From an uncultured Gemmatimonadota bacterium (GTDB lineage Bacteria; Gemmatimonadota; Gemmatimonadetes; Gemmatimonadales; Gemmatimonadaceae): a DNA stretch of 64,000 nt. The stretch spans positions 310,001 through 374,000 of the forward strand of contig CADEFN010000006.1 of the NCBI GenBank assembly GCA_902826615.1, in the 5' to 3' direction. Both the position numbers and the translations under genes were made by a program. Positions 1-64,000 of the stretch are shown in pieces (position 1 is the stretch's first letter; each line of letters opens with the position of its first letter). Under the pieces are notes generated by a model. That model searched no databases and had not been told where the DNA came from. It saw nothing but the letters and a program-made list of their open reading frames with translations.

Positions 1-136
1 ATGCCAGCGGCACATCACCAGTGAAGGGAACACGCATCAAGTCGTAGTGCTGCGGTGGGGGCCCTGAGCAGGTAGGTTCGGCGCGCGCTGTCGCGTCAGT
101 TTCGGCGGAGGTGCCGAACCTGCCAACTCCACACGA

Positions 137-607
137 GTGCCCCAAATGAACACGCACGTGGTGCTGGTGCACCCCGAAATCCACTGGAACACCGGCAATG
201 CGGGACGGACCTGTCTCGCGGCCGGGGCGACACTGCACCTCATAGAACCCCTCGGCTTTTCGCTGGATGAGCGCGAGGTCAAGCGCGCGGGGCTCGACTA
301 CTGGGAACATGTCGACCTGCGGGTGTGGCCCGGCTGGGAGGAATTTGAGCGTGAACTCCCGCACCTTGGCGAGCCCTGGTTTTTCTCGACAAAGGCGACG
401 CGGCGGTTGTGGGATGCCCCGTTAGGCACGGCGCAGGATCAGGTGCTGATTTTCGGGCGCGAAACCGGGGGACTTCCCGCCGAGCTGCACGAGCGCTACG
501 CCGCCCGGTTCCTGACGATGCCCATTCACTCGCCCCATGTGCGCTCGCTGAACCTCTCGACGAGTGTGGCCATCGCGGTGTACGAGGTGCTGCGCCAGCG
601 CGGTTGA
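137..607 (+). CDS. trmL: tRNA (cytidine/uridine-34-2'-O)-methyltransferase TrmL (SpoU/SPOUT family)
   Basis: This 156-residue protein has the full length of TrmL, a SPOUT-class enzyme that transfers methyl from AdoMet to the 2'-O of the wobble base of tRNA-Leu. Visible motifs are the N-terminal NTGNAGRTC, the mid-protein LIFGRETGGLP and the C-terminal VRSLNLSTSVAIAVYE, which forms the trefoil-knot cofactor site in this family. The second ATG (146, MNTHVVLVHPE) aligns better with the usual N-terminus than the ATG at 137, and neither has a clear ribosome binding site. Downstream lies a convergent gene. A tRNA-Leu gene, a possible substrate class, lies in the same window at 8.0 kb. Confidence 0.93.
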   Translation: MPQMNTHVVLVHPEIHWNTGNAGRTCLAAGATLHLIEPLGFSLDEREVKRAGLDYWEHVDLRVWPGWEEFERELPHLGEPWFFSTKATRRLWDAPLGTAQDQVLIFGRETGGLPAELHERYAARFLTMPIHSPHVRSLNLSTSVAIAVYEVLRQRG

Positions 608-665
608 GCCAACACGGAAGCCGGAATGCGGGGCATGGCCAACATTCCGTCGTTGTCGAGTGGCG

Positions 666-3600
666 TCAGGGGCTCGGCGGCCCCTGGTCCGCTGCGGGCT
701 GGGACGCGTCGAGCAACCGAATGAGTTTGCCGTTCGGTGCGTCGAACGCGTCGCGTGTCAGTGAGAAGCCGAACACCTTGCCCAGGTCATCCGCAGGGTA
801 GGGAAGGGGGGGATGCCGATCGTCAAACTGCCAGTACGACCAGCCCAGCGCGCCGACGAGCAACCCACCGCCATCGCGAACAAACTGCGCGATGATTGGC
901 ACGTCCCGTTCGGCAAATCCCTCGGGTGCAATCCAGTCACTCAGGTACCAGAGCACGTCAACGCACCGCAGTTCGTCGCGCAATCGTGTTTTGTCGAGCG
1001 CACTCATCGTCCAGCCGCGACGCCTGACAGACTCCTCCACGAGTGTCATGCGAGCGAGCGTCGCATACGTGCCACTCCACACCCCAACGTGCGGCGGACC
1101 GGCGGGGCACTCCCCTTGTCGTTGTGCAGCGAGACCACCTCCCGCGGCACCAAGCCAGCGCAGCGCATTCTCCGCGAACTGCAGATTGTCACCGTCGTAT
1201 CGCAACTCGTCGTCCAGGGTGAGCCCATCGTGTGCATACACGAGCACATGTCCAGCGCCAAAATCGCGCGCCACGATGAAATCCACCGCTTCGGCACTAT
1301 CGGCATTGATCAGCGGCAGTTCAGGCGGAATGCGACTGAGCGAGAGCCAGGCACCGCCGTCGCCGGCGGGTGCCGCTGCACACCAGGGCTGCACGCAGAC
1401 GCTGCCGGGATTGCCCGCCTCCATCGACAGATTGAGCGCCGAAAAGAGTCCACGGAGTGTGCGCACCTTTTCGGCTTCGGCGCGCTCGGCCTCTTGTTGT
1501 GCGATGATGCTGGCCGCCTCTGCGCGTCTCCACTGGACCGCGCTGACAATCGCGGAGACAGCGATCAGCGCCGTTACGCCCGCGGCGATGGCCATCTGGA
1601 TACGCCGTCCGCGGATGCTGCGCCGCGCGAACGCCCTCTCGCGACGATTCAGCCACGGTGCCTTGCTGCGCACGAGCGGCGACAACTGTGCACTGCGCGA
1701 TGCATCGCTCCAGAGCAAACCCGATTTCGCAGCCGGTGCCGCACTATCCCACTCCGCCGCCGACCGACCGAGCCGTTGCTGTTGCGCGAGTGGGAAGGGT
1801 TTCTCGTTCTCTTCGCGCAGCCATTGCAGGAGCCGTCCCCATGTACGCACGAGCGCGTCGTGCGCGGGCTCGACGAAGGGCTCGCCGTCGGGCTCTTTCC
1901 CTTCGACAAGCAATCGTGATTCGGTGAATTGGTGCACGACGGCCTTTGCTCGCTGCTGTTCCGCCTCTTCGGGGAAGTCCAGCTCGGCGTTCGTGGCGCG
2001 ACGACGTGCGACGCCACCTTCCCCTGACGTCACGAGCCGCAGCATGACCCGGCGCAACGTCTCCTGCGATGATGCGTCCAGTCGCTCGTACTCCGCGTCG
2101 GCGTGGGTGCGCAACGCACCAACAACGCCACCGACGGCGTCGTAGTCCGCCCGGCTGATCGCACGGTCGTTGCTCTGGCGCTTGACGTAGCGGATGTACA
2201 TCTCGCTCAGCGCAAAGGAGAGCAGCGGGAGCGCGCCCGGTGTGGCCATGATCTCGTCGAGCAGCGTTTCGACCAGGCTGGACGGATCGAAGTAGAGCAC
2301 ACGCGCGGCCGCCGGCTTCTCGATGACGGCGCGCAGGTTCTCCCGCGTCATGACTGGCAGCACAAATCGCCCGTTGCGCCATGCATCACCAAACGCCGAG
2401 CGATCGAAGTTCGGCTCGAAGTCCGAACGGATGGTGACAATGAGGCGCAGCGAGTCCGGGTGCGCCGTCGCGAGCTTCGCGAGCATGCTGAGAGTTTGCT
2501 CGCGGTCTCGTGGCGTGCGCACCTGCGTGATCAGTTCCTCGAACTGGTCGATGACCAGGACAATCCGGGCGCCGGGCTTCGACGCGATCAGTTGCTGCAC
2601 AGCCTTGGTGATCGCCTCGGTGGTCGCGGCAGGGGGACGCGCGCCGTCTGCGGCGACTGCCTGGGCGATGGCTTCCAGTGGCTTGGAGCCAAGGCGCACG
2701 ACGGGGAGTACCTGCCAGCCGCTGTCCACCAGTTGCGGCAAGACGCCCGCCTTTACGAGCGACGATTTGCCCGCGCCAGATGCGCCGGCGACCACCGTGA
2801 GCGGGTGCGCTTCGACCAGTTGCCGCAGGGCGGCAGTTTCTGTTTCGCGACCAAAGAAGAGCGGCGCGTGCTTCGCGTCGTAGGAGGCGAGGCCGAGCCA
2901 TGGTTTGTTGTCGAACGTGAGTGGTGGCGCGGGGGGCAGGTTCAGGTCGCGACCGGGCACAAAAAACACAAACTGGCCCTTGTCGTGTTTGCGCAGTGAC
3001 CAGAGGCCGGGCGTCTGCGTGCGTCCCACCTCGCCCACCGCGGTCTGCAGCGTTTCATCGACATACAGATACAGTTCGGTCGCCGTCACGAGGCCGTCCC
3101 CGACATCGCGTGGCACCACGTCGCCGGCGCCCCCAAGCGCATCGAAGAGCGCAAGCGCAAAGGGTGAGTGCACATCTTCACCGTCGCGCGCGCCAAGCGC
3201 GCCGCTGGAGAGCTGGTCGAGCGCCTTCTGATCCTGCGAGGCGGAGGTGATCACCTGCCACGCGGCGTCGCGCACAAACCGGTCGAACTTCTCCTGGTGA
3301 ATCACCTCGGCTGCGCGAACAACATCGCGCGTGCCGGACCAGCGGAAGGCGCCGGAAAAACACGAATCCAGCACCACCAGCATGTGCCGGCATGTGAGGG
3401 CCAGCAGGGCGTCGTGCACGAGCGGCATCTGCAGATACGTTGACTCGTCGCCACGTTTCGCATCGAACGGCAGCAGGTATCCGTTGGGGCCGTCATCGCC
3501 ATCATGGGCGACGCCATGCCCGGCGAAATAGAAGAAGACCCGATCGTCTTCGGTGACCTGCGCTGGCAGCTCGTGCTGCAGGACGGCGGCAATTCTCTCG

Positions 3601-3776
3601 CCGGTCGCTGCGCCGTCGAGCAGTTCGATCACCTCATAGCCGTGATCGCGCCCGAGAATTTCAGCGACACGCCTGGCGTCATTCCGCGCGGTGCGCAGGG
3701 CCGGGATGCCCGACGAATACGCGTTGACACCGATGACCAGCGCGAACGACTTGCGGAAGGGACGGGGAGATTCCAT
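666..3776 (-). CDS. Caspase-like peptidase / STAND NTPase / transmembrane / GATase-like fusion protein
   Basis: A 1036-residue multidomain protein. Residues about 8-270 are a caspase/metacaspase (peptidase C14) domain with the catalytic pair H87 in FYFAGHG and C139 in VVLDSCFSG. Residues about 292-700 are an nSTAND1-type NTPase that opens with WLGLASYDAKHAPLFFGRE, with Walker A GASGAGKSS (331-339) and Walker B IVLVIDQFEEL (405-415). One membrane helix follows at about 727-748, then a short charged helix. Residues about 810-1020 resemble the class I GATase-like fold seen in TCAF/M60-type proteins (VYAHDGLTL, ENALRWLG, FVRDGGGLLVGALGWSYW). Caspase-STAND proteins are known or proposed cell-death or defence switches, in which the C-terminal part usually senses the trigger. 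Most relatives end in WD40 or TPR repeats, so the tail here is unusual. Domain calls are from motifs. The trigger and the substrate are unknown. Confidence 0.85.
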   Translation of the reverse strand: MESPRPFRKSFALVIGVNAYSSGIPALRTARNDARRVAEILGRDHGYEVIELLDGAATGERIAAVLQHELPAQVTEDDRVFFYFAGHGVAHDGDDGPNGYLLPFDAKRGDESTYLQMPLVHDALLALTCRHMLVVLDSCFSGAFRWSGTRDVVRAAEVIHQEKFDRFVRDAAWQVITSASQDQKALDQLSSGALGARDGEDVHSPFALALFDALGGAGDVVPRDVGDGLVTATELYLYVDETLQTAVGEVGRTQTPGLWSLRKHDKGQFVFFVPGRDLNLPPAPPLTFDNKPWLGLASYDAKHAPLFFGRETETAALRQLVEAHPLTVVAGASGAGKSSLVKAGVLPQLVDSGWQVLPVVRLGSKPLEAIAQAVAADGARPPAATTEAITKAVQQLIASKPGARIVLVIDQFEELITQVRTPRDREQTLSMLAKLATAHPDSLRLIVTIRSDFEPNFDRSAFGDAWRNGRFVLPVMTRENLRAVIEKPAAARVLYFDPSSLVETLLDEIMATPGALPLLSFALSEMYIRYVKRQSNDRAISRADYDAVGGVVGALRTHADAEYERLDASSQETLRRVMLRLVTSGEGGVARRRATNAELDFPEEAEQQRAKAVVHQFTESRLLVEGKEPDGEPFVEPAHDALVRTWGRLLQWLREENEKPFPLAQQQRLGRSAAEWDSAAPAAKSGLLWSDASRSAQLSPLVRSKAPWLNRRERAFARRSIRGRRIQMAIAAGVTALIAVSAIVSAVQWRRAEAASIIAQQEAERAEAEKVRTLRGLFSALNLSMEAGNPGSVCVQPWCAAAPAGDGGAWLSLSRIPPELPLINADSAEAVDFIVARDFGAGHVLVYAHDGLTLDDELRYDGDNLQFAENALRWLGAAGGGLAAQRQGECPAGPPHVGVWSGTYATLARMTLVEESVRRRGWTMSALDKTRLRDELRCVDVLWYLSDWIAPEGFAERDVPIIAQFVRDGGGLLVGALGWSYWQFDDRHPPLPYPADDLGKVFGFSLTRDAFDAPNGKLIRLLDASQPAADQGPPSP

Positions 3777-3992
3777 GCGCGAATGTCGGGCTCAGCCGCA
3801 CAAGCCGCAACAACATCGAATCCTCGACGGCCTCGATCGCCGCGTTACCGGGGACAACTGCGTCCTTGCCACCTTGCTCGTTCATTAGCGGGTCCCAAGA
3901 GGCCTCCGCCACTGTGCCGGACCGTCCATCGCCCTTTTCCGTCGTCCACCATCCTGGCCGTTGCAAACCATCCGTGGAGGGTGGGTGTCTCA

Positions 3993-4013
3993 CCTCTCGG
4001 TAACAGAGAGGAG
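3993..4013 (+). promoter_or_regulatory. Inverted repeat overlapping the padR ribosome binding site
   Basis: CCTCTC (3993-3998), seven bases, then GAGAGG (4006-4011) form a perfect 6-bp inverted repeat. Its right arm overlaps the strong Shine-Dalgarno sequence GAGGAG (4008-4013) that precedes the GTG start at 4019. It could be an operator for the PadR protein or an RNA hairpin masking the ribosome binding site. Function is inferred. Confidence 0.4.
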
Positions 4014-4018
4014 AACGC

Positions 4019-4348
4019 GTGGGAACCGATAACTCCCTGATCCGCGGCACGCTCGACATGCTCATCCTGAAGACCCTCGCCGCGGAACCAATGCACGGCT
4101 GGGGGATCGGTGAACTCATCCAGGAGCGCTCCGGGGTGCTGCGGGTGCAGCAGGGTTCGCTGTACGCCTCACTCCATCGCCTGACGCGTGAGGGTTGGAT
4201 ACGGTCCTACTGGGCCGAAACCGAGAATGGGCGACGCGCACGCTACTACGCGCTGACACGCGCTGGCACCAAACAGCTGACAGTGGAAGCGGAGCACTGG
4301 CAGAGCCTCGCTGCTGGTGTCGCACGCATCCTGGCCTTCAACCCGTGA
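4019..4348 (+). CDS. PadR family transcriptional regulator
   Basis: A 109-residue winged-helix repressor of the PadR family, in the subgroup usually paired with MacB/FtsX-like permeases. The pattern LIRGTLDMLILKTLAAEPMH, then GSLYASLHRLTREGWI and YYALTRAGTKQL, covers the winged helix and the start of the C-terminal dimer helix. Start is GTG at 4019, with Shine-Dalgarno GAGGAG five bases upstream. The permease gene begins nine bases after the stop, so the two are almost certainly co-transcribed, and the regulator probably controls its own operon. The ligand is unknown. Confidence 0.93.
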   Translation: MGTDNSLIRGTLDMLILKTLAAEPMHGWGIGELIQERSGVLRVQQGSLYASLHRLTREGWIRSYWAETENGRRARYYALTRAGTKQLTVEAEHWQSLAAGVARILAFNP

Positions 4349-4357
4349 GCAACCACC

Positions 4358-6973
4358 ATGCGTCTGCTGACTGACCTCTGGTTCCGGGTGCGCGCCGCGC
4401 TCCGTCCCGCGTCCATGGAACGACAGCTCGATGAGGAGTTCGCGTTCCACCTGGAGATGGAAGCCCGCAAGCTCACCCAGGCAGGGATGCCCCCGAACGA
4501 GGCTGCCCGAGAGGCTGAGCGTCGTTTTGGTGGCCCGGTGCGCCCGCGACAGATGGCACGCGACAGCTGGGGTACGGGGCTCTTTCGCGATGCGGTGACC
4601 GACGTGCGCCACGCCTTTCGTCAGTTCAGGCGCCGGCCCATGCACTCGGCGTTAGGCCTGCTCACCCTGGGGCTTGGTCTCGCGGCCACCATCGGGCTCT
4701 TCGGCGTTATCCGGTCGCTGCTGTTACGGCCATTGCCCATACTGGACGAGGCCGCAGTACGGGTCTTCTGGAGCGAGTACGACTGGCGTGGTGTCGAGTT
4801 CGACTTCCTCAAGGAACGCCGCCGAGGCTTTGACGCACTCGCCGCTTACTCAAGCGAGGCTGCCACACTCCGCGACGATCGCGGCTCCTCCGTGCTGCTC
4901 AAGGCCGTCACGTCGGCAGAGTTCTTCGACGTCCTTGGCACGCCGGCCTTCATGGGACGGACCTTTCGCCCCGGTGAAGACCGGCCGGGCGCGGAGCCCG
5001 TTGTGGTCGTGAGTCATGGCATGTGGCAGACGGAACTCGGCGCCGACCCCGGCGTGATCGGGCGCCGGATTGCGCTCGACGGCCGCCCGGTGACCGTCGT
5101 CGGCGTGATGCCGCGCGGGTTCTTCTTCCCGACGCCGGAACACCGGATGTGGAGTCCCTTGTTACTAGACCCCAGTACGGACAACTACCAGGGGAATGGA
5201 TGGCTGGTGTTGTTTGGCCGGGTGACCGCCGGCACAAGTGAAGAGCAGCTGGCGGGACACGTGGCCGCCATGGCCAGCTCTCTCGGAGAACGGTTTACCT
5301 ATTCAGCAGCCTGGGACAAGACGCGGAGCCCCGCTGTACGCACCGCGCGCGACTACCTCGTGGGCAACGTGCGGCCAGTCCTGCTGCTGCTCTTTGGTGC
5401 TGGTGTGCTGCTCCTGACCATGGCCTGCGCCAACGTGGCCGCACTGGTCCTGTCGCGTACCGCCGACCGCGGCCAGGAGATGACCCTCCGAGTGTCACTC
5501 GGCGCCGGCCGTGCGCGGTTGGTACGCCACATCATCGCCGAATCACTCACGTTTTCGCTCATGGCCGGGCTGGTGGGGGTGGTGATCGCCAGAGCCGGCC
5601 TTGGAGTGCTGGTGGCCAGTCTGCCACTGCCTGACGGACTCGGGGCCACCGTGGCCATGGACTGGACCGCCTTTGCCGTCGCCCTCACACTGGCTGCTGT
5701 CCTGGGTTTGGTGGTTGCCATCGCGCCGTCACGGGCACTGCTGATGGGTAACGTGCGGGGTGTGTCAGGAGCGCGCGGGAGTGCGGCGTCGGGCGGAGCC
5801 ACACGACGGGTGCACCAGAGTCTGGTAGGTCTCGAAGCTGCGTTGGCGGTGCTCCTGATGGCCGGAGCACTTCTGCTGGTGCGATCGGTAGCGGGATTGC
5901 TTGCGGTTGACCTGGGCTTTGACCCGAAGCATGTCGCCGCGGTCGACGTGTCCATGATCGGCGACGACTTCACACGCGTGCAGCGTCACCAGTTGTTTGA
6001 GGACGTCCACGCACGGGTGTCCAGTCTCCCCGGTGTCATCTCCGCGGGGTGGACCAACCGGCTCCCCATCCGCGACGGTGGATGGCAGGGGCCCGTGTCG
6101 GTCGACGGGGTTCCTGAACTGCAGGGCGCCCAGGCGCCTAACGCGCTCTTTCGTCAGGTGTCCACGGACTACCTCACGACCATGGGGATTCGGGTGATCC
6201 GCGGACGCGACCTGGAAGCGACCGATCGCGAGGGAGCACCCCGCGTGGCGCTGGTGAACCAGGCATTCGCCGACCGCGCGTGGCCCGGGCTTGACCCGCT
6301 TGGTCGCCGGCTCCGGCTCGGCGTCACCGGAGATACCGTGACCGTTGTGGGTGTCACACAGGAGGTACGCTCCAGTACGGTCACCGGTGCGCACCCCTTC
6401 GTCACCTGGGTGCCTGACGCACAATACGGCAACGATTACAAGACGCTGGTGGTGAAATCCTCTAGACCAAACACCGGACTGCAGCAGGCCATTCGCCGTA
6501 TCACCAGGGAGGTGGACCCTCGCATAGCCGTCAACCGCCCGACCACGATGGACCAGGTGGTAAGCGGCGCACTGTCCCAGCCACTCCAGCTGCGTTTCTT
6601 CCTTTCCCTCTTTGGTGCGCTGGCCCTGACGCTCGGCATGGTGGGCATCTACTCCGTGGCGTCGTATTCTGTCTCGCGTCGCCGGGCCGAGATTGGCGTG
6701 CGAATGGCGCTGGGCGCATCGCCGGGTGAGGTGCTGCGTCAGGTTGTGCTGCAGGCGGTGGCACCGGTGGCGCTGGGCACCGGTGTTGGGTTGATGGGGG
6801 CCGTGGTCCTTGCTCGTGGTGCGTCACAGTTTCTGTACGGCGTTTCGGCTGGCGATCCGGTGAGCCTCGGACTGGCGGGAGGTGCCTTGCTGGTCGCGGG
6901 AGCGGTGGCCGCCATGGTCCCGGCGTTTCGTGCGTCTCGCGTGAGCCCGGTCGAATCGCTAGGCAGTCCGTAA
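4358..6973 (+). CDS. ADOP-type orphan ABC permease (MacB/FtsX-like, duplicated)
   Basis: An 871-residue membrane protein of the 'Acidobacterial duplicated orphan permease' type. It has an N-terminal permease prefix (RQLDEEFAFHLEMEARKL, about 22-39), a first membrane helix near 97-117, and two successive MacB periplasmic core plus FtsX units. FtsX membrane segments lie near 345-470 and 740-865, and the second unit contains SRRRAEIGVRMALGASP. MacB-family proteins couple cytoplasmic ATPases to periplasmic work such as efflux or lipoprotein release. No ATPase gene is adjacent, as is typical for this family. The PadR gene just upstream is the usual partner. Substrate unknown. Confidence 0.92.
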   Translation: MRLLTDLWFRVRAALRPASMERQLDEEFAFHLEMEARKLTQAGMPPNEAAREAERRFGGPVRPRQMARDSWGTGLFRDAVTDVRHAFRQFRRRPMHSALGLLTLGLGLAATIGLFGVIRSLLLRPLPILDEAAVRVFWSEYDWRGVEFDFLKERRRGFDALAAYSSEAATLRDDRGSSVLLKAVTSAEFFDVLGTPAFMGRTFRPGEDRPGAEPVVVVSHGMWQTELGADPGVIGRRIALDGRPVTVVGVMPRGFFFPTPEHRMWSPLLLDPSTDNYQGNGWLVLFGRVTAGTSEEQLAGHVAAMASSLGERFTYSAAWDKTRSPAVRTARDYLVGNVRPVLLLLFGAGVLLLTMACANVAALVLSRTADRGQEMTLRVSLGAGRARLVRHIIAESLTFSLMAGLVGVVIARAGLGVLVASLPLPDGLGATVAMDWTAFAVALTLAAVLGLVVAIAPSRALLMGNVRGVSGARGSAASGGATRRVHQSLVGLEAALAVLLMAGALLLVRSVAGLLAVDLGFDPKHVAAVDVSMIGDDFTRVQRHQLFEDVHARVSSLPGVISAGWTNRLPIRDGGWQGPVSVDGVPELQGAQAPNALFRQVSTDYLTTMGIRVIRGRDLEATDREGAPRVALVNQAFADRAWPGLDPLGRRLRLGVTGDTVTVVGVTQEVRSSTVTGAHPFVTWVPDAQYGNDYKTLVVKSSRPNTGLQQAIRRITREVDPRIAVNRPTTMDQVVSGALSQPLQLRFFLSLFGALALTLGMVGIYSVASYSVSRRRAEIGVRMALGASPGEVLRQVVLQAVAPVALGTGVGLMGAVVLARGASQFLYGVSAGDPVSLGLAGGALLVAGAVAAMVPAFRASRVSPVESLGSP

Positions 6974-7398
6974 CTGAGTCTGACCTGGGTTCGACGAGGT
7001 CACGAGTCCGAATGTCCACGGCGGTGAACGAACACCTGGTGCCCTGTCGAGGGGCGCAAATCCCTCACAGATTCAGCTCGCGGTCCGGCAAGGGTTCAGA
7101 TAACTCCGCGGGTGAAATCGATGACGACAGGCCGGTGAGTACGAGGGCGTCTATCGCGGCATGCCGTCTTTGGCCTGGCGAAGGGCAGTGCCACGATCGA
7201 CGCGACCGGCGAGCGTGAATCGGCGCGGGGGCGACTGGGTACCTGACGCCGCCCGCTCGGGCGCGACGCCCTGTGGCGTGCACAAGACGGTCGTGGGAGG
7301 CTTCCCGCGTTGCGTGGAGGCGCGAGACCAGTAGCTTCCCGGCGTGAACACCCGGCTTTGTTCACGCGGGCGCACCGTCCACCACTTCCTTCGTACCC
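6974..7398. other. Intergenic region, 425 bp, no gene seen
   Basis: No reading frame in this stretch looks like protein. It contains the inverted repeat at 7343-7366 and otherwise nothing recognisable: no tRNA and no clear terminator after the permease gene. Confidence 0.5.
7343..7366. repeat. 8-bp perfect inverted repeat upstream of a lipoprotein gene
   Basis: CGTGAACA, eight bases, TGTTCACG. It ends 32 bp before the GTG start at 7399 and has dimeric-repressor geometry (16-bp centre spacing). No T-run follows, so an operator is more likely than a terminator. The binding protein is not identifiable. Confidence 0.4.
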
Positions 7399-7983
7399 GT
7401 GACCTTCAGGCAACTCCTCGCGCAGGCGCAGCCAGTGCTGCTTCTTCTGGTTGGAGCATGTGCGACTCAGGGCTCCGCGCCCAGCGCTGACGCCACCCTC
7501 ACACCGGCGCATACCACGGCGATGCGCGACAGCGTCCGGCAGTTCCTGGACGCGTATGCCGCTGATGTGAGTGCGCCGCCGATAGGCAAGAATGTGCGTG
7601 AGGCCCTCTCACCCTTCTATGCGCCCGAGATCGTGATGTCCACAGACCTTGCAGGGGACGAGCCCGTGTTGGTGCAGACCCTGGACTCGCTTGTTCCTCC
7701 CAACGAGGTCGTGTCGCAGCCACCCTGGATCAAGTCGACGCGGTATGAATGGGGGGCCATGACCATCACCCCACTCGCGCCCGGGCTGGCGAGTTACACC
7801 GCGAAGTACATCGAGCACGTGACCGACACGACGGGCACTACCACTGACTTGCCTGGCGTGCAGAACGGCGTCGTGAAGCGCGGGGCGAACGGCTGGCGCT
7901 TCGTAGCCCTGCAGTCGTCGCATCCGATGGTGACGCACCAGCGCCAGGCGGACCTGACCACACGAATGACGCCGGCCAAGTGA
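7399..7983 (+). CDS. Lipoprotein with SnoaL/DUF4440-like (NTF2 fold) domain
   Basis: A 194-residue secreted protein. Residues 1-21 form a lipoprotein signal ending in LLLLVGAC, so Cys21 would be acylated. The remainder (AMRDSVRQFLDAYAADV ... FYAPEIVMSTD ... RYEWGAMTITPLAPGLASYTAKYIEHV ... GWRFVALQSSHP) has the helix-then-sheet pattern of NTF2-like SnoaL/DUF4440 proteins. These bind small molecules or act as simple enzymes, and most have no known function. Start is GTG. The gene stands alone and is convergent with the tRNA and degP that follow. Confidence 0.75.
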   Translation: MTFRQLLAQAQPVLLLLVGACATQGSAPSADATLTPAHTTAMRDSVRQFLDAYAADVSAPPIGKNVREALSPFYAPEIVMSTDLAGDEPVLVQTLDSLVPPNEVVSQPPWIKSTRYEWGAMTITPLAPGLASYTAKYIEHVTDTTGTTTDLPGVQNGVVKRGANGWRFVALQSSHPMVTHQRQADLTTRMTPAK

Positions 7984-8038
7984 AGACGGTCGGGCAGGGC
8001 GTGGAGCGCGCCCGCCTAAATCGGGTGGGCGTCGTGAA

Positions 8039-8122
8039 TGCGGAAGGCGGGACTCGAACCCGCACGAGGGTTAGCTCACAGGATCCTAAGTCCTGCGCGT
8101 CTGCCAATTTCGCCACATCCGC
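8039..8122 (-). tRNA. tRNA-Leu (anticodon UAG)
   Basis: Read on the minus strand, the sequence starts GCGGATGTGGCGAAATTGG, the D-arm pattern of class II tRNA-Leu. The anticodon arm is CAGGA-CTTAGGA-TCCTG, which places TAG at positions 34-36. A long variable arm and the T-arm (GCGGGTTCGAGTCCCGC) follow, then an acceptor strand pairing with the 5' end with one T-T mismatch. The terminal CCA is not encoded. It decodes CUA and, by wobble, other CUN codons. Confidence 0.93.
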
Positions 8123-8152
8123 GTAACACCCGAAAAGTAAGCCAGCCACGCA

Positions 8153-8185
8153 CCACAAAACAAAGCCCCGGGCATTGCCCGGGGC
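8153..8185 (-). terminator. Rho-independent terminator of degP
   Basis: On the minus strand GCCCCGGGC-AAT-GCCCGGGGC forms a strong 9-bp hairpin, followed by a T-rich run (TTTGTTTTG). It lies 28 bp after the degP stop and separates it from the tRNA gene. Confidence 0.85.
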
Positions 8186-8212
8186 CCGATCCTTCAGCGG
8201 TGCGGATAGCGA

Positions 8213-9805
8213 TTACTGCTGCCCGATGGTGACCGACACCACCCGCGTGGCCTGCTGCTGCAAGTTGAAGAGCAGGAGCGAGACGCTGTCTCCGTCCTTC
8301 AGTCGCGACACGACCTGGCGCAGGTCGTCGACGTTGCGGATCTCCTTGCGCGGCCGCGGGAAGAGCACGGCGGTGATCACTTCCACCCCACCCGGGTTGA
8401 ACGCCGTCCACCGCTCGGCACCCGTCACCAGCACACCGCGCCGGTCATTGGGCACCTTGTTTTCCCGCGCAAACTGGTCGGTGATGTTCTCCACCGTGAT
8501 GCCAAGACTCTGCGGGTTGTAGGAGCTGCCGCGCCCCGGCGCCGCGCTGGGTTCTTCTTCGGGCTCGTCTTGTGCACGGGCGACCTGCTGTGCCTCGGTA
8601 GGCGCCTCGGTCAGCTTGATGCGCATGTTCTTGCGGTCGCCGAAACGCACCACCTCGATCTCGACCGACTCACCCGGCTCATGCGACCGGATGATGCGCT
8701 GCAACGTGGACACACGGTCCACCGGCTTGCCATCGGCCTTCACGATCACGTCGCCGACTTCGACACCAGCGGCACGTGCCGGGCTCACGTCGCTCGAGTA
8801 GTCCCCAACGAGGACACCCGCGATTTCCTTGAGGCCGGCGGCCTTGGCGTCGGCTGGGGAGAGGTCGCGAATCTGCACGCCGATCACGGCGCGGCGGACA
8901 CGGCCATTCTTGATGAGATCGTCCATCACGTCACGGGCGAGCGTGATCGGAATGGCGAACCCATACCCCTGGTAGTAGCCCGTCCGCGTGGCGATGGCCG
9001 AGTTGATGCCGATCACCTCGCCCCGGATGTTCATGAGCGGTCCACCCGAGTTACCGGGGTTGATGGCCGCATCGGTCTGGATGAAGTCCTGAATGGCGTA
9101 CTGGTCCCGGTTCAAGCCACCGAGATCGTTGGTGCCACGCCCTTTGGCGCTGACGATTCCGGCGGTGACGGTGTGGTCGAGGCCGAGGGGGTTTCCGATG
9201 GCCACCACCCATTCGCCGACTTTGAGCGCCTGATCGTCGCCAAACACCGCGACGGGGAGATCGCCCGCCGTGATCTTGAGAACAGCCACGTCAGTCTGCG
9301 GGTCGCGGCCGATGAGCTTGGCCGGGTACTCGCGACGATCGGAGAGCTGGACTTTGATCTTGTCCATGTTCTCGATGACGTGGTTGTTGGTGAGCACGTA
9401 GCCATCCTTGCTCACGATGAAACCGGTCCCGCTGGAAAATTGCGGCTGCTGCTGTTGCTGGGGACCGAACTGCTGGAAGAAGTCCTCGATGCCAGGCGGC
9501 TGGTTGCGGCGCTGAATATTCGGCCGACCCTGACCGCGCGGCTGCTGCTGCTCCGGGGTGCGTTCCGCCTGAATGGAGACCACCGCGGGGGTGAGCCGCT
9601 CGGAAATGGAAACGAATGCATTGCTGAGGTCGGCCACGGCCCCGCCCGCTGGCGCAGGGGTCAGCGAGGCAGGACGAATGGTGGCTCCCTTGTTCTGCGC
9701 CCACCCGAACGGAGTGAGGTCGAAGCCCGATGCGAAGACGAGCCCGCATGCGAAGGCGATGGCAACGGCGCCGAGCAGTTTTGCGCGAGAGGAGAAGGCA
9801 GACAT
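8213..9805 (-). CDS. Periplasmic Do-like serine protease (DegP/DegQ/HtrA)
   Basis: A 530-residue HtrA-family protease and chaperone for unfolded envelope proteins. Residues 8-27 are a membrane/signal segment. A Gln/Pro-rich stretch (about 84-122) precedes the trypsin-like domain, whose triad is complete: H142 (LTNNHV), D172 (QTDVAVL) and S253 (NPGNSGGPL). Two PDZ domains follow at about 300-400 and 430-525. Length is usual for the family. The gene ends at a clear terminator. Upstream are a TATACT -10 candidate and a 16-bp palindrome. Confidence 0.95.
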   Translation of the reverse strand: MSAFSSRAKLLGAVAIAFACGLVFASGFDLTPFGWAQNKGATIRPASLTPAPAGGAVADLSNAFVSISERLTPAVVSIQAERTPEQQQPRGQGRPNIQRRNQPPGIEDFFQQFGPQQQQQPQFSSGTGFIVSKDGYVLTNNHVIENMDKIKVQLSDRREYPAKLIGRDPQTDVAVLKITAGDLPVAVFGDDQALKVGEWVVAIGNPLGLDHTVTAGIVSAKGRGTNDLGGLNRDQYAIQDFIQTDAAINPGNSGGPLMNIRGEVIGINSAIATRTGYYQGYGFAIPITLARDVMDDLIKNGRVRRAVIGVQIRDLSPADAKAAGLKEIAGVLVGDYSSDVSPARAAGVEVGDVIVKADGKPVDRVSTLQRIIRSHEPGESVEIEVVRFGDRKNMRIKLTEAPTEAQQVARAQDEPEEEPSAAPGRGSSYNPQSLGITVENITDQFARENKVPNDRRGVLVTGAERWTAFNPGGVEVITAVLFPRPRKEIRNVDDLRQVVSRLKDGDSVSLLLFNLQQQATRVVSVTIGQQ

Positions 9806-9839
9806 ATGGAGTCAGCTTGGGGGCCCGAATCACGGAGGT

Positions 9840-9881
9840 CGTGACCCGGGACACGATTACTGGTTCGTCACTCTAAGTATA
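9840..9881 (-). promoter_or_regulatory. degP promoter candidate with palindrome
   Basis: On the minus strand TATACT (9881-9876) is a good -10 hexamer about 70 bp before the degP ATG. No strong -35 is seen. Between it and the gene lies the near-perfect 16-bp palindrome CGTGACCCGGGACACG (9840-9855, one mismatched pair), which could bind a dimeric regulator in the 5' leader. A shorter repeat (TCACG-GAGGT-CGTGA, 9830-9844) overlaps it. Confidence 0.4.
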
Positions 9882-9977
9882 CGCCGGGTTGCCCGTGAGG
9901 GTTCGATGTGAACGTATGACGAGACGGGCGAGCCGCGAGACGCTTGGGGACGAGGGCAAAGGGTCCGAGGGGAGAAA

Positions 9978-10023
9978 CGACGGAGGGGAAGGGGGCGTTG
10001 GTCTGCCTGCCTTCCCCTCGTCG
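9978..10023 (-). terminator. Hairpin after dnaK, probable terminator
   Basis: Arms CGACGGAGGGGAAGG (9978-9992) and CCTTCCCCTCGTCG (10010-10023) pair over 14 bases around a 17-base loop, with one bulge. On the minus strand the hairpin begins 13 bp after the dnaK stop and is followed only by a short TTT, so termination may be partial. Confidence 0.55.
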
Positions 10024-10036
10024 TCCTTACAGGGCT

Positions 10037-11968
<1,932 letters not shown>

Positions 11969-12196
11969 GGCTGGGTGTTATCGGGCGTGGGTACAGAGGT
12001 GCCGCGACGGACGGTCGCAATGATGCCCACCTGAAGAGCAAGCAAGGGGCCCGAAAATGCGGTCATCGTGGCAGATTCCGTGGGCCTGGCGGTGCACCTG
12101 TTCGCCCATTTGGCAGCCTGCCGAAGCCGGGTGTCCGCACTGGCATAAGTCGCGGCATACCTTATCGTTGGCCCGTCGCCCGTATCGCGCCGAACC

Positions 12197-12988
12197 TTGA
12201 TCCCCATTTCTGACGAGAACCCGACCCTGCGCACCCCGGTGATGACCTTTGTCATCCTCGGGGCGATCGGCCTTGTGTGGGTCCTGGCTCAGGGTGCGGG
12301 GCTCGACCCCTTCCAGCTCTCCTCGTCCGTCTGCAACCTGGGCATGGTCCCGGGGGAGCTCACCAAACAGGCGGCCCTCGGCACCCAGATCCCGATGGGG
12401 CAGCATGAGGGGCAGGTGTGGGCCTGCGTGGTGGACAACGAGGCCGTGAACGTGTGGACGCCGTTCACCTCGATGTTTCTGCACGGGAGCTGGGCGCACC
12501 TCCTGGGGAACTGCCTCTTCCTCTGGGTCTTCGGCAACAATGTCGAGGACTCGATGGGCCGGGGCCGCTTTCTGGTTTTTTACCTCTTGTGCGGTCTGGT
12601 CGCGGCGGCCGCCCACGTGGTATCGTCGCCGGGCTCGCCGGTGCCAACGGTAGGCGCGAGCGGCGCGATTTCCGGCACGTTAGGCGCATACCTGGTCCTC
12701 TACCCGAAAGTGCGGGTGCGGGTACTGATCCCGATCATCATCATCCCGTGGATCGTGCACGTGCGTGCCTGGGTCGTGCTCATCATGTGGTTTGTGTGGC
12801 AGGTGCTTGGTGGGCTGGAGCAGTTGAGTCAGTTGCGCGGTGATGTGTCGGGGGGCGTGGCGGTGTGGGCACATGTCGGCGGGTTTGTCGCCGGGCTGCT
12901 GCTCATCCGCTTTTTTGTCGATCGCGACCTCGTGGGCCGGCGTACCCACCTGGGTGATGCGCGGGTGGCTTTTACCCAGGGAGCCTGA
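12197..12988 (+). CDS. Rhomboid family intramembrane serine protease
   Basis: A 263-residue polytopic membrane protease with about seven helices. The catalytic dyad is present: S155 in VGASGAISG and H226 in WAHVGGFVAG. The oxyanion motif FLHGSWAHLLGN (about 94-105) is also intact. The L1 loop contains two cysteines and is longer than in GlpG, as in many soil-bacterial rhomboids. Start is TTG (12197), since no ATG or GTG fits the family N-terminus. Two bases after its stop the microcompartment genes begin, so it heads that operon. The link may be only positional. Confidence 0.92.
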   Translation: MIPISDENPTLRTPVMTFVILGAIGLVWVLAQGAGLDPFQLSSSVCNLGMVPGELTKQAALGTQIPMGQHEGQVWACVVDNEAVNVWTPFTSMFLHGSWAHLLGNCLFLWVFGNNVEDSMGRGRFLVFYLLCGLVAAAAHVVSSPGSPVPTVGASGAISGTLGAYLVLYPKVRVRVLIPIIIIPWIVHVRAWVVLIMWFVWQVLGGLEQLSQLRGDVSGGVAVWAHVGGFVAGLLLIRFFVDRDLVGRRTHLGDARVAFTQGA

Positions 12989-12990
12989 CG

Positions 12991-13278
12991 ATGCATCTGG
13001 CGCGGGTGGTGGGTCGGCTCGTTTCCACGGTCAAACAGGACACCCTGGCGGCCGTGCCGCTGCAGTGGCTGCAACCGCTCTCCGCCGACGGGACGGCCGT
13101 AGGCAAACCGATTGTTGCTGTTGATCGGATTGGGGCCGGGCCCGGCGAAGTGGTCGTGTATGTCACGTCGCGTGAAGCGGCCATCACCCTCGAGGATCCC
13201 TTCGCCGCGGTTGACGCGGGTGTGGTGGCAGTCGTCGACTGGTGTGATGTGGGCGGTCGCAAAACTCTCGAGGCCTGA
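12991..13278 (+). CDS. Microcompartment vertex protein (BMC-P, EutN/CcmL family), copy 1
   Basis: A 95-residue protein matching the EutN/CcmL pentamer that caps the vertices of bacterial microcompartment shells. The family signature is seen in MHLARVVGRLVSTVKQDTL at the N-terminus, then PIVAVDRIGAGPGEVVVYV and a C-terminal VVAVVDWCDV. It follows the rhomboid stop by two bases and overlaps the next gene at TGATG. No hexameric shell gene (BMC-H or BMC-T) occurs in the window, so a complete shell would need genes elsewhere. Confidence 0.88.
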   Translation: MHLARVVGRLVSTVKQDTLAAVPLQWLQPLSADGTAVGKPIVAVDRIGAGPGEVVVYVTSREAAITLEDPFAAVDAGVVAVVDWCDVGGRKTLEA

Positions 13279-13574
13279 TGTTCATTGCCCGTGTGACAGG
13301 CGATGTGGTGGCGACCCATCGGCACGCCGAACTTGGCCGGCACAAATTGCTGCTGATTCGCCGGCTCTCGCTCGAGGGGCGTGAGGAGGGGGCCGAGCTG
13401 ATTGCCGTGGATGTGATTGGCGTTGGTGTGGGGGAACGGGTGCTGGTGGTGCAGGAGGGGAATGCGGCGCGGAGTTTGTTCAAGTTGCCGAAGATTCCGG
13501 CACAGGCGGTGGTAGTGGGGGTGGTGGACCAGGTGGAGATCAACGGAGTGGAGCAGCCGGAGGTGATGTTGTGA
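13278..13574 (+). CDS. Microcompartment vertex protein (BMC-P, EutN/CcmL family), copy 2
   Basis: A 98-residue EutN/CcmL paralogue: MFIARVTGDVVATHRHAELG, KLLLIRRL, LIAVDVIGVGVGERVLVVQEGNAA and VVVGVVDQVEINGV. The GVGVGERVLVVQEGNAAR segment is a very typical pentamer core. It is clearly divergent from copy 1. Several microcompartments use two or three distinct vertex proteins. The gene overlaps its upstream neighbour at TGATG and deoC at GTGA, so the three are translationally coupled. Confidence 0.9.
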   Translation: MFIARVTGDVVATHRHAELGRHKLLLIRRLSLEGREEGAELIAVDVIGVGVGERVLVVQEGNAARSLFKLPKIPAQAVVVGVVDQVEINGVEQPEVML

Positions 13575-14524
13575 GCACGGACCTGCGGGCGCTGGCCCGA
13601 GAGATTGCGAGCGAATTGGCGGCGCGCGATCGCGTGGCGACGCGGGGGGCCCCCCCCGAACAACAAGATCGCTCCACCCCCTCCCACGTGTATCACCATT
13701 CTGTCCCCGATCGTACCAATTCCCCGCAAAGCTCCATCGCGCCCCCCGGCGTACGCTTCGTGCGCAGTGATGCCCGCATGGCCGATTTCATCGACCACAC
13801 CCTGCTCAAGGCCGAGGCGACCCGCGCCGATATCGACAAACTCTGCGAAGAAGCCCGCGAACACCGCTTCGCCGCCGTCTGTGTCAACGGCGTCTGGGTC
13901 GCGACGTGCGCCAGGGCCCTGACCGGAACCGACGTGCAAGTCGCCACCGTGGTCGGCTTCCCGTTAGGCGCCAGTGCACCGGACGCCAAGGCGCAGGAAA
14001 CAGCCCAGGCGGTGCGTGATGGCGCCACCGAAATCGACATGGTGGCCGCCATCGGGCAGGTGAAGAGCGGAGACTGGAACGCCGTCGCCGACGACATCGC
14101 CGCCGTCGTGCGCGCGGCCAGCGGTCGGCTCGTCAAAGTCATCATCGAGTCGGCTGTGCTCACCCCGGTCGAGATCATCAAGGTGTGTGCGATCGCCCGG
14201 GAGATGGGCGCCCACTACGTGAAGACCTCGACCGGTTTCCATGCCGCCGGTGGCGCCACCGCCGAGGCCGTGGCCCTGATGCGAATGGTCGTCGGCGACG
14301 CGCTCGGCGTGAAAGCGTCGGGCGGTGTGCGCGACTGCGAAGCCGCACTCCGGATGATCGCCAATGGCGCCACACGAATTGGCACGTCCAGCGGGGTGTC
14401 GATGGCCAAGTGTCTGGGACCGGGGCCCCTGCCGCTCAACGACCTGCTCTCCCTGGCCACCGGGCACGTCGGCACCTGCCACACCTGCTCATCGGGCGGG
14501 TCGTCTGTGCCCGGGTCATACTAA
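13571..14524 (+). CDS. deoC: Deoxyribose-phosphate aldolase with N-terminal encapsulation-peptide-like helix
   Basis: A 317-residue class I aldolase that splits 2-deoxyribose-5-phosphate into glyceraldehyde-3-phosphate and acetaldehyde. The catalytic core (70-317) has the Schiff-base lysine K218 in VKTSTGF, K248 in VKASGG and D156 in EIDMVAAIG. Ahead of it is a 69-residue extension absent from ordinary DeoC. Its first part, LRALAREIASELAARD (5-20), is an amphipathic helix like those that target enzymes into microcompartments, and a Pro/Ser-rich linker follows. Acetaldehyde is a volatile, toxic product of the sort microcompartments retain. Start is GTG, overlapping the vertex-protein stop. The linker codons contain a G6C8 tract (13644-13657), and an in-frame ATG at 13778 marks where ordinary DeoC begins. 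Confidence 0.95.
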   Translation: MSTDLRALAREIASELAARDRVATRGAPPEQQDRSTPSHVYHHSVPDRTNSPQSSIAPPGVRFVRSDARMADFIDHTLLKAEATRADIDKLCEEAREHRFAAVCVNGVWVATCARALTGTDVQVATVVGFPLGASAPDAKAQETAQAVRDGATEIDMVAAIGQVKSGDWNAVADDIAAVVRAASGRLVKVIIESAVLTPVEIIKVCAIAREMGAHYVKTSTGFHAAGGATAEAVALMRMVVGDALGVKASGGVRDCEAALRMIANGATRIGTSSGVSMAKCLGPGPLPLNDLLSLATGHVGTCHTCSSGGSSVPGSY

Positions 14525-14539
14525 CCCTGACAGAGGTCG

Positions 14540-14561
14540 GGGCGGCCGAAGGAAGCCGCCC
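14540..14561 (+). terminator. Hairpin after deoC, terminator-like
   Basis: GGGCGGC (14540-14546) pairs with GCCGCCC (14555-14561) around an eight-base loop, starting 16 bp after the deoC stop. No T-run follows, so its efficiency is uncertain. Confidence 0.4.
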
Positions 14562-14640
14562 TCACGGTCCGTGACAAGGCGAGCTACTTTTGTAACGCGA
14601 TTGTAGCCCCTACTTCGGTCCTACCTCCCCCCGCTGACCC

Positions 14641-15258
14641 GTGGCTTTCCGACTGATCCCCCGCGACGAGGGCTTTTTCGACCTGTTCAACGAGCTGGCC
14701 AAACGGCTCGTCACCTCGTCCGGTCTGCTCCGCGACCTCTTCGCCAATCCCGACCGCCTCGAGGAACTGGCGGCTGCCATCAAGGAAGTGGAGCACGAAG
14801 CGGATCACATCACGCACGACGTGAGTACCCGCCTCGATAGCTCCTTCATCACACCGCTGGATCGAGAGGACATTCACAAGCTCGCCCAGGAACTCGACAA
14901 CGTCGTCGACCTGATCAACGGCACGGCACGGCGGGCGACCATGTTTCACATCACCGAAACGCGTGAGCCCGCCCGCAAGCTCTGCGAAATTGTCGTGCAG
15001 CAGGTGAAACATCTCGAGCGTGCGGTGACGCAGATCCGTGATCCGCGCGCCGTGGCCCTCGCGACCCGCGAGGTGAAGGCCCTCGAACAACAGGGCGACG
15101 CGATCTATCACGATGCCATGGGGGCGCTCTTTCTTGGCAAGCCCGACCCACTCGACGTGATGAAGTGGAAGGAGATCTACGACACGATCGAAAACACGCT
15201 CGATGTCTGCCAGACGGTGGCGATTGTGCTCGAGAGTATTTCGCTCAAGAACTCCTGA
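14641..15258 (+). CDS. DUF47 family PhoU-like phosphate transport accessory protein
   Basis: A 205-residue all-helical cytoplasmic protein of the DUF47/YkaA family, structurally related to PhoU. Recognisable parts are FFDLFNELAKRL, the metal-binding-type helix IKEVEHEADHITHDV (about 61-75) and FITPLDREDIHKLAQELDNV. Such proteins are encoded next to low-affinity Pit phosphate transporters and are thought to control them. Here pit starts 15 bp downstream. Start is GTG, without a clear ribosome binding site. Confidence 0.92.
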   Translation: MAFRLIPRDEGFFDLFNELAKRLVTSSGLLRDLFANPDRLEELAAAIKEVEHEADHITHDVSTRLDSSFITPLDREDIHKLAQELDNVVDLINGTARRATMFHITETREPARKLCEIVVQQVKHLERAVTQIRDPRAVALATREVKALEQQGDAIYHDAMGALFLGKPDPLDVMKWKEIYDTIENTLDVCQTVAIVLESISLKNS

Positions 15259-15273
15259 CGGCGAGCGACGACC

Positions 15274-16308
15274 TTGGTTACGTACGTTATCGCGATTGTC
15301 CTCGTCGCGTTCGTCTTCGATTTCATCAACGGCTTCCACGATTCCGCCAACTCCATTGCGACGGTAGTCGGGACGCGTGTGCTCAGCCCGCTGACGGCGG
15401 TGGTGTGGGCGGCCTTCTTCAACTTCGTGGCGGCGTTCACGGTTGGGACGGCGGTCGCCAAGACGGTCGGGAAGGGAATGATCGAAGTCTCGGTCGTGAC
15501 GCCTAACGTCATTCTGGCCGGTCTGCTGGGCGCGATTGTCTGGAACCTGATCACCTGGTGGTATGGGCTGCCCAGCAGTTCCTCGCACGCCCTGCTGGGC
15601 GGGTATGCCGGTGCGGCGGTGGCCAAAGCGGGTTTCGCCGCCATCATTCTCGCCGGCTGGACCAAGACCATCATCTTCATTTTCCTGTCCCCCATCATCG
15701 GCATGGCGGCGGGGTTCCTGTTGATGACCGCGATCTACTGGATCTTCCGGCGGGCGTCGCCGCGGCGGGTGGATACCCTGTTCCGCCGGCTGCAACTCTT
15801 CAGTGCCGCGCTGTTTTCTCTGTCACACGGGGCAAACGATGCGCAGAAAACGATGGGGATCATCGTTGGCCTGCTGGTCGCATCTCAGGGGGTGTTTGCC
15901 GGACAGACCGGCTGGATGAGCGCCTTCTATGTCCCAAACGGTGACACCATTCCGCTCTGGGTGGAGATGGGCGCCTACACGGCCATCGCGTTAGGCACCC
16001 TGTTTGGTGGGTGGCGGATTGTGCATACCATGGGGAGTCGGATCACCAAGTTGCGCCCCGTTGGTGGGTGTGCGGCGGAGACCGCCGGCGCCTTTGCCAT
16101 TCTGCTCGCCACCCGGTTCGGCATTCCGGTGAGCACGACGCACACCATCACCGGCGCGATCATGGGGGTGGGGTCCACGACACGACTCTCGGCCGTGCGC
16201 TGGGGCGTTGCCGGCCGCATTGTCTGGGCCTGGATCATGACCATCCCTGCCGCCTCGGCCATTTCCGCGTTGTGCTTGTGGCTGCTTGAAGCAGCCGTCA
16301 AGCCCTGA
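15274..16308 (+). CDS. Low-affinity inorganic phosphate transporter, Pit family
   Basis: A 344-residue inner-membrane transporter (PiT, metal-phosphate:H+ symport in known members). It has the duplicated signature of the family: FDFINGFHDSANSIATVV near the N-terminus and SLSHGANDAQKTMGI in the second half, with about ten membrane helices and a cytoplasmic loop near residue 160. Start is TTG at 15274, 15 bp after the DUF47 gene, indicating one operon. It begins the phosphate island that extends to 45.4 kb. Confidence 0.95.
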   Translation: MVTYVIAIVLVAFVFDFINGFHDSANSIATVVGTRVLSPLTAVVWAAFFNFVAAFTVGTAVAKTVGKGMIEVSVVTPNVILAGLLGAIVWNLITWWYGLPSSSSHALLGGYAGAAVAKAGFAAIILAGWTKTIIFIFLSPIIGMAAGFLLMTAIYWIFRRASPRRVDTLFRRLQLFSAALFSLSHGANDAQKTMGIIVGLLVASQGVFAGQTGWMSAFYVPNGDTIPLWVEMGAYTAIALGTLFGGWRIVHTMGSRITKLRPVGGCAAETAGAFAILLATRFGIPVSTTHTITGAIMGVGSTTRLSAVRWGVAGRIVWAWIMTIPAASAISALCLWLLEAAVKP

Positions 16309-16320
16309 ACGCACATCGCT

Positions 16321-16351
16321 CTGTAACGGCGAGTGTAACGGTTGGCTCAGG
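16321..16351. promoter_or_regulatory. Repeat element shared with the pstS promoter
   Basis: TGTAACGG occurs twice (16322 and 16334, 12 bp apart), followed by TTGGCTCAG. Read on the minus strand this gives CTGAGCCAACCGTTAC then CCGTTACA, nearly identical to CTGAGCCAACTGTGAC then CCGTTACA in front of pstS (31987-32012). It lies just after pit and 65 bp before the small gene at 16416. It is probably a site for the same regulator, perhaps PhoB, although the 12-bp spacing differs from the usual 11. Confidence 0.45.
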
Positions 16352-16415
16352 GCTGTTCCGCCGCCCTCGAATGGGGGCCATCATGTCAGGGAACCTGCGT
16401 CTGTGAGTCCCCTTC

Positions 16416-16691
16416 GTGTCGTCCGTCATTCGGTTTCTGGATCGTAGTGGTTTTTCCTGGTCAGTGTTTGAACTTCGCGCCGGTAACTCGGCCGACCCGG
16501 AGAATTCCCTCTACTTCCTCTCGCGCGGGAGCACGCTGCGGCTTCACAGCTATCCGGACGACTGGCCGGAGCTCGACTGGGCCGGCCTGGACCGTTTGCG
16601 GCTGACAGCCGACGTGATCTCGGACGATGTCACGCGGCACGCGACGCCGCGGCGCCGGACACCCCAGCTCGATTCTGCTACAGCGCTGTAG
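16416..16691 (+). CDS. Small hypothetical protein
   Basis: A 91-residue reading frame starting at GTG (16416). The sequence SWSVFELRAGNSADPENSLYFLSRG then RLHSYPDDWPELDWAGLDRLR has an ordinary soluble-protein composition with aromatic and acidic residues, unlike the Arg/Ser/Pro-rich shadow frames nearby. No family is recognised. It overlaps the convergent glycosyltransferase gene by 14 bp. The pst-like repeat element lies upstream, so phosphate control is possible. Confidence 0.55.
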   Translation: MSSVIRFLDRSGFSWSVFELRAGNSADPENSLYFLSRGSTLRLHSYPDDWPELDWAGLDRLRLTADVISDDVTRHATPRRRTPQLDSATAL

Positions 16692-17880
16692 CTCGCTCTT
16701 CGGCGCGTGCGCCGAGGAGACGCCGGTACCGGGCGTCGAGCCGGTCGAGTTCAGCACTCCAGGTGAGCCGATTTGCGGTCGCGCGGGCTCCGGCGCTGAG
16801 TGAGACCCTGAGCTGCGAGTCACGGGCCACCGTGACGAGATGCGCCGCCATCGCCGGGACGTCGTCGGCAGGGTAGGCCAGCCCGTTTTCCTGATGTCGC
16901 AGATGATCGGCGACACCGCCGGCAGGGGCGGCCACCACTGGGAGCCCGCTGGCCATTGCCTCGAGAACCACGAGGCCGAGGGTTTCGGTCGTCGAGGCAA
17001 AGACAAATGCGTCGCAGCTGGCGTAGAGCTGCGGGAGCACCGTGGCCCGATCGAGGTTGGCAAGGAAGGTGACATCGTCGCCGCCAAGGGCACGCAGCGA
17101 TGGCTCACTGGGCCCGCTCCCCGCAATGACGAGGTGCATCGGGAGCTGCGGCGCGGTGTCTCTGGCCAGTCGGAAGGCGCGGAGCACCCGGTCGATCCCT
17201 TTTTCGGGGGCCATGCGTCCGACGTGGAGGAAGATGCAGGCGTCGCTTCCGCCATACAGGGTGCGCAGTGTGTCGTTGCGATGCCCGGGGTGAAAGAGCG
17301 TGGTGTCCACCCCGCAGCCCCACACCTCGGCGTGATGAATGCCCATGTCGATGAGGTCCTGCCGTGCCGGAATTGACGGGGTGAACGTCACGGCTGCCTG
17401 ACGATGGAAACGCGTGATGTGACGCGTGACGGCCGGGCGGGCAAAGCGGAGCCCATAGGCGTCGGTGTACCGGGCGAAGTCCGTGTGGTACGAGGTGGTG
17501 ATGGGCACTCCGATGCTGCGTGCGGCCCGCAAGCCCGCGGCGCCGAGGACAAACTCGGTGGCGCAGTGGATCACGTCGGGTTTGAAGGAGGCGCAGGTGC
17601 GGCGAATGGCCGAGGTGCCGGGCCAGGTCAGCCGCAGATCGGCGTACCCCGGGAGGGGCATGCTGGGCACCGCGGCGCCCGCGCGGAGTGCCGCATACGC
17701 CGGGTCGCGATGAAAGGGATCGTTGGTCAGCGCCGGGTAGCGGGGGGAGACCACGGCACACTCCCAGCCCCGGTCGGTGAGGCCGCTCACACTGAGGGCG
17801 GTGACCACCGACACCCCATTCACCTGGGGCGGGAAGGTATCGGTGCAGAACAGGATGCGGGGGCGCGTCTCGTCAGGCAT
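16678..17880 (-). CDS. Glycosyltransferase, GT4 family (MgtA/SqdX-like)
   Basis: A 400-residue GT-B enzyme. The N-terminus RILFCTDTFPPQVNGVSVV matches the subgroup that includes GDP-mannose-dependent MgtA and the sulfolipid glycosyltransferase SqdX. The donor-binding half has LHVGRMAPEKGIDRVL and the E-x7-E motif region FASTTETLGLVVLEAMASGLPVV. Such enzymes glycosylate membrane lipids such as diacylglycerol. Divergent from a phosphatase / PAP2 / glycosyltransferase operon and next to phosphate-uptake genes, it may help make glycolipids, perhaps under phosphate limitation. The 17.9 kb repeat array lies 20 bp upstream of the start. Sugar donor and acceptor are not determinable. Confidence 0.88.
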   Translation of the reverse strand: MPDETRPRILFCTDTFPPQVNGVSVVTALSVSGLTDRGWECAVVSPRYPALTNDPFHRDPAYAALRAGAAVPSMPLPGYADLRLTWPGTSAIRRTCASFKPDVIHCATEFVLGAAGLRAARSIGVPITTSYHTDFARYTDAYGLRFARPAVTRHITRFHRQAAVTFTPSIPARQDLIDMGIHHAEVWGCGVDTTLFHPGHRNDTLRTLYGGSDACIFLHVGRMAPEKGIDRVLRAFRLARDTAPQLPMHLVIAGSGPSEPSLRALGGDDVTFLANLDRATVLPQLYASCDAFVFASTTETLGLVVLEAMASGLPVVAAPAGGVADHLRHQENGLAYPADDVPAMAAHLVTVARDSQLRVSLSAGARATANRLTWSAELDRLDARYRRLLGARAEERATAL

Positions 17881-17900
17881 AACGAGAGCCTAACGTGAGT

Positions 17901-17969
17901 GCGGTGCGTCACGGGATGATGAGCGGTGTGTCACGAGGTGATGACGGTGCCTGACGAGTGGTGTTACGC
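17901..17969. repeat. Tandem 22-bp (2 x 11) repeats in a divergent promoter
   Basis: Two adjacent 22-bp units (17901-17922 and 17923-17944) differ at only three positions, and a partial third unit continues to about 17969. On the minus strand the heptamers CGTCATC, CGTGACA, GCTCATC and CGTGACG recur every 11 bp. This resembles the direct-repeat layout of PhoB-type sites (consensus half-site TGTCAT/TGTCAC). The array lies between the divergent glycosyltransferase and phosphodiesterase genes and could control both. Confidence 0.5.
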
Positions 17970-18046
17970 TCCCGCGACCGAAGTGTCGCCAGCTCTTCAA
18001 GTGTGGGGGCGATTCTTCGATCCGATACCAGACTCCGGAGACTCCG

Positions 18047-18904
18047 ATGGACCAGATCCAGCGGGTAATGGTGGTGGTGATCGACGGGGTGCGCGCCGAT
18101 GCGCTGCCGCTGTTTCGCCTGCCGCGGCTGCAGCAGCTGGCGGCACGCGGCGCCAGCACCTTGCACGCAACAACCGTGACCCCGAGTGTGACCGCCGCTG
18201 CCATGGGGTCGCTCTTTTCGGGACTCACCCCCGACGCGCACGGGCTCGATTCGGACCGCTTCCGTCTCCCGCGGCCGCGGGTGCCGCTGGAACCGTTGCC
18301 ACGGGTGCTGCGCAACGCCGGGGTGCCGATGTTCTGTTTCCTTGCGGCACTGCCCCGCGCCTATCGACCACTCGCGCGGCGACTGGCCGGCATGATCGGT
18401 GTTGAAGACGCCACCTTTCACGGGCAGAACTCCACCGAGATCCTCGCGGCGGCGACTCCGGTGCTGCGGTCCCGGCGGCGTGGCGCCTTCGTCTTCCACT
18501 TCCCTGATGCCGACCGGGCCGGGCATGCCTCGGGCTGGATGTCGCGACCCTACCGTGCGGCAGCCGAACGGCTCGATGAAACCGTCGGGGTGCTCGACGA
18601 CATCACGGGTGCCTCCCGGGACGACGAGACGCTCCTGATCATCCTCGCCGACCACGGTGGCGGCGGGACCAACCCGCGGAACCACGACAGCAGCCATCCG
18701 CACGACCGCCGGATTCCGCTGATCATCTGCGGTGGCCAGGTGGCGCCGGGTGCGTTAGGCCCCGGGGCCTCATTACTTGATGTTCCGGCGACGGTGCTGT
18801 CGGCATTTGGAGTGCACCAGCCGGCGCGATGGGCGGGCCGGTCATTGCTGGATGAGGTACGGCGGCTGCCGCAGCGCGTCGCGGTACCGGGAGGGGCCGC
18901 ATGA
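18047..18904 (+). CDS. Alkaline phosphatase superfamily protein (phosphodiesterase/nucleotide pyrophosphatase-like)
   Basis: A 285-residue metallo-hydrolase of the type I phosphodiesterase/nucleotide pyrophosphatase group. Metal-site motifs are VVVIDGVRAD (9-18), the nucleophile segment TVTPSVTAAAMGSLFSG (43-59, nucleophile probably Thr43 or Ser47), HFPDADRAGH and LADHGGGG. No signal peptide is seen, so it may be cytoplasmic. GGAG precedes the ATG by nine bases. It overlaps the PAP2 gene at ATGA and starts a five-gene operon running to 22610. In this setting it may hydrolyse a phospholipid or a lipid-linked phosphodiester, which is an inference. Confidence 0.85.
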   Translation: MDQIQRVMVVVIDGVRADALPLFRLPRLQQLAARGASTLHATTVTPSVTAAAMGSLFSGLTPDAHGLDSDRFRLPRPRVPLEPLPRVLRNAGVPMFCFLAALPRAYRPLARRLAGMIGVEDATFHGQNSTEILAAATPVLRSRRRGAFVFHFPDADRAGHASGWMSRPYRAAAERLDETVGVLDDITGASRDDETLLIILADHGGGGTNPRNHDSSHPHDRRIPLIICGGQVAPGALGPGASLLDVPATVLSAFGVHQPARWAGRSLLDEVRRLPQRVAVPGGAA

Positions 18905-19428
18905 CCGGACCGATGATCTGGCTCTCCCACATCGACGCCGGCGATCGCGCCCTCTTCTCGCGCTGGTGTCTCGGGGAGTCATCCGCTCGATGGTCTCGGG
19001 CCGCGTGGCATCTCCTGACCAACCTTGGCGGCGCCTCCGTCACCATTGCTGCCTGCCTGCTTCCAATGATTGCGGGCACCGGCGCCTGGCGCATGGCCGG
19101 CAGTGGTGCCCTCACGGTGCTCGTGGCGTCGCACCTCGTTGTCCAACTGGTCAAGCGCACCGTGGGCCGTCCACGGCCGTCACGTGGCATGAGCGGGGCG
19201 GCCCTCATTGCCGAGCCCGATCGCTTCTCCTTTCCCTCCGGCCACTCGGCGGCGGCGCTGTCGATTGCCATCGGGTATGGCGTGGCGTTCCCTGCCACCG
19301 CCCCGGCGTTAGGCGTGCTGGCGGTTCTGGTGGGCTTTTCGCGCGTGGCCCTGGGCGTGCACTACCCGGGTGATGTGCTCGCGGGACAGCTGCTTGCCAT
19401 GGCAGGCGCCACCCTGCTCCTGCCATGA
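18901..19428 (+). CDS. PAP2 superfamily membrane phosphatase
   Basis: A 175-residue membrane phosphatase with the three PAP2 motifs: KRTVGRPRPSR (about 83-93), FPSGHSAAALS (about 110-120) and SRVALGVHYPGDVLAG (about 142-157), with His as catalytic nucleophile. Family members dephosphorylate phosphatidate, phosphatidylglycerophosphate or undecaprenyl pyrophosphate. Flanked by glycosyltransferases, it could supply diacylglycerol for glycolipid synthesis or recycle a lipid carrier. ATGA overlaps join it to both neighbours. Confidence 0.93.
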   Translation: MTGPMIWLSHIDAGDRALFSRWCLGESSARWSRAAWHLLTNLGGASVTIAACLLPMIAGTGAWRMAGSGALTVLVASHLVVQLVKRTVGRPRPSRGMSGAALIAEPDRFSFPSGHSAAALSIAIGYGVAFPATAPALGVLAVLVGFSRVALGVHYPGDVLAGQLLAMAGATLLLP

Positions 19429-20705
19429 ACCCTTTGATGACCGCGAGCGATGTCGTGCGGCACCCGATGCGACTCGCCGAGTCGCACCGGCTCGACCTCT
19501 CGGTGGCACCACTGCCCCCGGTGACTCGCCCGCGCGCCGACGTCGCGGTCCTCGACATCACCAAATGGTTTGGCGAGACGAGTGGTGGGGTAAAGACGTA
19601 CCTCACGGAAAAGATGCGCTTTGTCGAAGCGGATCAGAGCTTGCGACAGGTGCTCGTGATCCCCGGCGCGTACGATGCCGCCGGGTCGGGAGATGGGGTC
19701 ACCACCTATCGGCTGAGAGGACCGCGGATTCCCACGCAGACCGCGTATCGCTTTCTCCTCGCCCCTCGCACCACCCGTCGTCTCATTCGTCATGAGCGGC
19801 CCGATGTGATCGAAGTGGGGAGCCCATTGCTGGTGCCCTGGGTCACGCGGATCGCCGCACGCGGGCTCGGGATTCCGCTGGTGTCGTTTTATCACACCAG
19901 TCTCCCTGGCGCAGTCGCAAGCCTGGGACTGCCGGGTCGCGGTCCCCTGTGGCGTTCACTGGTGGGTGCTTATGCGCGGCAGCTCGACGGGCTGTTCAGC
20001 CAGACGATCGTCGCATCGGAGTCGGCGGCGCGCGAACTTGCCTCGATGGGGGTCGATCGCACGACCCGCATCCCGTTAGGCGTGGATCTCGACCGGTTTT
20101 ATCCGGCGCGGAAAGCCTTGCGTGAGGCAACCCTTCGCCGACTCGGCCTGCCCACGGATCGCCCGATCGGGGTGTACATCGGGCGGCTGGCACCAGAGAA
20201 GCGCATCGAGGTGTTGCTCGACGCGTGGGTGAATGTGGAACGGGCCTGTGGCGCGCATCTGGTCGTGGCGGGATCCGGAGCAAGCGAAGCGCTGCTCAAG
20301 GCGCGCTGCATTGCCCGTAATGTCACGTGGCTGCCGTACCAGCACGATCGCGAAATGGTCGCCCGTCTCCACGCTGCCGCCGACGTTTTCGTCGCGCCTG
20401 GTGATGTGGAGACGTTCGGGCTCGCCGCGCTGGAGGCGCTGGCGTCGGGGACCCCGGTGGTCTCGTCAGCGGCGGGCGCCGTGGCGGAGCTGGTGCAGGC
20501 GTCGGGCGCCGGAGAAGTCTTTGCGCCGGGGGATGCCGCCGATTGTGCGCGTGCCATCCGGCGCACCCTCGACGGCGACCAGCCTACGCTGCGGTTGCGG
20601 GCACGGGTTTACGCCGAGCGTGAGCACGACTGGCGGCATGTCTTTCAGCGGGTGTTCAACCTCTATCGGACGGTGATACATGCGGGTTCTGGTCTCCATC
20701 CATGA
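19425..20705 (+). CDS. Glycosyltransferase, GT4 family
   Basis: A 426-residue GT-B glycosyltransferase. The acceptor half contains DITKWFGETSGGVKTYLTEK (about 43-62) and LVSFYHTSLPG. The donor half contains GVYIGRLAPEKRIEVLLDAW and APGDVETFGLAALEALASGTP, the E-x7-E donor-phosphate motif. An N-terminal extension of about 38 residues before the Rossmann fold is not typical, and an internal start is possible. It overlaps PAP2 at ATGA, and its 3' end overlaps the next gene by 26 bp. It probably glycosylates the same lipid or polymer as the other two enzymes here. Confidence 0.9.
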   Translation: MNPLMTASDVVRHPMRLAESHRLDLSVAPLPPVTRPRADVAVLDITKWFGETSGGVKTYLTEKMRFVEADQSLRQVLVIPGAYDAAGSGDGVTTYRLRGPRIPTQTAYRFLLAPRTTRRLIRHERPDVIEVGSPLLVPWVTRIAARGLGIPLVSFYHTSLPGAVASLGLPGRGPLWRSLVGAYARQLDGLFSQTIVASESAARELASMGVDRTTRIPLGVDLDRFYPARKALREATLRRLGLPTDRPIGVYIGRLAPEKRIEVLLDAWVNVERACGAHLVVAGSGASEALLKARCIARNVTWLPYQHDREMVARLHAAADVFVAPGDVETFGLAALEALASGTPVVSSAAGAVAELVQASGAGEVFAPGDAADCARAIRRTLDGDQPTLRLRARVYAEREHDWRHVFQRVFNLYRTVIHAGSGLHP

Positions 20706-21423
20706 CGTGGCGCCGCCCTTTGCGGCGGAAGTGGAGTCGCTCTGGCAGTTGTGCCAGGAGTACGACGTGCAGGCCGGGCTGCTGGTGGTGCCGGACTGGC
20801 ATGGTGGCGCGCCACTGCGTGAAGCGCCCACCTTCACCGCGTGGGTGCGCGCCCGCGCCGCCGAGGGGGCAGACATCCTGCTGCATGGCGAGCGGCACGA
20901 CGAGGTGAACCTGCCGCGCTCGCCCATGGATCACATGCGGGCGGTGGGGCGGACCGATGGGGAAGGGGAGTTTCTCACGTTAGGCACCCGGGAGGCGCTG
21001 CTGCGGATGCAGCGTGGGGTGCGCACACTCACCAACCACGGAATGCCGCCGATCGGGTTTGTCCCGCCGGCGTGGCTGGCTCGTCCCGGGCTGGCGCGTG
21101 TGGTACGGCTGGCGGGTCTCCTGGTCACGGAGGACGCGGCGCGGGTGTGGCTCCCTCGGCGCGGGCTGGCGATCACCTCACCAGTGGTGCGCTGGAGCGC
21201 GCGCACCACGTGGCGGGCCGGGCTGAGCCGGGTGGTGGCGCGCACCCGATCGGCCTGGGAGTCACGGAGTGGCCTGGTGCGGGTGGCACTGCATCCCGCC
21301 GACCTGCGACACCCCTGGACCATGGACTCCTTGCGCCGGACGCTGGACCGCGAGTGTACCCGGCGGCGTCCGGTAACCTACAGCGAGCTTGCCGTTCAGG
21401 ACGATGTGGGGTACGCCGCATGA
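20680..21423 (+). CDS. DUF2334 polysaccharide-deacetylase-like protein
   Basis: A 247-residue protein of the DUF2334 branch of NodB-like deacetylases. VLVSIHDVAPPF (3-14) holds the Asp of the metal site, ILLHGERHDE (about 67-76) the H-x3-H-type ligands, and VALHPADLRHPW (about 206-217) the C-terminal His motif. The family is expected to remove acyl groups from sugars in glycans or glycolipids. The 26-bp overlap with the upstream glycosyltransferase and ATGA overlap with the next one show it belongs to the operon. No signal peptide is evident. Confidence 0.85.
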   Translation: MRVLVSIHDVAPPFAAEVESLWQLCQEYDVQAGLLVVPDWHGGAPLREAPTFTAWVRARAAEGADILLHGERHDEVNLPRSPMDHMRAVGRTDGEGEFLTLGTREALLRMQRGVRTLTNHGMPPIGFVPPAWLARPGLARVVRLAGLLVTEDAARVWLPRRGLAITSPVVRWSARTTWRAGLSRVVARTRSAWESRSGLVRVALHPADLRHPWTMDSLRRTLDRECTRRRPVTYSELAVQDDVGYAA

Positions 21424-22610
21424 GTGCCCCGGTGATGCTCGACGGATTGCGGGTGGCGATCGCCACCGATACGTGGGATCCACAGCTCAATGGGGTGACA
21501 CGAACCTTGCGCCGCCTGGCCGACGAGGCCCGTCAGCGGGGCGCTGACGTGCGGGTGTATGCGCCAGATGCCCCCGGCGCACTACAGTCGCACGGGGTGC
21601 GACGGTATCCGTCGGTGCCATTCTGGGGGTACCCCGAGCTGCGACTCTCCTGGCCAGGCGCGGCGGCTCTCCGCGACGAGTGGAAGGAGTGGCGACCCGG
21701 ATTGGTGCACGCGGCGACCCCCTTTGGCATCGGGCTCGCTGCACGCAGCGCCGCTCGCTCCCTGGCGCTGCCCTTTGCCACCTCGTATCACACGTCGCTC
21801 AGTCAGTATGCGGCATTTTACGGTTTGGGATGGGCCAGCAAGCCGGGATGGTCGTTCCTGCGCCACTTTCACAACAGCGGGAGCAGGACATGGTGCCCCA
21901 CCCGGGCGGTGGCTGCCGAACTGGAGTCGTACGCGTTTACCGGCACCGCGGTATGGGGGCGTGGGGTTGACGCCACCGCCTTCTCTCCTGCCTGGCGATC
22001 CATGGAGTACCGCCGCTCGTTTGGTATTCGTGATGACGAGTTCCTCCTTTTGTATGTAGGTCGGCTCGCGAAGGAAAAGGGACTTGATCGGCTCCTCGCT
22101 GCCGCGCGGCAGCTCGAACGCTCGGGACAGGGTGTGCGGCTGATGCTCGTTGGAGACGGCCCATACGAGGCCGCATGTCGCGAGGGTGCTCCGGCGGGCA
22201 CCATTTTTACGGGCACACTCTCGGGGCACGAACTCTCGACCGCCTTTGCGTCGGGGGACCTGTTTGTCTTCCCGTCGACCACCGACACCTTCGGCAATGT
22301 GCTGCTGGAAGCCATGGCGAGCGGAGTGCCGGTGCTGGCCGCCGATTGTGCGGTGGCGCGCGAGCGTGTGAGCGAGGGGCGAGGCCGGGTCTTTGACGCC
22401 AAGTCAACGACCGCGCTGGCGGACAAGCTGCGTTCGGTCATGGCGGCGCCCGAGGCATTGCTGCTGATGCGGGAACGCGCCCTTGCCCACGCTGAGGAGT
22501 GCACCTGGCCACGTGTTTTTGACGCCCTCTTCACGGACTACCTTGCCGTGGTCGGCGCGAAAGCCGAACGGCAAAGGGGAGAGCGAGCATCAGCACCGTT
22601 GGCGGCGTAA
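21420..22610 (+). CDS. Glycosyltransferase, GT4 family (MgtA/SqdX-like), last gene of the operon
   Basis: A 396-residue GT-B enzyme, close in pattern to the glycosyltransferase encoded at 16678-17880: RVAIATDTWDPQLNGVTRTL, LPFATSYHTSLSQYAAFYGL, LYVGRLAKEKGLDRLL and FPSTTDTFGNVLLEAMASGVP. The frame stays open far upstream (to 20841), but that part is out of frame with the deacetylase gene and has shadow composition. ATG at 21420 overlaps the preceding stop (ATGA) and gives the family N-terminus. Two MgtA/SqdX-like enzymes flanking PAP2 and a phosphodiesterase suggest a glycolipid pathway. Confidence 0.9.
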   Translation: MSAPVMLDGLRVAIATDTWDPQLNGVTRTLRRLADEARQRGADVRVYAPDAPGALQSHGVRRYPSVPFWGYPELRLSWPGAAALRDEWKEWRPGLVHAATPFGIGLAARSAARSLALPFATSYHTSLSQYAAFYGLGWASKPGWSFLRHFHNSGSRTWCPTRAVAAELESYAFTGTAVWGRGVDATAFSPAWRSMEYRRSFGIRDDEFLLLYVGRLAKEKGLDRLLAAARQLERSGQGVRLMLVGDGPYEAACREGAPAGTIFTGTLSGHELSTAFASGDLFVFPSTTDTFGNVLLEAMASGVPVLAADCAVARERVSEGRGRVFDAKSTTALADKLRSVMAAPEALLLMRERALAHAEECTWPRVFDALFTDYLAVVGAKAERQRGERASAPLAA

Positions 22611-22664
22611 CCCGTTGGGGTACATTCACTTGGAGATGCCAGCCAACACCTGATGTAGCTATTT

Positions 22665-22687
22665 CGTGACATTGCGGGCATGTTACG
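22665..22687 (+). promoter_or_regulatory. Possible phosphate-regulator half-sites before ppk
   Basis: CGTGACA (22665) and TGTTACG (22681) both fit the heptamer YGTKACR seen near pstS. They lie 52-74 bp before the ppk ATG. Spacing is 16 bp, not 11, so this is weak support only. Confidence 0.25.
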
Positions 22688-22738
22688 GTCTGTAGAATTC
22701 GACGCTGCGGCCCTTTCCGTGTGCGTCCACCACAGGCA

Positions 22739-24955
22739 ATGACAGACACCGTTTCCGCCCTCCTGCCAACCCAGCTGATCAACCGAGAGCTGAGCTGGCT
22801 GGCGTTCAACGCGCGAGTGCTCCACGAGGCAGTGGACGAGCGAACTCCTCTGCTCGAGCGGCTGAAGTTCCTCGCGATTTTCACCAGCAATCTGGACGAG
22901 TTCTTTCAGGTTCGTGTCGCGGGACTTCGCCGTCAGGTCGCCGCCGGAGTCGCGACGCCAACGGCAGACGGCATGTCGCCGATGGCGCAGCTCGATGCCA
23001 TCGACGCCCGCGTGCGGGAACTGGTGCGGGAGCAGCTGCGGTGTCTGCATCACGACGTGCTCCCGGGCCTCGCGGCGCACGGGGTGAAGCTGGTGGCCAT
23101 GAACGATCTCACTGCCGACGAACGACTCACGGTCGATGAGTTCTTCGAGCACGAGGTCTTCCCGGTCCTGACGCCACTGGCGGTGGATCCGGGGCATCCC
23201 TTTCCCTACATCTCCAACCTCTCGCTGTCACTGGCAGTGGAGGTGCGCGATCCCGGCCGCAGTGCGGAGCTCTTTGCCCGCGTGAAGGTGCCGCGGAGCC
23301 TGCCGCGCTGGGTGCCACTCGCGCGCCCAAACCATTTTGTGCCGCTCGAAGCAGTCATCGGGGCCCACCTGCGGTCGCTCTTTCCGGGGATGGAGGTTGT
23401 GGGGTGGCATGGGTTCAAGATCACGCGGTACTCCGATCTCGATGTCCCGGCCGCCGACGAACCCGAAGATCTGCTGGCCAGTATCGAAGAGCAGGTCTTC
23501 CAGCAGCGATTTGGCGAAGTCGTGCGACTCGAAGTGCAGCAGGGGATGCCGGCGCATATCCGGCACCTGCTGCTGGATGAACTCCGGGCCGCCGCTGAAC
23601 CGGACGTACTGCCGCTGAGTGAACGTGACGTGCACGAAGTGGGCACACTCGTGGAGTTGTCGGACCTGATGTCGCTGGCCACCATCGATGTCCCGCAGCT
23701 GCGCGACACACCCTACGCTCCGCTGGTGCCACCCGAGTTGCGCGATCCCGAACGGACGATCTTTGACGTGATTCGGGAGCGCGATGTGCTGGTGCACCAC
23801 CCCTTTGAATCGTTTGCTTATAGTGTGGAGCGCTTCTTCGAAGCGGCGGCGGTCGACGAACACGTGCTGGCGCTCAAAACCACGCTGTATCGCACATCGG
23901 GTGACACCGCCATCGTGCGGGCCCTCACCGAAGCGGCACAAAGCGGAAAGCAGGTGGCCGTGCTGGTCGAGCTCCAGGCGCGCGGGGATGAAGCCAACAA
24001 CATTGCCTGGGCGCGGACACTGGAAAACTTCGGCGTGCACGTGGCGTACGGGCTCCCCGGGCTCAAGACACACGCCAAGATCGCCCTCATCGTGCGGCGC
24101 GACCCCGATGGCATCCGCCGCTACGTCCACATCGGCACGGGCAACTACAACTCGAAAACCGCCCGCGTGTACACGGATATCGGGTTGTTCACCATCAATC
24201 CCGAGATTGCCGCCGACATCAGCGATGTGTTCAACCTGCTGACCGGCTTCTCTCGGCAGCGTGACTACCGCAAGCTGCTGGTGGCGCCCGCGAGCATGAA
24301 GACGCGCTTTCTGGCGCTCATCGCCCGTGAGGCGGCCAATGCACGGGCGGGGCATCCAGCGCGGATCATCGCCAAGATGAACGCCATCGTTGATCCGGAC
24401 ATGATCGCCGCGCTCTACGAGGCCTCACGCGCCGGGGTGGAGATCGACCTGATTGTGCGCGGCATCTGCTGTCTGCGTCCCGGTCTGCCCGGGGTGAGCG
24501 ACCGGATCCGGGTGCGCAGTATCATCGGCCGTTTTCTCGAGCACTCCCGCATCATCTATTTTGCCAACGGCGGCCACGAGAACTACTTCATCGGGTCGGC
24601 CGACTGGATGCCCCGCAATCTCGAACGACGCGTGGAAGTCCTGACACCAGTCGACGACCCATCGCAGCAGGTGCGCCTGCGCGCGCTGCTCGACACTTGT
24701 CTCGACGACAACCGGCAGGCCTGGGAACTGCAATCCGACGGAACCTACCGGCAGGTGAGCCCCGACGGCGCCACGGAACTGGCGACGCACAAGAAGTTGC
24801 TGCGTGATCCGTGGGGGCTCGACCGGTCGCAGTCTCGTTATGCGACGGCGGAAATGCGCGCCATGACGCTGGAAGAGTACGACACCGTCACCAGCAATGG
24901 CCATCTCCGCGAGGAGCAGCCGGCCAAACGCACCCGCCGAAAAAAGAAGGCCTGA
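22739..24955 (+). CDS. ppk1: Polyphosphate kinase 1
   Basis: A 738-residue enzyme that polymerises the terminal phosphate of ATP into polyphosphate, reversibly. The N-domain starts INRELSWLAFNARVLHEA and FTSNLDEFFQVRVAGL. The catalytic domains carry HIGTGNYNSKTARVYTD, with the histidine that becomes phosphorylated, and LEHSRIIYFANGG with the second conserved His. The C-terminus ends in a Lys/Arg tail (KRTRRKKKA). ATG at 22739 fits the family start, and an in-frame GTG at 22721 is an alternative. It is convergent with ppx, so synthesis and breakdown of polyphosphate are encoded side by side. Confidence 0.97.
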   Translation: MTDTVSALLPTQLINRELSWLAFNARVLHEAVDERTPLLERLKFLAIFTSNLDEFFQVRVAGLRRQVAAGVATPTADGMSPMAQLDAIDARVRELVREQLRCLHHDVLPGLAAHGVKLVAMNDLTADERLTVDEFFEHEVFPVLTPLAVDPGHPFPYISNLSLSLAVEVRDPGRSAELFARVKVPRSLPRWVPLARPNHFVPLEAVIGAHLRSLFPGMEVVGWHGFKITRYSDLDVPAADEPEDLLASIEEQVFQQRFGEVVRLEVQQGMPAHIRHLLLDELRAAAEPDVLPLSERDVHEVGTLVELSDLMSLATIDVPQLRDTPYAPLVPPELRDPERTIFDVIRERDVLVHHPFESFAYSVERFFEAAAVDEHVLALKTTLYRTSGDTAIVRALTEAAQSGKQVAVLVELQARGDEANNIAWARTLENFGVHVAYGLPGLKTHAKIALIVRRDPDGIRRYVHIGTGNYNSKTARVYTDIGLFTINPEIAADISDVFNLLTGFSRQRDYRKLLVAPASMKTRFLALIAREAANARAGHPARIIAKMNAIVDPDMIAALYEASRAGVEIDLIVRGICCLRPGLPGVSDRIRVRSIIGRFLEHSRIIYFANGGHENYFIGSADWMPRNLERRVEVLTPVDDPSQQVRLRALLDTCLDDNRQAWELQSDGTYRQVSPDGATELATHKKLLRDPWGLDRSQSRYATAEMRAMTLEEYDTVTSNGHLREEQPAKRTRRKKKA

Positions 24956-24960
24956 ACAGA

Positions 24961-24976
24961 ACGCGCCGAGGCGCGT
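24961..24976. terminator. Short palindrome between ppk and ppx
   Basis: ACGCGCC-GA-GGCGCGT is a 7-bp perfect inverted repeat in the 20-bp gap between the two convergent genes. It could serve as a compact bidirectional hairpin, but there is no T-run on either side. Confidence 0.3.
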
Positions 24977-26604
24977 CAGCGATCGGCGCCCACCAGCCCG
25001 TCGGGTCCGGCGATTTCCACGGGAATGCCGACCAGCCGCTCGAGCAGTTGCGCCTTGCGGCTGGCGCCCCAGAGTTCGAGCCGTAGCACACCCGCGCGGG
25101 CATCGGGCAGAGCGGTGATCCGCAAGGCGCGTTCGCCCCAGCGCACCCGGAGCTGCGCGACGGCACTCACATGTCCGCGGTCGAAACCATCGGCCACCCG
25201 GAGAATGCCACTCAGAATTTCGACCCGCCGCCGCGACTCGGTGTCGAGTGCACCAAAGCTGGTGTGTTTGGCCTTGGGTTCACTGCCCCGATGATACCGC
25301 GCGACATTGGCCACCAGCACCTGCTCCTCCGGCGACACGCCTAACAAGTCGGCGTGGAGGATGAGGTGAAAGGAGTGTTTGTGGTGCTGGTCGTAGTTGA
25401 TGTGGTAGCCCACATCGTGCAGCAGCGCGGCGTCGGCGAGAATCTCGCGATCGGTCGACGTGCACCCCATCCGCGTCCCGACCGCGTCAAAGAGCTGCAG
25501 CGCCAATCGTTGCACCTGCCGGGCATGCGGCGCTTCGTAGTGACAGCGTTCGGCGAGGGTGAGCACGGAACGTTCGCGCGCCGCGCCAGGGTCGGCGGGC
25601 GTGGCCTGGATGCGGGCACTCTCCAGCAGCAGCCCCTCGCGGATGCCATACCCCGACACTACCAGGTCGCGGGCCTCAATGCGCGCCATCACCTCAGCGG
25701 CCACGCAGAGACCCCCGAGAATGATGTCGGAGCGGCCGGCATTGAGCCCGCGAATGGCGGCGCGTTCGTCCGGCGACGAGGTTTGCAGCAGGTCGATCAG
25801 ATGCTCCACCTCCTCACGCGGGACTCGGGCGCCATGCACACGACCCGCCGCACTCGAGTGGCCACGCCGATAAAGATACATCCCGGCCAGGTTGGTGAAG
25901 GTGCCACCGGAGCAGATGAGCTGCGACCGACGCCAGTCCTTGAGGGGCAGAGCCTTGCGAATGTCACCACGGACAAACTTTCGCAAGCTCCTCACGTCCT
26001 TGCGCGAAGGACGGCTGCCGAGAAACTGCTCGGTCATCCGGATGGCGCCAAAGGGGAAGGAGGCCAGCCGGTCGATGAGGCCGTCGGCGCTGGTCACGAG
26101 TTCGAGCGACCCACCGCCGATGTCCATCACCACCGCACGTGACTTGGCGAGGTCGAAGTGAGCGAGGGCACTGCGAAAGGCCAGACGCGCTTCGTCTTCG
26201 CCTTGCAGCACACGCACCCGCAGCCCGCACTCACGCCGGATGAGATCGAGAAAGCCCTTGCCGTTGGCGGCGTCACGCACCGCACTGGTGGCTACCGCCT
26301 CGACCCGTTCGGCGCCCGATTGCCGAGCAAGGGTGGTCATGCGGTGCAACGCATCGATGGCCTCCTGAATGGAGGACTCACTCATGATGCCCTGCATGTC
26401 CACGCCGGAGCCCAGACGTGGGGCAGCCTTCATTTCGTCGACGATACGGATGCGCCCGTCCGCCGAGACATCGGCCACGATCTGCCGGATCGAGTTTGAC
26501 CCGATATCGATGGCGGCGAGGCGCACACCAGCGCGCGCCCCGCCCTTGGCCGGCGCCGCCCTACGCGGGCGCGTCGGCTCTCCGTTCCGCTCCACCTTGT
26601 TCAT
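24976..26604 (-). CDS. ppx: Exopolyphosphatase / guanosine pentaphosphatase (Ppx/GppA) with HD domain
   Basis: An actin-fold phosphatase of about 542 residues that releases phosphate from polyphosphate ends or from pppGpp. LAAIDIGSNSIRQIVADV is the first phosphate loop, VVMDIGGGSLELV the second, and LICSGGTFTNLAGM the third. A C-terminal HD-type region (ADAALLHDVGYHINYDQHHKHS then ARYHRGSE) completes the four-domain form. The start is uncertain. ATG 26604 overlaps phoU by 44 bp, an upstream ATG at 26682 overlaps it more, and GTG 26526 would avoid overlap and start just before the conserved domain. It is the last gene of the pst operon. Confidence 0.93.
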   Translation of the reverse strand: MNKVERNGEPTRPRRAAPAKGGARAGVRLAAIDIGSNSIRQIVADVSADGRIRIVDEMKAAPRLGSGVDMQGIMSESSIQEAIDALHRMTTLARQSGAERVEAVATSAVRDAANGKGFLDLIRRECGLRVRVLQGEDEARLAFRSALAHFDLAKSRAVVMDIGGGSLELVTSADGLIDRLASFPFGAIRMTEQFLGSRPSRKDVRSLRKFVRGDIRKALPLKDWRRSQLICSGGTFTNLAGMYLYRRGHSSAAGRVHGARVPREEVEHLIDLLQTSSPDERAAIRGLNAGRSDIILGGLCVAAEVMARIEARDLVVSGYGIREGLLLESARIQATPADPGAARERSVLTLAERCHYEAPHARQVQRLALQLFDAVGTRMGCTSTDREILADAALLHDVGYHINYDQHHKHSFHLILHADLLGVSPEEQVLVANVARYHRGSEPKAKHTSFGALDTESRRRVEILSGILRVADGFDRGHVSAVAQLRVRWGERALRITALPDARAGVLRLELWGASRKAQLLERLVGIPVEIAGPDGLVGADR

Positions 26605-27289
26605 CGGGGGCGAACTCGAAACGGTGTTTGATCGACTTCCCTTCCGCGAGGAAGACGGCGTCTTCGCCGATGTTCGTGGCAAGGTCGGCTACGCGCTCAA
26701 GGTTGCGGCTCACCAGCAGGAGTTCCAGCGACGGGTTGATGGTCCGGGCATCCGCCATCATATGGGTCAAGAGAATGCGGAAGACGGAATCGTGCAAGGC
26801 GTCAACCTGATCGTCGGCTCGGCACACGGCGCGCCCAAGCTGACCATCGGCGCGGATGAAGGCGTCGAGCGAGTCGGAGAGCATGCGGCGCGCTCGGCGG
26901 GCCATGTCCTCGATTTCGGGATCGGGGATGACGGCGGCGCGAATGGCAATAAGACGCAAGGCACTCTGCGCGATGTTCACCGCATGATCGCCCACGCGCT
27001 CGAGATCGCTGGAGACCTTGATGGCCGCGACGAGAAACCGAAGGTCACGCGCCATCGGCTGCTGCAACGCCAGGAGCTCGATGGCAAGGGCCTCGACCTC
27101 GACCTCGAGGAGATCGACTTCCCGATCACCACGAATGACGGCGTCGGCCTTGTCCTTGTCTCGACTGATCAGGGCCTCGACGGAAAGTTCGACGAGTTCC
27201 TCTGACCGAGCGGACATGTCGAGCAGCTTCTGCTTGAGGGCCGAAAGCTGATCGTGAAAGTGACGAAACCCGCTATCGGATGGGCTCAT
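26561..27289 (-). CDS. phoU: Phosphate signalling protein PhoU
   Basis: A 242-residue protein made of two PhoU helical bundles. Each has the E/D-x3-D metal motif: DRVEV-like [20 protein letters not shown] with [15 protein letters not shown], and [12 protein letters not shown] with [17 protein letters not shown]. PhoU links Pst transport to the PhoR/PhoB pair and keeps the Pho regulon off when phosphate is plentiful. ATG at 27289 overlaps the pstB2 stop (ATGA), and GGGGAG lies six bases upstream. An upstream extension of the open frame lacks the family sequence. The C-terminal end is acidic. Confidence 0.96.
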
Positions 27290-28104
27290 CCAAATCTCCC
27301 CGTGATATAAGCCTCGGTGCGTTCTTCGCGAGGGCTGGTGAACATGCTTTGTGTGGCGTCGACTTCGATGAGACGTCCCATGTAGAAAAACGCCGTCCGG
27401 TCGGACACACGCGCAGCCTGCTGCAGGTTGTGGGTGACGATGACGATCGTGATCTCCGACTTCAACTCGTACAGTAACTCTTCGATCTTCTGCGTGGCGA
27501 TGGGATCGAGCGCCGAGCATGGCTCGTCGAGGAGCAGCACTTCCGGCTGGTTGGCGAGTGCGCGGGCAATGCAGAGGCGCTGCTGCTGCCCGCCAGACAA
27601 ACCGAGCGCTGAGTCCCGGAGCCGGTCCTTGACCTCGTCCCACAGGGCCGCGCGACGCAGCGAGGACTCCACGGCGGCATCAAGTTCCTGCCGCGACCCG
27701 GTCCCGTTGATGCGCGGACCATAGGCCACGTTGTCGTACACCGAACGAGGAAAGGGATTCCAGCGTTGAAAAACCATCCCGATCCGCTGACGCAACTGCA
27801 CGACGTCCATCGAGGTGCCGTTCACATCCTCGCCGTCGAGCCGAATGGCGCCTTCGTGCCGCGTATCGGGGATGAGCGCATTCATCCGGTTGATCGAGCG
27901 CAAGAAAGTGGACTTGCCGCATCCCGACGGGCCGATGAATGCCGTGACCGACCGCGCCGGGATCTGCAGACTCACCTGATGCAGCGCCTGCTTGGCTCCA
28001 TACCAGAACGAGTAGTCGGCCGCCTCGATCGAACCGAGGGCGCCCACCGTGTCCTGCGATGGCGTACGATCGGCGGTGCTCAGCCGTGGAGCAGGGACGG
28101 TCAT
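27286..28104 (-). CDS. pstB: Phosphate ABC transporter ATP-binding protein PstB, second copy
   Basis: A 272-residue ABC ATPase energising high-affinity phosphate uptake. Walker [10 protein letters not shown], the Q-loop region [20 protein letters not shown], signature [16 protein letters not shown] and Walker [14 protein letters not shown] are intact. The N-terminus has an extra 25 residues before the conserved domain. It directly follows another complete pstB, overlapping it by four bases at ATGA, which is uncommon. The YGPRINGTG region follows the usual PstB form more closely than in the first copy. Confidence 0.96.
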
Positions 28105-28943
28105 CCGAAGCGACCGGTAATGTACGCTTCGGTCCGCGAGTCTTCGGGAGCGGTGAAGAGCTTCCGCGTGGGGGACACCTCAACCAGGTCGCCCATGAGC
28201 ATGAAGGCGGTGCGATCGGAGACGCGGGCGGCCTGCTGCATGTTGTGCGTCACGATGACCACCGTCACGCTCCCGCGCAGCTCGTACAGCAGCTCCTCCA
28301 CCTTCTGTGTGGAGATGGGGTCGAGCGAAGCGGTCGGTTCGTCGAGCAGCAGCACGCGGGGTGATGTGGCGAGCGCGCGTGCGATGCAGAGCCGCTGTTG
28401 TTGCCCGCCGGAGAGCCCGGTCGCCGACTCGCGCAGCCGGTCCTTCACTTCGTTCCACAGGGCCGCCTGCACCAGCGACTTCTCCACGATCTCATCGATG
28501 GTGCGGCGGTCGGGCGCGCGTCGTCCCAAACTCTGAAAGCCCGCCGCGACATTGTCGCGAATGGACATCGTGGGGAAGGGCGTGGGACGCTGGAACACCA
28601 TCCCGATGCGGCGACGCACTTCGATGGGGTTCACGCCGCGTGCGTAGATGTCGTCACCGTCAAGCATCACCTCACCCTCGGTGCGCGCACCGATGATGGT
28701 TTCATGCATGCGGTTGAGACAGCGCAGCAGCGTGGATTTGCCACACCCCGATGGCCCGATGATGGCCGTGACCTGTGCATCGAGAAAGTCGAGACTGACG
28801 CCGCGCACGGTCCGGTTGGCGCCGTAATAGGCGTCGAGCTGGCGCACGGCGACACGAACCGCAGGTGCCACACTGGCGGATTCGGGCGCGTCGGCTGGTG
28901 GTGGAGCGACGGGTGGTGCGGGCGGCATGATCAGCGATGTCAC
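28101..28943 (-). CDS. pstB: Phosphate ABC transporter ATP-binding protein PstB, first copy
   Basis: A 280-residue ABC ATPase with Walker [11 protein letters not shown]-loop [21 protein letters not shown], signature [16 protein letters not shown] and Walker [14 protein letters not shown]. The N-terminal 30 residues are Pro/Ala-rich. Start is GTG at 28943 with AGGAG six bases upstream, 24 bp after pstA. The RPTPFP and [11 protein letters not shown] segments differ from the other copy, so the two are diverged paralogues and not a recent duplication. Confidence 0.96.
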
Positions 28944-28967
28944 GAGGGACTCCTGGCGACGTCCCGG

Positions 28968-29870
28968 TCAGTCGTGGCCGGCGGTAAAGCGCGACCGGGT
29001 GGCAAACCGGGCAACAAGCGAAATGATGAGCACGAGAGCGATGAGCACGAGGGCTCCCGCCCACGCCAGCCGATGCCAGTCGTCAAAGGGCGAGGTGGCA
29101 TAGCTGTAAATCTGGAGCGGAAGGGCCGCCATGGGCTGGTCGAGCGCCGTCGACCAGAACTGGTTGCCAAAGGCCGTGAATATGAGGGGCGCCGTTTCGC
29201 CAGCGATGCGGGCAACGGCAACCAGCGCGCCGGTGACGATCCCCGGGAGCGCCGTACGCAGCACAATAGACAGCGACGTGCGCCACCGCGCGTACCCGAG
29301 GGCCAGGGCGGCCTCACGCAGCGAGGTGGGCACCAGCCGGATCATCTCTTCGGTCGTGCGGGTGACGAGCGGGATCATCATCACACCTAACGCGATGCCG
29401 CCGGCCAGCGCCGAGAAGTGCCCGATCGGGCGCACCAGCACCTGCCAGGCAAAGATGCCCATGACAATCGACGGCAACCCGTTGAGCACGTCGGAAAGAA
29501 AGCGCACAGCGTTCGCGAGCCTCGTGCCGCGTTGTTCGGCGAGATGCAGACCGGCCCCGATCCCGATCGGCAGCCCGATCGCCGCCGCGATGGCGATAAG
29601 AATGAGGGTGCCGGTGATGGCGTTGGCCATGCCTCCCCCGGTCTCACCAACGGGTTTGGGCATCCGCGTGAAGAAGGCGAGATCGAGTGACGATGCGCCT
29701 TCGCGCGCGAGGTGGACGAGAATGAAAACGAGGGGCAGGGTGGCGGCGAACGCCGCCACGTACATGATGCCGAGCATGACGGCGTTGGTCACACGTCGTC
29801 GGCCTAACGAGCGCCCCGTGCGTTCGGCGAACGCACGCTGCTGACCGGTTGGCCTGGAAGTGGTCGCCAT
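28968..29870 (-). CDS. pstA: Phosphate ABC transporter permease PstA
   Basis: A 300-residue inner-membrane permease with six predicted helices. The BPD_transp motif is seen in NGLPSIVMGIFAWQVLV and in the EAA-type loop VPTSLREAALALGYARWRTS. The conserved VARIAGETAPLIFTAFGNQFW near the C-terminus is diagnostic of PstA. ATG overlaps the pstC stop by one base. It forms a heterodimeric channel with PstC. Confidence 0.97.
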   Translation of the reverse strand: MATTSRPTGQQRAFAERTGRSLGRRRVTNAVMLGIMYVAAFAATLPLVFILVHLAREGASSLDLAFFTRMPKPVGETGGGMANAITGTLILIAIAAAIGLPIGIGAGLHLAEQRGTRLANAVRFLSDVLNGLPSIVMGIFAWQVLVRPIGHFSALAGGIALGVMMIPLVTRTTEEMIRLVPTSLREAALALGYARWRTSLSIVLRTALPGIVTGALVAVARIAGETAPLIFTAFGNQFWSTALDQPMAALPLQIYSYATSPFDDWHRLAWAGALVLIALVLIISLVARFATRSRFTAGHD

Positions 29871-30847
29871 CAGCGTCCCTCGCGGGCCACGCGACCCACC
29901 AGCCAGCGGGCAATCATATTCACCATCAGCGTGACCACGAGAAGAACAGCGCCGCAGGCCATCAGCGCAGCCGTATGGAACTCCGTCGACGCCTCGGCAA
30001 ACTCATTCGCGATTACCGACGCGAGGGTGTACCCAGGGGCGAAGAGCGAGGCCGACAACTCGGCGCGATTTCCGATCAGCATGGTCACGGCCATTGTCTC
30101 GCCAAGAGCGCGCCCGAGGCCGAGGATGATCCCGCCGATGATACCCGAGCGAGCGTAGGGGACCACGGCGTCGCGGATCATTTCCCAGCGCGTGGCGCCC
30201 AGCGCCAGCGCCGCCTCGCGCTGCGCACGTGGCACCGCCATCAGCACCTCGCGCGCAACTGCCGAGATGTAGGGAAGGATCATGATGGCGAGAATCACGG
30301 ACGCGGCGAGCATGCTGTTGCCATACGCCGGCCCGCTGAACAGCGGGGTGTTACCCAGTCCGAGGGTGGTGGCCAGGAAAGGCATCACGTCCTCGCGGAG
30401 CACCGGGAGGAGCACGAAAATGCCCCACAGGCCGTACACCACGGAGGGAATGGCCGCGAGGAGATCGACCAGAAAGGCCACCGGCTGCCGCAGCCAGGGC
30501 GGGGCAAACTCGGAGAGGAAGATCGCCACACCTAACGCGAGTGGCGTGGCCAGCACCAGCGCAAGCACCGACGACACCACCGTGCCATAAATCATGGGGG
30601 CTGCCCCAAACTCACCGGCGCCTACATCCCACGTCGAGCCGGTGAGAAAGGAGAGACCGAACTTCTCGAAGGCCGGCCAGGCCCCGACAAAGACCTGCAA
30701 TGCAATGAAGCCGAGTAGCAGCGGAATGCTGAGGGCGCAGGCCGTCGTGATGATGCGATACCAGCGATCCGCCGACGAGGCGCCCTCAATGGAAGTGCTG
30801 CCCACCGCCGATCGATCAAGTGGTGCTGCGACCGGCGGTGTCGTCAC
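29870..30847 (-). CDS. pstC: Phosphate ABC transporter permease PstC
   Basis: A 325-residue inner-membrane permease. FGAAPMIYGTVVSSVLALVL and AIPSVVYGLWGIFVLLP are PstC signatures. The EAA loop is VPRAQREAALALGATRWEMI, followed by LGRALGETMAVTMLIGN. Start is GTG overlapping the pstS stop (GTGA). The N-terminal 35 residues are cytoplasmic and poorly conserved. Confidence 0.97.
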   Translation of the reverse strand: MTTPPVAAPLDRSAVGSTSIEGASSADRWYRIITTACALSIPLLLGFIALQVFVGAWPAFEKFGLSFLTGSTWDVGAGEFGAAPMIYGTVVSSVLALVLATPLALGVAIFLSEFAPPWLRQPVAFLVDLLAAIPSVVYGLWGIFVLLPVLREDVMPFLATTLGLGNTPLFSGPAYGNSMLAASVILAIMILPYISAVAREVLMAVPRAQREAALALGATRWEMIRDAVVPYARSGIIGGIILGLGRALGETMAVTMLIGNRAELSASLFAPGYTLASVIANEFAEASTEFHTAALMACGAVLLVVTLMVNMIARWLVGRVAREGR

Positions 30848-31914
30848 TGCGCGATGCCCGTGATGCTGGAGAGACGCTCAGTCAGCTGTGTCGCGAGTGC
30901 GGCCGGGAGTGGAGCGTAGTCGAGCGAGGCCGCGCTCTGCTGTCCCGTGGTGTACATCCAGCGCATGAAGTCCACGAGCTTCTTTCCCTTGGCGCCGTCC
31001 GCCTGGTTGGTGTAAACGAGGAGCCAGGTAAACGACGAAATCGGGTAGGCCTGAGCGCCGGGGGCGTTCACGATCGAAACGCGATAATCCGAGTTGGGAC
31101 CGAGCTGTGCAATCGCGCCCTCGGCGGCCGCTGTGATGGACGCGATGGTGGGCTCAACCACGTTGCCAGCCGCGTTCTTCACATGTGCAGCCGGGAGACC
31201 GTTCTGCTTGGCGTAGGCCAACTCGACGTAGCCGATGGTGCCGGGTGTTTGCTTCACGCTTCCCGACACGCCTTCGTTGCCGCGTCCACCGAGTCCGATG
31301 GGCCACGCCACAGACTTGCCCTTTCCGGGACCCGCTTTCCAAGCCGCGCTCACGGCAGTGAGATAGTCGGTGAAGATGAACGAGGTGCCTGAACCGTCAG
31401 AGCGATGCACCACCAGGATGTCCTGTGCCGGAAGTGTAGTGCCGGCGTTTTCAGCGACCAGTCGGGCGTCATTCCATTTGGTGATTTTGCCGAGGAAGAT
31501 GTCGGCAATCAGCTCACCGGTGAGCTTGAGCGGGGTGGTGACGCCGGGGAGGTTGTAGGTGATGACGACGGCGCCCAGCACGGTTGGGAAGTGCAGCACT
31601 GGGCCGCCCTTTGCTGCGGCGAGTTCCTCGTCGTTCATCGGGCCGTCGGAGGCGCCGAAGTCGACGGTCTGCTCAGAGAGCTGCTTGATCCCCGCGCCCG
31701 AGCCGACGGATCCGTAGTTGATCTTCACGCCGGTTTGTTCGGCGTAGTTGGAGAACCATTTGGAGTAGATGGGGAGGGGAAAGGTCGCCCCCGCTCCGTT
31801 GAGGTCCACTCCGCTGGTGGTCGCGCCCGCTTCGGCGCCCGCTGACTGCTTCTCTGCTCCCGAACATGCCAGAAAGGTTACGGCCGAAACGACTGCGGCG
31901 AACCGATAGCGCAC
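30844..31914 (-). CDS. pstS: Phosphate-binding lipoprotein PstS
   Basis: A 356-residue periplasmic phosphate-binding protein. Residues 1-17 form a lipoprotein signal (VVSAVTFLACSG, Cys17). Ligand-site segments are GAGATFPLPIYSKW, VDFGASDGPM and VHRSDGSGTSFIFTDYL. SLTWLLVY-like FTWLLVYTNQADGAKGK near the end is also typical. Start is GTG with AGGAG seven bases upstream. It is the first gene of pstSCAB1B2-phoU-ppx, behind a promoter with 11-bp direct repeats that look like PhoB sites. Confidence 0.97.
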   Translation of the reverse strand: MRYRFAAVVSAVTFLACSGAEKQSAGAEAGATTSGVDLNGAGATFPLPIYSKWFSNYAEQTGVKINYGSVGSGAGIKQLSEQTVDFGASDGPMNDEELAAAKGGPVLHFPTVLGAVVITYNLPGVTTPLKLTGELIADIFLGKITKWNDARLVAENAGTTLPAQDILVVHRSDGSGTSFIFTDYLTAVSAAWKAGPGKGKSVAWPIGLGGRGNEGVSGSVKQTPGTIGYVELAYAKQNGLPAAHVKNAAGNVVEPTIASITAAAEGAIAQLGPNSDYRVSIVNAPGAQAYPISSFTWLLVYTNQADGAKGKKLVDFMRWMYTTGQQSAASLDYAPLPAALATQLTERLSSITGIAQ

Positions 31915-31987
31915 GTGTGATCTCCTGTGTAAGTGACGGTGCGCCTTGAAGATCGCTGTTTTCGGCGGTTACAAAGAACGGAGTTAT

Positions 31988-32016
31988 GTAACGGGGCCGT
32001 CACAGTTGGCTCAGAG
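31988..32016 (-). promoter_or_regulatory. Pho-box-like direct repeats in the pstS promoter
   Basis: On the minus strand CTCTGAG (32016-32010), CTGTGAC (32005-31999) and CCGTTAC (31994-31988) recur exactly every 11 bp, about 75-100 bp before the pstS start. This is the geometry of PhoB/PhoP sites, and a PhoB-type regulator is encoded 7 kb away. A -10 candidate (TTTGTAAC) follows about 14 bp downstream. Confidence 0.6.
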
Positions 32017-32018
32017 AC

Positions 32019-32058
32019 GGCGGACGGCAGAGGTAAGACTCGACCTCTGCCGTCCGCC
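32019..32058 (-). terminator. 16-bp perfect hairpin after the beta-helix lipoprotein gene
   Basis: GGCGGACGGCAGAGGT (32019-32034) and ACCTCTGCCGTCCGCC (32043-32058) pair perfectly around an eight-base loop, 35 bp after the stop of the lipoprotein gene. No T-run follows, and the hairpin abuts the pstS repeat element. It probably ends or attenuates transcription from the upstream gene into the pst operon. Confidence 0.55.
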
Positions 32059-32093
32059 CGAACCGTCGCCCCCGGCTAAGGGGAATTTCCAGG

Positions 32094-33818
32094 CTAGCGC
32101 TGGGCGTAGGTGGTCCAGCCCTGCCACCACTTGGCGCCGCCAGGGGCAGCCGCGCCGCGGTACGCTGTTCCGCTCACCACGGTTCCGGCGGCCGTCGCCA
32201 GCTTGCCGGTGAAGGTGGCCAGTCCGCCGGTAGCGATGGCAGCGCTCGCGGCCGGCGTCCAATCGAATGAGGCGACCGGGGTGGTGTTGGTGATCGCTGA
32301 CGGGTAGGCCGTGAACAGCGAAGCTGTAGTGCCCGCAGTGGCGACAAGTGCGTTTCCGGCCACGTCGAAGGAGAAGCGTCCGGTTCCGCTTTCGAAGGCG
32401 TTGGCAGACTCGAGCACGGCGATGTTGCGGAGTGCGAGGTCCGCGGTGGCCAAATCTGGGGTGGCCACCGCACCGCCCCGGTTGTAGGTCGCCTGGTCAC
32501 GCACGGACATGGCGGCCCTGGGCCAGCGAGCAACCACCCCGTTCACGTAGTACCCACCTGAACCGCGGCGGAGCAACATGCCAATTCCTCCGGCGCTTCC
32601 TGCGCCCGCGTTGATATCGCCAGTCCCGATCAGGGTGAAATTGGCCACGACGGGAACGGTCAGCGGGTTGGAGTCAAAGCCGTTGTTGCAGCCTGCGCCG
32701 TCGCAGCCGTCGTTCTCAATACCTTGCGGATCGGTGGCGACGTTCTGACCGGGGAGCGGGTTGATGTTGACGGTCCCTGACTGCATGCCAATCAGGAACT
32801 GCAGCTTGCCACGATAGCCTTCGGACATGTCAAAGTGATCGTCGCCGGTTTCGTATGACACCAGGTTGGTCGCGTTGACCGAGCCACCGAACCACTCGAA
32901 GGCGTCGTCGAGTCCGTAGACGGCCTGCAAGTACGAGAGACGTGTGCCGCTACCCACACCGGCGAAAGTGAACGAGTTGAGTTCTTCGTTGGCCCGCGGC
33001 GCAAAGCCTGCAAACTCAACGCGGACGTAGCGAAGCTCGCCGCTGTCGTCTGCGTCATTGGTGCCTCCGCCGTAGAGGATCTCATAGTTCCTGCCGCTGA
33101 CGACCGCGGTCCCATCGGTGCCGCTGCCATCGAGACGGGGGTTGGCGCCGGTCTTGTTGATGGTGGCGTTGCCGATGATGATCAGACCGCCCCAGTCGCC
33201 AGCACGACGCTGGCCGACGGCTTTGGACGAGGTCATTACGATCGGCGCGTCGGCGCGACCCACGGCATTGATCTTGGCGCCACGCAGCACGAAGAGCGCA
33301 GACTGCTCGTTGCCCTTGATGATCGTGCCGGGCTGGATGGTGAGCGTCGCTGGGGCGACCACGTGGATGAAGCCTGCGAGTGTGTAGGCGGTGTCAGCGT
33401 ACAGTGTCGTATTGGCCGTGATGTCGCCGGTGATGCTCCTGGAAAAGGTGCCAAAGGCAAGTGTCGTCGCCGAGGTTTCGCCGGACGGTGCACTCGCAAC
33501 CCCACCGCGCACAGCAAGCACCCGATAGCGGTACAGTGTCTGTACCTTGAGACCTGTGTCATCGTAGGTCACCGTGCCCGGTGTAGCCGGTGCTGCGGCA
33601 GTGCCGACCTGCGCGAATGTCCCAGCGGCCCCCTCAGCACGTTCGATGTTGTACGTGTTGATGCCAGTCGTGCTCGGGAAGGTGACACGCACGGTCGATG
33701 TCCCGGTTGGAGCAGCCTGGACGCCTAACGGGGCGACCGGAGCGACGGGGCCGGAGGGGTCATCGCTGCCGCAGGCGGCAAGGAATGGCAGGACGGCAAG
33801 CAGGCGGAGAAGTCGCAT
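32094..33818 (-). CDS. Secreted lipoprotein with fibronectin-III-like and beta-helix-like regions
   Basis: A 574-residue surface lipoprotein. The signal LLAVLPFLAACGSDD gives an acylated Cys16. Residues about 28-125 look like a fibronectin type III domain (PLGVQAAPTGTSTVRVTF ... YRYRVLAVRGG). The rest has repeated Gly/Asn-rich turns (ILYGGGTNDADDSGELRYVRV, NFTLIGTGD), suggesting a right-handed beta helix. ATG at 33818 gives the signal peptide, and the frame stays open upstream without a signal-like start. It lies after a TonB receptor gene and before pst, the arrangement of a receptor with its surface partner. The ligand is unknown, and a phosphate compound is possible from context. Confidence 0.8.
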   Translation of the reverse strand: MRLLRLLAVLPFLAACGSDDPSGPVAPVAPLGVQAAPTGTSTVRVTFPSTTGINTYNIERAEGAAGTFAQVGTAAAPATPGTVTYDDTGLKVQTLYRYRVLAVRGGVASAPSGETSATTLAFGTFSRSITGDITANTTLYADTAYTLAGFIHVVAPATLTIQPGTIIKGNEQSALFVLRGAKINAVGRADAPIVMTSSKAVGQRRAGDWGGLIIIGNATINKTGANPRLDGSGTDGTAVVSGRNYEILYGGGTNDADDSGELRYVRVEFAGFAPRANEELNSFTFAGVGSGTRLSYLQAVYGLDDAFEWFGGSVNATNLVSYETGDDHFDMSEGYRGKLQFLIGMQSGTVNINPLPGQNVATDPQGIENDGCDGAGCNNGFDSNPLTVPVVANFTLIGTGDINAGAGSAGGIGMLLRRGSGGYYVNGVVARWPRAAMSVRDQATYNRGGAVATPDLATADLALRNIAVLESANAFESGTGRFSFDVAGNALVATAGTTASLFTAYPSAITNTTPVASFDWTPAASAAIATGGLATFTGKLATAAGTVVSGTAYRGAAAPGGAKWWQGWTTYAQR

Positions 33819-33849
33819 GGAGTGGGCCGTTGAGAGGCTACAGGGAGGG

Positions 33850-33888
33850 AAAAACACACGGCCGATCGTTGGAGTGATCGGCCGTGTG
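33850..33888 (-). terminator. Rho-independent terminator after the TonB receptor gene
   Basis: CACACGGCCGATC (33855-33867) pairs perfectly with GATCGGCCGTGTG (33876-33888). On the minus strand a run of five T follows. It lies 66 bp after the receptor stop and 32 bp before the lipoprotein start, so it separates the two genes or lowers expression of the second. Confidence 0.85.
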
Positions 33889-33953
33889 GAAGTAGCGTTG
33901 CAGAAAAAACGGAGATGTGTCGAACGGGTCACGAACCTGTCACGGCGACCGGC

Positions 33954-36734
33954 TTACGGTCTCCACTGCAACCCCATCTGGAAGATGCGACCCTGCCGGT
34001 AGTAGTCGCGTGTCACGGTACCCTGGGAAATCTCGTACGGCGCGTCCAGCACGTTGCGGGCATCCAGTCGCATGCTCAGGGAACGGATGAGCGGCAGACG
34101 CAGCGAAAGGTCGACCATGTCGCGTGGCAGGAGCACCATGTCCGGCAGGGGCTGATCGCCCGCAGCGTCGATCCGCTCGCCGGTGCGGTTGTACAGCAGG
34201 GTTGCGCTGGTGTTGCCTGACCTCGAACTGTAGGTGAGACCAGCATTCACGACATACGGAGCCTGGCCCACCATCCGTCGGTTGGCATTGGTGGCTGCGA
34301 GCTGCTGGGTGCCGAGGCGAATTTCGCTCTGCATGAACGTCACGTTCGAGAAGACGACAAAGGGCTGCAGCACGCTGGCGAAAGCACCGAGGTTCTTCCG
34401 CGCCTCGATTTCGAGCCCGTAGTTGGTGGCCTCGTCGGCGTTCACATACACGATGGTGCGATTCGCCGACCCGGTTGCGCGGTAGACACGCTCGATCGGG
34501 TTGTCGAAGGTCTTGCCAAACACACCGATGCTGAACACCTCGCTCTCACTGGGATACCACTCCCAGCGAAGATCCGCATTCACGATCTGCGTGCGCTGCA
34601 GATCGGGGTTGCCCTGCACATCGTCGGCGTTGAGCACGTCGCGTGACGCCACTGGCGAGAGCTCGCGGTACTCCGGGCGGGCCAGCGTCTTTGACAGCGA
34701 GAGCCGCAGCGTCTGGAATTCCGAAAGCTTCACGTTGAAGGCCGCCGACGGCAGCAGGTCGGTCCAGATGTTATTCACCCGTACCGGGCTTCCCAGCGTG
34801 GACTGGGCGTTGAGCGTAACCTCGTCTGTCTCGTAGCGCGCTCCGCCGATGAAGCGAATGCGATCAGAGAGTCCGAGTTCCATCATGGCGAAGCCGGCGC
34901 CCAGGCGGTCCGTGGCATCGTAGTTACCACCCTGGCTGAGGGCGACCACTTCCCAGAAGTTGGGCCGGTTGGCGAAGCGCCCGTCAAAAATCTGCTCGGG
35001 TGTCAGCGCTCGTTCGGCTTGGGTGGCACGAGGCGCACTGATGCTGTAGGAAAACGTCGACGCATCACGATCGGTCGCACGGAAAAGGCCGCCGACCTTG
35101 AGCGAGTGCTGGCGCCCTGCGGCACTGAAGGAGTACTGGTAGTTGGCGCGGGCCTCGGTGGAAGACTCCTGGAGTTTGCCAAACGTGCGTACCGCGCCGC
35201 CGTTGCCCGTGCTCAGCCAACGCAGGCTCTCGCCACCACTGGTGCCAGGCTCGATGATCGAGATGAACTCGGAGCGATCGGGTTCGTCACGGGTCACGGC
35301 CGACGACGTGACAAACCAGTCCGCGCGGTGCTTCTCGCCAAACTGGTGCTCGGCGCCGAACTGATTGGAGCGCACGGAACGCTCAACGTACTGGTTCTTG
35401 TCGATCGTGACGTCGACGCCTTCAGATTCGAAGTTGCCGCGCTCGGTGCGCGCTTCGTTGTCCGAGGTGCGGTTGAAAGTGTTGTTCACCAGCAGCCGTG
35501 TGTGACCGCCGATAAGGGTGCTGAAGTTGGCAATGCCGCCCCACAGTACACCCTGGTTGCCAGTGCTACCTTCGAACCGGTTGAACTCGATGGTTTCCCC
35601 GGGCTGCGAGCCGCGGTTGGCGAGGGCGCGCACCTGGTCGGTGCGCACGTCCTGCGTGGCGGAATAGGTGCCGGAGACCAAGTACCCGATGCGCCTCCCG
35701 AAGACCGGGTCATTGCCACCGATCGAAAGCGACGCTGAACCGTTAGGCATACCGGCTGCCAGCTGGCTGCTCCAGGCGTTGCGCATCGACGAGACCATCA
35801 GACGCTTGTCTCCGTCGTTCAGTGTGGGAAAGCCCTGATCGCTGAATGCCTTGAGCAGTGTTGGAATGCCTCGGTCACCGGAAACCAGCGCGAGGCCCTC
35901 TCCCCCGACGGAAAAGGCGCGACGCACATCACTTCCGACAGCGGCGGAGTTGGCGCCAAGTGTCAGCGAGTAGGTCATGGAACGACGGGCCGGGAACTCG
36001 CGCGTCTTGATGTCCACCTGGCCGCCACTGAAGTCGCCCTGCAAGTCGGGCGTGAAGGTCTTCTGGGTTGTGATGGTCTGCAGCAGACCCGACGGAAAGA
36101 GATCGAGCGGCACGACCTTCTTCTCTGGCTCGGGACTCGGAATCCGCGTGCCATTGAGCTGTGCGGTGGTGTAGCGCTCGCCCAGCCCGCGCACAAAGAC
36201 ATACCGACCACCCTGCACGGTCACACCACTCACCCGCTGCACCGCCTGCGCCGCGTCGCTGTCCGGACTGCGCGAGATCTGCTCCGCGGTAATGGCATTC
36301 ACCACACCCGTCGCGATGCGCTGAGCGTCCAGCGCCTCGTTCACCGAGCCCCGCTCGGCGTTCGCGGTCACCACCTGGGCGGCAAGTGTGATGGTCGCCG
36401 ATTCCATTGTGATGTTCTGCTCGAGCGTCTTGTCCGCCTCGAGCATGATGCCGGTGACGGTCTTGGGCTGAAAGCCCAGCCGCCGAACCTGGATGGTGAC
36501 GGTTCCGGCAGGGATGTTGGTCAGGGCATACCGGCCATCGACGCCGGACATGCTGCCTAACGTGGTACCTACTACCTGCACACCGACGTCAGGAAGCCCC
36601 TGGCCGGTGTTGGCGTCGAGAATGCGACCGACAATTCGGCCGGGTTTGGCCTGCGCCCCAAGGGCGGAGCCAAAGGTCAGGAACGCAACGACGAAGACAA
36701 AAACGCCAGTACGTCTGCGGGGAAAGCGATTCAT
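33954..36734 (-). CDS. TonB-dependent outer-membrane receptor
   Basis: A 926-residue outer-membrane receptor. A signal peptide ends near ALGAQA (about 28). Residues 32-115 are a carboxypeptidase-D-regulatory-like domain (GRIVGRILDANTGQGLPDVG). The plug follows at about 125-250 (VNAITAEQISRSPDSDAAQ, VSGVTVQGGRYVFVRGLGER), and the rest is the beta barrel ending in GRIFQMGLQWRP with a strand pattern for outer-membrane insertion. No TonB or ExbBD gene is nearby. Location between pst and phoR suggests import of a phosphate-containing solute. Proteobacteria do have Pho-regulated TonB receptors, but the substrate here is not shown by the sequence. Confidence 0.93.
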   Translation of the reverse strand: MNRFPRRRTGVFVFVVAFLTFGSALGAQAKPGRIVGRILDANTGQGLPDVGVQVVGTTLGSMSGVDGRYALTNIPAGTVTIQVRRLGFQPKTVTGIMLEADKTLEQNITMESATITLAAQVVTANAERGSVNEALDAQRIATGVVNAITAEQISRSPDSDAAQAVQRVSGVTVQGGRYVFVRGLGERYTTAQLNGTRIPSPEPEKKVVPLDLFPSGLLQTITTQKTFTPDLQGDFSGGQVDIKTREFPARRSMTYSLTLGANSAAVGSDVRRAFSVGGEGLALVSGDRGIPTLLKAFSDQGFPTLNDGDKRLMVSSMRNAWSSQLAAGMPNGSASLSIGGNDPVFGRRIGYLVSGTYSATQDVRTDQVRALANRGSQPGETIEFNRFEGSTGNQGVLWGGIANFSTLIGGHTRLLVNNTFNRTSDNEARTERGNFESEGVDVTIDKNQYVERSVRSNQFGAEHQFGEKHRADWFVTSSAVTRDEPDRSEFISIIEPGTSGGESLRWLSTGNGGAVRTFGKLQESSTEARANYQYSFSAAGRQHSLKVGGLFRATDRDASTFSYSISAPRATQAERALTPEQIFDGRFANRPNFWEVVALSQGGNYDATDRLGAGFAMMELGLSDRIRFIGGARYETDEVTLNAQSTLGSPVRVNNIWTDLLPSAAFNVKLSEFQTLRLSLSKTLARPEYRELSPVASRDVLNADDVQGNPDLQRTQIVNADLRWEWYPSESEVFSIGVFGKTFDNPIERVYRATGSANRTIVYVNADEATNYGLEIEARKNLGAFASVLQPFVVFSNVTFMQSEIRLGTQQLAATNANRRMVGQAPYVVNAGLTYSSRSGNTSATLLYNRTGERIDAAGDQPLPDMVLLPRDMVDLSLRLPLIRSLSMRLDARNVLDAPYEISQGTVTRDYYRQGRIFQMGLQWRP

Positions 36735-36802
36735 GTATGGAGACCTGGAGTGAAACAGCAGTCCGATGCTAGCGCGCCTGAGTCACCGCGCTGCCGTTAC
36801 AA

Positions 36803-36853
36803 TGCTTCGGTCTCGTCTCGGAACGCGCACGGAATTGCAACGACCGTGTCACG
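36803..36853 (-). promoter_or_regulatory. 11-bp phased heptamers upstream of the TonB receptor
   Basis: On the minus strand CGTGACA, CGTTGCA, CGTGCGC, CGAGACG and CGAAGCA start every 11 bp from 36853 downward, 69-119 bp before the receptor ATG. The first matches the YGTKACR heptamer of the pst promoter and the others match in part. It may be a degenerate Pho box. Confidence 0.35.
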
Positions 36854-36948
36854 GCGTGTTCTGCCTTAGTGGCAGGTCGCTGAGAGGCCTCTTCCGGCTC
36901 CTCGCCGTTGCCACGCGCGAGCACAACGCGCGGGCTGGGGGCGGCTGT

Positions 36949-38658
36949 TCAGCCGCCCTGAACCCGAGGCAGCTCTACCCGGAAGGTGGTGCCGGCTCCG
37001 ACAGTGCTCTCCGCACTCACCCGACCCCCGTGCGCCTCGGCAAGGTGCTTCACGATCGCGAGGCCGAGCCCTGTGCCCCCCTCGGCGCGCGAGCGCGAGG
37101 CGTCTACCCGGTAAAACCGCTCGAACACCCGAGGTAGATGCTCGGCAGGAATCCCGCTCCCGGTGTCGCGAACACCGATGATCAGGTTCTGAGGCCCCGG
37201 CTCGGAGAAGATCATCACACTTCCCGCCTGGGTGTGCCGGAGTGCGTTATGCACGAGATTCGTCAGAATCTGCCGAACGGCCATTCCATCAGCGGAAAGT
37301 GATGCCCCTTCGGCGGGAATCGCGCGCTTCAGCTCGATGCCTTTGGCGGCGGCGGCTGCTGAAAAGGTGTTGAGTGTTTCGGCGGCGATGGCATCGAGAT
37401 CGAGTGTGGTGGGGTTCGGTACCCAGCCTCCTGACTCGATACGGGAGAGATCGAGCAGGTCATCCACCAGCCGGTGCATACGCTGTGTGTTGCTCAGGAT
37501 GGTCTCCACAAACTGCGCCCGCTGTTCGCTGGTCAGCGTCGGGTCGCGCAGCGTTTCGGCAAACCCTCCAACAACGGTGAGCGGCGTCTTGAGCTCGTGC
37601 GACACATTCGCCACAAAGTCGCGGCGGACCGTCTCGAGTCGCCGGATGGGTGTGACGTCGTACAGCGCCAGCACGGCGCCCCCACCAGTCAGGGGGCGCG
37701 CCGTGAGGGTGACGGTTCGCTCCTGCAGGGTGGTCTCGACGTCATCTGTTTCGCGTCCCGCCAGCGCCTGGTTGATCGCGTCGCGCAGCACCCGGTCGCG
37801 CGGCAGCTGGTCGAGAGAGAAGGGGAGCGGCTCACGGACTCCAAGGAGGAGCCGTGCTCCATCATTGATTTGCTGCACCTGCTGCCGCGAATCGAAGGCG
37901 ACGACCCCTTCATTCAGGGCGTCGGAGACGGCGCGTAACAGGGCGTCTTCGGCCTCCAGCGCCTGCACACGCGCCGTGAGTTGTTCGGCCAGTCGATGAA
38001 AGGCCGATGCCAGCTCTCCCACTTCACCCGGCGCCGCGAGCGAAGGGCGTCGCTGCAGGTCGCCGCCGGCAATTGCCCGGGCATCGTCGCGCAGCTCGAG
38101 GACCGGCCGCGTAACCGTTCGCGCAAACAGAGTGGCGAGAGCGAGTGCCACGAGTGAGGCAAGGGCCGCCGCCGAGAACACGTCGCGTCGCACCTGCCTG
38201 ACGAGTACGCCATGCGCGTCGAACGCCATGGAAACCCGTACCACCCCAAACGGGTGTCTCACCGCGGAGTAGATCTCGACATCCCCGGCCGAAGCAGACT
38301 GCCGAACGGCGGTGCCGCTCCCGGAGCGGAGGGCCTCAGCCACCTCGGGGCGTGTACGATGATTCTCGAGTGCCCTGAGCTGCGCATCATCAAACTCCGA
38401 GTCGCCGAGCACGCTGCCCGCCGTGTCAATGAGCGTTACGCGATGGGCAATGAGCGCGCCCTGAGTGTCGGCTACGGAGTCTGCGACGTCGGGTGACGTC
38501 CACTCCGCACCAATCAGGCGGGCCTCACGCAGCAGGCCGGCGTTCGCCTGCTCCAGGATTCGTTCACGCAAGCGCCGGTCGACACTGGTGATGACCAGGA
38601 CGACCAGCACGAGGATGACAGCGAGAAATCCGAGGAGGAGTCTTTGGGAAAGCCTCAA
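36949..38658 (-). CDS. phoR: Sensor histidine kinase, PhoR-like
   Basis: A 569-residue membrane kinase. Membrane helix 1 is at about 5-25, a periplasmic region of some 130 residues follows, then helix 2 at about 160-182, HAMP (about 183-235), a PAS domain (about 245-345), HisKA with FVANVSHELKTPLTVVGGF, and HATPase_c with the N-box QILTNLVHNALRH and G-boxes GSGIPAEHLP and GTGLGLAIVKH. This is PhoR order with a larger sensor loop than in E. coli. Start is TTG at 38658, overlapping the regulator stop. It presumably phosphorylates the adjacent PhoB-like protein under phosphate limitation, with PhoU input. Confidence 0.93.
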   Translation of the reverse strand: MRLSQRLLLGFLAVILVLVVLVITSVDRRLRERILEQANAGLLREARLIGAEWTSPDVADSVADTQGALIAHRVTLIDTAGSVLGDSEFDDAQLRALENHRTRPEVAEALRSGSGTAVRQSASAGDVEIYSAVRHPFGVVRVSMAFDAHGVLVRQVRRDVFSAAALASLVALALATLFARTVTRPVLELRDDARAIAGGDLQRRPSLAAPGEVGELASAFHRLAEQLTARVQALEAEDALLRAVSDALNEGVVAFDSRQQVQQINDGARLLLGVREPLPFSLDQLPRDRVLRDAINQALAGRETDDVETTLQERTVTLTARPLTGGGAVLALYDVTPIRRLETVRRDFVANVSHELKTPLTVVGGFAETLRDPTLTSEQRAQFVETILSNTQRMHRLVDDLLDLSRIESGGWVPNPTTLDLDAIAAETLNTFSAAAAAKGIELKRAIPAEGASLSADGMAVRQILTNLVHNALRHTQAGSVMIFSEPGPQNLIIGVRDTGSGIPAEHLPRVFERFYRVDASRSRAEGGTGLGLAIVKHLAEAHGGRVSAESTVGAGTTFRVELPRVQGG

Positions 38659-39377
38659 GCACTACGTGGTTGCGCCGCCTTCAATCTATAGCCGAAGCCG
38701 CGCACCGTTTCGATCATCTCGCCTGCCACCCCCAGCTTGTTCCGCAACCGCTGCACATGCATGTCCACCGTGCGGGTCTGGATGTCTGGCGCCGCCTCCC
38801 AGACCGTTTCGAGCAGGAGCCCGCGGGCCTGCACACGTCCCCGGCGTTCGGCCAGGGTGAGGAGGAGCCGGTATTCGGTTGGCGTGAGCTCCACTTCACC
38901 CATCGTGTCGAGGGTGACGCGATGGGCCGCGCGATCGATCGTGACCGGCCCGACGCGCAACATATCGTTTGGCACCGGCAAGGCCTGCTGCACACGACGC
39001 AGGATGGCCCCCACGCGCAGCACGAGTTCCTGCGGGGAGAAGGGCTTGGTCAGGTAGTCGTCGGCGCCAAGGGAGAGCCCGCGAATGCGATCGGGTTCCT
39101 CGCGTCGCGCGGTGAGCATGAGGACGGCAACGTCGCGGGTGGCGTCACCGGCGCGCAACGCTTCGAGCACCTCGAATCCCGACATGCCGGGGAGCATGAG
39201 GTCGAGGATAATGAGTGAAGGAAGGTCCTGTTTGGCGAGGTTGATCGCGTCGGGTCCGCTCGAGGCGGTCGAGACACGATACCCGGCCTTCACCAGGTGA
39301 AAAGCGACGAGGGCAACGATATCCGGTTCGTCATCGACGACCAGAATGCGTTCTCCGGTAACGGCTGGATTGCTCAC
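38655..39377 (-). CDS. phoB: Response regulator, PhoB/PhoP-like (OmpR family)
   Basis: A 240-residue response regulator. The receiver (10-125) has the acidic pair DDE (15-17), the phospho-acceptor D59 in LIILDLMLPG and the switch lysine in YLTKPF. The winged-helix DNA-binding domain (about 145-235) has VELTPTEYRLLLTLAERRGR and TRTVDMHVQRLRNKLG. OmpR-family proteins bind direct repeats with an 11-bp period, as seen near pstS and at 17.9 kb. It overlaps udk upstream (ATGA) and phoR downstream, so all three are co-transcribed. Confidence 0.93.
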   Translation of the reverse strand: MSNPAVTGERILVVDDEPDIVALVAFHLVKAGYRVSTASSGPDAINLAKQDLPSLIILDLMLPGMSGFEVLEALRAGDATRDVAVLMLTARREEPDRIRGLSLGADDYLTKPFSPQELVLRVGAILRRVQQALPVPNDMLRVGPVTIDRAAHRVTLDTMGEVELTPTEYRLLLTLAERRGRVQARGLLLETVWEAAPDIQTRTVDMHVQRLRNKLGVAGEMIETVRGFGYRLKAAQPRSA

Positions 39378-40000
39378 GGTGCGCGGGCCCTCAGCCGTCG
39401 TTCGATCTGTGCGACAATCATCTCGATGGCCACCGGGTTGTGTCCTCCCTCAGGCACAATGATGTCGGCGTAGCGTTTGCTCGGTTCGACGAACTGCAGA
39501 TGCATGGGGCGGACAGTGGTGAGATACTGCTCAAGGATTTCGCCAAGCGGCCGGCCCCGCTTGGCCATGTCGCGCCTGATACGGCGGACAAGACGAATAT
39601 CGGGATCGGCGTCCACAAACACCTTCACGTCGCATAACGAACGGATGGCCTCATCGACAAACAGCAGAATGCCGTCTGCCACGATCACATCCGTCGCCGC
39701 CACGCGTACGGTGGTCGGTGACCGGGTGTGCGAGACGAAGTCATAGACCGGTTTGTCCACACTTTCTCCCCGCCTCAGGGCGTGGAGTTGTTCCGTGAAC
39801 AAGCCGAGATCCAGGCGCTCCGGATGATCCCAGTTCAGGTGTCGTCGCTCGTCCGGCGGGAGGTGCGCGTAGTTTTTGTAGTACGCGTCCATCTCGATGA
39901 AGGCCACGGAATGTCCCCGCAGCGCTTCGGCCACCTTCCGTGACACGGTCGACTTGCCCGAGCCGGTCCCACCTGCAACCCCGATGATCAGCGGTCGCAT
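39374..40000 (-). CDS. udk: Uridine kinase
   Basis: A 208-residue P-loop kinase that phosphorylates uridine and cytidine to the monophosphates. LIIGVAGGTGSGKSTVSRKV holds Walker A, EMDAYYKN the substrate Asp, LNWDHPERLD the nucleoside-binding segment, and VKVFVDADPDIRLVRRIRRD the lid region. ATG at 40000 gives the family start, and a GTG/ATG further upstream would add eight unconserved residues. Leading the phoB-phoR operon is unusual. With the extracellular 5'-nucleotidase encoded divergently next door, it fits recapture of nucleosides freed during phosphate scavenging. Confidence 0.93.
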   Translation of the reverse strand: MRPLIIGVAGGTGSGKSTVSRKVAEALRGHSVAFIEMDAYYKNYAHLPPDERRHLNWDHPERLDLGLFTEQLHALRRGESVDKPVYDFVSHTRSPTTVRVAATDVIVADGILLFVDEAIRSLCDVKVFVDADPDIRLVRRIRRDMAKRGRPLGEILEQYLTTVRPMHLQFVEPSKRYADIIVPEGGHNPVAIEMIVAQIERRLRARAP

Positions 40001-40035
40001 CAGGCCCACCCTCGCGTTGCACATTCTGCGGTCTG

Positions 40036-40066
40036 TGTAACAAAAAGAAGCGTCATAGCTGTCACG
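40036..40066. promoter_or_regulatory. Possible phosphate-regulator half-sites between udk and the 5'-nucleotidase gene
   Basis: TGTAACA (40036-40042) and TGTCACG (40060-40066), that is TGTTACA and CGTGACA on the minus strand, both fit the heptamer YGTKACR. They are 24 bp apart in a divergent region flanked by Pho-linked genes. Spacing is not a multiple of 11, so support is limited. Confidence 0.3.
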
Positions 40067-40197
40067 GTTTGGTATCAGGCGACACAGGGGTGGCCCCAGG
40101 TTGGGACGACCGAATCGGCTAAGTCCAAGCTCTCGCGGTACTTGACCGCGGTCAATCGAGGCTCCCCCTGCACCAGCGGCCTCGGTAGCTTTCGCCC

Positions 40198-43100
40198 ATG
40201 AAACGGCTGCTCGCCATCATCTGCTCCCTCCTCGTCGTCCTCAAGGTAGAGGCTCAGGACCGTGTCGAGCTCCGCGTAGCGTCCACCACCGACGTCCATG
40301 GCAGGCTCCGGGCCTGGGACTACTACGCCGACCGCGCCGAGGCAGACCGCGGTCTGAGCCGCGCCGCAACGATCGTCGATTCACTGCGGAAAGCCCACCC
40401 CGACGGGGTGGTGCTGGTGGACGCTGGCGACCTCCTCCAGGGAAATCCCCTGACATACGTCGCGGCCCGCCTGGACACGGCCGGGCCTCATCCGGTGATC
40501 GCCGCCATGAACGCCATGCAGTACGACGCGGCGGCGCTGGGGAATCATGAGTTCAACTATGGGCTCCCAACCCTCCGGTCGGCCCTGAAGGGTGCCCGAT
40601 TCCCCTTTCTCGCGGCCAACCTCACCACCCGGGGCGCCGAAAAGCGCTTTCATGCCGACTACGCTCTGGTCAAGCGCGGCCCTCTCCGGGTGGCCATTGT
40701 CGGTGCCACCACACCTGGCTCCATGGTGTGGGATCGCGAAAACCTGCGGGGACGGGTGCAGGTCGGCGCCATGCTGCCCGCACTTCGCCGCACCGTCCGC
40801 GCGCTTCGTGCACGCGCCGACGTTGTGGTGGTCGTTATGCATAGCGGCCTCGATGGCGCTAGCAGCTACAACGAAAAGGCAACCGGGGTCGCCCCGGAAA
40901 ACGAAGCGGCGCGTGTCGCGCACGAGGTACCAGGGGTCGACCTCATCGTCTACGGCCACTCCCATCGCGAGATGGCCGACACCACGGTGAATGGCGTGCT
41001 CCTCATGCAGCCGCGCAATTGGGCCGCATCGGTGGGGGTTGCCACCCTCACGGTCGAACGACGCGGCCCGCGATGGCGCGTGGTGGCCAAACGGGGACAA
41101 CTCGTTCGCAGCGCCGGACACGCCGAACACCCCGATGTAGTCGCGGCCACGGAACGCACGCACACAGCCACTGTGTCGTGGGTTCGGCAAACGTTAGGTA
41201 GTACTCCCGTTGCCTGGCGCGCCGACTCGGCGCGGGTACGGGATACGCCGCTCATCGATTTCATTCTCGAGGTGCAGCGCAAGGCCACGGGTGCCGACCT
41301 CGCTGCCACCGCCGCCTTCGATCTCAATGCGTCACTCGATACTGGCGCGGTCACCGTGGCCGAGGTGGCGCGGCTCTATCCGTACGACAACACCCTGCGT
41401 GCGGTTCGTGTCACGGGCAAACAGCTGCGCGAATTTCTCGAATACAGCACACGCTACTATCGCACCATCGGGTCAAACGAGGCAAAGGCTGGACTGGTCG
41501 ACCCGGAAGTGCCCGGCTTCAACTTCGACATCATTGCCGGCGCCGACTACACCCTCGACATCTCCAGGCCGCTCGGCGCACGTGTGATCCGGTTGCGGGT
41601 GAAGGATCGTGATGTGCGTGACACCGATACCTTCACGCTGGCCCTCAACAACTATCGGCAGACGGGCGGGGGCGGCTTTGCCATGCTCGCGGGCGCTCCG
41701 GTGGTGTACGACAAACAGGAAGAGATCCGCGACCTGCTCATCGCCGAGGTGCAGCGTCGTGGGACCATCCATCCGTCGGACTACCACACGGTCAACTGGC
41801 AGCTCGAGCCGGCGTCGATGGTCGACTCGGTGTACCGTACCATCAGGTCGTTGCCATTCGACCGCACGACGGCACCGGTGACACGCCCAGCTGGTGCAAG
41901 CCCGCATTTGACTCAGGGGCGCTGGTTGCGGGTGCTTGGCACCTCGGACTTTCACGGTGGACTCGAGGCGCGCGACATCTCGGCAGACGGGGTGGTTCGA
42001 GGCGGCGCTGCCGGGTTTGCCACGGTGTTGCAGCAGGCCCGCGCCGAGTGTGTGGCGCCCAGCTGCGAAAGTGTGTGGGTCGACGGGGGCGACCAGTGGC
42101 AGGGCACCGCCGCGTCGGCCGTAGATGTCGGTCGCCCGGTGACGGCCCTGCTCAATCGGCTGGGTCTCAACGCCGCGGCGTTAGGCAACCACGAGTTCGA
42201 CTGGGGAGTCGATTCCATGCGCGCCCGCCTGCGCGAGAATCGCTTTCCCGTGCTGGCCGCCAACTTCCTCGACACCCTCGGGGCCGACATTCCGTGGATG
42301 CCCGACGACACCCTGCTCACGATCGGCGGCGTGAGGGTCGGCGTGATCGGCATCATGACACGCGAAACGATTGCTGCCACGCGCCGCTCCATTATCCGTC
42401 CATTCACCGTCGCACCGGCCGCTTCGATCATCGATGCCCGCGCTCGCGCGCTGCGTGCTCGTGGTGCCGACGCCGTGGTGGTCGTGGGTCACGTCGGCGC
42501 CGGGTGCGCTCGCAATGACCTCAACTCGTGTACCGGCGAACTGATCGACCTGGTTAATGCGGTCACCGAGCGCATCGATGCCTGGGTGGGCGGTCATTCA
42601 CATCGCGGCGCGGCGGCGATGGTCAACGGCATGCCGGTCGTTCAGGCGTACCAGAAGGGGAGTGCACTCGGCATCATCGACGTGCCGCTCAGCGCAGGAG
42701 TGGAACGGCGCCGCCCCGAGCTGCGCAACGTGCGAGCAGACTCCACGCGCTCCGACCCCGTGATCGCGGCCTGGGTGGATTCGATGACACGCGACGTGAA
42801 CAAGGCCCTCGCCCAGGTGGTCGCCCAGGTCGGCGAACCCATTCGCCGCGCCCCACCCAACGGCTTGTTAGGCAACCTGATCGCCGACGCCCAGCGTGTG
42901 GTGGGAGAGGGCGACGTGTCCATCATGAACACCGGCGGGGTCCGCGTCGACTTGCGACTCGGCCCCGTGACACGCGGCGACATTTTCGAAGTGCAGCCCT
43001 TCGGGAACATGCTCGTGCGCTGGCATGTCACGGGACAGTGGCTGCTGCAGCAGCTGGAGCGCGCCGTGTCCAATGGTCGGGTGCATCTGAGCGGCGTGGT

Positions 43101-43365
43101 CGTGGAGATGGACACCACGCGCGCGCCTGGCTCGCGCCTGCTTTCGGCCCGCCTGACGAGTGGCAAGGCCATCGACCCGACAGGCCGCTATCGCCTGATT
43201 CTCACCGACTTTCTCGCCGAGGGGAACGACCGGCTGGTGAGTGCCCGCCCCGACCGTGAAGAGCTCCTGCCGATTCCCGACCGCGAGGCCCTCGAGCGTT
43301 ATCTCCGATCACTGCCGCAGCCGGTGCGCGCCCCAACCGATCAACGCATCATTCACCGACAATGA
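40198..43365 (+). CDS. Secreted double 5'-nucleotidase (two complete metallophosphatase units in one chain)
   Basis: A 1055-residue secreted protein with signal peptide MKRLLAIICSLLVVLKVEA. It contains two full 5'-nucleotidase/CpdB-like units. Unit 1 (about 22-555) has metal motifs TTDVHGRL, DAGDLLQGNP, ALGNHEFNYG and YGHSHREM, and a C-terminal substrate domain with RLYPYDNTLRAVRVTG. Unit 2 (about 580-1040) repeats them: TSDFHGGL, DGGDQWQGT, ALGNHEFDWG, GGHSHRGA and IMNTGGVRVDL with FEVQPFGNMLV. Unit 1 resembles 2',3'-cyclic-nucleotide phosphodiesterase/3'-nucleotidases, and unit 2 is closer to 5'-nucleotidases. Together they would strip phosphate from nucleotides outside the cytoplasm. The next genes degrade the nucleosides formed. 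Confidence 0.92.
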   Translation: MKRLLAIICSLLVVLKVEAQDRVELRVASTTDVHGRLRAWDYYADRAEADRGLSRAATIVDSLRKAHPDGVVLVDAGDLLQGNPLTYVAARLDTAGPHPVIAAMNAMQYDAAALGNHEFNYGLPTLRSALKGARFPFLAANLTTRGAEKRFHADYALVKRGPLRVAIVGATTPGSMVWDRENLRGRVQVGAMLPALRRTVRALRARADVVVVVMHSGLDGASSYNEKATGVAPENEAARVAHEVPGVDLIVYGHSHREMADTTVNGVLLMQPRNWAASVGVATLTVERRGPRWRVVAKRGQLVRSAGHAEHPDVVAATERTHTATVSWVRQTLGSTPVAWRADSARVRDTPLIDFILEVQRKATGADLAATAAFDLNASLDTGAVTVAEVARLYPYDNTLRAVRVTGKQLREFLEYSTRYYRTIGSNEAKAGLVDPEVPGFNFDIIAGADYTLDISRPLGARVIRLRVKDRDVRDTDTFTLALNNYRQTGGGGFAMLAGAPVVYDKQEEIRDLLIAEVQRRGTIHPSDYHTVNWQLEPASMVDSVYRTIRSLPFDRTTAPVTRPAGASPHLTQGRWLRVLGTSDFHGGLEARDISADGVVRGGAAGFATVLQQARAECVAPSCESVWVDGGDQWQGTAASAVDVGRPVTALLNRLGLNAAALGNHEFDWGVDSMRARLRENRFPVLAANFLDTLGADIPWMPDDTLLTIGGVRVGVIGIMTRETIAATRRSIIRPFTVAPAASIIDARARALRARGADAVVVVGHVGAGCARNDLNSCTGELIDLVNAVTERIDAWVGGHSHRGAAAMVNGMPVVQAYQKGSALGIIDVPLSAGVERRRPELRNVRADSTRSDPVIAAWVDSMTRDVNKALAQVVAQVGEPIRRAPPNGLLGNLIADAQRVVGEGDVSIMNTGGVRVDLRLGPVTRGDIFEVQPFGNMLVRWHVTGQWLLQQLERAVSNGRVHLSGVVVEMDTTRAPGSRLLSARLTSGKAIDPTGRYRLILTDFLAEGNDRLVSARPDREELLPIPDREALERYLRSLPQPVRAPTDQRIIHRQ

Positions 43366-43592
43366 CCACGGTTCGTGTCTACTTCAATGGCCGGGGGATC
43401 GACGCTCCGGCTGGTGCCACCACACTCGATGCCCTGCGCGTGTGGGACGCCGCCGTTGCCGATGAGGTCGCGGGAGGCACCCGCGCGCTCGCCGATAGCC
43501 GCGGGATTGCTGCCGACCCCTCTGCGCCAGTGTATGGCGGAGCGATTTTCCGCCTGGTGAGCGCGCGCACCCGCGAGGCGACCGCCGAGTGA
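43362..43592 (+). CDS. Small protein, possibly beta-grasp (ThiS/MoaD-like)
   Basis: A 76-residue protein overlapping the nucleotidase stop at ATGA and the adenosine deaminase start at GTGA, so it is coupled to both. The pattern TVRVYFNGRGIDAPAGATTLDALRVWD has the strand-turn-strand-helix order of small ubiquitin-like sulfur carriers. It lacks the C-terminal Gly-Gly and ends REATAE, so sulfur transfer is unlikely. It may be a binding or scaffolding partner of the nucleoside enzymes. No family is securely recognised. Confidence 0.7.
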   Translation: MTTVRVYFNGRGIDAPAGATTLDALRVWDAAVADEVAGGTRALADSRGIAADPSAPVYGGAIFRLVSARTREATAE

Positions 43593-44629
43593 GCACTCCA
43601 GCCATCACGCGCTCGCTGCTGGAGCGACTCCCCAAAGCGGAACTGCATTGCCATCTCGATGGATCGCTCCGCCCCGAGACCATGCTCGAGCTGGCACGCG
43701 AGTACAAGGTGCCCATGCCCGCCGACGATCCGGAGGCGTTAGGCGACTACATGCTGGTCAGCGACGCCAAAACGCTCGAGGACTACCTTACCCGTTTTGA
43801 CATCACCCTCTCCGTGATGCAGACGGCGGAGGCCCTGGAGCGGGTGGCGTACGAGCTGGCGGAGGACGCCTCGAGTGAGGGCGTGCGCTACATCGAAACG
43901 CGGTATTCTCCGTGGCTCAACGACAGGCAGGGATTGTCGTGGGGTGACATTGTGGAGGCGCCGCTGCGCGGTTTGGCCCGTGCCGAGCGGGATCATGGCA
44001 TCATGGGACGGCTTATCATCTGCGGGCTGCGTCACCTCTCACCCGACGTCTCGCTCGAGCTGGCCCGGCTGGCCGTGGCCTACAAGGGAAAGGGAGTTGT
44101 CGGGTTCGATCTGGCAGGAGGCGAAGCGGGTAATCCGGCGTCGGCGCATGCGGCCGCCTTCCAGCATGCCCGCGACCATGGTCTGGCCTGCACCTGTCAT
44201 GCAGGCGAAGGGGCCGGGCCGGCGTCAGTCGCCGAGGCGATGCACACCTGTCACGCCACGCGTATCGGTCACGCCACTCGGCTCATCGAGGACGAGGATC
44301 TGACCCGGCAGGCGCAGGCCGATGGCGTTGCCCTCGAAATCTGCCTGACGAGTAATGTGCAGACGCATGCCACGGAGTCGTACGGTCACCACCCGCTGCG
44401 GCAGTACTTTGACCGCGGGCTGAAAGTGGTGCTGAACACGGACAACCGCTTGATGAGTGGGGTCAACCTCGTCGACGAGTACGCCATCGCGGCGCAGACG
44501 TTCGGCTTTTCATTTCACGAGCTGGCTCGGCTTGCCCTCAACGGCTTTGACTGCGCCTTCCTGCCTGACGAGGACAAAGCCGTGCTGCGCGCGCGCGCCG
44601 AGGCCGATATCGCGGCGCTGGTCGCATGA
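43589..44629 (+). CDS. add: Adenosine deaminase
   Basis: A 346-residue zinc hydrolase converting adenosine and deoxyadenosine to the inosine forms. Metal and catalytic motifs are ELHCHLDGS (about 18-26), CHAGEGAGP, RIGHATRLIED and LNTDNRLMSGV. The last follows the NTDN form found in actinobacterial enzymes in place of NTDD. Start is GTG overlapping the small upstream gene, and the stop overlaps punA at ATGA. It sits between a nucleotidase and a phosphorylase, completing a purine nucleoside route. Confidence 0.93.
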   Translation: MSTPAITRSLLERLPKAELHCHLDGSLRPETMLELAREYKVPMPADDPEALGDYMLVSDAKTLEDYLTRFDITLSVMQTAEALERVAYELAEDASSEGVRYIETRYSPWLNDRQGLSWGDIVEAPLRGLARAERDHGIMGRLIICGLRHLSPDVSLELARLAVAYKGKGVVGFDLAGGEAGNPASAHAAAFQHARDHGLACTCHAGEGAGPASVAEAMHTCHATRIGHATRLIEDEDLTRQAQADGVALEICLTSNVQTHATESYGHHPLRQYFDRGLKVVLNTDNRLMSGVNLVDEYAIAAQTFGFSFHELARLALNGFDCAFLPDEDKAVLRARAEADIAALVA

Positions 44630-45438
44630 GTGCCGAGGCCGCACTCGCCGTCCTGCGCGCCCGTCTGCCGGTGCAACGCCCGGTCGCGGCCATCGTCCTG
44701 GGGTCGGGACTTGGAGGTCTGGTCAAGCGACTGCAGCAGGTTACGCGGGTGCCGTACGGTGAGATCCCCGGATTTGCGCCATCGCATGTGCCGGGGCATG
44801 AAGGCGCGCTCCTGCATGGAACGTTAGGCGGGCATGAGGTGCTGGCGCTGGCCGGGCGCTTTCATGTGTACGAAGGGCATGAGGCCTCGCAATCGGCGCT
44901 GCCGGTACGCGTGGTGCACGCCCTCGGTGCTCCGGTCCTGATTCTTTCGAACGCGGCGGGGGGTGTGCGCCGCACCTTCAGGCCGGGGCAGCTCATGCTC
45001 ATTCGTGATCAGCTCAACCTCTCGTTCAGGAACCCGCTGATCGGTGCAGTGGTGAAAGGCGATGAGCGCTTTCCCGACATGTCCGCCCCCTTTGATGAGG
45101 GGTTGTGCGCGATGGTGCGTGAGGTCGCGGCGTCCCTGCACATTCCGCTTGAAGATGGTGTGTATTGCGGTCTGACCGGCCCGACCTATGAAACCCTCGC
45201 CGAGGTGCGCATGCTGGCGAGTTTTGGGGTGGATGCCGTGGGGATGTCGACCGTGGCCGAGGTGATCGTGGCGCGGGCGATGGGGATGCGTGTGGTGGGC
45301 ATCAGCTGCATCACCAATCCGGCCGCCGGTCTGTCGCTCGCGCCCATCAATCACGCCGAGGTCATGGAGGTCACGGCGCAGGCGGCAACAGACTTCGAGC
45401 GGTTGGTGGAAGGAGTCGTGGTGGCGCTGGCGCGCTGA
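44626..45438 (+). CDS. punA: Purine nucleoside phosphorylase (trimeric type)
   Basis: A 270-residue PNP/MTAP-family enzyme splitting inosine and guanosine (ribo or deoxy) with phosphate to base plus (deoxy)ribose-1-phosphate. Motifs are VLGSGLGGL, GRFHVYEGHE (phosphate site), LILSNAAGGV, GPTYETLAEVRML and GISCITNPAAGL. The deoxyribose-1-phosphate product could feed the DeoC aldolase at 13.6 kb after isomerisation, but no phosphopentomutase gene is in the window. It is the last gene of the nucleotidase operon. Confidence 0.95.
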   Translation: MSAEAALAVLRARLPVQRPVAAIVLGSGLGGLVKRLQQVTRVPYGEIPGFAPSHVPGHEGALLHGTLGGHEVLALAGRFHVYEGHEASQSALPVRVVHALGAPVLILSNAAGGVRRTFRPGQLMLIRDQLNLSFRNPLIGAVVKGDERFPDMSAPFDEGLCAMVREVAASLHIPLEDGVYCGLTGPTYETLAEVRMLASFGVDAVGMSTVAEVIVARAMGMRVVGISCITNPAAGLSLAPINHAEVMEVTAQAATDFERLVEGVVVALAR

Positions 45439-45529
45439 GATTGAGCCTGGGGTGGCGCCGTTCGTATGGTGCCAGGTGATCTCCGATCACACTACACCGC
45501 GAAATCTGCGCGCACGGTCAAGCAGATAC

Positions 45530-45790
45530 TTATCGGCTCTTCCTTTGCACCGACCGCAACGTCACGAGACCAATCCCGATCCAGATCACATTGAGTACGG
45601 CGGACGGCATCGCGCCATTGTACCCCGAGTTCACGACAAACCCCGCAGCGCCAATCACATTCATCCATTGGAACGCGTGCGAACGCCCATCGAGCCTGCC
45701 AGTCGAAACAAGCAGGTAGGCGCCGAGAATGAGGAGTGCTCCACCCCACCCACAGACCTCGATCAGTAGCAATTTCGGAGTCATCTGCAT
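45530..45790 (-). CDS. Small membrane protein, CBU_0592-like
   Basis: A protein of about 86 residues with three predicted membrane helices: LLLIEVCGWGGALLILGAYL, FQWMNVIGAAGFVVNSG and SAVLNVIWIGIGLVTLRSV. The layout matches the CBU_0592 family of small helical membrane proteins, function unknown. The frame is open further upstream, but only the part from ATG 45790 (or 45784) is protein-like. It is convergent with punA across 91 bp that hold nothing recognisable. Confidence 0.75.
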   Translation of the reverse strand: MQMTPKLLLIEVCGWGGALLILGAYLLVSTGRLDGRSHAFQWMNVIGAAGFVVNSGYNGAMPSAVLNVIWIGIGLVTLRSVQRKSR

Positions 45791-45924
45791 CGTAGGCAAA
45801 GGGATTTGCTGGATACGGGGACAACGCGGCAGCAAGCCCGTGAAGTTATCCCGTGTGGGCGGGTAGATGCGGAATCCAGTCAGTCCCTCCCGTGCAAGAG
45901 AGGAACTCGAGCGACCACAGAGCC

Positions 45925-46290
45925 TCAGATCCACACGTCGTTTTGCGCAGTGCGGTCGCCGCCCTCGTCTCCGGTGTTCAGCACACCCTTCGGCTCGACG
46001 AGCATGAGCTGCACCTCCTTTTCAGCATACGGCTTGTGTTCGATGCCGCGGCGCACGACGTACATTTCCCCCGGTCCGATGGACACCGCCCCGTCGCGAA
46101 AATCGATGCGGAGCATCCCGTTGAGCACGATAAAGGTCTCGTCCGTGTTGTCGTGCCTGTGCCAAACGAAATCGCCCTCAAGCCGTACGACTTTGAACTG
46201 GTAGTCGTTCATCTCAGCGATCACCTTTGGCTGCCATTGCTCGCTGAACAGAGAGAACTTCTCCTGAAGATTTATTGATCGATGGTTCAT
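45925..46290 (-). CDS. Cupin domain protein
   Basis: A 121-residue single-domain cupin. The first motif is VWHRHDNTDETFIVLNGML, with metal ligands His, His and Glu. The second is IGPGEMYVVRRGIEHKPYA, with the last His ligand. This is the usual layout of small metal-binding cupins (dioxygenases, isomerases or binding proteins), and no specific reaction can be assigned. It starts at ATG 46290 and lies 134 bp upstream of the small membrane protein gene on the same strand. Confidence 0.88.
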   Translation of the reverse strand: MNHRSINLQEKFSLFSEQWQPKVIAEMNDYQFKVVRLEGDFVWHRHDNTDETFIVLNGMLRIDFRDGAVSIGPGEMYVVRRGIEHKPYAEKEVQLMLVEPKGVLNTGDEGGDRTAQNDVWI

Positions 46291-46357
46291 CGGTGTCTCC
46301 GAGCGGTGCGTTTAGTGCCCACGGTGCACGATCGTGTGAAGTGACGCCCGATGCGGC

Positions 46358-47281
46358 TCAGCGTCTCCGCCGCGCGAGATCCACTTCTGCTCCGATCGCC
46401 CCGAAACCATTCCAGTGGGGCCCGCGGGCGATCTCGTCCATCAATGCCCACCCGCGAGTCGAGTCGCCCTGCAGGAGCAGCCAGGCGGCCACCGCGTACC
46501 CCGACGTCGAGAACCGCACCGAGTCGCTCCGTGCCCATGTCAGCACCTGGTCGGCAGTGCGGCGTCCCTTGTACAACATCAGGTTCTCGAAGTACGACCG
46601 GTTCGTCGTCACCGTCATCGACTCCTGCACCATCCCCAGCAACCGCGCGGCCTCCTGCTGGCGCCCGGCGCGCACGTTTGCACGCCAGGCCCAGTCGGCC
46701 ATCGACACGAGGGCTTCGGGGTCCGTGCCGGTACGCATGCAGCTCCGGTACCCCTGACGATAGTCGCCCCGGGCTTCCCTGGCACGCAGTGCGTCGTTAG
46801 TTGCGAACCCCAGGCACTTGCCATAGGCATCTGCTGCCCGTCCGTAGTGCCCCAGGAGGAAGTGCGCGAGCCCTTGGTGGTAAGCGATGTCGAAGTTGGT
46901 GGAATCCATCACCGCCGCGCGATTCAGGTCGCGCATCCCGTCTTCGAATTGGCGCACCGTCAGGTACCGGTGTCCACGAAAGCGGAGAAAGCGTGCGTCC
47001 GCCGGATGCAGTGCCGCTCCGCGAGTGTATAGCGCGATCGCCTCACGAAATCGCCAGGCCGTCGCACGGGCACCCGCCGCCGCGAGCAGCAACTCCGGAT
47101 CACCAGGTGTTTTCGCGAGGGCAGAGTCGGCGGCCCGCACCGGGGCGTCCGGGAACGACGGCGTGCGGAGCGTGGTGCCCAGCAGCGACACGGCCTCGAC
47201 TCCGGAGGGGACCGTGCGTGCGGTGCTGGCCCGCTGACAGGCCACCAGGACAACAAGGGCGAGCGCGGAGCGGCTGTACAT
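46358..47281 (-). CDS. TPR-repeat lipoprotein, unknown function
   Basis: A 307-residue protein. The signal MYSRSALALVVLVAC gives an acylated Cys15. Residues about 45-240 form helical pairs of TPR type (ELLLAAAGARATAWRFREAI, ALYTRGAALHPADARFLRFR, FDIAYHQGLAHFLLGHYGRA). The C-terminus ends in an Arg run. ATG 47281 was chosen because it begins the signal peptide. Such proteins often act as envelope scaffolds. The partner is not evident from the neighbours. Confidence 0.75.
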   Translation of the reverse strand: MYSRSALALVVLVACQRASTARTVPSGVEAVSLLGTTLRTPSFPDAPVRAADSALAKTPGDPELLLAAAGARATAWRFREAIALYTRGAALHPADARFLRFRGHRYLTVRQFEDGMRDLNRAAVMDSTNFDIAYHQGLAHFLLGHYGRAADAYGKCLGFATNDALRAREARGDYRQGYRSCMRTGTDPEALVSMADWAWRANVRAGRQQEAARLLGMVQESMTVTTNRSYFENLMLYKGRRTADQVLTWARSDSVRFSTSGYAVAAWLLLQGDSTRGWALMDEIARGPHWNGFGAIGAEVDLARRRR

Positions 47282-47635
47282 GAAGTCCACAGGAGTCAGG
47301 AGTAACTCGAGCGTGTCGCACGCGTGACGGAGCCTGCCGAATCTGCTGGCCACGACATCAGGGCGGCAAGTTCTCGGCGAGCGCCCTCATCCCGGCATTG
47401 GCGCGATGAATGAGGCCCACTTCTGGGGAACTCGCTCACAGCACCGCGGTCGCGTGTGACGAGCAATCTCGCGGACGAAGATGGGGCGACGAACCTGATG
47501 GAGGAGGAGTCAGCAAAGCTCGACGGGCCAAAGGCTGACTTCACGTTCGAATTCGGCCGGCCCAAAAAACCACATGGCTGGCAACCGTTTACCAACGCGG
47601 AGTTGGTGCGGATGATGGAGGCGTTTCGTCTACCT
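47282..47635. other. Intergenic region, 354 bp, possible gene remnant
   Basis: No complete gene is seen. On the plus strand from 47459 a frame reads EEESAKLDGPKADFTFEFG and then GWQPFTNAELVRMMEAFRL. This looks protein-like for about 60 codons, and the frame then runs on into the antisense of the outer-membrane barrel gene. It could be a broken gene end. No terminator or promoter is clear. Confidence 0.3.
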
Positions 47636-48241
47636 CTAGAAGCGGATGCCGAAGGTGACCGGTATCATCTGATAGGTCGACTTCTCCCCACCCTCCGGCG
47701 TGATGCTGAACGAGTGGAACCTCGCCTCCAGGTACGCCCCGGTATTCCTGCCAAGTCGCACACCGGCGCCGCCGCTGAACCCGAAGCCGTTGGCCGACTC
47801 GCTCTGCACCGCTGTACCCTGCGCGACGCTCACGGTGAGCCGGTAGTACCCCAGCCCTCCGAGCAGGTAAGGAGTCAGGCCCTTGTCTCGCTTGTTGCCG
47901 AGCAGGAGCGCCGTGGCCCCTGCATGCAGAATGCTGTTGGAGAGATCGTCATCGGGCTCCGCCCCAACCGCGCCGAGAAATTCGTCGGTGTAGCCAGAGC
48001 GGTGATAGCCCACTTCGCCTCGCACCCCCCACACATTGCGCTCAGGTTCGTACTGCAAGAACCCTGTGCCATGCCAGCCGGTCTTCGTGTCGCTCGCAAA
48101 GTCCGAAATGGGCAGCGTGGCGCCGAGTCCCAGGCCCACCGAAACCGGGCGCCGAGGGGCCTGTGCTTCTGTGACGGCCGGCACATTGGCCAGCGCAGTG
48201 ACAATGACAAGGCTCGACAACAGGCGCCGGGATACTTGCAT
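47636..48241 (-). CDS. Outer-membrane beta-barrel protein
   Basis: A 201-residue secreted protein. The signal peptide runs to about VTEAQA (26). The mature part alternates strands (VSVGLGLGATLPISDF, WGVRGEVGYHRSGY, LTPYLLGGLGYYRLTVSV, GAGVRLGRNTGAYLEARFHS) and ends in an outer-membrane-type terminal strand, YQMIPVTFGIRF. This resembles the eight-stranded OmpA/porin-like barrels common in this group. ATG 48241 gives the signal peptide. Function unknown. Confidence 0.82.
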   Translation of the reverse strand: MQVSRRLLSSLVIVTALANVPAVTEAQAPRRPVSVGLGLGATLPISDFASDTKTGWHGTGFLQYEPERNVWGVRGEVGYHRSGYTDEFLGAVGAEPDDDLSNSILHAGATALLLGNKRDKGLTPYLLGGLGYYRLTVSVAQGTAVQSESANGFGFSGGAGVRLGRNTGAYLEARFHSFSITPEGGEKSTYQMIPVTFGIRF

Positions 48242-48438
48242 GGACAACCTCGGGTAGGGGAGAGGAGTGAGCGCGACCCGGAGCATCAGGTGAGGGAATG
48301 GGCCCCCATCCACGATGCCCCGGACCGGCTCACCAATTCGACGGACACCCGGCTCCAGGCGTCACCATGACGAGCGCGGGCGGGACAACTCAACGAACAA
48401 CCCTGCGCGTTCGTCGGCGGTGACGCGGCGCACCAAAC

Positions 48439-49263
48439 CTAGCGACCAGCTACAGCCGGGAGCTTGGTCAACCGCTGCTTGAACTGCTGAAATCGATCGG
48501 AGTCCTTCCGGAGCCCCTTGAGTCGAGACGCCGGGATCTTCGCGATTTCGGCCTCCGACGCCTTCACGCGATCTTCCTCGAGTGGGTGGGTGCTGAACCA
48601 GCTCGAGAGACCACCCGGCCGGTCTTCGCGCTCCTTGAGGAGGATGCGGAACATCTCCGGAATACCACGCGGATCGATTCCGGCCTTCACCATGTACTCG
48701 ATCCCCACACGATCGGCTTCGCTTTCGTCGTCGCGGGAAAACTTCGCAAAGAGGGCACCACCACCAAGCTGCACCGCCGTCTCGGTCACTCCATAGTTGC
48801 AGACCGACGTGAGAATACAGGCGAGGGTCAGCCCGGCGTTGGCACGCTGCTGACTCTGCATCTGCTTCACCGAATGTCGCATGGTGACATGGGCAATCTC
48901 ATGCCCAAGCACTCCGGCCAGCTGATCGAGTGTTCTGGTCCGTTCGATGAGACCACGATTGACGTACACAAATCCGCCCGGCACGGCAAAGGCGTTCACT
49001 TCCTTGCTGTCGACAATAAAGAAACGCCAGTCGAGGGAGCGATCATCGGCGATGCGTGCAATGGAGTCGCCGAGCAGGGAGATGTAGCGCGTCGCTTCGG
49101 GGTCCTGCACGAGTTTGAGCTGCCGGTTGATCTGCTGAGAGAAGTCCTCCCCCATCTGGACTTCACGCTGCGTCGAGACAGCGCACCCACCCTGCAGAAC
49201 CAGGGCAGCGAAGACCAGACCGCCACACCATCGGGACTTGGGAATGAGACCAGCAACAGACAT
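48439..49263 (-). CDS. M48 family metalloprotease lipoprotein (BepA/LoiP-like)
   Basis: A 274-residue periplasmic zinc protease. The signal ends in LVLQGGC (Cys27 acylated). The zinc site is HEIAH (121-125), with the downstream Glu in SRDDESEADRVGIEYM. STHPLEEDR near 220 is typical of the family. M48 lipoproteins degrade misfolded outer-membrane proteins. No TPR tail is present, so it is the short LoiP-like form. It is divergent from the rRNA/tRNA methyltransferase gene, 83 bp apart. Confidence 0.92.
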   Translation of the reverse strand: MSVAGLIPKSRWCGGLVFAALVLQGGCAVSTQREVQMGEDFSQQINRQLKLVQDPEATRYISLLGDSIARIADDRSLDWRFFIVDSKEVNAFAVPGGFVYVNRGLIERTRTLDQLAGVLGHEIAHVTMRHSVKQMQSQQRANAGLTLACILTSVCNYGVTETAVQLGGGALFAKFSRDDESEADRVGIEYMVKAGIDPRGIPEMFRILLKEREDRPGGLSSWFSTHPLEEDRVKASEAEIAKIPASRLKGLRKDSDRFQQFKQRLTKLPAVAGR

Positions 49264-49346
49264 CCTGTACTCTCCGGGAATCGAAACGGCGCTCTGTCGT
49301 TCGACGTACTTTTCTACCAGGTGTTACACCGCCACCCGCTGAAACG

Positions 49347-50108
49347 ATGCGCCTTCTGACTACTGCCCGCGACCTGAGCCGCCGAAAAGCCCGCGAACGC
49401 GACGGTCTCTTTGTGGCCGAGGGTGTTCGGGCGGTGGAGGAGCTGCTGGCGTCGCCCCTGGTAGTGCAGGGGGTGTTGTGTGGGCCTCAGCTCCTCGACA
49501 ACGAACGCGGCGCGCATCTCCGGGCCGAAATCGAGCGTCGTGAGGGGTTGCATGTGAGCGATGTCTCCGAGGGGGAGTTCGCCAGCGCCGCATCAACCGA
49601 ATCGCCGCAGGGGGTGCTGGCGGTCGGGGAGGTTCCTGCCCGATCCCTCTCCGACCTCGCCGGGCGCGCCACCTGTCGCCTTCTCGTGCTCGACTCGGTG
49701 CAGGACCCGGGGAATGTGGGGACCATGCTCCGGACGGCCCACGCCCTGGGCCTCGACGGTACCGTGGCCCTGCCGGGAACGGTTGACCTGTGGAACGCCA
49801 AGGTCGTCCGTAGTGCAATGGGTTCCCTCTTCAAACACCACGCCTTGCACACCTCCCTGGACGTTTTGGACGGCTTTCTGGCCGGGCAGGAGATCGCCCT
49901 GTGGGGCGCCGATGCCGCCGGCTCGTCCGTGAAGACCCTGTCCCCCCCCGCACGGCTCGCTCTGGCGGTCGGTGGCGAAGGGGCAGGGCTGACCACGGCC
50001 GTCCGGGAGCGCGCCACGCAGCTGGTCTCGGTCGACATGCGCGGCGACGCCGAGTCGCTCAACGTGGCCGTGGCCACCGGTATCCTGCTCTACGAGCTTC
50101 AGCCGTGA
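49347..50108 (+). CDS. RNA 2'-O-methyltransferase, TrmH/RlmB (SpoU) family
   Basis: A 253-residue SPOUT methyltransferase. The N-terminal SpoU_sub_bind domain starts DLSRRKARERDGLFVAEGVRA. The catalytic domain has LVLDSVQDPGNVGTMLRTA (motif 1), LALAVGGEGAGL (motif 2) and SLNVAVATGILLYE (motif 3). Whether the target is 23S rRNA or tRNA cannot be told from the sequence. The stop overlaps the prepilin peptidase start (GTGA). Confidence 0.92.
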   Translation: MRLLTTARDLSRRKARERDGLFVAEGVRAVEELLASPLVVQGVLCGPQLLDNERGAHLRAEIERREGLHVSDVSEGEFASAASTESPQGVLAVGEVPARSLSDLAGRATCRLLVLDSVQDPGNVGTMLRTAHALGLDGTVALPGTVDLWNAKVVRSAMGSLFKHHALHTSLDVLDGFLAGQEIALWGADAAGSSVKTLSPPARLALAVGGEGAGLTTAVRERATQLVSVDMRGDAESLNVAVATGILLYELQP

Positions 50109-50965
50109 GCGAGACCCTGCTGCGGGCCTACGCCTTCGTGATCGGCGCCTGTGTGGGCTCCTTTCTCAATGTGTGTATCGGCCGCTGGCCACACGATCAG
50201 TCGGTGGTCAGCCCACGCTCCCGTTGCCCCAACTGCGAACTGCAGATCGCCTGGTACGACAACATCCCCATCCTCAGTTGGATCCTGCTGCGGGCGAAGT
50301 GCCGAGGCTGCGGCCTGCGGATTTCGTTCCAGTATCCACTCGTCGAACTTCTCGTCGCGGTCATCTGGCTCTTCGCGGCCATCGAGTTCGGCTTCGGGCT
50401 GACGGCGTTGCGGGTGGCGGTGTTTGCCACCGTGTTGCTGGGGATCGCGGTGACCGACGCCAAGCACTATCTGATTCCCGATGGCTTTACGGTGTTCGGG
50501 CTGCTTTTTGTGCTGGGCTCTGCGATCGGTGGCGCCCTCACCGGGGAATTCACGCCATTTGCTGGTCCCTGGGACGCCATCATCGGGGCCTGCGCGGGGG
50601 CCGGGGTTGTCTCCATCGTGGGCTGGTTGGGTGAAGTGGTGCTCAAGAAGGAAGCGATGGGTTTTGGCGACGTGACTCTGATGGCTGTGGTCGGTGGCGC
50701 TGTAGGCCCCGGTCGCGCACTCCTGGTGCTCTTCCTTGGCGCCGCGTTAGGTGCGGCGACCTTTGCCCTGGTGGTGTATCCCCTCACACGGCTGAAACGT
50801 GCGCCGGTCACGGCCACAGTGCCCGAGGGCGTCGCACCTCCGGAGGAAGGGGAGCTGCCGCATGTTCCGTTCGGTGTCTTTCTGGCGCCAGCGGCGATGG
50901 TCGCGCTCCTGTGGGGTGAGGGTTTGATTTCGTGGTATCTCAACCGAATGGCTGGGGGCGGATGA
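50105..50965 (+). CDS. pilD: Prepilin peptidase / N-methyltransferase (PilD family)
   Basis: A 286-residue inner-membrane aspartic protease that cleaves and methylates type IV pilin-like precursors. The methyltransferase part has FVIGACVGSFLNVCIGRWP and the zinc pairs CPNC (about 40-43) and CRGC. The catalytic aspartates lie in AVTDAKHYLIPD and MGFGDVTLM. Start is GTG overlapping the methyltransferase gene. The frame also continues upstream as shadow. No pilin gene is in the window, so its substrates are encoded elsewhere. Confidence 0.95.
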   Translation: MSETLLRAYAFVIGACVGSFLNVCIGRWPHDQSVVSPRSRCPNCELQIAWYDNIPILSWILLRAKCRGCGLRISFQYPLVELLVAVIWLFAAIEFGFGLTALRVAVFATVLLGIAVTDAKHYLIPDGFTVFGLLFVLGSAIGGALTGEFTPFAGPWDAIIGACAGAGVVSIVGWLGEVVLKKEAMGFGDVTLMAVVGGAVGPGRALLVLFLGAALGAATFALVVYPLTRLKRAPVTATVPEGVAPPEEGELPHVPFGVFLAPAAMVALLWGEGLISWYLNRMAGGG

Positions 50966-52134
50966 CCGACGACGAGGGCGAACTTTCTCGCCCGCAGACA
51001 GGGGTGCTGGCGCGGTTCACGAGAGACCTTACCCGCGAGGCGCGGGCGGGTCGGCTCGAGCCGGTGCGCTGTCGCGACGCTGAAGTGGCGCGTCTCATCG
51101 ATATCCTGCTGCGTCAGGGGAAAAACAACGCCGCCCTGGTGGGCCCCGCCGGTGTCGGCAAAACGGCGATAGCCGAAGCACTCGCGCAGCGTGTGGCTGC
51201 CGGTCAGATGCCGCTGATGTTGCGCTCGGCCCGTGTGCTGGCGCTCGATCACGTCTCGCTCCTCGCCGGTACGTCGTACCGCGGGCAGTATGAAGAACGC
51301 ATCCGCGCCCTCGTGGCCGAAGCATCGGCCGACCCGGACGCCATCCTCTTCATCGACGAGCTGCACAATCTCATTGGTCAGGGGAGTTCACTCGGCTCGG
51401 CCATGGACGCGGCGAACATGCTCAAGCCGGCGCTGGTGCGTGGCGACTTCCGGGTCATTGGCGCGACGACGTCGGAGGAATACGAACGCTGGATTTGCGG
51501 CGACCCCGCACTCGAACGCCGTTTCCAGAAGATCACGGTGCGCGAGCTGAGTTCCGAAGAAAGCCTCGAAGTGCTCAAGGCCCGTGCGCCACGTCTCGAG
51601 ATCCATCATCATGTGGTGATCTCGGATGAAGCGCTCAATGCCGCGATTTCGCTCACGGACGAATATGTGAAAGACCGGCGTCGTCCCGATCGTGCTATCG
51701 ATGCGCTCGACGAGGCCTGTGCCCATCTTCAGGCCACGACGACCTACTCGTCCGATGCCGAACGCCTCATCATGACCGGGCGTCGCAAGAGCGCACCACG
51801 TCAGGAGGCCAGAGAAGTCGACGAGACCCCTGGTGCGACGTCGCAGGGGACCGAAGACGATTCACTGGGGCAATTTGCGCGCGACGGCTTTGCCGCGCTC
51901 GAGGCCTTTGGTGCGGGACTCGAGGCGATCATTGCGGGAGGTCCGGCGACGCCCGAGGCGCCACGACGCTCCGTGTCGGTGACGGAACCACCGCGTCCCG
52001 CGCCTCCCCCCGCGGAACAGGTGGCAACGTTGCGGGATGTGCTGGAACGCGATGCAGTGATTGTGCGGGCGGCGGATGTCGCACGCGTGGTGGCCGTGGC
52101 CACCGGACAAACTGTTCGATGGATCGACTCATGA
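50962..52134 (+). CDS. Single-domain Clp-like AAA+ ATPase
   Basis: A 390-residue AAA+ protein matching only the first nucleotide-binding domain of ClpA/ClpB: RDAEVARLIDILLRQGKNN, Walker A GPAGVGKT (61-68), pore-loop region GTSYRGQYEERIRAL (103-117), Walker B AILFIDELHNL (127-137) and arginine-finger region LERRFQKITV. There is no second AAA+ domain, no Clp_N repeat and no ClpP-binding loop. The last 120 residues are Ala/Pro-rich. ATG at 50962 overlaps the prepilin peptidase stop, and the gene overlaps the HExxH lipoprotein gene at ATGA. It probably remodels a partner protein, identity unknown. Confidence 0.85.
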   Translation: MTDDEGELSRPQTGVLARFTRDLTREARAGRLEPVRCRDAEVARLIDILLRQGKNNAALVGPAGVGKTAIAEALAQRVAAGQMPLMLRSARVLALDHVSLLAGTSYRGQYEERIRALVAEASADPDAILFIDELHNLIGQGSSLGSAMDAANMLKPALVRGDFRVIGATTSEEYERWICGDPALERRFQKITVRELSSEESLEVLKARAPRLEIHHHVVISDEALNAAISLTDEYVKDRRRPDRAIDALDEACAHLQATTTYSSDAERLIMTGRRKSAPRQEAREVDETPGATSQGTEDDSLGQFARDGFAALEAFGAGLEAIIAGGPATPEAPRRSVSVTEPPRPAPPPAEQVATLRDVLERDAVIVRAADVARVVAVATGQTVRWIDS

Positions 52135-53360
52135 GAGTGGTGTGTGTGGTGTTGCTGGCCGTGGCCGCTGCGTGCAGCCGCGAACGCAAGGGTCCGGCGT
52201 ACGCCGAGCAGGTGGCCGACGCCATCCCTCGGCTTGAACGGACGATGGGGCTCAAGTTCAAGACGCCGCCAAAGTTCGAGATGCGGTCGCGTGACGAGGT
52301 GCGCCAGTTTCTGGAGGAAGCGTTTGCAACGGACCTTCCCGAAGCAAGCCTACGCGGGCAGGATCGTCTGTATAAGCGCATGGGACTGCTGCCCGACTCC
52401 CTCGATCTCAAGAAGTTCATGATCGACCTTCTGACGGAGCAGATCGCGGGATACTACAATCCCAAAACGAAGGTGCTGTATATCGTTCAGGGTGCGAGTG
52501 ATCAGATGGTGGCCGTGACGGTAATGCATGAGCTGGTGCATGCGCTTCAGGATCAGTACGCCCCACTCGATTCGCTGACCCGGGAAATTGATCGCGCCGA
52601 CAAGGTGGCGGCAATCAAGTCAGTGATTGAGGGACAGGCCTTCATCGAGCAACTGAATGCGATGTCGTCGGGCGCGATGGACCTGGACGAGAATTGGAAC
52701 ACGGCGCGTGACGCCGTACGTGAGGGTTACACGGGCAGCCCGGTCTTTGGAAACGCTCCTTTTCTTCTGCAAGAGACTATGCTCTTCCCCTACCTTACCG
52801 GGGGTGAGTTCTACCGACGTGCCAGGGGTACGAATGCCCGCAAGTTCCTTCTCTCCGACCCCCCGGTGTCGTCCGAGCAAGTGCTGCATCCAGCAAAGTT
52901 CCTGATTGATCGCGACGATCCAACGGTCGTGAAGCTCCCTCCGGTAACTGGCGCCGATGCATTCTCTGGCGAACTCGGCGAATTCGAAACCCGCCTCTTC
53001 CTCTTTCAGCACCTCAAGGACCGCGATGCGGCCTACCGTGGGGCAGCCGGATGGGACGGTGACAAGTTCACCACCTTTACCACCGGGCGCGGCGATGGCA
53101 TGGCCTGGCTCTCCGTGTGGGACACCTCGGTCGATGCTGCAGAGTTCCTCGATCTCGTCGACACCGCCCTGCTCAAGCGCTTTGACGATCTCAAGCCCGG
53201 TCAGTCTTCGGCCAGCCGACGCACCTTTACGGCGCGTGGACGCACCATTGCCGTGTCGGCCGTGGAAATTCAGGGACGACCCTGTGTGATGTACGTCGAT
53301 GTGCCTGCGGGCTCGAGCATCGACGTGATCGACATCAAGAAGGTCGTGCTGGAGGAGTAG
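52131..53360 (+). CDS. HExxH metallopeptidase-like lipoprotein
   Basis: A 409-residue secreted protein. The signal VVCVVLLAVAAAC gives an acylated Cys15. HELVH (133-137) within VMHELVHALQDQ is a zincin active-site motif, and IEGQAFIE about 35 residues later could supply the third ligand. Upstream ITEQIAGYYN-like LLTEQIAGYYNPKTKVLYIV fits the edge strand of a zincin. The C-terminal half has no recognised domain. ATG 52131 overlaps the AAA+ stop, and ATG 52119 is also possible. Peptidase activity is inferred from the motif only. Confidence 0.75.
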   Translation: MRVVCVVLLAVAAACSRERKGPAYAEQVADAIPRLERTMGLKFKTPPKFEMRSRDEVRQFLEEAFATDLPEASLRGQDRLYKRMGLLPDSLDLKKFMIDLLTEQIAGYYNPKTKVLYIVQGASDQMVAVTVMHELVHALQDQYAPLDSLTREIDRADKVAAIKSVIEGQAFIEQLNAMSSGAMDLDENWNTARDAVREGYTGSPVFGNAPFLLQETMLFPYLTGGEFYRRARGTNARKFLLSDPPVSSEQVLHPAKFLIDRDDPTVVKLPPVTGADAFSGELGEFETRLFLFQHLKDRDAAYRGAAGWDGDKFTTFTTGRGDGMAWLSVWDTSVDAAEFLDLVDTALLKRFDDLKPGQSSASRRTFTARGRTIAVSAVEIQGRPCVMYVDVPAGSSIDVIDIKKVVLEE

Positions 53361-53454
53361 CCCCATCCGGCCGCAGCCCGACCTCAAGGCACTCTCCGAA
53401 CCGCAAGCGCTCCGTCCCGAAGACGAAGCGCTGCGCCAGGCACGCCTGACGAGT

Positions 53455-54654
53455 ATGAAGCGCTGGGCGACCGGGCTCCTGATTCTCGCCACGGTGGTCT
53501 TTCTTGTCACACGCTGGCTGGAGCCGCAGTACCCCTGGCTGGCCATTGTGCGCGCCACGGCCGAAGCGGCCATGATCGGCGGGCTGGCCGACTGGTTTGC
53601 GGTCACGGCGCTGTTCCGGCACCCGATGGGAATCCCCATCCCTCACACGGCCATCATTCCCCGACGCAAGGACCGGGTGGGGGTGACGTTAGGCGCCTTT
53701 GTCCAGAAGAACTTCCTCAATCGTGATGTGATCGTCGCCAAGCTCCACACACTGAATGCCGCGGAGCGAGCGGCCAAGTGGATGGTGGAGCCCGAGAACG
53801 CCCGCACCATTGCCCGGCAGATCGCCCGAGCGCTCTCTGCCACGGCTAACGTGGTGCGCGATGAAGATGTCGAGGAGGCCATCACCAAAACGGCGGTGGC
53901 GCGGATTCGCGCCACGCAGGCCGCCCCCCTCATCGGCCGGTTTCTCGCGGTGCTCACCGCGGACAATCGGCATCAAGGGCTGCTCGATGACGCCATTCGG
54001 CTCACCGCAAAGTTCCTCTCCGAAAACCAGGATCTCATTCGTGAGCGCGTCGAGAACGAAAGCCCCTGGTGGATTCCCGGTGCGGTCGATGATCGCATCG
54101 CCCGCAAGATCGTCACAGGGCTCGAGCGCACGATGCAGGCGGTCCACGAGGACCCCAACCATCCACTGCGTGCGCGATTCGACGACGCCCTCGACACCTT
54201 CATCGTCAAGCTGCAAGCCTCACCCGAGGTGATCATCAAGGCCGAGCAGATCAAGGAGGATGTGCTCAACGCTGAGGCGGTGCGGGGGTTCAGTGCCGCC
54301 ATGTGGGCCGACGCCAAGGCGTCGATTGCGCGCTACGCCGAAGACCCCGACGGCTTCAAGCCCGAATCCATTCAGCGCGGGCTCACCGCCTTTGGTGAAG
54401 CCATCCAGCGCGACAAGGAACTGATGGAGAAGGTCGACGCCTGGCTCATTGAAGGCGTAGTCGCGGTGGTCGAGCGCTATCAGGGTGAAGTGGGTGAGCT
54501 GATTGCGAGCACAGTCAAACGCTGGGATCCCGACGCCACCTCCCGCCGCATCGAGCTGGCCATTGGCCGCGACCTGCAGTTCATCCGGATCAACGGGACG
54601 CTGGTGGGTGGCTTGGCCGGGATGATGTTGTATCTGCTGCAGCGGGTGTTTTAA
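53455..54654 (+). CDS. DUF445 family membrane protein (YjiN-like)
   Basis: A protein of at least 399 residues of the DUF445 family. An N-terminal helix (TGLLILATVVFLVTRWL) is followed by RATAEAAMIGGLADWFAVTALFRHPMGI, the family signature. A long helical middle follows, with a C-terminal membrane helix GTLVGGLAGMMLYLLQRVF. Function is unknown; an envelope role is suspected. The ATG at 53455 has no ribosome binding site. The frame is open 30 codons further up with family-like sequence, to an ATC at 53365 that lies seven bases after GGAGGAG (53351-53357), so translation may start there. Confidence 0.9.
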   Translation: MKRWATGLLILATVVFLVTRWLEPQYPWLAIVRATAEAAMIGGLADWFAVTALFRHPMGIPIPHTAIIPRRKDRVGVTLGAFVQKNFLNRDVIVAKLHTLNAAERAAKWMVEPENARTIARQIARALSATANVVRDEDVEEAITKTAVARIRATQAAPLIGRFLAVLTADNRHQGLLDDAIRLTAKFLSENQDLIRERVENESPWWIPGAVDDRIARKIVTGLERTMQAVHEDPNHPLRARFDDALDTFIVKLQASPEVIIKAEQIKEDVLNAEAVRGFSAAMWADAKASIARYAEDPDGFKPESIQRGLTAFGEAIQRDKELMEKVDAWLIEGVVAVVERYQGEVGELIASTVKRWDPDATSRRIELAIGRDLQFIRINGTLVGGLAGMMLYLLQRVF

Positions 54655-54697
54655 ACGACTTGCTCCGGTTGCTCGCCCGGCCGCCGTGCGCCTCCGA

Positions 54698-55942
54698 TTA
54701 CCGGGATGACGTGATGGCGTAGGAGCCGGAGGCCTGGCCCACACTTCTGTCCAGGGGATTGAAGAGCTGTGTCGCGAAACCCAGCGGCATGAGGAAGTTC
54801 TTCTCCGGGTTGAGTGCACCCCAGGCGATGGCCGCGGGGCTTATCGCTGGCTCCAACTCCGCAATGCCAAAGTCCGACCAGTTGGACGGGACTTGCCCCG
54901 AAAATTGGACCTGCGACACCTGCTCGATGGCGTCGCGCGAGCTGCCGAATTCGGTGGTGCGCACGTTGATGGTCGCGCCTGCCACGATGAGGAACTTGCA
55001 GGTGTTGAGGAACACCGTCAGTGACATCCTCGGCCGTCCGAGACCCTGGGGCAGATCGAGAATGGCACCGCCACCCGTCTTCGTTCCGGTGACTTGTCCG
55101 TCAGAGCTCGCGCGTTGCGCGATGGCGGCGCTCCCGTCCACCGGACCGGACCACTGCACCGCGAGCAGGCCGGGAACGACTGGCGAAGTCCGCGTCATGG
55201 TTGCGGTCAGGTCGGCTTTGTCATCGGCATCGATCTCAAAGCCGCCATCGGTCCGTTGCTTCACCGCCTTGTAGCCGTACGAAATGATGCCCTTGAACTT
55301 CTCTTGATTAGCCACGCCGAAGCATGCACTCGACTGGTTGGTTTGCGTGACGTTCAGCGCGGCAGCGTTGCTGCTGACCGTCCCCGAGCGAGCGGTGATG
55401 CTTGTGACGCCAACCGCGAGCCCGGTTGCAGCGCCTGTGCTTGATATCGTCGCCACCGCCGGCGTCGCTGAAGTCCATGTCACCGGAGGGGTCACGGCGA
55501 GAGGAGCCCCATTGGGGTCGAGTGCCCTCACCGCATACTGCACTGACTGACCGATCGAGGTCGTGGCGATGGCGGGCGTCACCTCCAGTGTGAATGGCGC
55601 CTGCACGACAACAACTGCCGTATCGGCCTTGCCCCCGGTTGCTGCCACGATCTGCGTCTGTCCAACAGCTATCCCGGTCACCAGCCCACCCGAGGTCACA
55701 CTGGCAATCGCGCCATTGACACTTGACCAGGTCGGCGCCGTTGTCAGCACGGCGCCACTGGCAGCGGTCACGATTGCGGTGAGTGTACCGCTCCCGCCGA
55801 CGAGCAGGTTCAAAGAGCGCGGCGTGATGGTCACGGCGGCGACCGCGGGAGGATTGGGCGGGGGCTGGGGTGGCGGCGCGCTGGTGCCCCCACCGCCACA
55901 CGCAAGTGCGACGGTCGCGCAGATCAATACTCGCCTGAACAT
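54698..55942 (-). CDS. Lipoprotein with two Big_2 (Ig-like) domains
   Basis: A 414-residue surface lipoprotein. The signal VLICATVALACGGGG gives an acylated Cys15, then a Pro-rich linker. Two bacterial Ig-like group 2 domains follow at about 33-118 (VTITPRSLNLLVGGSGTL ... ASVTSGGLVTGIAVGQTQI) and 119-205 (ATISSTGAATGLAVGVTSI). The C-terminal half (about 210-414) is not recognised. Such domains commonly act in surface adhesion or as spacers. It is convergent with the DUF445 gene. Confidence 0.85.
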   Translation of the reverse strand: MFRRVLICATVALACGGGGTSAPPPQPPPNPPAVAAVTITPRSLNLLVGGSGTLTAIVTAASGAVLTTAPTWSSVNGAIASVTSGGLVTGIAVGQTQIVAATGGKADTAVVVVQAPFTLEVTPAIATTSIGQSVQYAVRALDPNGAPLAVTPPVTWTSATPAVATISSTGAATGLAVGVTSITARSGTVSSNAAALNVTQTNQSSACFGVANQEKFKGIISYGYKAVKQRTDGGFEIDADDKADLTATMTRTSPVVPGLLAVQWSGPVDGSAAIAQRASSDGQVTGTKTGGGAILDLPQGLGRPRMSLTVFLNTCKFLIVAGATINVRTTEFGSSRDAIEQVSQVQFSGQVPSNWSDFGIAELEPAISPAAIAWGALNPEKNFLMPLGFATQLFNPLDRSVGQASGSYAITSSR

Positions 55943-56068
55943 GACGACCTCTACTTTCGCCGAACCGGGCGCGGGTGATGGTGGTTGTGCACCCTAGGAA
56001 CGGTCGGCGGTGCCTCCCTTTCTCACCCAGGCATATCGAGGTCGGCTCCTCGCCAGCGCACCCGGCGC

Positions 56069-56104
56069 AGCGCCCCTCTCTGTTGTCCTCCGAGAGGGGG
56101 CGCT
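56069..56104 (-). terminator. Hairpin after lon
   Basis: AGCGCCCCTCTC (56069-56080) pairs with GAGAGGGGGCGCT (56092-56104) with one bulged G, seven bases after the lon stop. No T-run follows on the minus strand, so it may act as an RNA-stabilising end or a weak terminator. Confidence 0.5.
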
Positions 56105-56111
56105 GTCGCTG

Positions 56112-58565
56112 TTACGGGCGGGCGGCGGGTGATTCTCCTCGCACGTCTGCGCGAACTTCGCGCTCCACCACCTCGGGCGAGGCGTCGGCCATCCCACTAT
56201 CCGGCTTTGGCATCAGCGCCAGGCGCAGCACCTCGTCCATCGTCTTCACGAAGGTGAAGGCCATGTTCTTCCGAACCTCGTCAGGCACATCACGCAGGTC
56301 CTTCTGATTGCCGGCCGGGAGGATCACCTCTCGCAACCCGGCACGGTACGCGGCGAGCGTCTTTTCCTTCACGCCGCCAATCTCCAGCACCTTGCCGCGG
56401 AGTGTGACCTCGCCGGTCATGGCCAAATCGCGCCGCACCGACCGGCGGCTCAGCACACTGGCGAGGGCAAGCGTGACCGCCACACCGGCACTGGGACCAT
56501 CCTTGGGCACGGAGCCGGCGGGGAAGTGAATGTGGAAGTCCGACTCCTTGAATTCCTTCTCGGTGACGTCGAGCGCGTCGGCGCGCGAGCGCACGAACGA
56601 GAGCGCAGCATCCACCGACTCCCGCATCACGTCGCCCAGCTGGCCGGTGACGGTGAGTTTGCCACTCCCCGCCATACGGAGGGCCTCGATGGTCATGATA
56701 TCGCCACCTAACGAGGTCCAGGCCAGGCCGGTCACGGCACCAATCTCCGGCTCCTGCTCTGCCTCCTCGGCGGCGTGACGCGGCACGCCAAGAATTTCTT
56801 CAACGAGCAGGTTGTCCACCACCCATGCCCCTTCTTCGCCGTCTGCCTTCTTGCGAGCCCGCTTGCGCATGATGGCCGACAGGTTGCGCTCGAAGTTGCG
56901 GAGCCCGGCTTCACGCGAATACCGCGACGACACGTAGCCCAGCACCTCATCAGTGAACTGGAGATCCTTGTCCGAGATGCCGTGATCCTCGAGCAACCGC
57001 GGAATCAGGTATCGCCAGGCAATTTCGACTTTCTCTTCGACGGTGTACCCGGCAATGCGGATCACTTCCATGCGGTCGCGTAGCGGCGCCGGAATATCAA
57101 AGAGGTTGTTGGCCGTGCAGATGAAGAGCACGCTCGACAGGTCGAACTGCAGGTTGAGGTAGTGGTCGACAAAGTCGTGGTTCTGCGACGGGTCGAGCAC
57201 TTCAAGCATGGCCGCGGTGGGATCACCCGACGCGCCGCCACCCGACATCTTGTCGATTTCGTCGATCATCAGCACGGGGTCGCGCACCCCAACACGCCGC
57301 AGCGCCTGGAGCAGGAGCCCGGGCATGGCGCCCACATAGGTGCGCCGGTGACCGCGGATTTCGGCTTCATCACGCACGCCGCCCACGGCGATGCGGTAGA
57401 AGGCCCGCCCTATCGAGGTGGCGATGGCCTCGCCTAACGATGTTTTCCCGGTGCCCGGGGGACCTACAAAACAGAGGATGGGGCCGTGTGGATCGCCGCC
57501 ACGCAGCTTGCGCACCGCCAGAAACTCGATGATGCGTTCCTTCGCTTCCATCAGGCCGTAGTGCCGACCCTCCAGGGCCTCCTCGACCTTCGCGAGCTCG
57601 ATCATTTCGTCGCCACTGCGCTTGTGCCAGGGCAAGCCGAGGATCCAGTCGAGATAGTTGCGGATGACCTGGTACTCACTCGACGCCGGGGAGAGCATGC
57701 GCAGCCGTTCAGTCTCGCGGCGTGCCTCCTGGCCGACGCGCTCCGGGAGTTTGGCGTCGTCGATCTTCTTGAGGAGTTCGACGGCCTCCTTTTCTCCGGG
57801 GTCCGTCTCGCCAAGCTCCGACTGGATCGCGCGCAGCTGCTGGCGCAGGTAGAACTCGCGCTGATGCTGCTCGATTTTCACTTCGGTCTGCTTCTTCACG
57901 TCTTCCATCACGCGGGCGCGCGCCACTTCGCGCTCCAGCCGCGACAGGATGAAGCGCATCCGCTGCCCGATGTCGAGCCGCTGCAGCACCTCGTCCTTGT
58001 CGGAAATACGGAAGTTCATGTTCGTGGCCGCGAGGTCGGCAAAACGCCCCGGGTCGGACACGTTCATCTTGAGAATCTGCGGGACTTCGTCGGGAATACG
58101 GTCGACGAGATCGGCGAGTGTCTCGGCGGCCGATACGATGCGTGTGACCAGATCATCCAGATCGTTAGGGTCGGCTGGGAGTTCACGGGCCGGCCGCACC
58201 CCCACCACCACAAAGGGCTCCTCCTGGTCTACCGACTCGATCGTGATGCGTCGCAGACCCTGCAGCGTGATCTGGACCGTGTCGCCCGGCAGGTTGATGC
58301 GCTCGTGGACACGTGCGGCCACACCCACGCGGCCGATGAACTTCTGGTTGTCCACCGCATCTTCGGCGTCGCCCCCGGTGACGACCAGGGCGACGATGAG
58401 ACCCGGGTCCTCATTGGCGCGGAGGAGTGCAAGGTTCTCGGGTGATCCCATCTGCACCGCGATGGTGCCGAGTGGGTACACGATGGTGGAGCGCAGCGCC
58501 ATGAGCGGCAGCCGGGGCGGCAGCTCCTGGCCAAGGATTTCGTCGCGACGTTGAGGACGGGACAT
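56112..58565 (-). CDS. lon: ATP-dependent protease Lon (LonA)
   Basis: An 817-residue cytoplasmic AAA+ protease. The N-terminal substrate domain (about 18-210) starts LPLMALRSTIVYPLGTIAV. The coiled-coil arm contains QREFYLRQQLRAIQSELGE. The AAA+ module has Walker A GPPGTGKTS and Walker B VLMIDEIDKM. The protease domain has the catalytic Ser in PKDGPSAGVA and the Lys in GGVKEKTLAAYR. Length and order are standard. The C-terminal 30 residues are variable. The upstream neighbour is a sulfatase-like gene on the same strand, 142 bp away. Confidence 0.98.
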   Translation of the reverse strand: MSRPQRRDEILGQELPPRLPLMALRSTIVYPLGTIAVQMGSPENLALLRANEDPGLIVALVVTGGDAEDAVDNQKFIGRVGVAARVHERINLPGDTVQITLQGLRRITIESVDQEEPFVVVGVRPARELPADPNDLDDLVTRIVSAAETLADLVDRIPDEVPQILKMNVSDPGRFADLAATNMNFRISDKDEVLQRLDIGQRMRFILSRLEREVARARVMEDVKKQTEVKIEQHQREFYLRQQLRAIQSELGETDPGEKEAVELLKKIDDAKLPERVGQEARRETERLRMLSPASSEYQVIRNYLDWILGLPWHKRSGDEMIELAKVEEALEGRHYGLMEAKERIIEFLAVRKLRGGDPHGPILCFVGPPGTGKTSLGEAIATSIGRAFYRIAVGGVRDEAEIRGHRRTYVGAMPGLLLQALRRVGVRDPVLMIDEIDKMSGGGASGDPTAAMLEVLDPSQNHDFVDHYLNLQFDLSSVLFICTANNLFDIPAPLRDRMEVIRIAGYTVEEKVEIAWRYLIPRLLEDHGISDKDLQFTDEVLGYVSSRYSREAGLRNFERNLSAIMRKRARKKADGEEGAWVVDNLLVEEILGVPRHAAEEAEQEPEIGAVTGLAWTSLGGDIMTIEALRMAGSGKLTVTGQLGDVMRESVDAALSFVRSRADALDVTEKEFKESDFHIHFPAGSVPKDGPSAGVAVTLALASVLSRRSVRRDLAMTGEVTLRGKVLEIGGVKEKTLAAYRAGLREVILPAGNQKDLRDVPDEVRKNMAFTFVKTMDEVLRLALMPKPDSGMADASPEVVEREVRADVRGESPAARP

Positions 58566-58707
58566 GTCCGAAGGAAGGAGTGTCAGGTGCGCCCAAAGCT
58601 AAGCGGCTGCGACCCGCGTCGCCCGGTTCATGTGTGTGACTGCACTTTTTTCCGGACCTGCTCCGGCTTCCAGCACCGCTCCGGCCCTGTGGAGTGCTCC
58701 GGGCCTG

Positions 58708-60474
58708 CTACCTCTTCCCCGTGGTCCCAAGTGAGTCCGTCAGATGCCGAGCGCGCGAGAGATCTGTGGCGTACGCCGCGTCGCTCACGAGGTTGGTCGC
58801 CTCCTTTTTGTCCGCAAAGTGGAAGAGCATCTCCTTCCCATCGGGGTGGCGGATATACTGCACCGAGTCCAGCGCGACGCTGACCACTGGCCCCTTCGCG
58901 TTAGGTAGCCCCGTCTCGACGTTGATCCCCTTGTTGGCGTATGAAAATGCGGGGCTGCGTGGACCGCTACCGAGCAGCGAATTCCCCGGCAGTGGCCCGG
59001 GTCGACCCGTGAGGTCCAGCAGTGTCGCCGGCAGGTCGCGCAGCGAGAGTGTGCCCGCGAGCCGCGTCCCCGCCGTGATGCGGGATGGGTATCTCATCAC
59101 CAGCGGCACCCACAGCAACTCGCGGTAGGCCGCAGTCGCGTGGCCCCAGACTTCATGCTCACCGAAGAGCTCACCGTGATCACCGACGACGGCAAGAATG
59201 GTATTGTCCAGATCTCCGCGGACACGCAGCGAGTCGACAATGCGACCGAGCTGGAAGTCCATGTAGGCGATGCCGGCGTCGTACTTGTCCTGCCCGGAAG
59301 GGTTGTCCGAAAAGCGCTTCATGAACTCAGGCGGAGCCCACCTCGGAGTGTGCGCGTCAAACATGTTCAGGAACGCAAAGAAGGGCCGGTCGCTTTCCAG
59401 TGTCTTGTGCCACCCCAGAAACTGGTCGGCGGTGACTTCGGCGATCTTGTGGTCGAAGTACAAGGAGACCGGCATGCGCCAGGAGGCGTACCGGAAGCCT
59501 CCAAGGCGCTTTCGCAGACCACCTTGTGCCGTAATCGCCGCGTACATCTTGTCGACTTGCCACGGCCATCCACTCAGGAGGACCTGGAACGGGGTGCGCA
59601 TGTAGTCCATCGTGGTGTCGAAGCCACGCATGACACGAGAGTCCCACCCCGTGTATACCTCATTGGCCGTAAACCCGCCCGTGGCGTATCCGCGCTCGGC
59701 GAGGACCTCAGCGAGGGTTGGCCTTTCCCTGGAAAGTCCCCGGAAGAAGTCGACCCCGATCTCTGGCGAATAGACGCCGGTAAACATCGTGGCGTGCGAG
59801 GGGAGGGTCCACGGGGCCGTCGCATAGGCCTTTTCGGCGAGAAGCCCCTCGGCAGCGAGCCGCTCGATGGCTGGCGCTGTTGGCTTGGGGTAGCCGTATC
59901 CGCTCACGCTGGCAGCCCTGGTCACGTCGAGGACCACGAGCAGAACATTGGGCTGATTGGTGTCGGCTAGTGTGGCGCGCTTCCCATGCTCGGGAAAGGC
60001 CATACGAACGGCAACCGTCAGGATGGCCAGTGCAGCCAGGCTGAACCCGGCGATCCGCATACGCCATTTCGCGAAGCCGGCTCCTGCGGCGAGACCGCCG
60101 AATCGCACGCCAATCCCCGCGCCGACCGCCACTCCCGCCCAGGTTGCGATGGCGTCGTAACGGAGCATGAAGACGAAGGCAGCAACTCCCCCGAGAAAGC
60201 CGGACGCAGCCATCACCACCCAGCGCTTTGGCACCAGGGCACCCAATGCGAGGAAGGGGAGTGAGCAACCGGCCATGAAGACGAGCCAGGATGCCGGCGC
60301 CATCCACGGGAGGTCGCGCGACGCGAAGATGATGCGGTTGGCGAAGGTGGTCCAACCCAGTTGCCAGAGTACCTGTAAGGCGGCCGCCGTGAAGGCGACG
60401 GCCACGGCGGTCAGGGCGATCTCCGTCAGCGCGTGGCCGCGGGTCAGTCCGGTCTTTTCTGGAGTGCTCAGCAT
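58708..60474 (-). CDS. Membrane-bound sulfatase-like hydrolase/transferase
   Basis: A 588-residue protein. The first 160 residues hold about five membrane helices. The extracytoplasmic domain belongs to the alkaline phosphatase/sulfatase superfamily: NVLLVVLDVTRAASVSGYGY, the nucleophile region APWTLPSHATMFTGVYSPE, LNMFDAHTPRW and AVVGDHGELFGEHEVWGH (metal site). The Cys/Ser of true sulfatases (C/S-x-P-x-R) is replaced by Thr in WTLPSH, so formylglycine chemistry is unlikely. It may be a phosphoethanolamine- or glycerophosphate-transferase-type enzyme or a phosphatase. ATG 60474 starts the first membrane region. Confidence 0.85.
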   Translation of the reverse strand: MLSTPEKTGLTRGHALTEIALTAVAVAFTAAALQVLWQLGWTTFANRIIFASRDLPWMAPASWLVFMAGCSLPFLALGALVPKRWVVMAASGFLGGVAAFVFMLRYDAIATWAGVAVGAGIGVRFGGLAAGAGFAKWRMRIAGFSLAALAILTVAVRMAFPEHGKRATLADTNQPNVLLVVLDVTRAASVSGYGYPKPTAPAIERLAAEGLLAEKAYATAPWTLPSHATMFTGVYSPEIGVDFFRGLSRERPTLAEVLAERGYATGGFTANEVYTGWDSRVMRGFDTTMDYMRTPFQVLLSGWPWQVDKMYAAITAQGGLRKRLGGFRYASWRMPVSLYFDHKIAEVTADQFLGWHKTLESDRPFFAFLNMFDAHTPRWAPPEFMKRFSDNPSGQDKYDAGIAYMDFQLGRIVDSLRVRGDLDNTILAVVGDHGELFGEHEVWGHATAAYRELLWVPLVMRYPSRITAGTRLAGTLSLRDLPATLLDLTGRPGPLPGNSLLGSGPRSPAFSYANKGINVETGLPNAKGPVVSVALDSVQYIRHPDGKEMLFHFADKKEATNLVSDAAYATDLSRARHLTDSLGTTGKR

Positions 60475-60598
60475 GGGCTCATAAGAACGCAATGTGAGGG
60501 CCAATCTCACGGTTGAGCGCTTCTTCCCACAAGACGACGAAATGTCGTAAATCGTTCACTTGCTTGGCCTTGCGGGTACAGCTAACTTAGCGGGCTCC

Positions 60599-61921
60599 AT
60601 GTTCACAGAGCTTTCCGACAAGATCGCTGGCGTATTTGCCAAGCTCCGCGGCCGCGGTGTCCTGAACGAGTCGGACATCAAGGATGGCCTGCGGGAGATC
60701 CGTCGTGTCCTGCTCGAGGCCGACGTGTCGTTCCAGCTCACACGCGAGTTCCTGGAACGGGTCGAGAAGAAAGCGATCGGCGTCCTGCAGATTCGCACGG
60801 TTTCGCCGGCCCAGCAACTGGTCAAGATCGTTCATGACGAACTGACCGTGATGCTGGGCGAGACCCGCGAGGGTCTCAAGCTCAGCTCCGTGCCCCCGAC
60901 GGTCGTGATGATGGTGGGGCTTCAGGGTTCCGGAAAAACCACCACGGCGGGCAAACTCGCTCGCCGACTCAAAGGGGAAGGGCGCGCGACACGCCTGGTG
61001 GCAGCCGACGTCTATCGTCCTGCCGCCATCGACCAGCTCGAAACGTTAGGCGCCCAGCTCGAGGTCCCCGTCTACGCCGACCGGACCACCCGCGACGTGG
61101 TGCGTATCGCCAAGGCCGGCATCGAAGAAGCCAAACGCGCCCGCGATCGGGTGGTGATCCTCGATACCGCCGGCCGCCTGCAGATCGACGAAGACATGAT
61201 GCAGGAGCTGGTGCGGGTGAAGGAGGCCGTCCATCCCGACGAAATCCTCCTCGTCGCCGACGGCATGACGGGGCAGGATGCGGTGCGCATCGCCGAGGGG
61301 TTCAACAAGGCGTTAGGCGTGACCGGCATCATCCTCACCAAGATGGATGGCGACGCGCGTGGTGGCGCCGCCCTGTCCATCTACGGCGTCACGAAGAAGC
61401 CGATCAAATACATCGGTGTCGGTGAAAAGGCCGATGCGCTCGAGGAGTTCCATCCTGAGCGAATGGCGGGCCGTATCCTGCAGATGGGCGACGTACTGTC
61501 GCTGGTCGAAAAGGCGCAGGAAACCATCGATGTCGCCGAAGCGAAGAAACTCGAGAAGAAGGTCCGCAAGGAAGGCCTCGATCTCGAGGACTTCCTGACG
61601 GCCATGCGGCAGATGCAGAAGCTGGGGCCGCTCGAGGGCGTGCTGAAGATGCTCCCGGGTGTGAACAGCAAAATGCTCAAGCAGGCGAACCTCGACCCCA
61701 AGCGGATGAAACATGTCGAGGCCATAGTCCTGAGCATGACCAAGGAAGAGCGCAAGGATCCCACGTTGATCAATGGATCCCGGCGCTCGCGCATTGCCCG
61801 CGGGAGTGGCCGCACTACCAATGAGGTAAACCGGCTGCTGGAGCAGTTCCGCGACATGCAGAAGATGATGAAGAAGGCGGCGTCGGGTGGCCGGATGGGC
61901 CTCCCGTTCGGGCGCATGTAA
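60599..61921 (+). CDS. ffh: Signal recognition particle protein Ffh
   Basis: A 440-residue SRP GTPase that binds signal sequences and 4.5S RNA. The N domain starts MFTELSDKIAGVFAKLRGRG. The G domain has GLQGSGKTTTAGKLARRL, LDTAGRLQIDEDMM and ILTKMDGDARGGAALS. The Met-rich M domain runs from about 330 and ends KMMKKAASGGRMGLPFGRM. ATG 60599 matches the family start, and the frame is open 13 codons further up. It heads the conserved ffh-rpsP-rimM-trmD order. No 4.5S RNA gene was found in the window. Confidence 0.98.
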   Translation: MFTELSDKIAGVFAKLRGRGVLNESDIKDGLREIRRVLLEADVSFQLTREFLERVEKKAIGVLQIRTVSPAQQLVKIVHDELTVMLGETREGLKLSSVPPTVVMMVGLQGSGKTTTAGKLARRLKGEGRATRLVAADVYRPAAIDQLETLGAQLEVPVYADRTTRDVVRIAKAGIEEAKRARDRVVILDTAGRLQIDEDMMQELVRVKEAVHPDEILLVADGMTGQDAVRIAEGFNKALGVTGIILTKMDGDARGGAALSIYGVTKKPIKYIGVGEKADALEEFHPERMAGRILQMGDVLSLVEKAQETIDVAEAKKLEKKVRKEGLDLEDFLTAMRQMQKLGPLEGVLKMLPGVNSKMLKQANLDPKRMKHVEAIVLSMTKEERKDPTLINGSRRSRIARGSGRTTNEVNRLLEQFRDMQKMMKKAASGGRMGLPFGRM

Positions 61922-61970
61922 GTTTGCAGTTCCCGGCGGCGCTCCGGCGCTGCCACGTTCGGCCGGGTGC

Positions 61971-61989
61971 GACTCGGAAATGCCGAGTC
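61971..61989 (+). other. Hairpin in the rpsP leader
   Basis: GACTCGG-AAATG-CCGAGTC is a 7-bp perfect stem in the 118-bp gap between ffh and rpsP. No T-run follows. It could stabilise the downstream mRNA or act in S16 control, which is inferred. Confidence 0.35.
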
Positions 61990-62039
61990 TCGCGATGAGC
62001 CCGGAGCAGGACCTGTTCTCTGATTGAGGAGTTGGTGCA

Positions 62040-62363
62040 ATGGCTGTTCGTATTCGTCTCCGTCGTGAAGGCCGCAAAAAGGCTCCCACGTACCGTATCG
62101 TCGTGACCGAGTCCACGATGCCGCGTGATGGGCGGTTCATCGAGATCATCGGGACCTACCAGCCGCGCCTCAAGGACAACAGCGTCACGCTGAAAACCGA
62201 ACGCGCGAATCACTGGCTCGATGTCGGTGCACAGCCCAGCGACACCGTGCGCTCCATTCTGCGTCGCGCCGGCGTGCTCAAGGCCCGCCACGAAGCGCGC
62301 CTGGCCAGCAAGCTGCAGTCGGCTGCGGTGCCGCTGACCGAAGACAAGAAGGACGAAGCGTAA
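62040..62363 (+). CDS. rpsP: 30S ribosomal protein S16
   Basis: A 107-residue ribosomal protein with the family N-terminus AVRIRLRREGRKKAPTYRIV, then FIEIIGTYQPR and GAQPSDTVRSILRRAGVL. The C-terminal tail of about 25 residues is longer than in E. coli and Lys/Glu-rich. GAGGAG lies nine bases before the ATG, one of the clearest ribosome binding sites in the window. It is four bases from rimM. Confidence 0.98.
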   Translation: MAVRIRLRREGRKKAPTYRIVVTESTMPRDGRFIEIIGTYQPRLKDNSVTLKTERANHWLDVGAQPSDTVRSILRRAGVLKARHEARLASKLQSAAVPLTEDKKDEA

Positions 62364-62367
62364 ACCC

Positions 62368-62892
62368 GTGACCAGTCTGGTGATCGTGGGCCGCATTCGG
62401 CGCGCCCACGGGATCCGTGGTGAGGTGGTCGTCGAACTGATGACCGAGACGCCGGACGCGATCTTCGCGCCCGGCGCTCGTCTTTTCGCCGGCACCGCTG
62501 CGGGTGACCCCGCACCTGATGGCGCCGAGCTGCACGTGGAGTCGGCTCGTCCATTCAATGACACCCTGCTCGTTTCATTCGACGAAGTCGCCGACCGTAC
62601 CGTCGCCGAGCGGTGGCGTGATCGGTTTCTGCTGGTGCCTGAGTCGGAAATCGACCCCCCGGGTGAAGACGAAGTGTTTGTGCACCAGCTTGTGGGGCTC
62701 GATGTGGTGCATGCGGGCGACGCGCCCATCGGGCGTGTGATCGGTACGTTCGAAGTGGCCGGGCGGCTCCTGCTGGAGGTGCAGCGCGAAGGGGGCACCG
62801 TGCTGCTCCCCTACGAAGACGAATTCGTGGAGAAGGTAGACCTCGCCGCCAATCGGCTGGTGATGATCCTCCCCGATGGACTGCTCGAGTAG
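62368..62892 (+). CDS. rimM: Ribosome maturation factor RimM
   Basis: A 174-residue two-domain protein needed for assembly of the 30S head, where it binds S19. The N-terminal domain has LVIVGRIRRAHGIRGEVVVE. The PRC-barrel domain carries VFVHQLVGLDVVHA, and VLLPYEDEFVEKVDLAANRL is the conserved end. Start is GTG, four bases after rpsP. trmD begins two bases after its stop. Confidence 0.96.
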   Translation: MTSLVIVGRIRRAHGIRGEVVVELMTETPDAIFAPGARLFAGTAAGDPAPDGAELHVESARPFNDTLLVSFDEVADRTVAERWRDRFLLVPESEIDPPGEDEVFVHQLVGLDVVHAGDAPIGRVIGTFEVAGRLLLEVQREGGTVLLPYEDEFVEKVDLAANRLVMILPDGLLE

Positions 62893-62894
62893 TC

Positions 62895-63584
62895 ATGCTG
62901 CGAATCACCATCATCACGATTTTCCCCGAGTACTTCACCACACCGCTCTCGCTCTCGATTCCGGCGCAGGCGGCGGGGGCAGGCAGTGTGGAGTACCGCC
63001 CCGTCAACCTGCGGGACTACACTCACGACCGGCATCGCACGGTGGACGACTATCCGTACGGTGGTGGCGCCGGGATGGTGATGAAACCCGGGCCCTTTTT
63101 CGAGGCGGTTGAATCGTTAGGCTGCCAGGCGCCGATTGTGCTGCTCTCGGCGCGTGGTCGGCGCTTTACCCAGGCTGATGCCAAACGATTTGCAGCTGGT
63201 TCCGAGCTCACCCTGCTCTGCGGTCACTACAAGGACATCGATCAGCGGGTGGCCGATCATCTCGCGACCGAGGAACTCTCGGTCGGAGACTTTGTGCTCA
63301 GTGGCGGGGAGCCGGCGGCGCTCGCCATCGTGGATGCGACGGTGCGACTCCTCCCCGGGGCGATGTCGGACCCCGAAAGTGCGCGGACCGATTCGTTTTT
63401 CGAGGACGCGGCCGGCGTCAGTGCCCCCAGCTACACCAGGCCGCCCGACTACCGGGGACACCTGGTGCCGGACGTCTTGCTCTCCGGGCACCACGCGGAA
63501 ATTGCCAAGTGGAGGGCCGAGCAGGGGCGTCGGCAGACAGCCGGGCGTGACGGGGCGGGGTCGAGGGACCACGCTGGCCAGTAA
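62895..63584 (+). CDS. trmD: tRNA (guanine-37-N1)-methyltransferase TrmD
   Basis: A 229-residue SPOUT enzyme that methylates G37 next to the anticodon, preventing frameshifts. Motifs are RITIITIFPEYF at the N-terminus, YPYGGGAGMVMKPGPFFEAV, LLCGHYKDIDQRV, EELSVGDFVLSGGEPAAL (knot and AdoMet site) and PSYTRPPDYRGHLVPDVLLSG. The C-terminal domain is shorter than the roughly 250 residues usual in E. coli. Position after rimM is conserved. rplS would normally follow, but a lipoprotein gene does so here. Confidence 0.97.
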   Translation: MLRITIITIFPEYFTTPLSLSIPAQAAGAGSVEYRPVNLRDYTHDRHRTVDDYPYGGGAGMVMKPGPFFEAVESLGCQAPIVLLSARGRRFTQADAKRFAAGSELTLLCGHYKDIDQRVADHLATEELSVGDFVLSGGEPAALAIVDATVRLLPGAMSDPESARTDSFFEDAAGVSAPSYTRPPDYRGHLVPDVLLSGHHAEIAKWRAEQGRRQTAGRDGAGSRDHAGQ

Positions 63585-63594
63585 GGCACCGGTC

Positions 63595-64000
63595 GTGCAC
63601 TTTCTCCGGGTGAAGTGGCATCCCAACCCCCCGCATTTGCGCGGCACTGTCGCCGCCCTGCTGACCATCGGAGTCGCCGGATGCCGACCCGTGGCCCAGA
63701 TGCCGCGCGCAGGAGAACTGAACGTGGTGGCGACGGCTATCCGCAGGGCGTCGCTGCCGACGAACCTGATGGCCCGGGTACGCCCGGACACCGCAGGGAC
63801 TGGGGACGTTGGGGCCGACGTGAGCCTGAAGCTGAATGGCGATGCGGTCGACTACGCCATGGTGATTCGCAACCCGGCCGGGCTGGCCATCGAGGAGGCT
63901 CTGGTGGTGATGTCCGCCGACGGCCCGTCGCTGGAGCGGGTCGTGGCGGCCCTTTTCGTCGACGGTCGCTTCAGGGACCGCCACCTGGAGCTGCGTGGGA
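63595..64000 (+). CDS. Lipoprotein, possibly CHRD-like (cut by window end)
   Basis: The frame from GTG 63595 is open to the window end (135 codons so far). The N-terminus VAALLTIGVAGCRPVAQ contains a lipobox (VAGC) after a rather long, His/Pro-containing n-region. The rest (VSLKLNGDAVDYAMVIRNPA ... IEEALVVMSADGP) follows the strand pattern of CHRD-type domains (LNGD...YAMVIRN), but the call is tentative. It starts ten bases after trmD. Confidence 0.6.
   Translation, partial: MHFLRVKWHPNPPHLRGTVAALLTIGVAGCRPVAQMPRAGELNVVATAIRRASLPTNLMARVRPDTAGTGDVGADVSLKLNGDAVDYAMVIRNPAGLAIEEALVVMSADGPSLERVVAALFVDGRFRDRHLELRG

Follow-up and report, generated by a model that had tools for sequence, protein, structure and literature searches.

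The six-gene cluster between pit and ppk in the window (the whole stretch of 64,000 nucleotides that was analysed, from an uncultured Gemmatimonadota bacterium) is on balance best explained as a phosphate-starvation cluster for membrane-lipid remodelling in which two modules are joined. Judging from its genes, it probably swaps membrane phospholipids for sugar lipids, and we infer the following substrates, products and reactions for its enzymes. In the first module, a cytosolic NPP-type phosphodiesterase (PDE) would cleave a phospholipid of the membrane, or else CDP-diacylglycerol, with phosphatidate as the likeliest product; a PAP2 phosphatase would turn phosphatidate into diacylglycerol, freeing phosphate, and the glycosyltransferase GT-A would glycosylate the diacylglycerol. 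The second module would probably make an amino-sugar lipid: a GpgS-like glycosyltransferase, GT-B, may transfer N-acetylglucosamine onto a lipid, a GpgD-like DUF2334 enzyme would deacetylate it to positively charged glucosamine, and a further glycosyltransferase, GT-C, may add another sugar or make the acceptor. The features are as follows.

14641-15258, plus strand: DUF47/PhoU-like partner of Pit (PF01865, 95.3 bits)
15274-16308, plus strand: Pit phosphate transporter (PF01384, 316.5 bits)
16678-17880, minus strand: GT-A, GT4 glycosyltransferase, 400 aa (GT4 Pfam matches; GTA clade of the tree; adjoins pho genes in relatives)
17881-18046: divergent control region between GT-A and PDE (on its minus strand, four putative PhoB-type half-sites spaced in 11-bp phase)
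18047-18904, plus strand: PDE, phosphodiesterase of the alkaline phosphatase superfamily (NPP-type), 285 aa (PF01663, 74.9 bits, cut-off 23)
18901-19428, plus strand: PAP2 membrane phosphatase, 175 aa (PF01569, 68.0 bits, cut-off 27.2)
19425-20705, plus strand: GT-B, GpgS-like GT4, 426 aa, alternative ATG at 19437 (NF053787)
20680-21423, plus strand: DUF2334, GpgD-like protein, 247 aa (PF10096, 84.3 bits, cut-off 26; NF053788)
21420-22610, plus strand: GT-C, GT4 of the type found with GpgS/GpgD, 396 aa (Pfam GT4)
22721-24955, plus strand: Ppk polyphosphate kinase (Pfam)
24976-31914, minus strand: ppx, phoU, pstB, pstB, pstA, pstC and pstS (PhoU, one PstB and PstS above NCBIfam cut-offs, Ppx below; the second PstB, PstA and PstC assigned from position and matches in relatives)
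31988-32005, minus strand: predicted Pho box 5' of pstS (19.7 bits with this site held out of training)
36949-38610, minus strand: phoR-like kinase (top matches, from the best down, PnpS, WalK and PhoR, each below cut-off)
38655-39377, minus strand: phoB-like regulator (best match PhoB, TIGR02154, below cut-off)

All six open reading frames of the cluster have coding-type scores, and the five plus-strand genes from PDE to GT-C overlap by 4, 4, 26 and 4 bp. The preliminary description, which placed six genes between pit and ppk with five in one overlapping operon and without a PlcP-type gene, is borne out here by reading frames, Pfam matches and coordinates. Ten PF00149 matches lie elsewhere in the genome, three of which are named as YfcE-like, LpxH-like and YaeI-like (the latter two below cut-off). 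Pfam identifies three GT4 proteins in the cluster; SqdX and MgtA, to which two of them were likened in the preliminary description, are GT4 lipid glycosyltransferases acting on diacylglycerol-type acceptors. A Pho island at 14.6-39.4 kb with pit, ppk, ppx, phoU, pst, phoR-like and phoB-like genes encloses the operon. The Pho setting is stronger than first described, with ppx, phoU, pst and the phoR/phoB-like genes in the same island. Between this phoR/phoB-like pair and the one adjoining the same operon type in a relative (L080), identity is 75% and 57%.

The GT-A/PDE/PAP2 module recurs in Gemmatimonadota. After 79 and 40 loci were merged and deduplicated via shared 8-mers of the PDE (or DUF2334) sequence, 40 loci have GT-A within two genes of PDE, a 130-bit threshold keeping PDE relatives from outside the phylum out of the counts. 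PAP2 also lies within two genes in 38 of them, which indicates a grouping beyond chance. Pho genes are found within 8 kb of PDE in 15/40 of these loci as compared with 0/20 arbitrary 17-kb regions (Fisher p 0.001), with 1/15 PDE loci lacking a near GT-A and with 1/15 DUF2334 loci lacking PDE (15/40 against 1/15, Fisher p 0.043), these loci sharing descent and thus not being independent. In the remaining 25 no Pho gene lies within that distance, and some of these loci are on contigs of 3-7 kb. The module adjoins phoBR and pst genes in four relatives (L136, L139, L094 and L142). In five more genomes (L243-L247), GT-A and PAP2 occur without PDE beside phoB, or beside phoBR and pst, suggesting a core of PAP2 and GT-A that PDE feeds; phosphatidate is then the likelier product of PDE. 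Genes in relatives were called by a purpose-made codon-usage caller that misses some; GpgD of L088, GT-A of L243 and PAP2 of L244 were recovered by tblastn. No GT-A or PAP2 neighbours were seen for the PDE relatives from groups other than Gemmatimonadota, such as Verrucomicrobia, most of which are 27-31% identical. Among 30 genomes of the cultured genus Gemmatimonas, PDE was found in none at E 1e-25 and a GpgD match in eight; one genome (G026) has GT-A, GT-C, GpgD, GT-B and PAP2 together without PDE. No paper on the GT-A/PDE/PAP2 module was found in literature searches, which ran mostly outside subscription journals.

A PhoB-type box, nCGTGACnnnnnCGTTAC, was learned unsupervised from 28 pstS upstream regions. 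With it, scores above 12 bits are reached in 17/34 GT-A/PDE gaps (adjacent, divergent and 60-600 bp long; six of the 40 module loci have no such gap) versus 1 of 75 divergent control gaps (p 1e-9). The window's own gap reaches only 6.7 bits, below most relatives, and with a box retrained on the other module gaps its score is equalled by 3/75 controls. Its four half-sites in one 11-bp phase were matched by 0/5000 shuffles, and at least three phased half-sites occur in 16/34 module gaps versus 0/75 controls, both in tests devised after the window had been seen. A strict Pho pattern scanned through the whole genome gave 17 sites versus 5 for the reversed pattern, with none in the window's GT-A/PDE gap. 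The window operon itself may be under PhoB control.

The residues T49, D13, D156, D202, H203 and H217 of PDE are present in 53/53 sequences and H160 in 52/53; we take them to be a Thr nucleophile (T49) and a two-metal ligand set. Sulfatases of the alkaline phosphatase superfamily use a Cys or Ser nucleophile for formylglycine, and the Thr at position 49 in 53/53 sequences rules against PDE as a sulfatase. The predicted model (pLDDT 94.3) matches NPPs, ENPP7 and sulfatases at Z 26-28. By its residue set and modelled fold, PDE appears to be an NPP-type phosphodiesterase of this superfamily, the fold matches not separating phospholipase C-like, nucleotidase-like and other activities. ENPP7, an alkaline sphingomyelinase (5tcd, Z 27.6), is an example of the same fold cleaving a phospholipid head group, and Xac NPP (2gsn, Z 27.3) also shares the fold, although many NPPs and sulfatases tie in Z, and PDE is a bacterial protein of 285 aa with no membrane segment seen by hydropathy. 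PAP2 phosphatases carry the motifs Kx6RP, PSGH and SRx5Hx3D. In the window's PAP2 and its relatives, K85-x6-R92-P93, PSGH112-115 and R148/H154/D158 are present in 42/42 sequences and S147 in 40/42. Its best NCBIfam matches are undecaprenyl-diphosphatases, far below cut-off, and hence phosphatidate is no more than a candidate substrate. The active sites of PAP2 enzymes are generally on the periplasmic side, whereas PDE shows no membrane segment, so that the two steps may sit on opposite membrane faces.

The preliminary description read the whole cluster as a phosphate-sparing glycolipid pathway. The Pho linkage of GT-A/PDE/PAP2 in the window's genome and in relatives speaks for that part, whereas GT-B, DUF2334 and GT-C form a module of their own, to which the closest named enzymes appear to be GpgS and GpgD, an N-acetylglucosamine-phosphatidylglycerol synthase and its deacetylase, below both curated cut-offs. 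The best NCBIfam match of GT-B is GpgS (NF053787, 262.9 bits, E 3.6e-78, next match 82, cut-off 480) and that of DUF2334 is GpgD (NF053788, 155.1 bits, E 2.1e-45, cut-off 280). The GT-B gene lies directly before DUF2334 in gpgS-gpgD order, and the full gpgS-gpgD-gpgF order is found in three relatives (L077, L084 and L091), the first of which scores 239.5 bits with GpgS and 143.7 bits with GpgD. In the tree of glycosyltransferases, the GTB clade has 100/100 support and the window's GT-C nests with GT-C of the gpg type at 99/98, GT-C row L124 and GT row L131 having long branches. Against solved structures, GT-A and GT-B gave only distant GT4 proteins (PimB, PimA, MshA, BshA and a cyanobacterial protein), and DUF2334 no match at E 0.01.

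The main rival for the second module, to which we give a substantial but less than even chance, is a plain GlcN-phosphatidylglycerol pathway serving surface charge as in Pseudomonas aeruginosa, its place in the Pho island being incidental. Because the published substrate of GpgS is phosphatidylglycerol, the lipid made from that substrate would keep its phosphate, and only the first module, if any, would spare phosphate. The GpgS/GpgD matches and gene order argue for it, as do the rarity of Pho linkage where PDE is absent and the GT-B upstream regions, 0/13 of which exceed 12 bits with the pstS-trained box. However, the scores are about half of the curated cut-offs, and GT-C occupies the place of the flippase gene gpgF, which is absent beside GT-B/DUF2334 (the genome has three PF03706 matches, all away from this pair). 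Moreover, the second module forms one overlapping operon with the Pho-linked first module in the window, in L095 and, as far as its contig reaches, in the congener L056, and PAP2-GT-B-DUF2334-GT-C lies between phoBR and ppx in L080.

Somewhat more doubtful is a GlcN-hexosyl-diacylglycerol, for which GT-A or GT-C would make hexosyl-diacylglycerol, GT-B would add GlcNAc and DUF2334 would deacetylate it, giving a phosphorus-free cationic lipid at low phosphate. HexSDF is a precedent for this logic, and lipid-type glycosyltransferases are present in the same operon; a GT-C type also accompanies the GT-A/PDE/PAP2 module. On the other hand, HexS carries the annotation of a monogalactosyldiacylglycerol synthase, not of a GT4 enzyme, while GT-B has GT4-type domains and no such match in Pfam, and the enzyme nearest in sequence, GpgS, uses phosphatidylglycerol. 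Modification of a surface polysaccharide or lipopolysaccharide, with PAP2 recycling undecaprenyl pyrophosphate and GT4 enzymes, which are common in polysaccharide loci, building an oligosaccharide on a carrier lipid, agrees with the best PAP2 matches, weak as they are, but is improbable given the GpgS/GpgD-like pair, the Pho linkage and Pho boxes, and an operon without an initiating sugar-phosphate transferase, flippase or polymerase.

Within the favoured reading of a joined remodelling cluster, a more specific proposal is rather unlikely in full: Gemmatimonadota would have their own PhoB-controlled, PlcP-free starvation pathway, in which an NPP-fold PDE and PAP2 yield diacylglycerol, and in this genus it would have captured a GpgS/GpgD-type pair, giving a phosphorus-free cationic glucosamine glycolipid as a possible stand-in for phosphatidylethanolamine. 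The dominant polar lipids of Gemmatimonas groenlandica are phosphatidylethanolamine, an aminolipid and diphosphatidylglycerol, according to the available part of its description (PMC7844134). This aminolipid might have spoken for a glucosamine lipid and was not counted, since a GpgD match is absent from a 5.2-Mb single-contig Gemmatimonas genome (G099).

Genome and metagenome surveys of bacterial lipid renovation have used PlcP as the marker, as the accessible part of one study indicates (PMC4796936). They would undercount a phylum common in soils and lakes if it uses another hydrolase together with PAP2. With an aminosugar-lipid module joined on, a single operon would couple the saving of phosphate with membrane charge and so with cationic antimicrobials. 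The proposed departure from the textbook pathway is twofold, a different first enzyme and an added gene pair for a positively charged amino-sugar lipid.

In gpgSDF of P. aeruginosa, which makes GlcN-phosphatidylglycerol (PMC12713373), a GT4 gene is followed directly by that of a same-family deacetylase, as in the window; the window pair differs in its sub-threshold scores, in having no adjoining gpgF and in lying within an operon of the Pho island. HexSDF of Clostridioides difficile, which makes aminohexosyl-hexosyl-diradylglycerol, is alike in adding an N-acetylhexose to a glycolipid before deacetylation, and differs in its HexS, regulator and phylum, as far as the available text describes it (PMC10128005). 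The PlcP-Agt renovation units of P. aeruginosa (PA3219/PA3218) and SAR11 HTCC7211 are starvation units under Pho box control, according to the accessible parts of the reports (PMC8528852, PMC4796936). There, a phosphodiester-cleaving enzyme feeds diacylglycerol to a glycosyltransferase under phosphate starvation, a likeness proposed for the window from its genes. The hydrolase of the window is a PF01663 PDE with a PAP2 partner instead of the calcineurin-like PlcP (PF00149), and the cluster has three GT4 enzymes and an extra aminosugar pair.

The six genes singled out in the preliminary description stand where it placed them, flanked by pit and its DUF47 partner on one side and by ppk on the other, and all score as coding. 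They comprise three GT4 glycosyltransferases (GT-A, GT-B and GT-C), a PF01663 NPP-type phosphodiesterase (PDE), a membrane phosphatase (PAP2) and a DUF2334 protein. The surroundings are richer than that description said: ppx, phoU, two pstB, pstA, pstC and pstS extend up to position 31914, and after pstS come a protein without a Pfam match, a TonB-dependent receptor and then a kinase/regulator pair.

Principal features of the locus
16678-17880, minus strand: GT-A, divergent to the PDE-led run
18047-22610, plus strand: PDE, PAP2, GT-B, DUF2334 and GT-C, in that order, tightly overlapping
27286-28104 and 28101-28943, minus strand: pstB paralogues, adjacent in one pst operon
31988: Pho-box match upstream of pstS, 19.7 bits
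32094-33818, minus strand: 574-aa protein without a Pfam match, between pstS and phoR; strong Pho box upstream at 33928, 18.9 bits
33954-36734, minus strand: TonB-dependent receptor, likewise between pstS and phoR; preceded by a strong Pho box at 36837, 16.0 bits

PhoB is the top NCBIfam match of the regulator, under the cut-off, and the kinase matches PnpS, WalK and PhoR in that rank order, all under their cut-offs; the two proteins closely resemble the pair beside the same operon type in a relative (L080; 75% and 57% identity). With Pho genes, this pair and Pho boxes around it, the operon therefore sits in a Pho island spanning some 25 kb. The 574-aa protein and the receptor perhaps serve uptake of phosphate or organophosphate. 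The doubling of pstB is also seen in relatives (L060, L092-L094). A small ORF of 91 aa without a Pfam match (16416-16691, plus strand) lies between pit and GT-A, with two TGTAAC repeats 12 bp apart upstream of it (near 16320-16345); in three relatives' loci (L056, L057/L096 and L095), counterparts of 82-86 aa occupy the equivalent position. By eye only, two short proteins on the plus strand (12991-13278 and 13278-13574) resemble microcompartment vertex proteins of the EutN/CcmL type and are directly followed by a deoC aldolase-like gene (13571-14524, plus strand), a possible small microcompartment locus. Beside the Pho island, a 1055-aa protein (40198-43365, plus strand) combines two calcineurin-type with two 5'-nucleotidase C-terminal stretches; together with the nearby adenosine deaminase (43589-44629) and uridine-kinase-like (39374-40009) genes, it is a candidate for scavenging phosphate from nucleotides.

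The comparison covered regions of at most 19 kb surrounding relatives from a whole-genome search and 79 named loci from genome contigs, with in-house gene calls (by a codon model) and labels (by BLAST against the window genes and a few added references). The near relatives belong to Gemmatimonadota, which places the window's organism in that phylum as well. A strong relative of PDE (E 1e-35 or better) occurs in 27 of the 99 genomes searched (G000 counted), and 17 of these genomes have a strong relative of DUF2334 (threshold E 1e-50). GT-A lies within two genes of PDE in 40 deduplicated loci related by descent, 38 of which also have PAP2 within two genes (module 1), and GT-B, DUF2334 and GT-C form a second, separate unit in relatives (module 2). 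In a tree of 93 glycosyltransferases, all 22 GT-B fall in one clade (support 100/100) and 39 of 40 GT-A-labelled rows in another (98/80), the odd row (L131_GTA_6308) being a second glycosyltransferase of its locus, on a long branch. That locus holds GT-A, PDE, PAP2, an additional GT4, GT-B and a GpgF-like flippase together, and a DUF2334 match is absent. The window GT-C falls inside the type accompanying GT-B/DUF2334 (99/98), apart from the GT-C rows that come after PAP2 in other loci. The complete joined form is present in L095, and parts consistent with it are found in two congeners, G003 (L056) and G004 (L057/L096 and L034, as fragments on short contigs).

Module 1 is associated with phosphate genes. 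Pho genes (pst, phoU, phoBR, ppk, ppx, pit, DUF47 or phosphate porin) lie at most 8 kb from PDE in 15 of the 40 GT-A/PDE loci, which share descent; they were found in 0/20 arbitrary 17-kb regions of the same genome set, in 1/15 loci with PDE but without a near GT-A, and in 1/15 loci with DUF2334 but without PDE. Fisher tests on these loci of shared descent give p 0.001 against the 20 regions and 0.043 against 1/15. The order in L136 and L139 is phoB, phoR, PAP2, GT-A, PDE, one more gene (a phosphate porin in L136) and pst, and L094 and L142 have the same module genes near pst and phoBR. Among 12 separately fetched GT-A stretches without a PDE neighbour, five (L243-L247) have GT-A near pst and phoB, phoR or both; PAP2 adjoins GT-A in all five (the match in L244 is short) and PDE in none. 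The module core thus seems to be PAP2 and GT-A, with PDE a frequent addition, and these five are candidates for a minimal form of module 1.

Run on the sequences upstream of pstS from relatives (28 regions, none from the window's genome), an unsupervised motif search yielded the box nCGTGACnnnnnCGTTAC, a direct repeat of 11 bp resembling the published Pho box consensus CTGTCATNNNNCTGTCAT, as quoted in PMC8528852. It scores at least 17 bits in 25 of the 28 training regions and less than 8 in three, and the held-out window pstS reaches 19.7 bits. Scores above 12 bits occur in 17/34 strictly intergenic divergent GT-A/PDE gaps, 1/75 divergent control gaps, 5/195 codirectional control gaps and 0/13 GT-B upstream regions of loci without PDE. 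The window GT-A/PDE gap is a weak case, scoring 6.7 bits with this box and 9.8-11.5 bits with a box retrained on other gaps, which 3/75 controls equalled. It holds four half-sites in a single 11-bp phase, a number reached in 0/5000 shuffles; by this test, devised after inspection of the window gap, three or more phased half-sites occur in 16/34 module gaps versus 0/75 controls.

The predicted PDE model (pLDDT 94.3) has fold matches at Z 26-28 among nucleotide pyrophosphatases and sulfatases and in the alkaline sphingomyelinase ENPP7, and hydropathy reveals no membrane segment. A sulfatase is disfavoured by the threonine that occupies the nucleophile position in 53/53 relatives. The PAP2 protein has the phosphatase motif set. 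The top NCBIfam match of GT-B is the GlcNAc-phosphatidylglycerol synthase GpgS (NF053787; 262.9 bits, second best 82, curated cut-off 480), which is also the best match of GT-A (163 bits) and GT-C (155 bits), and the sole match of the DUF2334 protein is the deacetylase GpgD (NF053788; 155.1 bits, cut-off 280). That these scores stay below the cut-offs may be due to divergence between phyla and not to a different function, because a locus with the gpgS-gpgD-gpgF order (L077) scores even lower (239.5 and 143.7, respectively). In Pseudomonas aeruginosa, GlcNAc-PG is formed through gpgS and then converted to GlcN-PG through gpgD (PMC12713373).

The most economical reading is a PhoB-controlled pathway, in which PDE and PAP2 would convert phospholipid or phosphatidate to diacylglycerol, GT-A would glycosylate it, and GT-B with DUF2334 would add glucosamine. 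The presence of PAP2 and GT-A in PDE-less Pho loci makes it more likely that PDE would feed phosphatidate to PAP2 than that it would release diacylglycerol itself. The acceptor of GT-B would decide if the final lipid is free of phosphorus: it would be phosphatidylglycerol by analogy with GpgS, or hexosyl-diacylglycerol by analogy with HexSDF, the aminohexosyl glycolipid system of Clostridioides difficile (PMC10128005).

No description of the GT-A/PDE/PAP2 plus GT-B/DUF2334/GT-C arrangement turned up in the open-access library searched, covered through listings apart from the papers cited here, and a PDE/PAP2 unit of this kind is not named in the available parts of PMC5193443 and PMC12722247. 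Judged from its genes, the window unit is proposed to work like the PlcP-Agt pathway, but it falls outside that pathway because its hydrolase belongs to another superfamily; the absence of a classical PlcP reported earlier holds for the operon, and elsewhere in the genome PlcP was sought through PF00149 only. According to PMC4796936, marine heterotrophs likely obtain diacylglycerol chiefly through PlcP, and phosphatidate phosphatases seem to be missing from strains including SAR11 HTCC7211; unlike these, the window unit includes PAP2.
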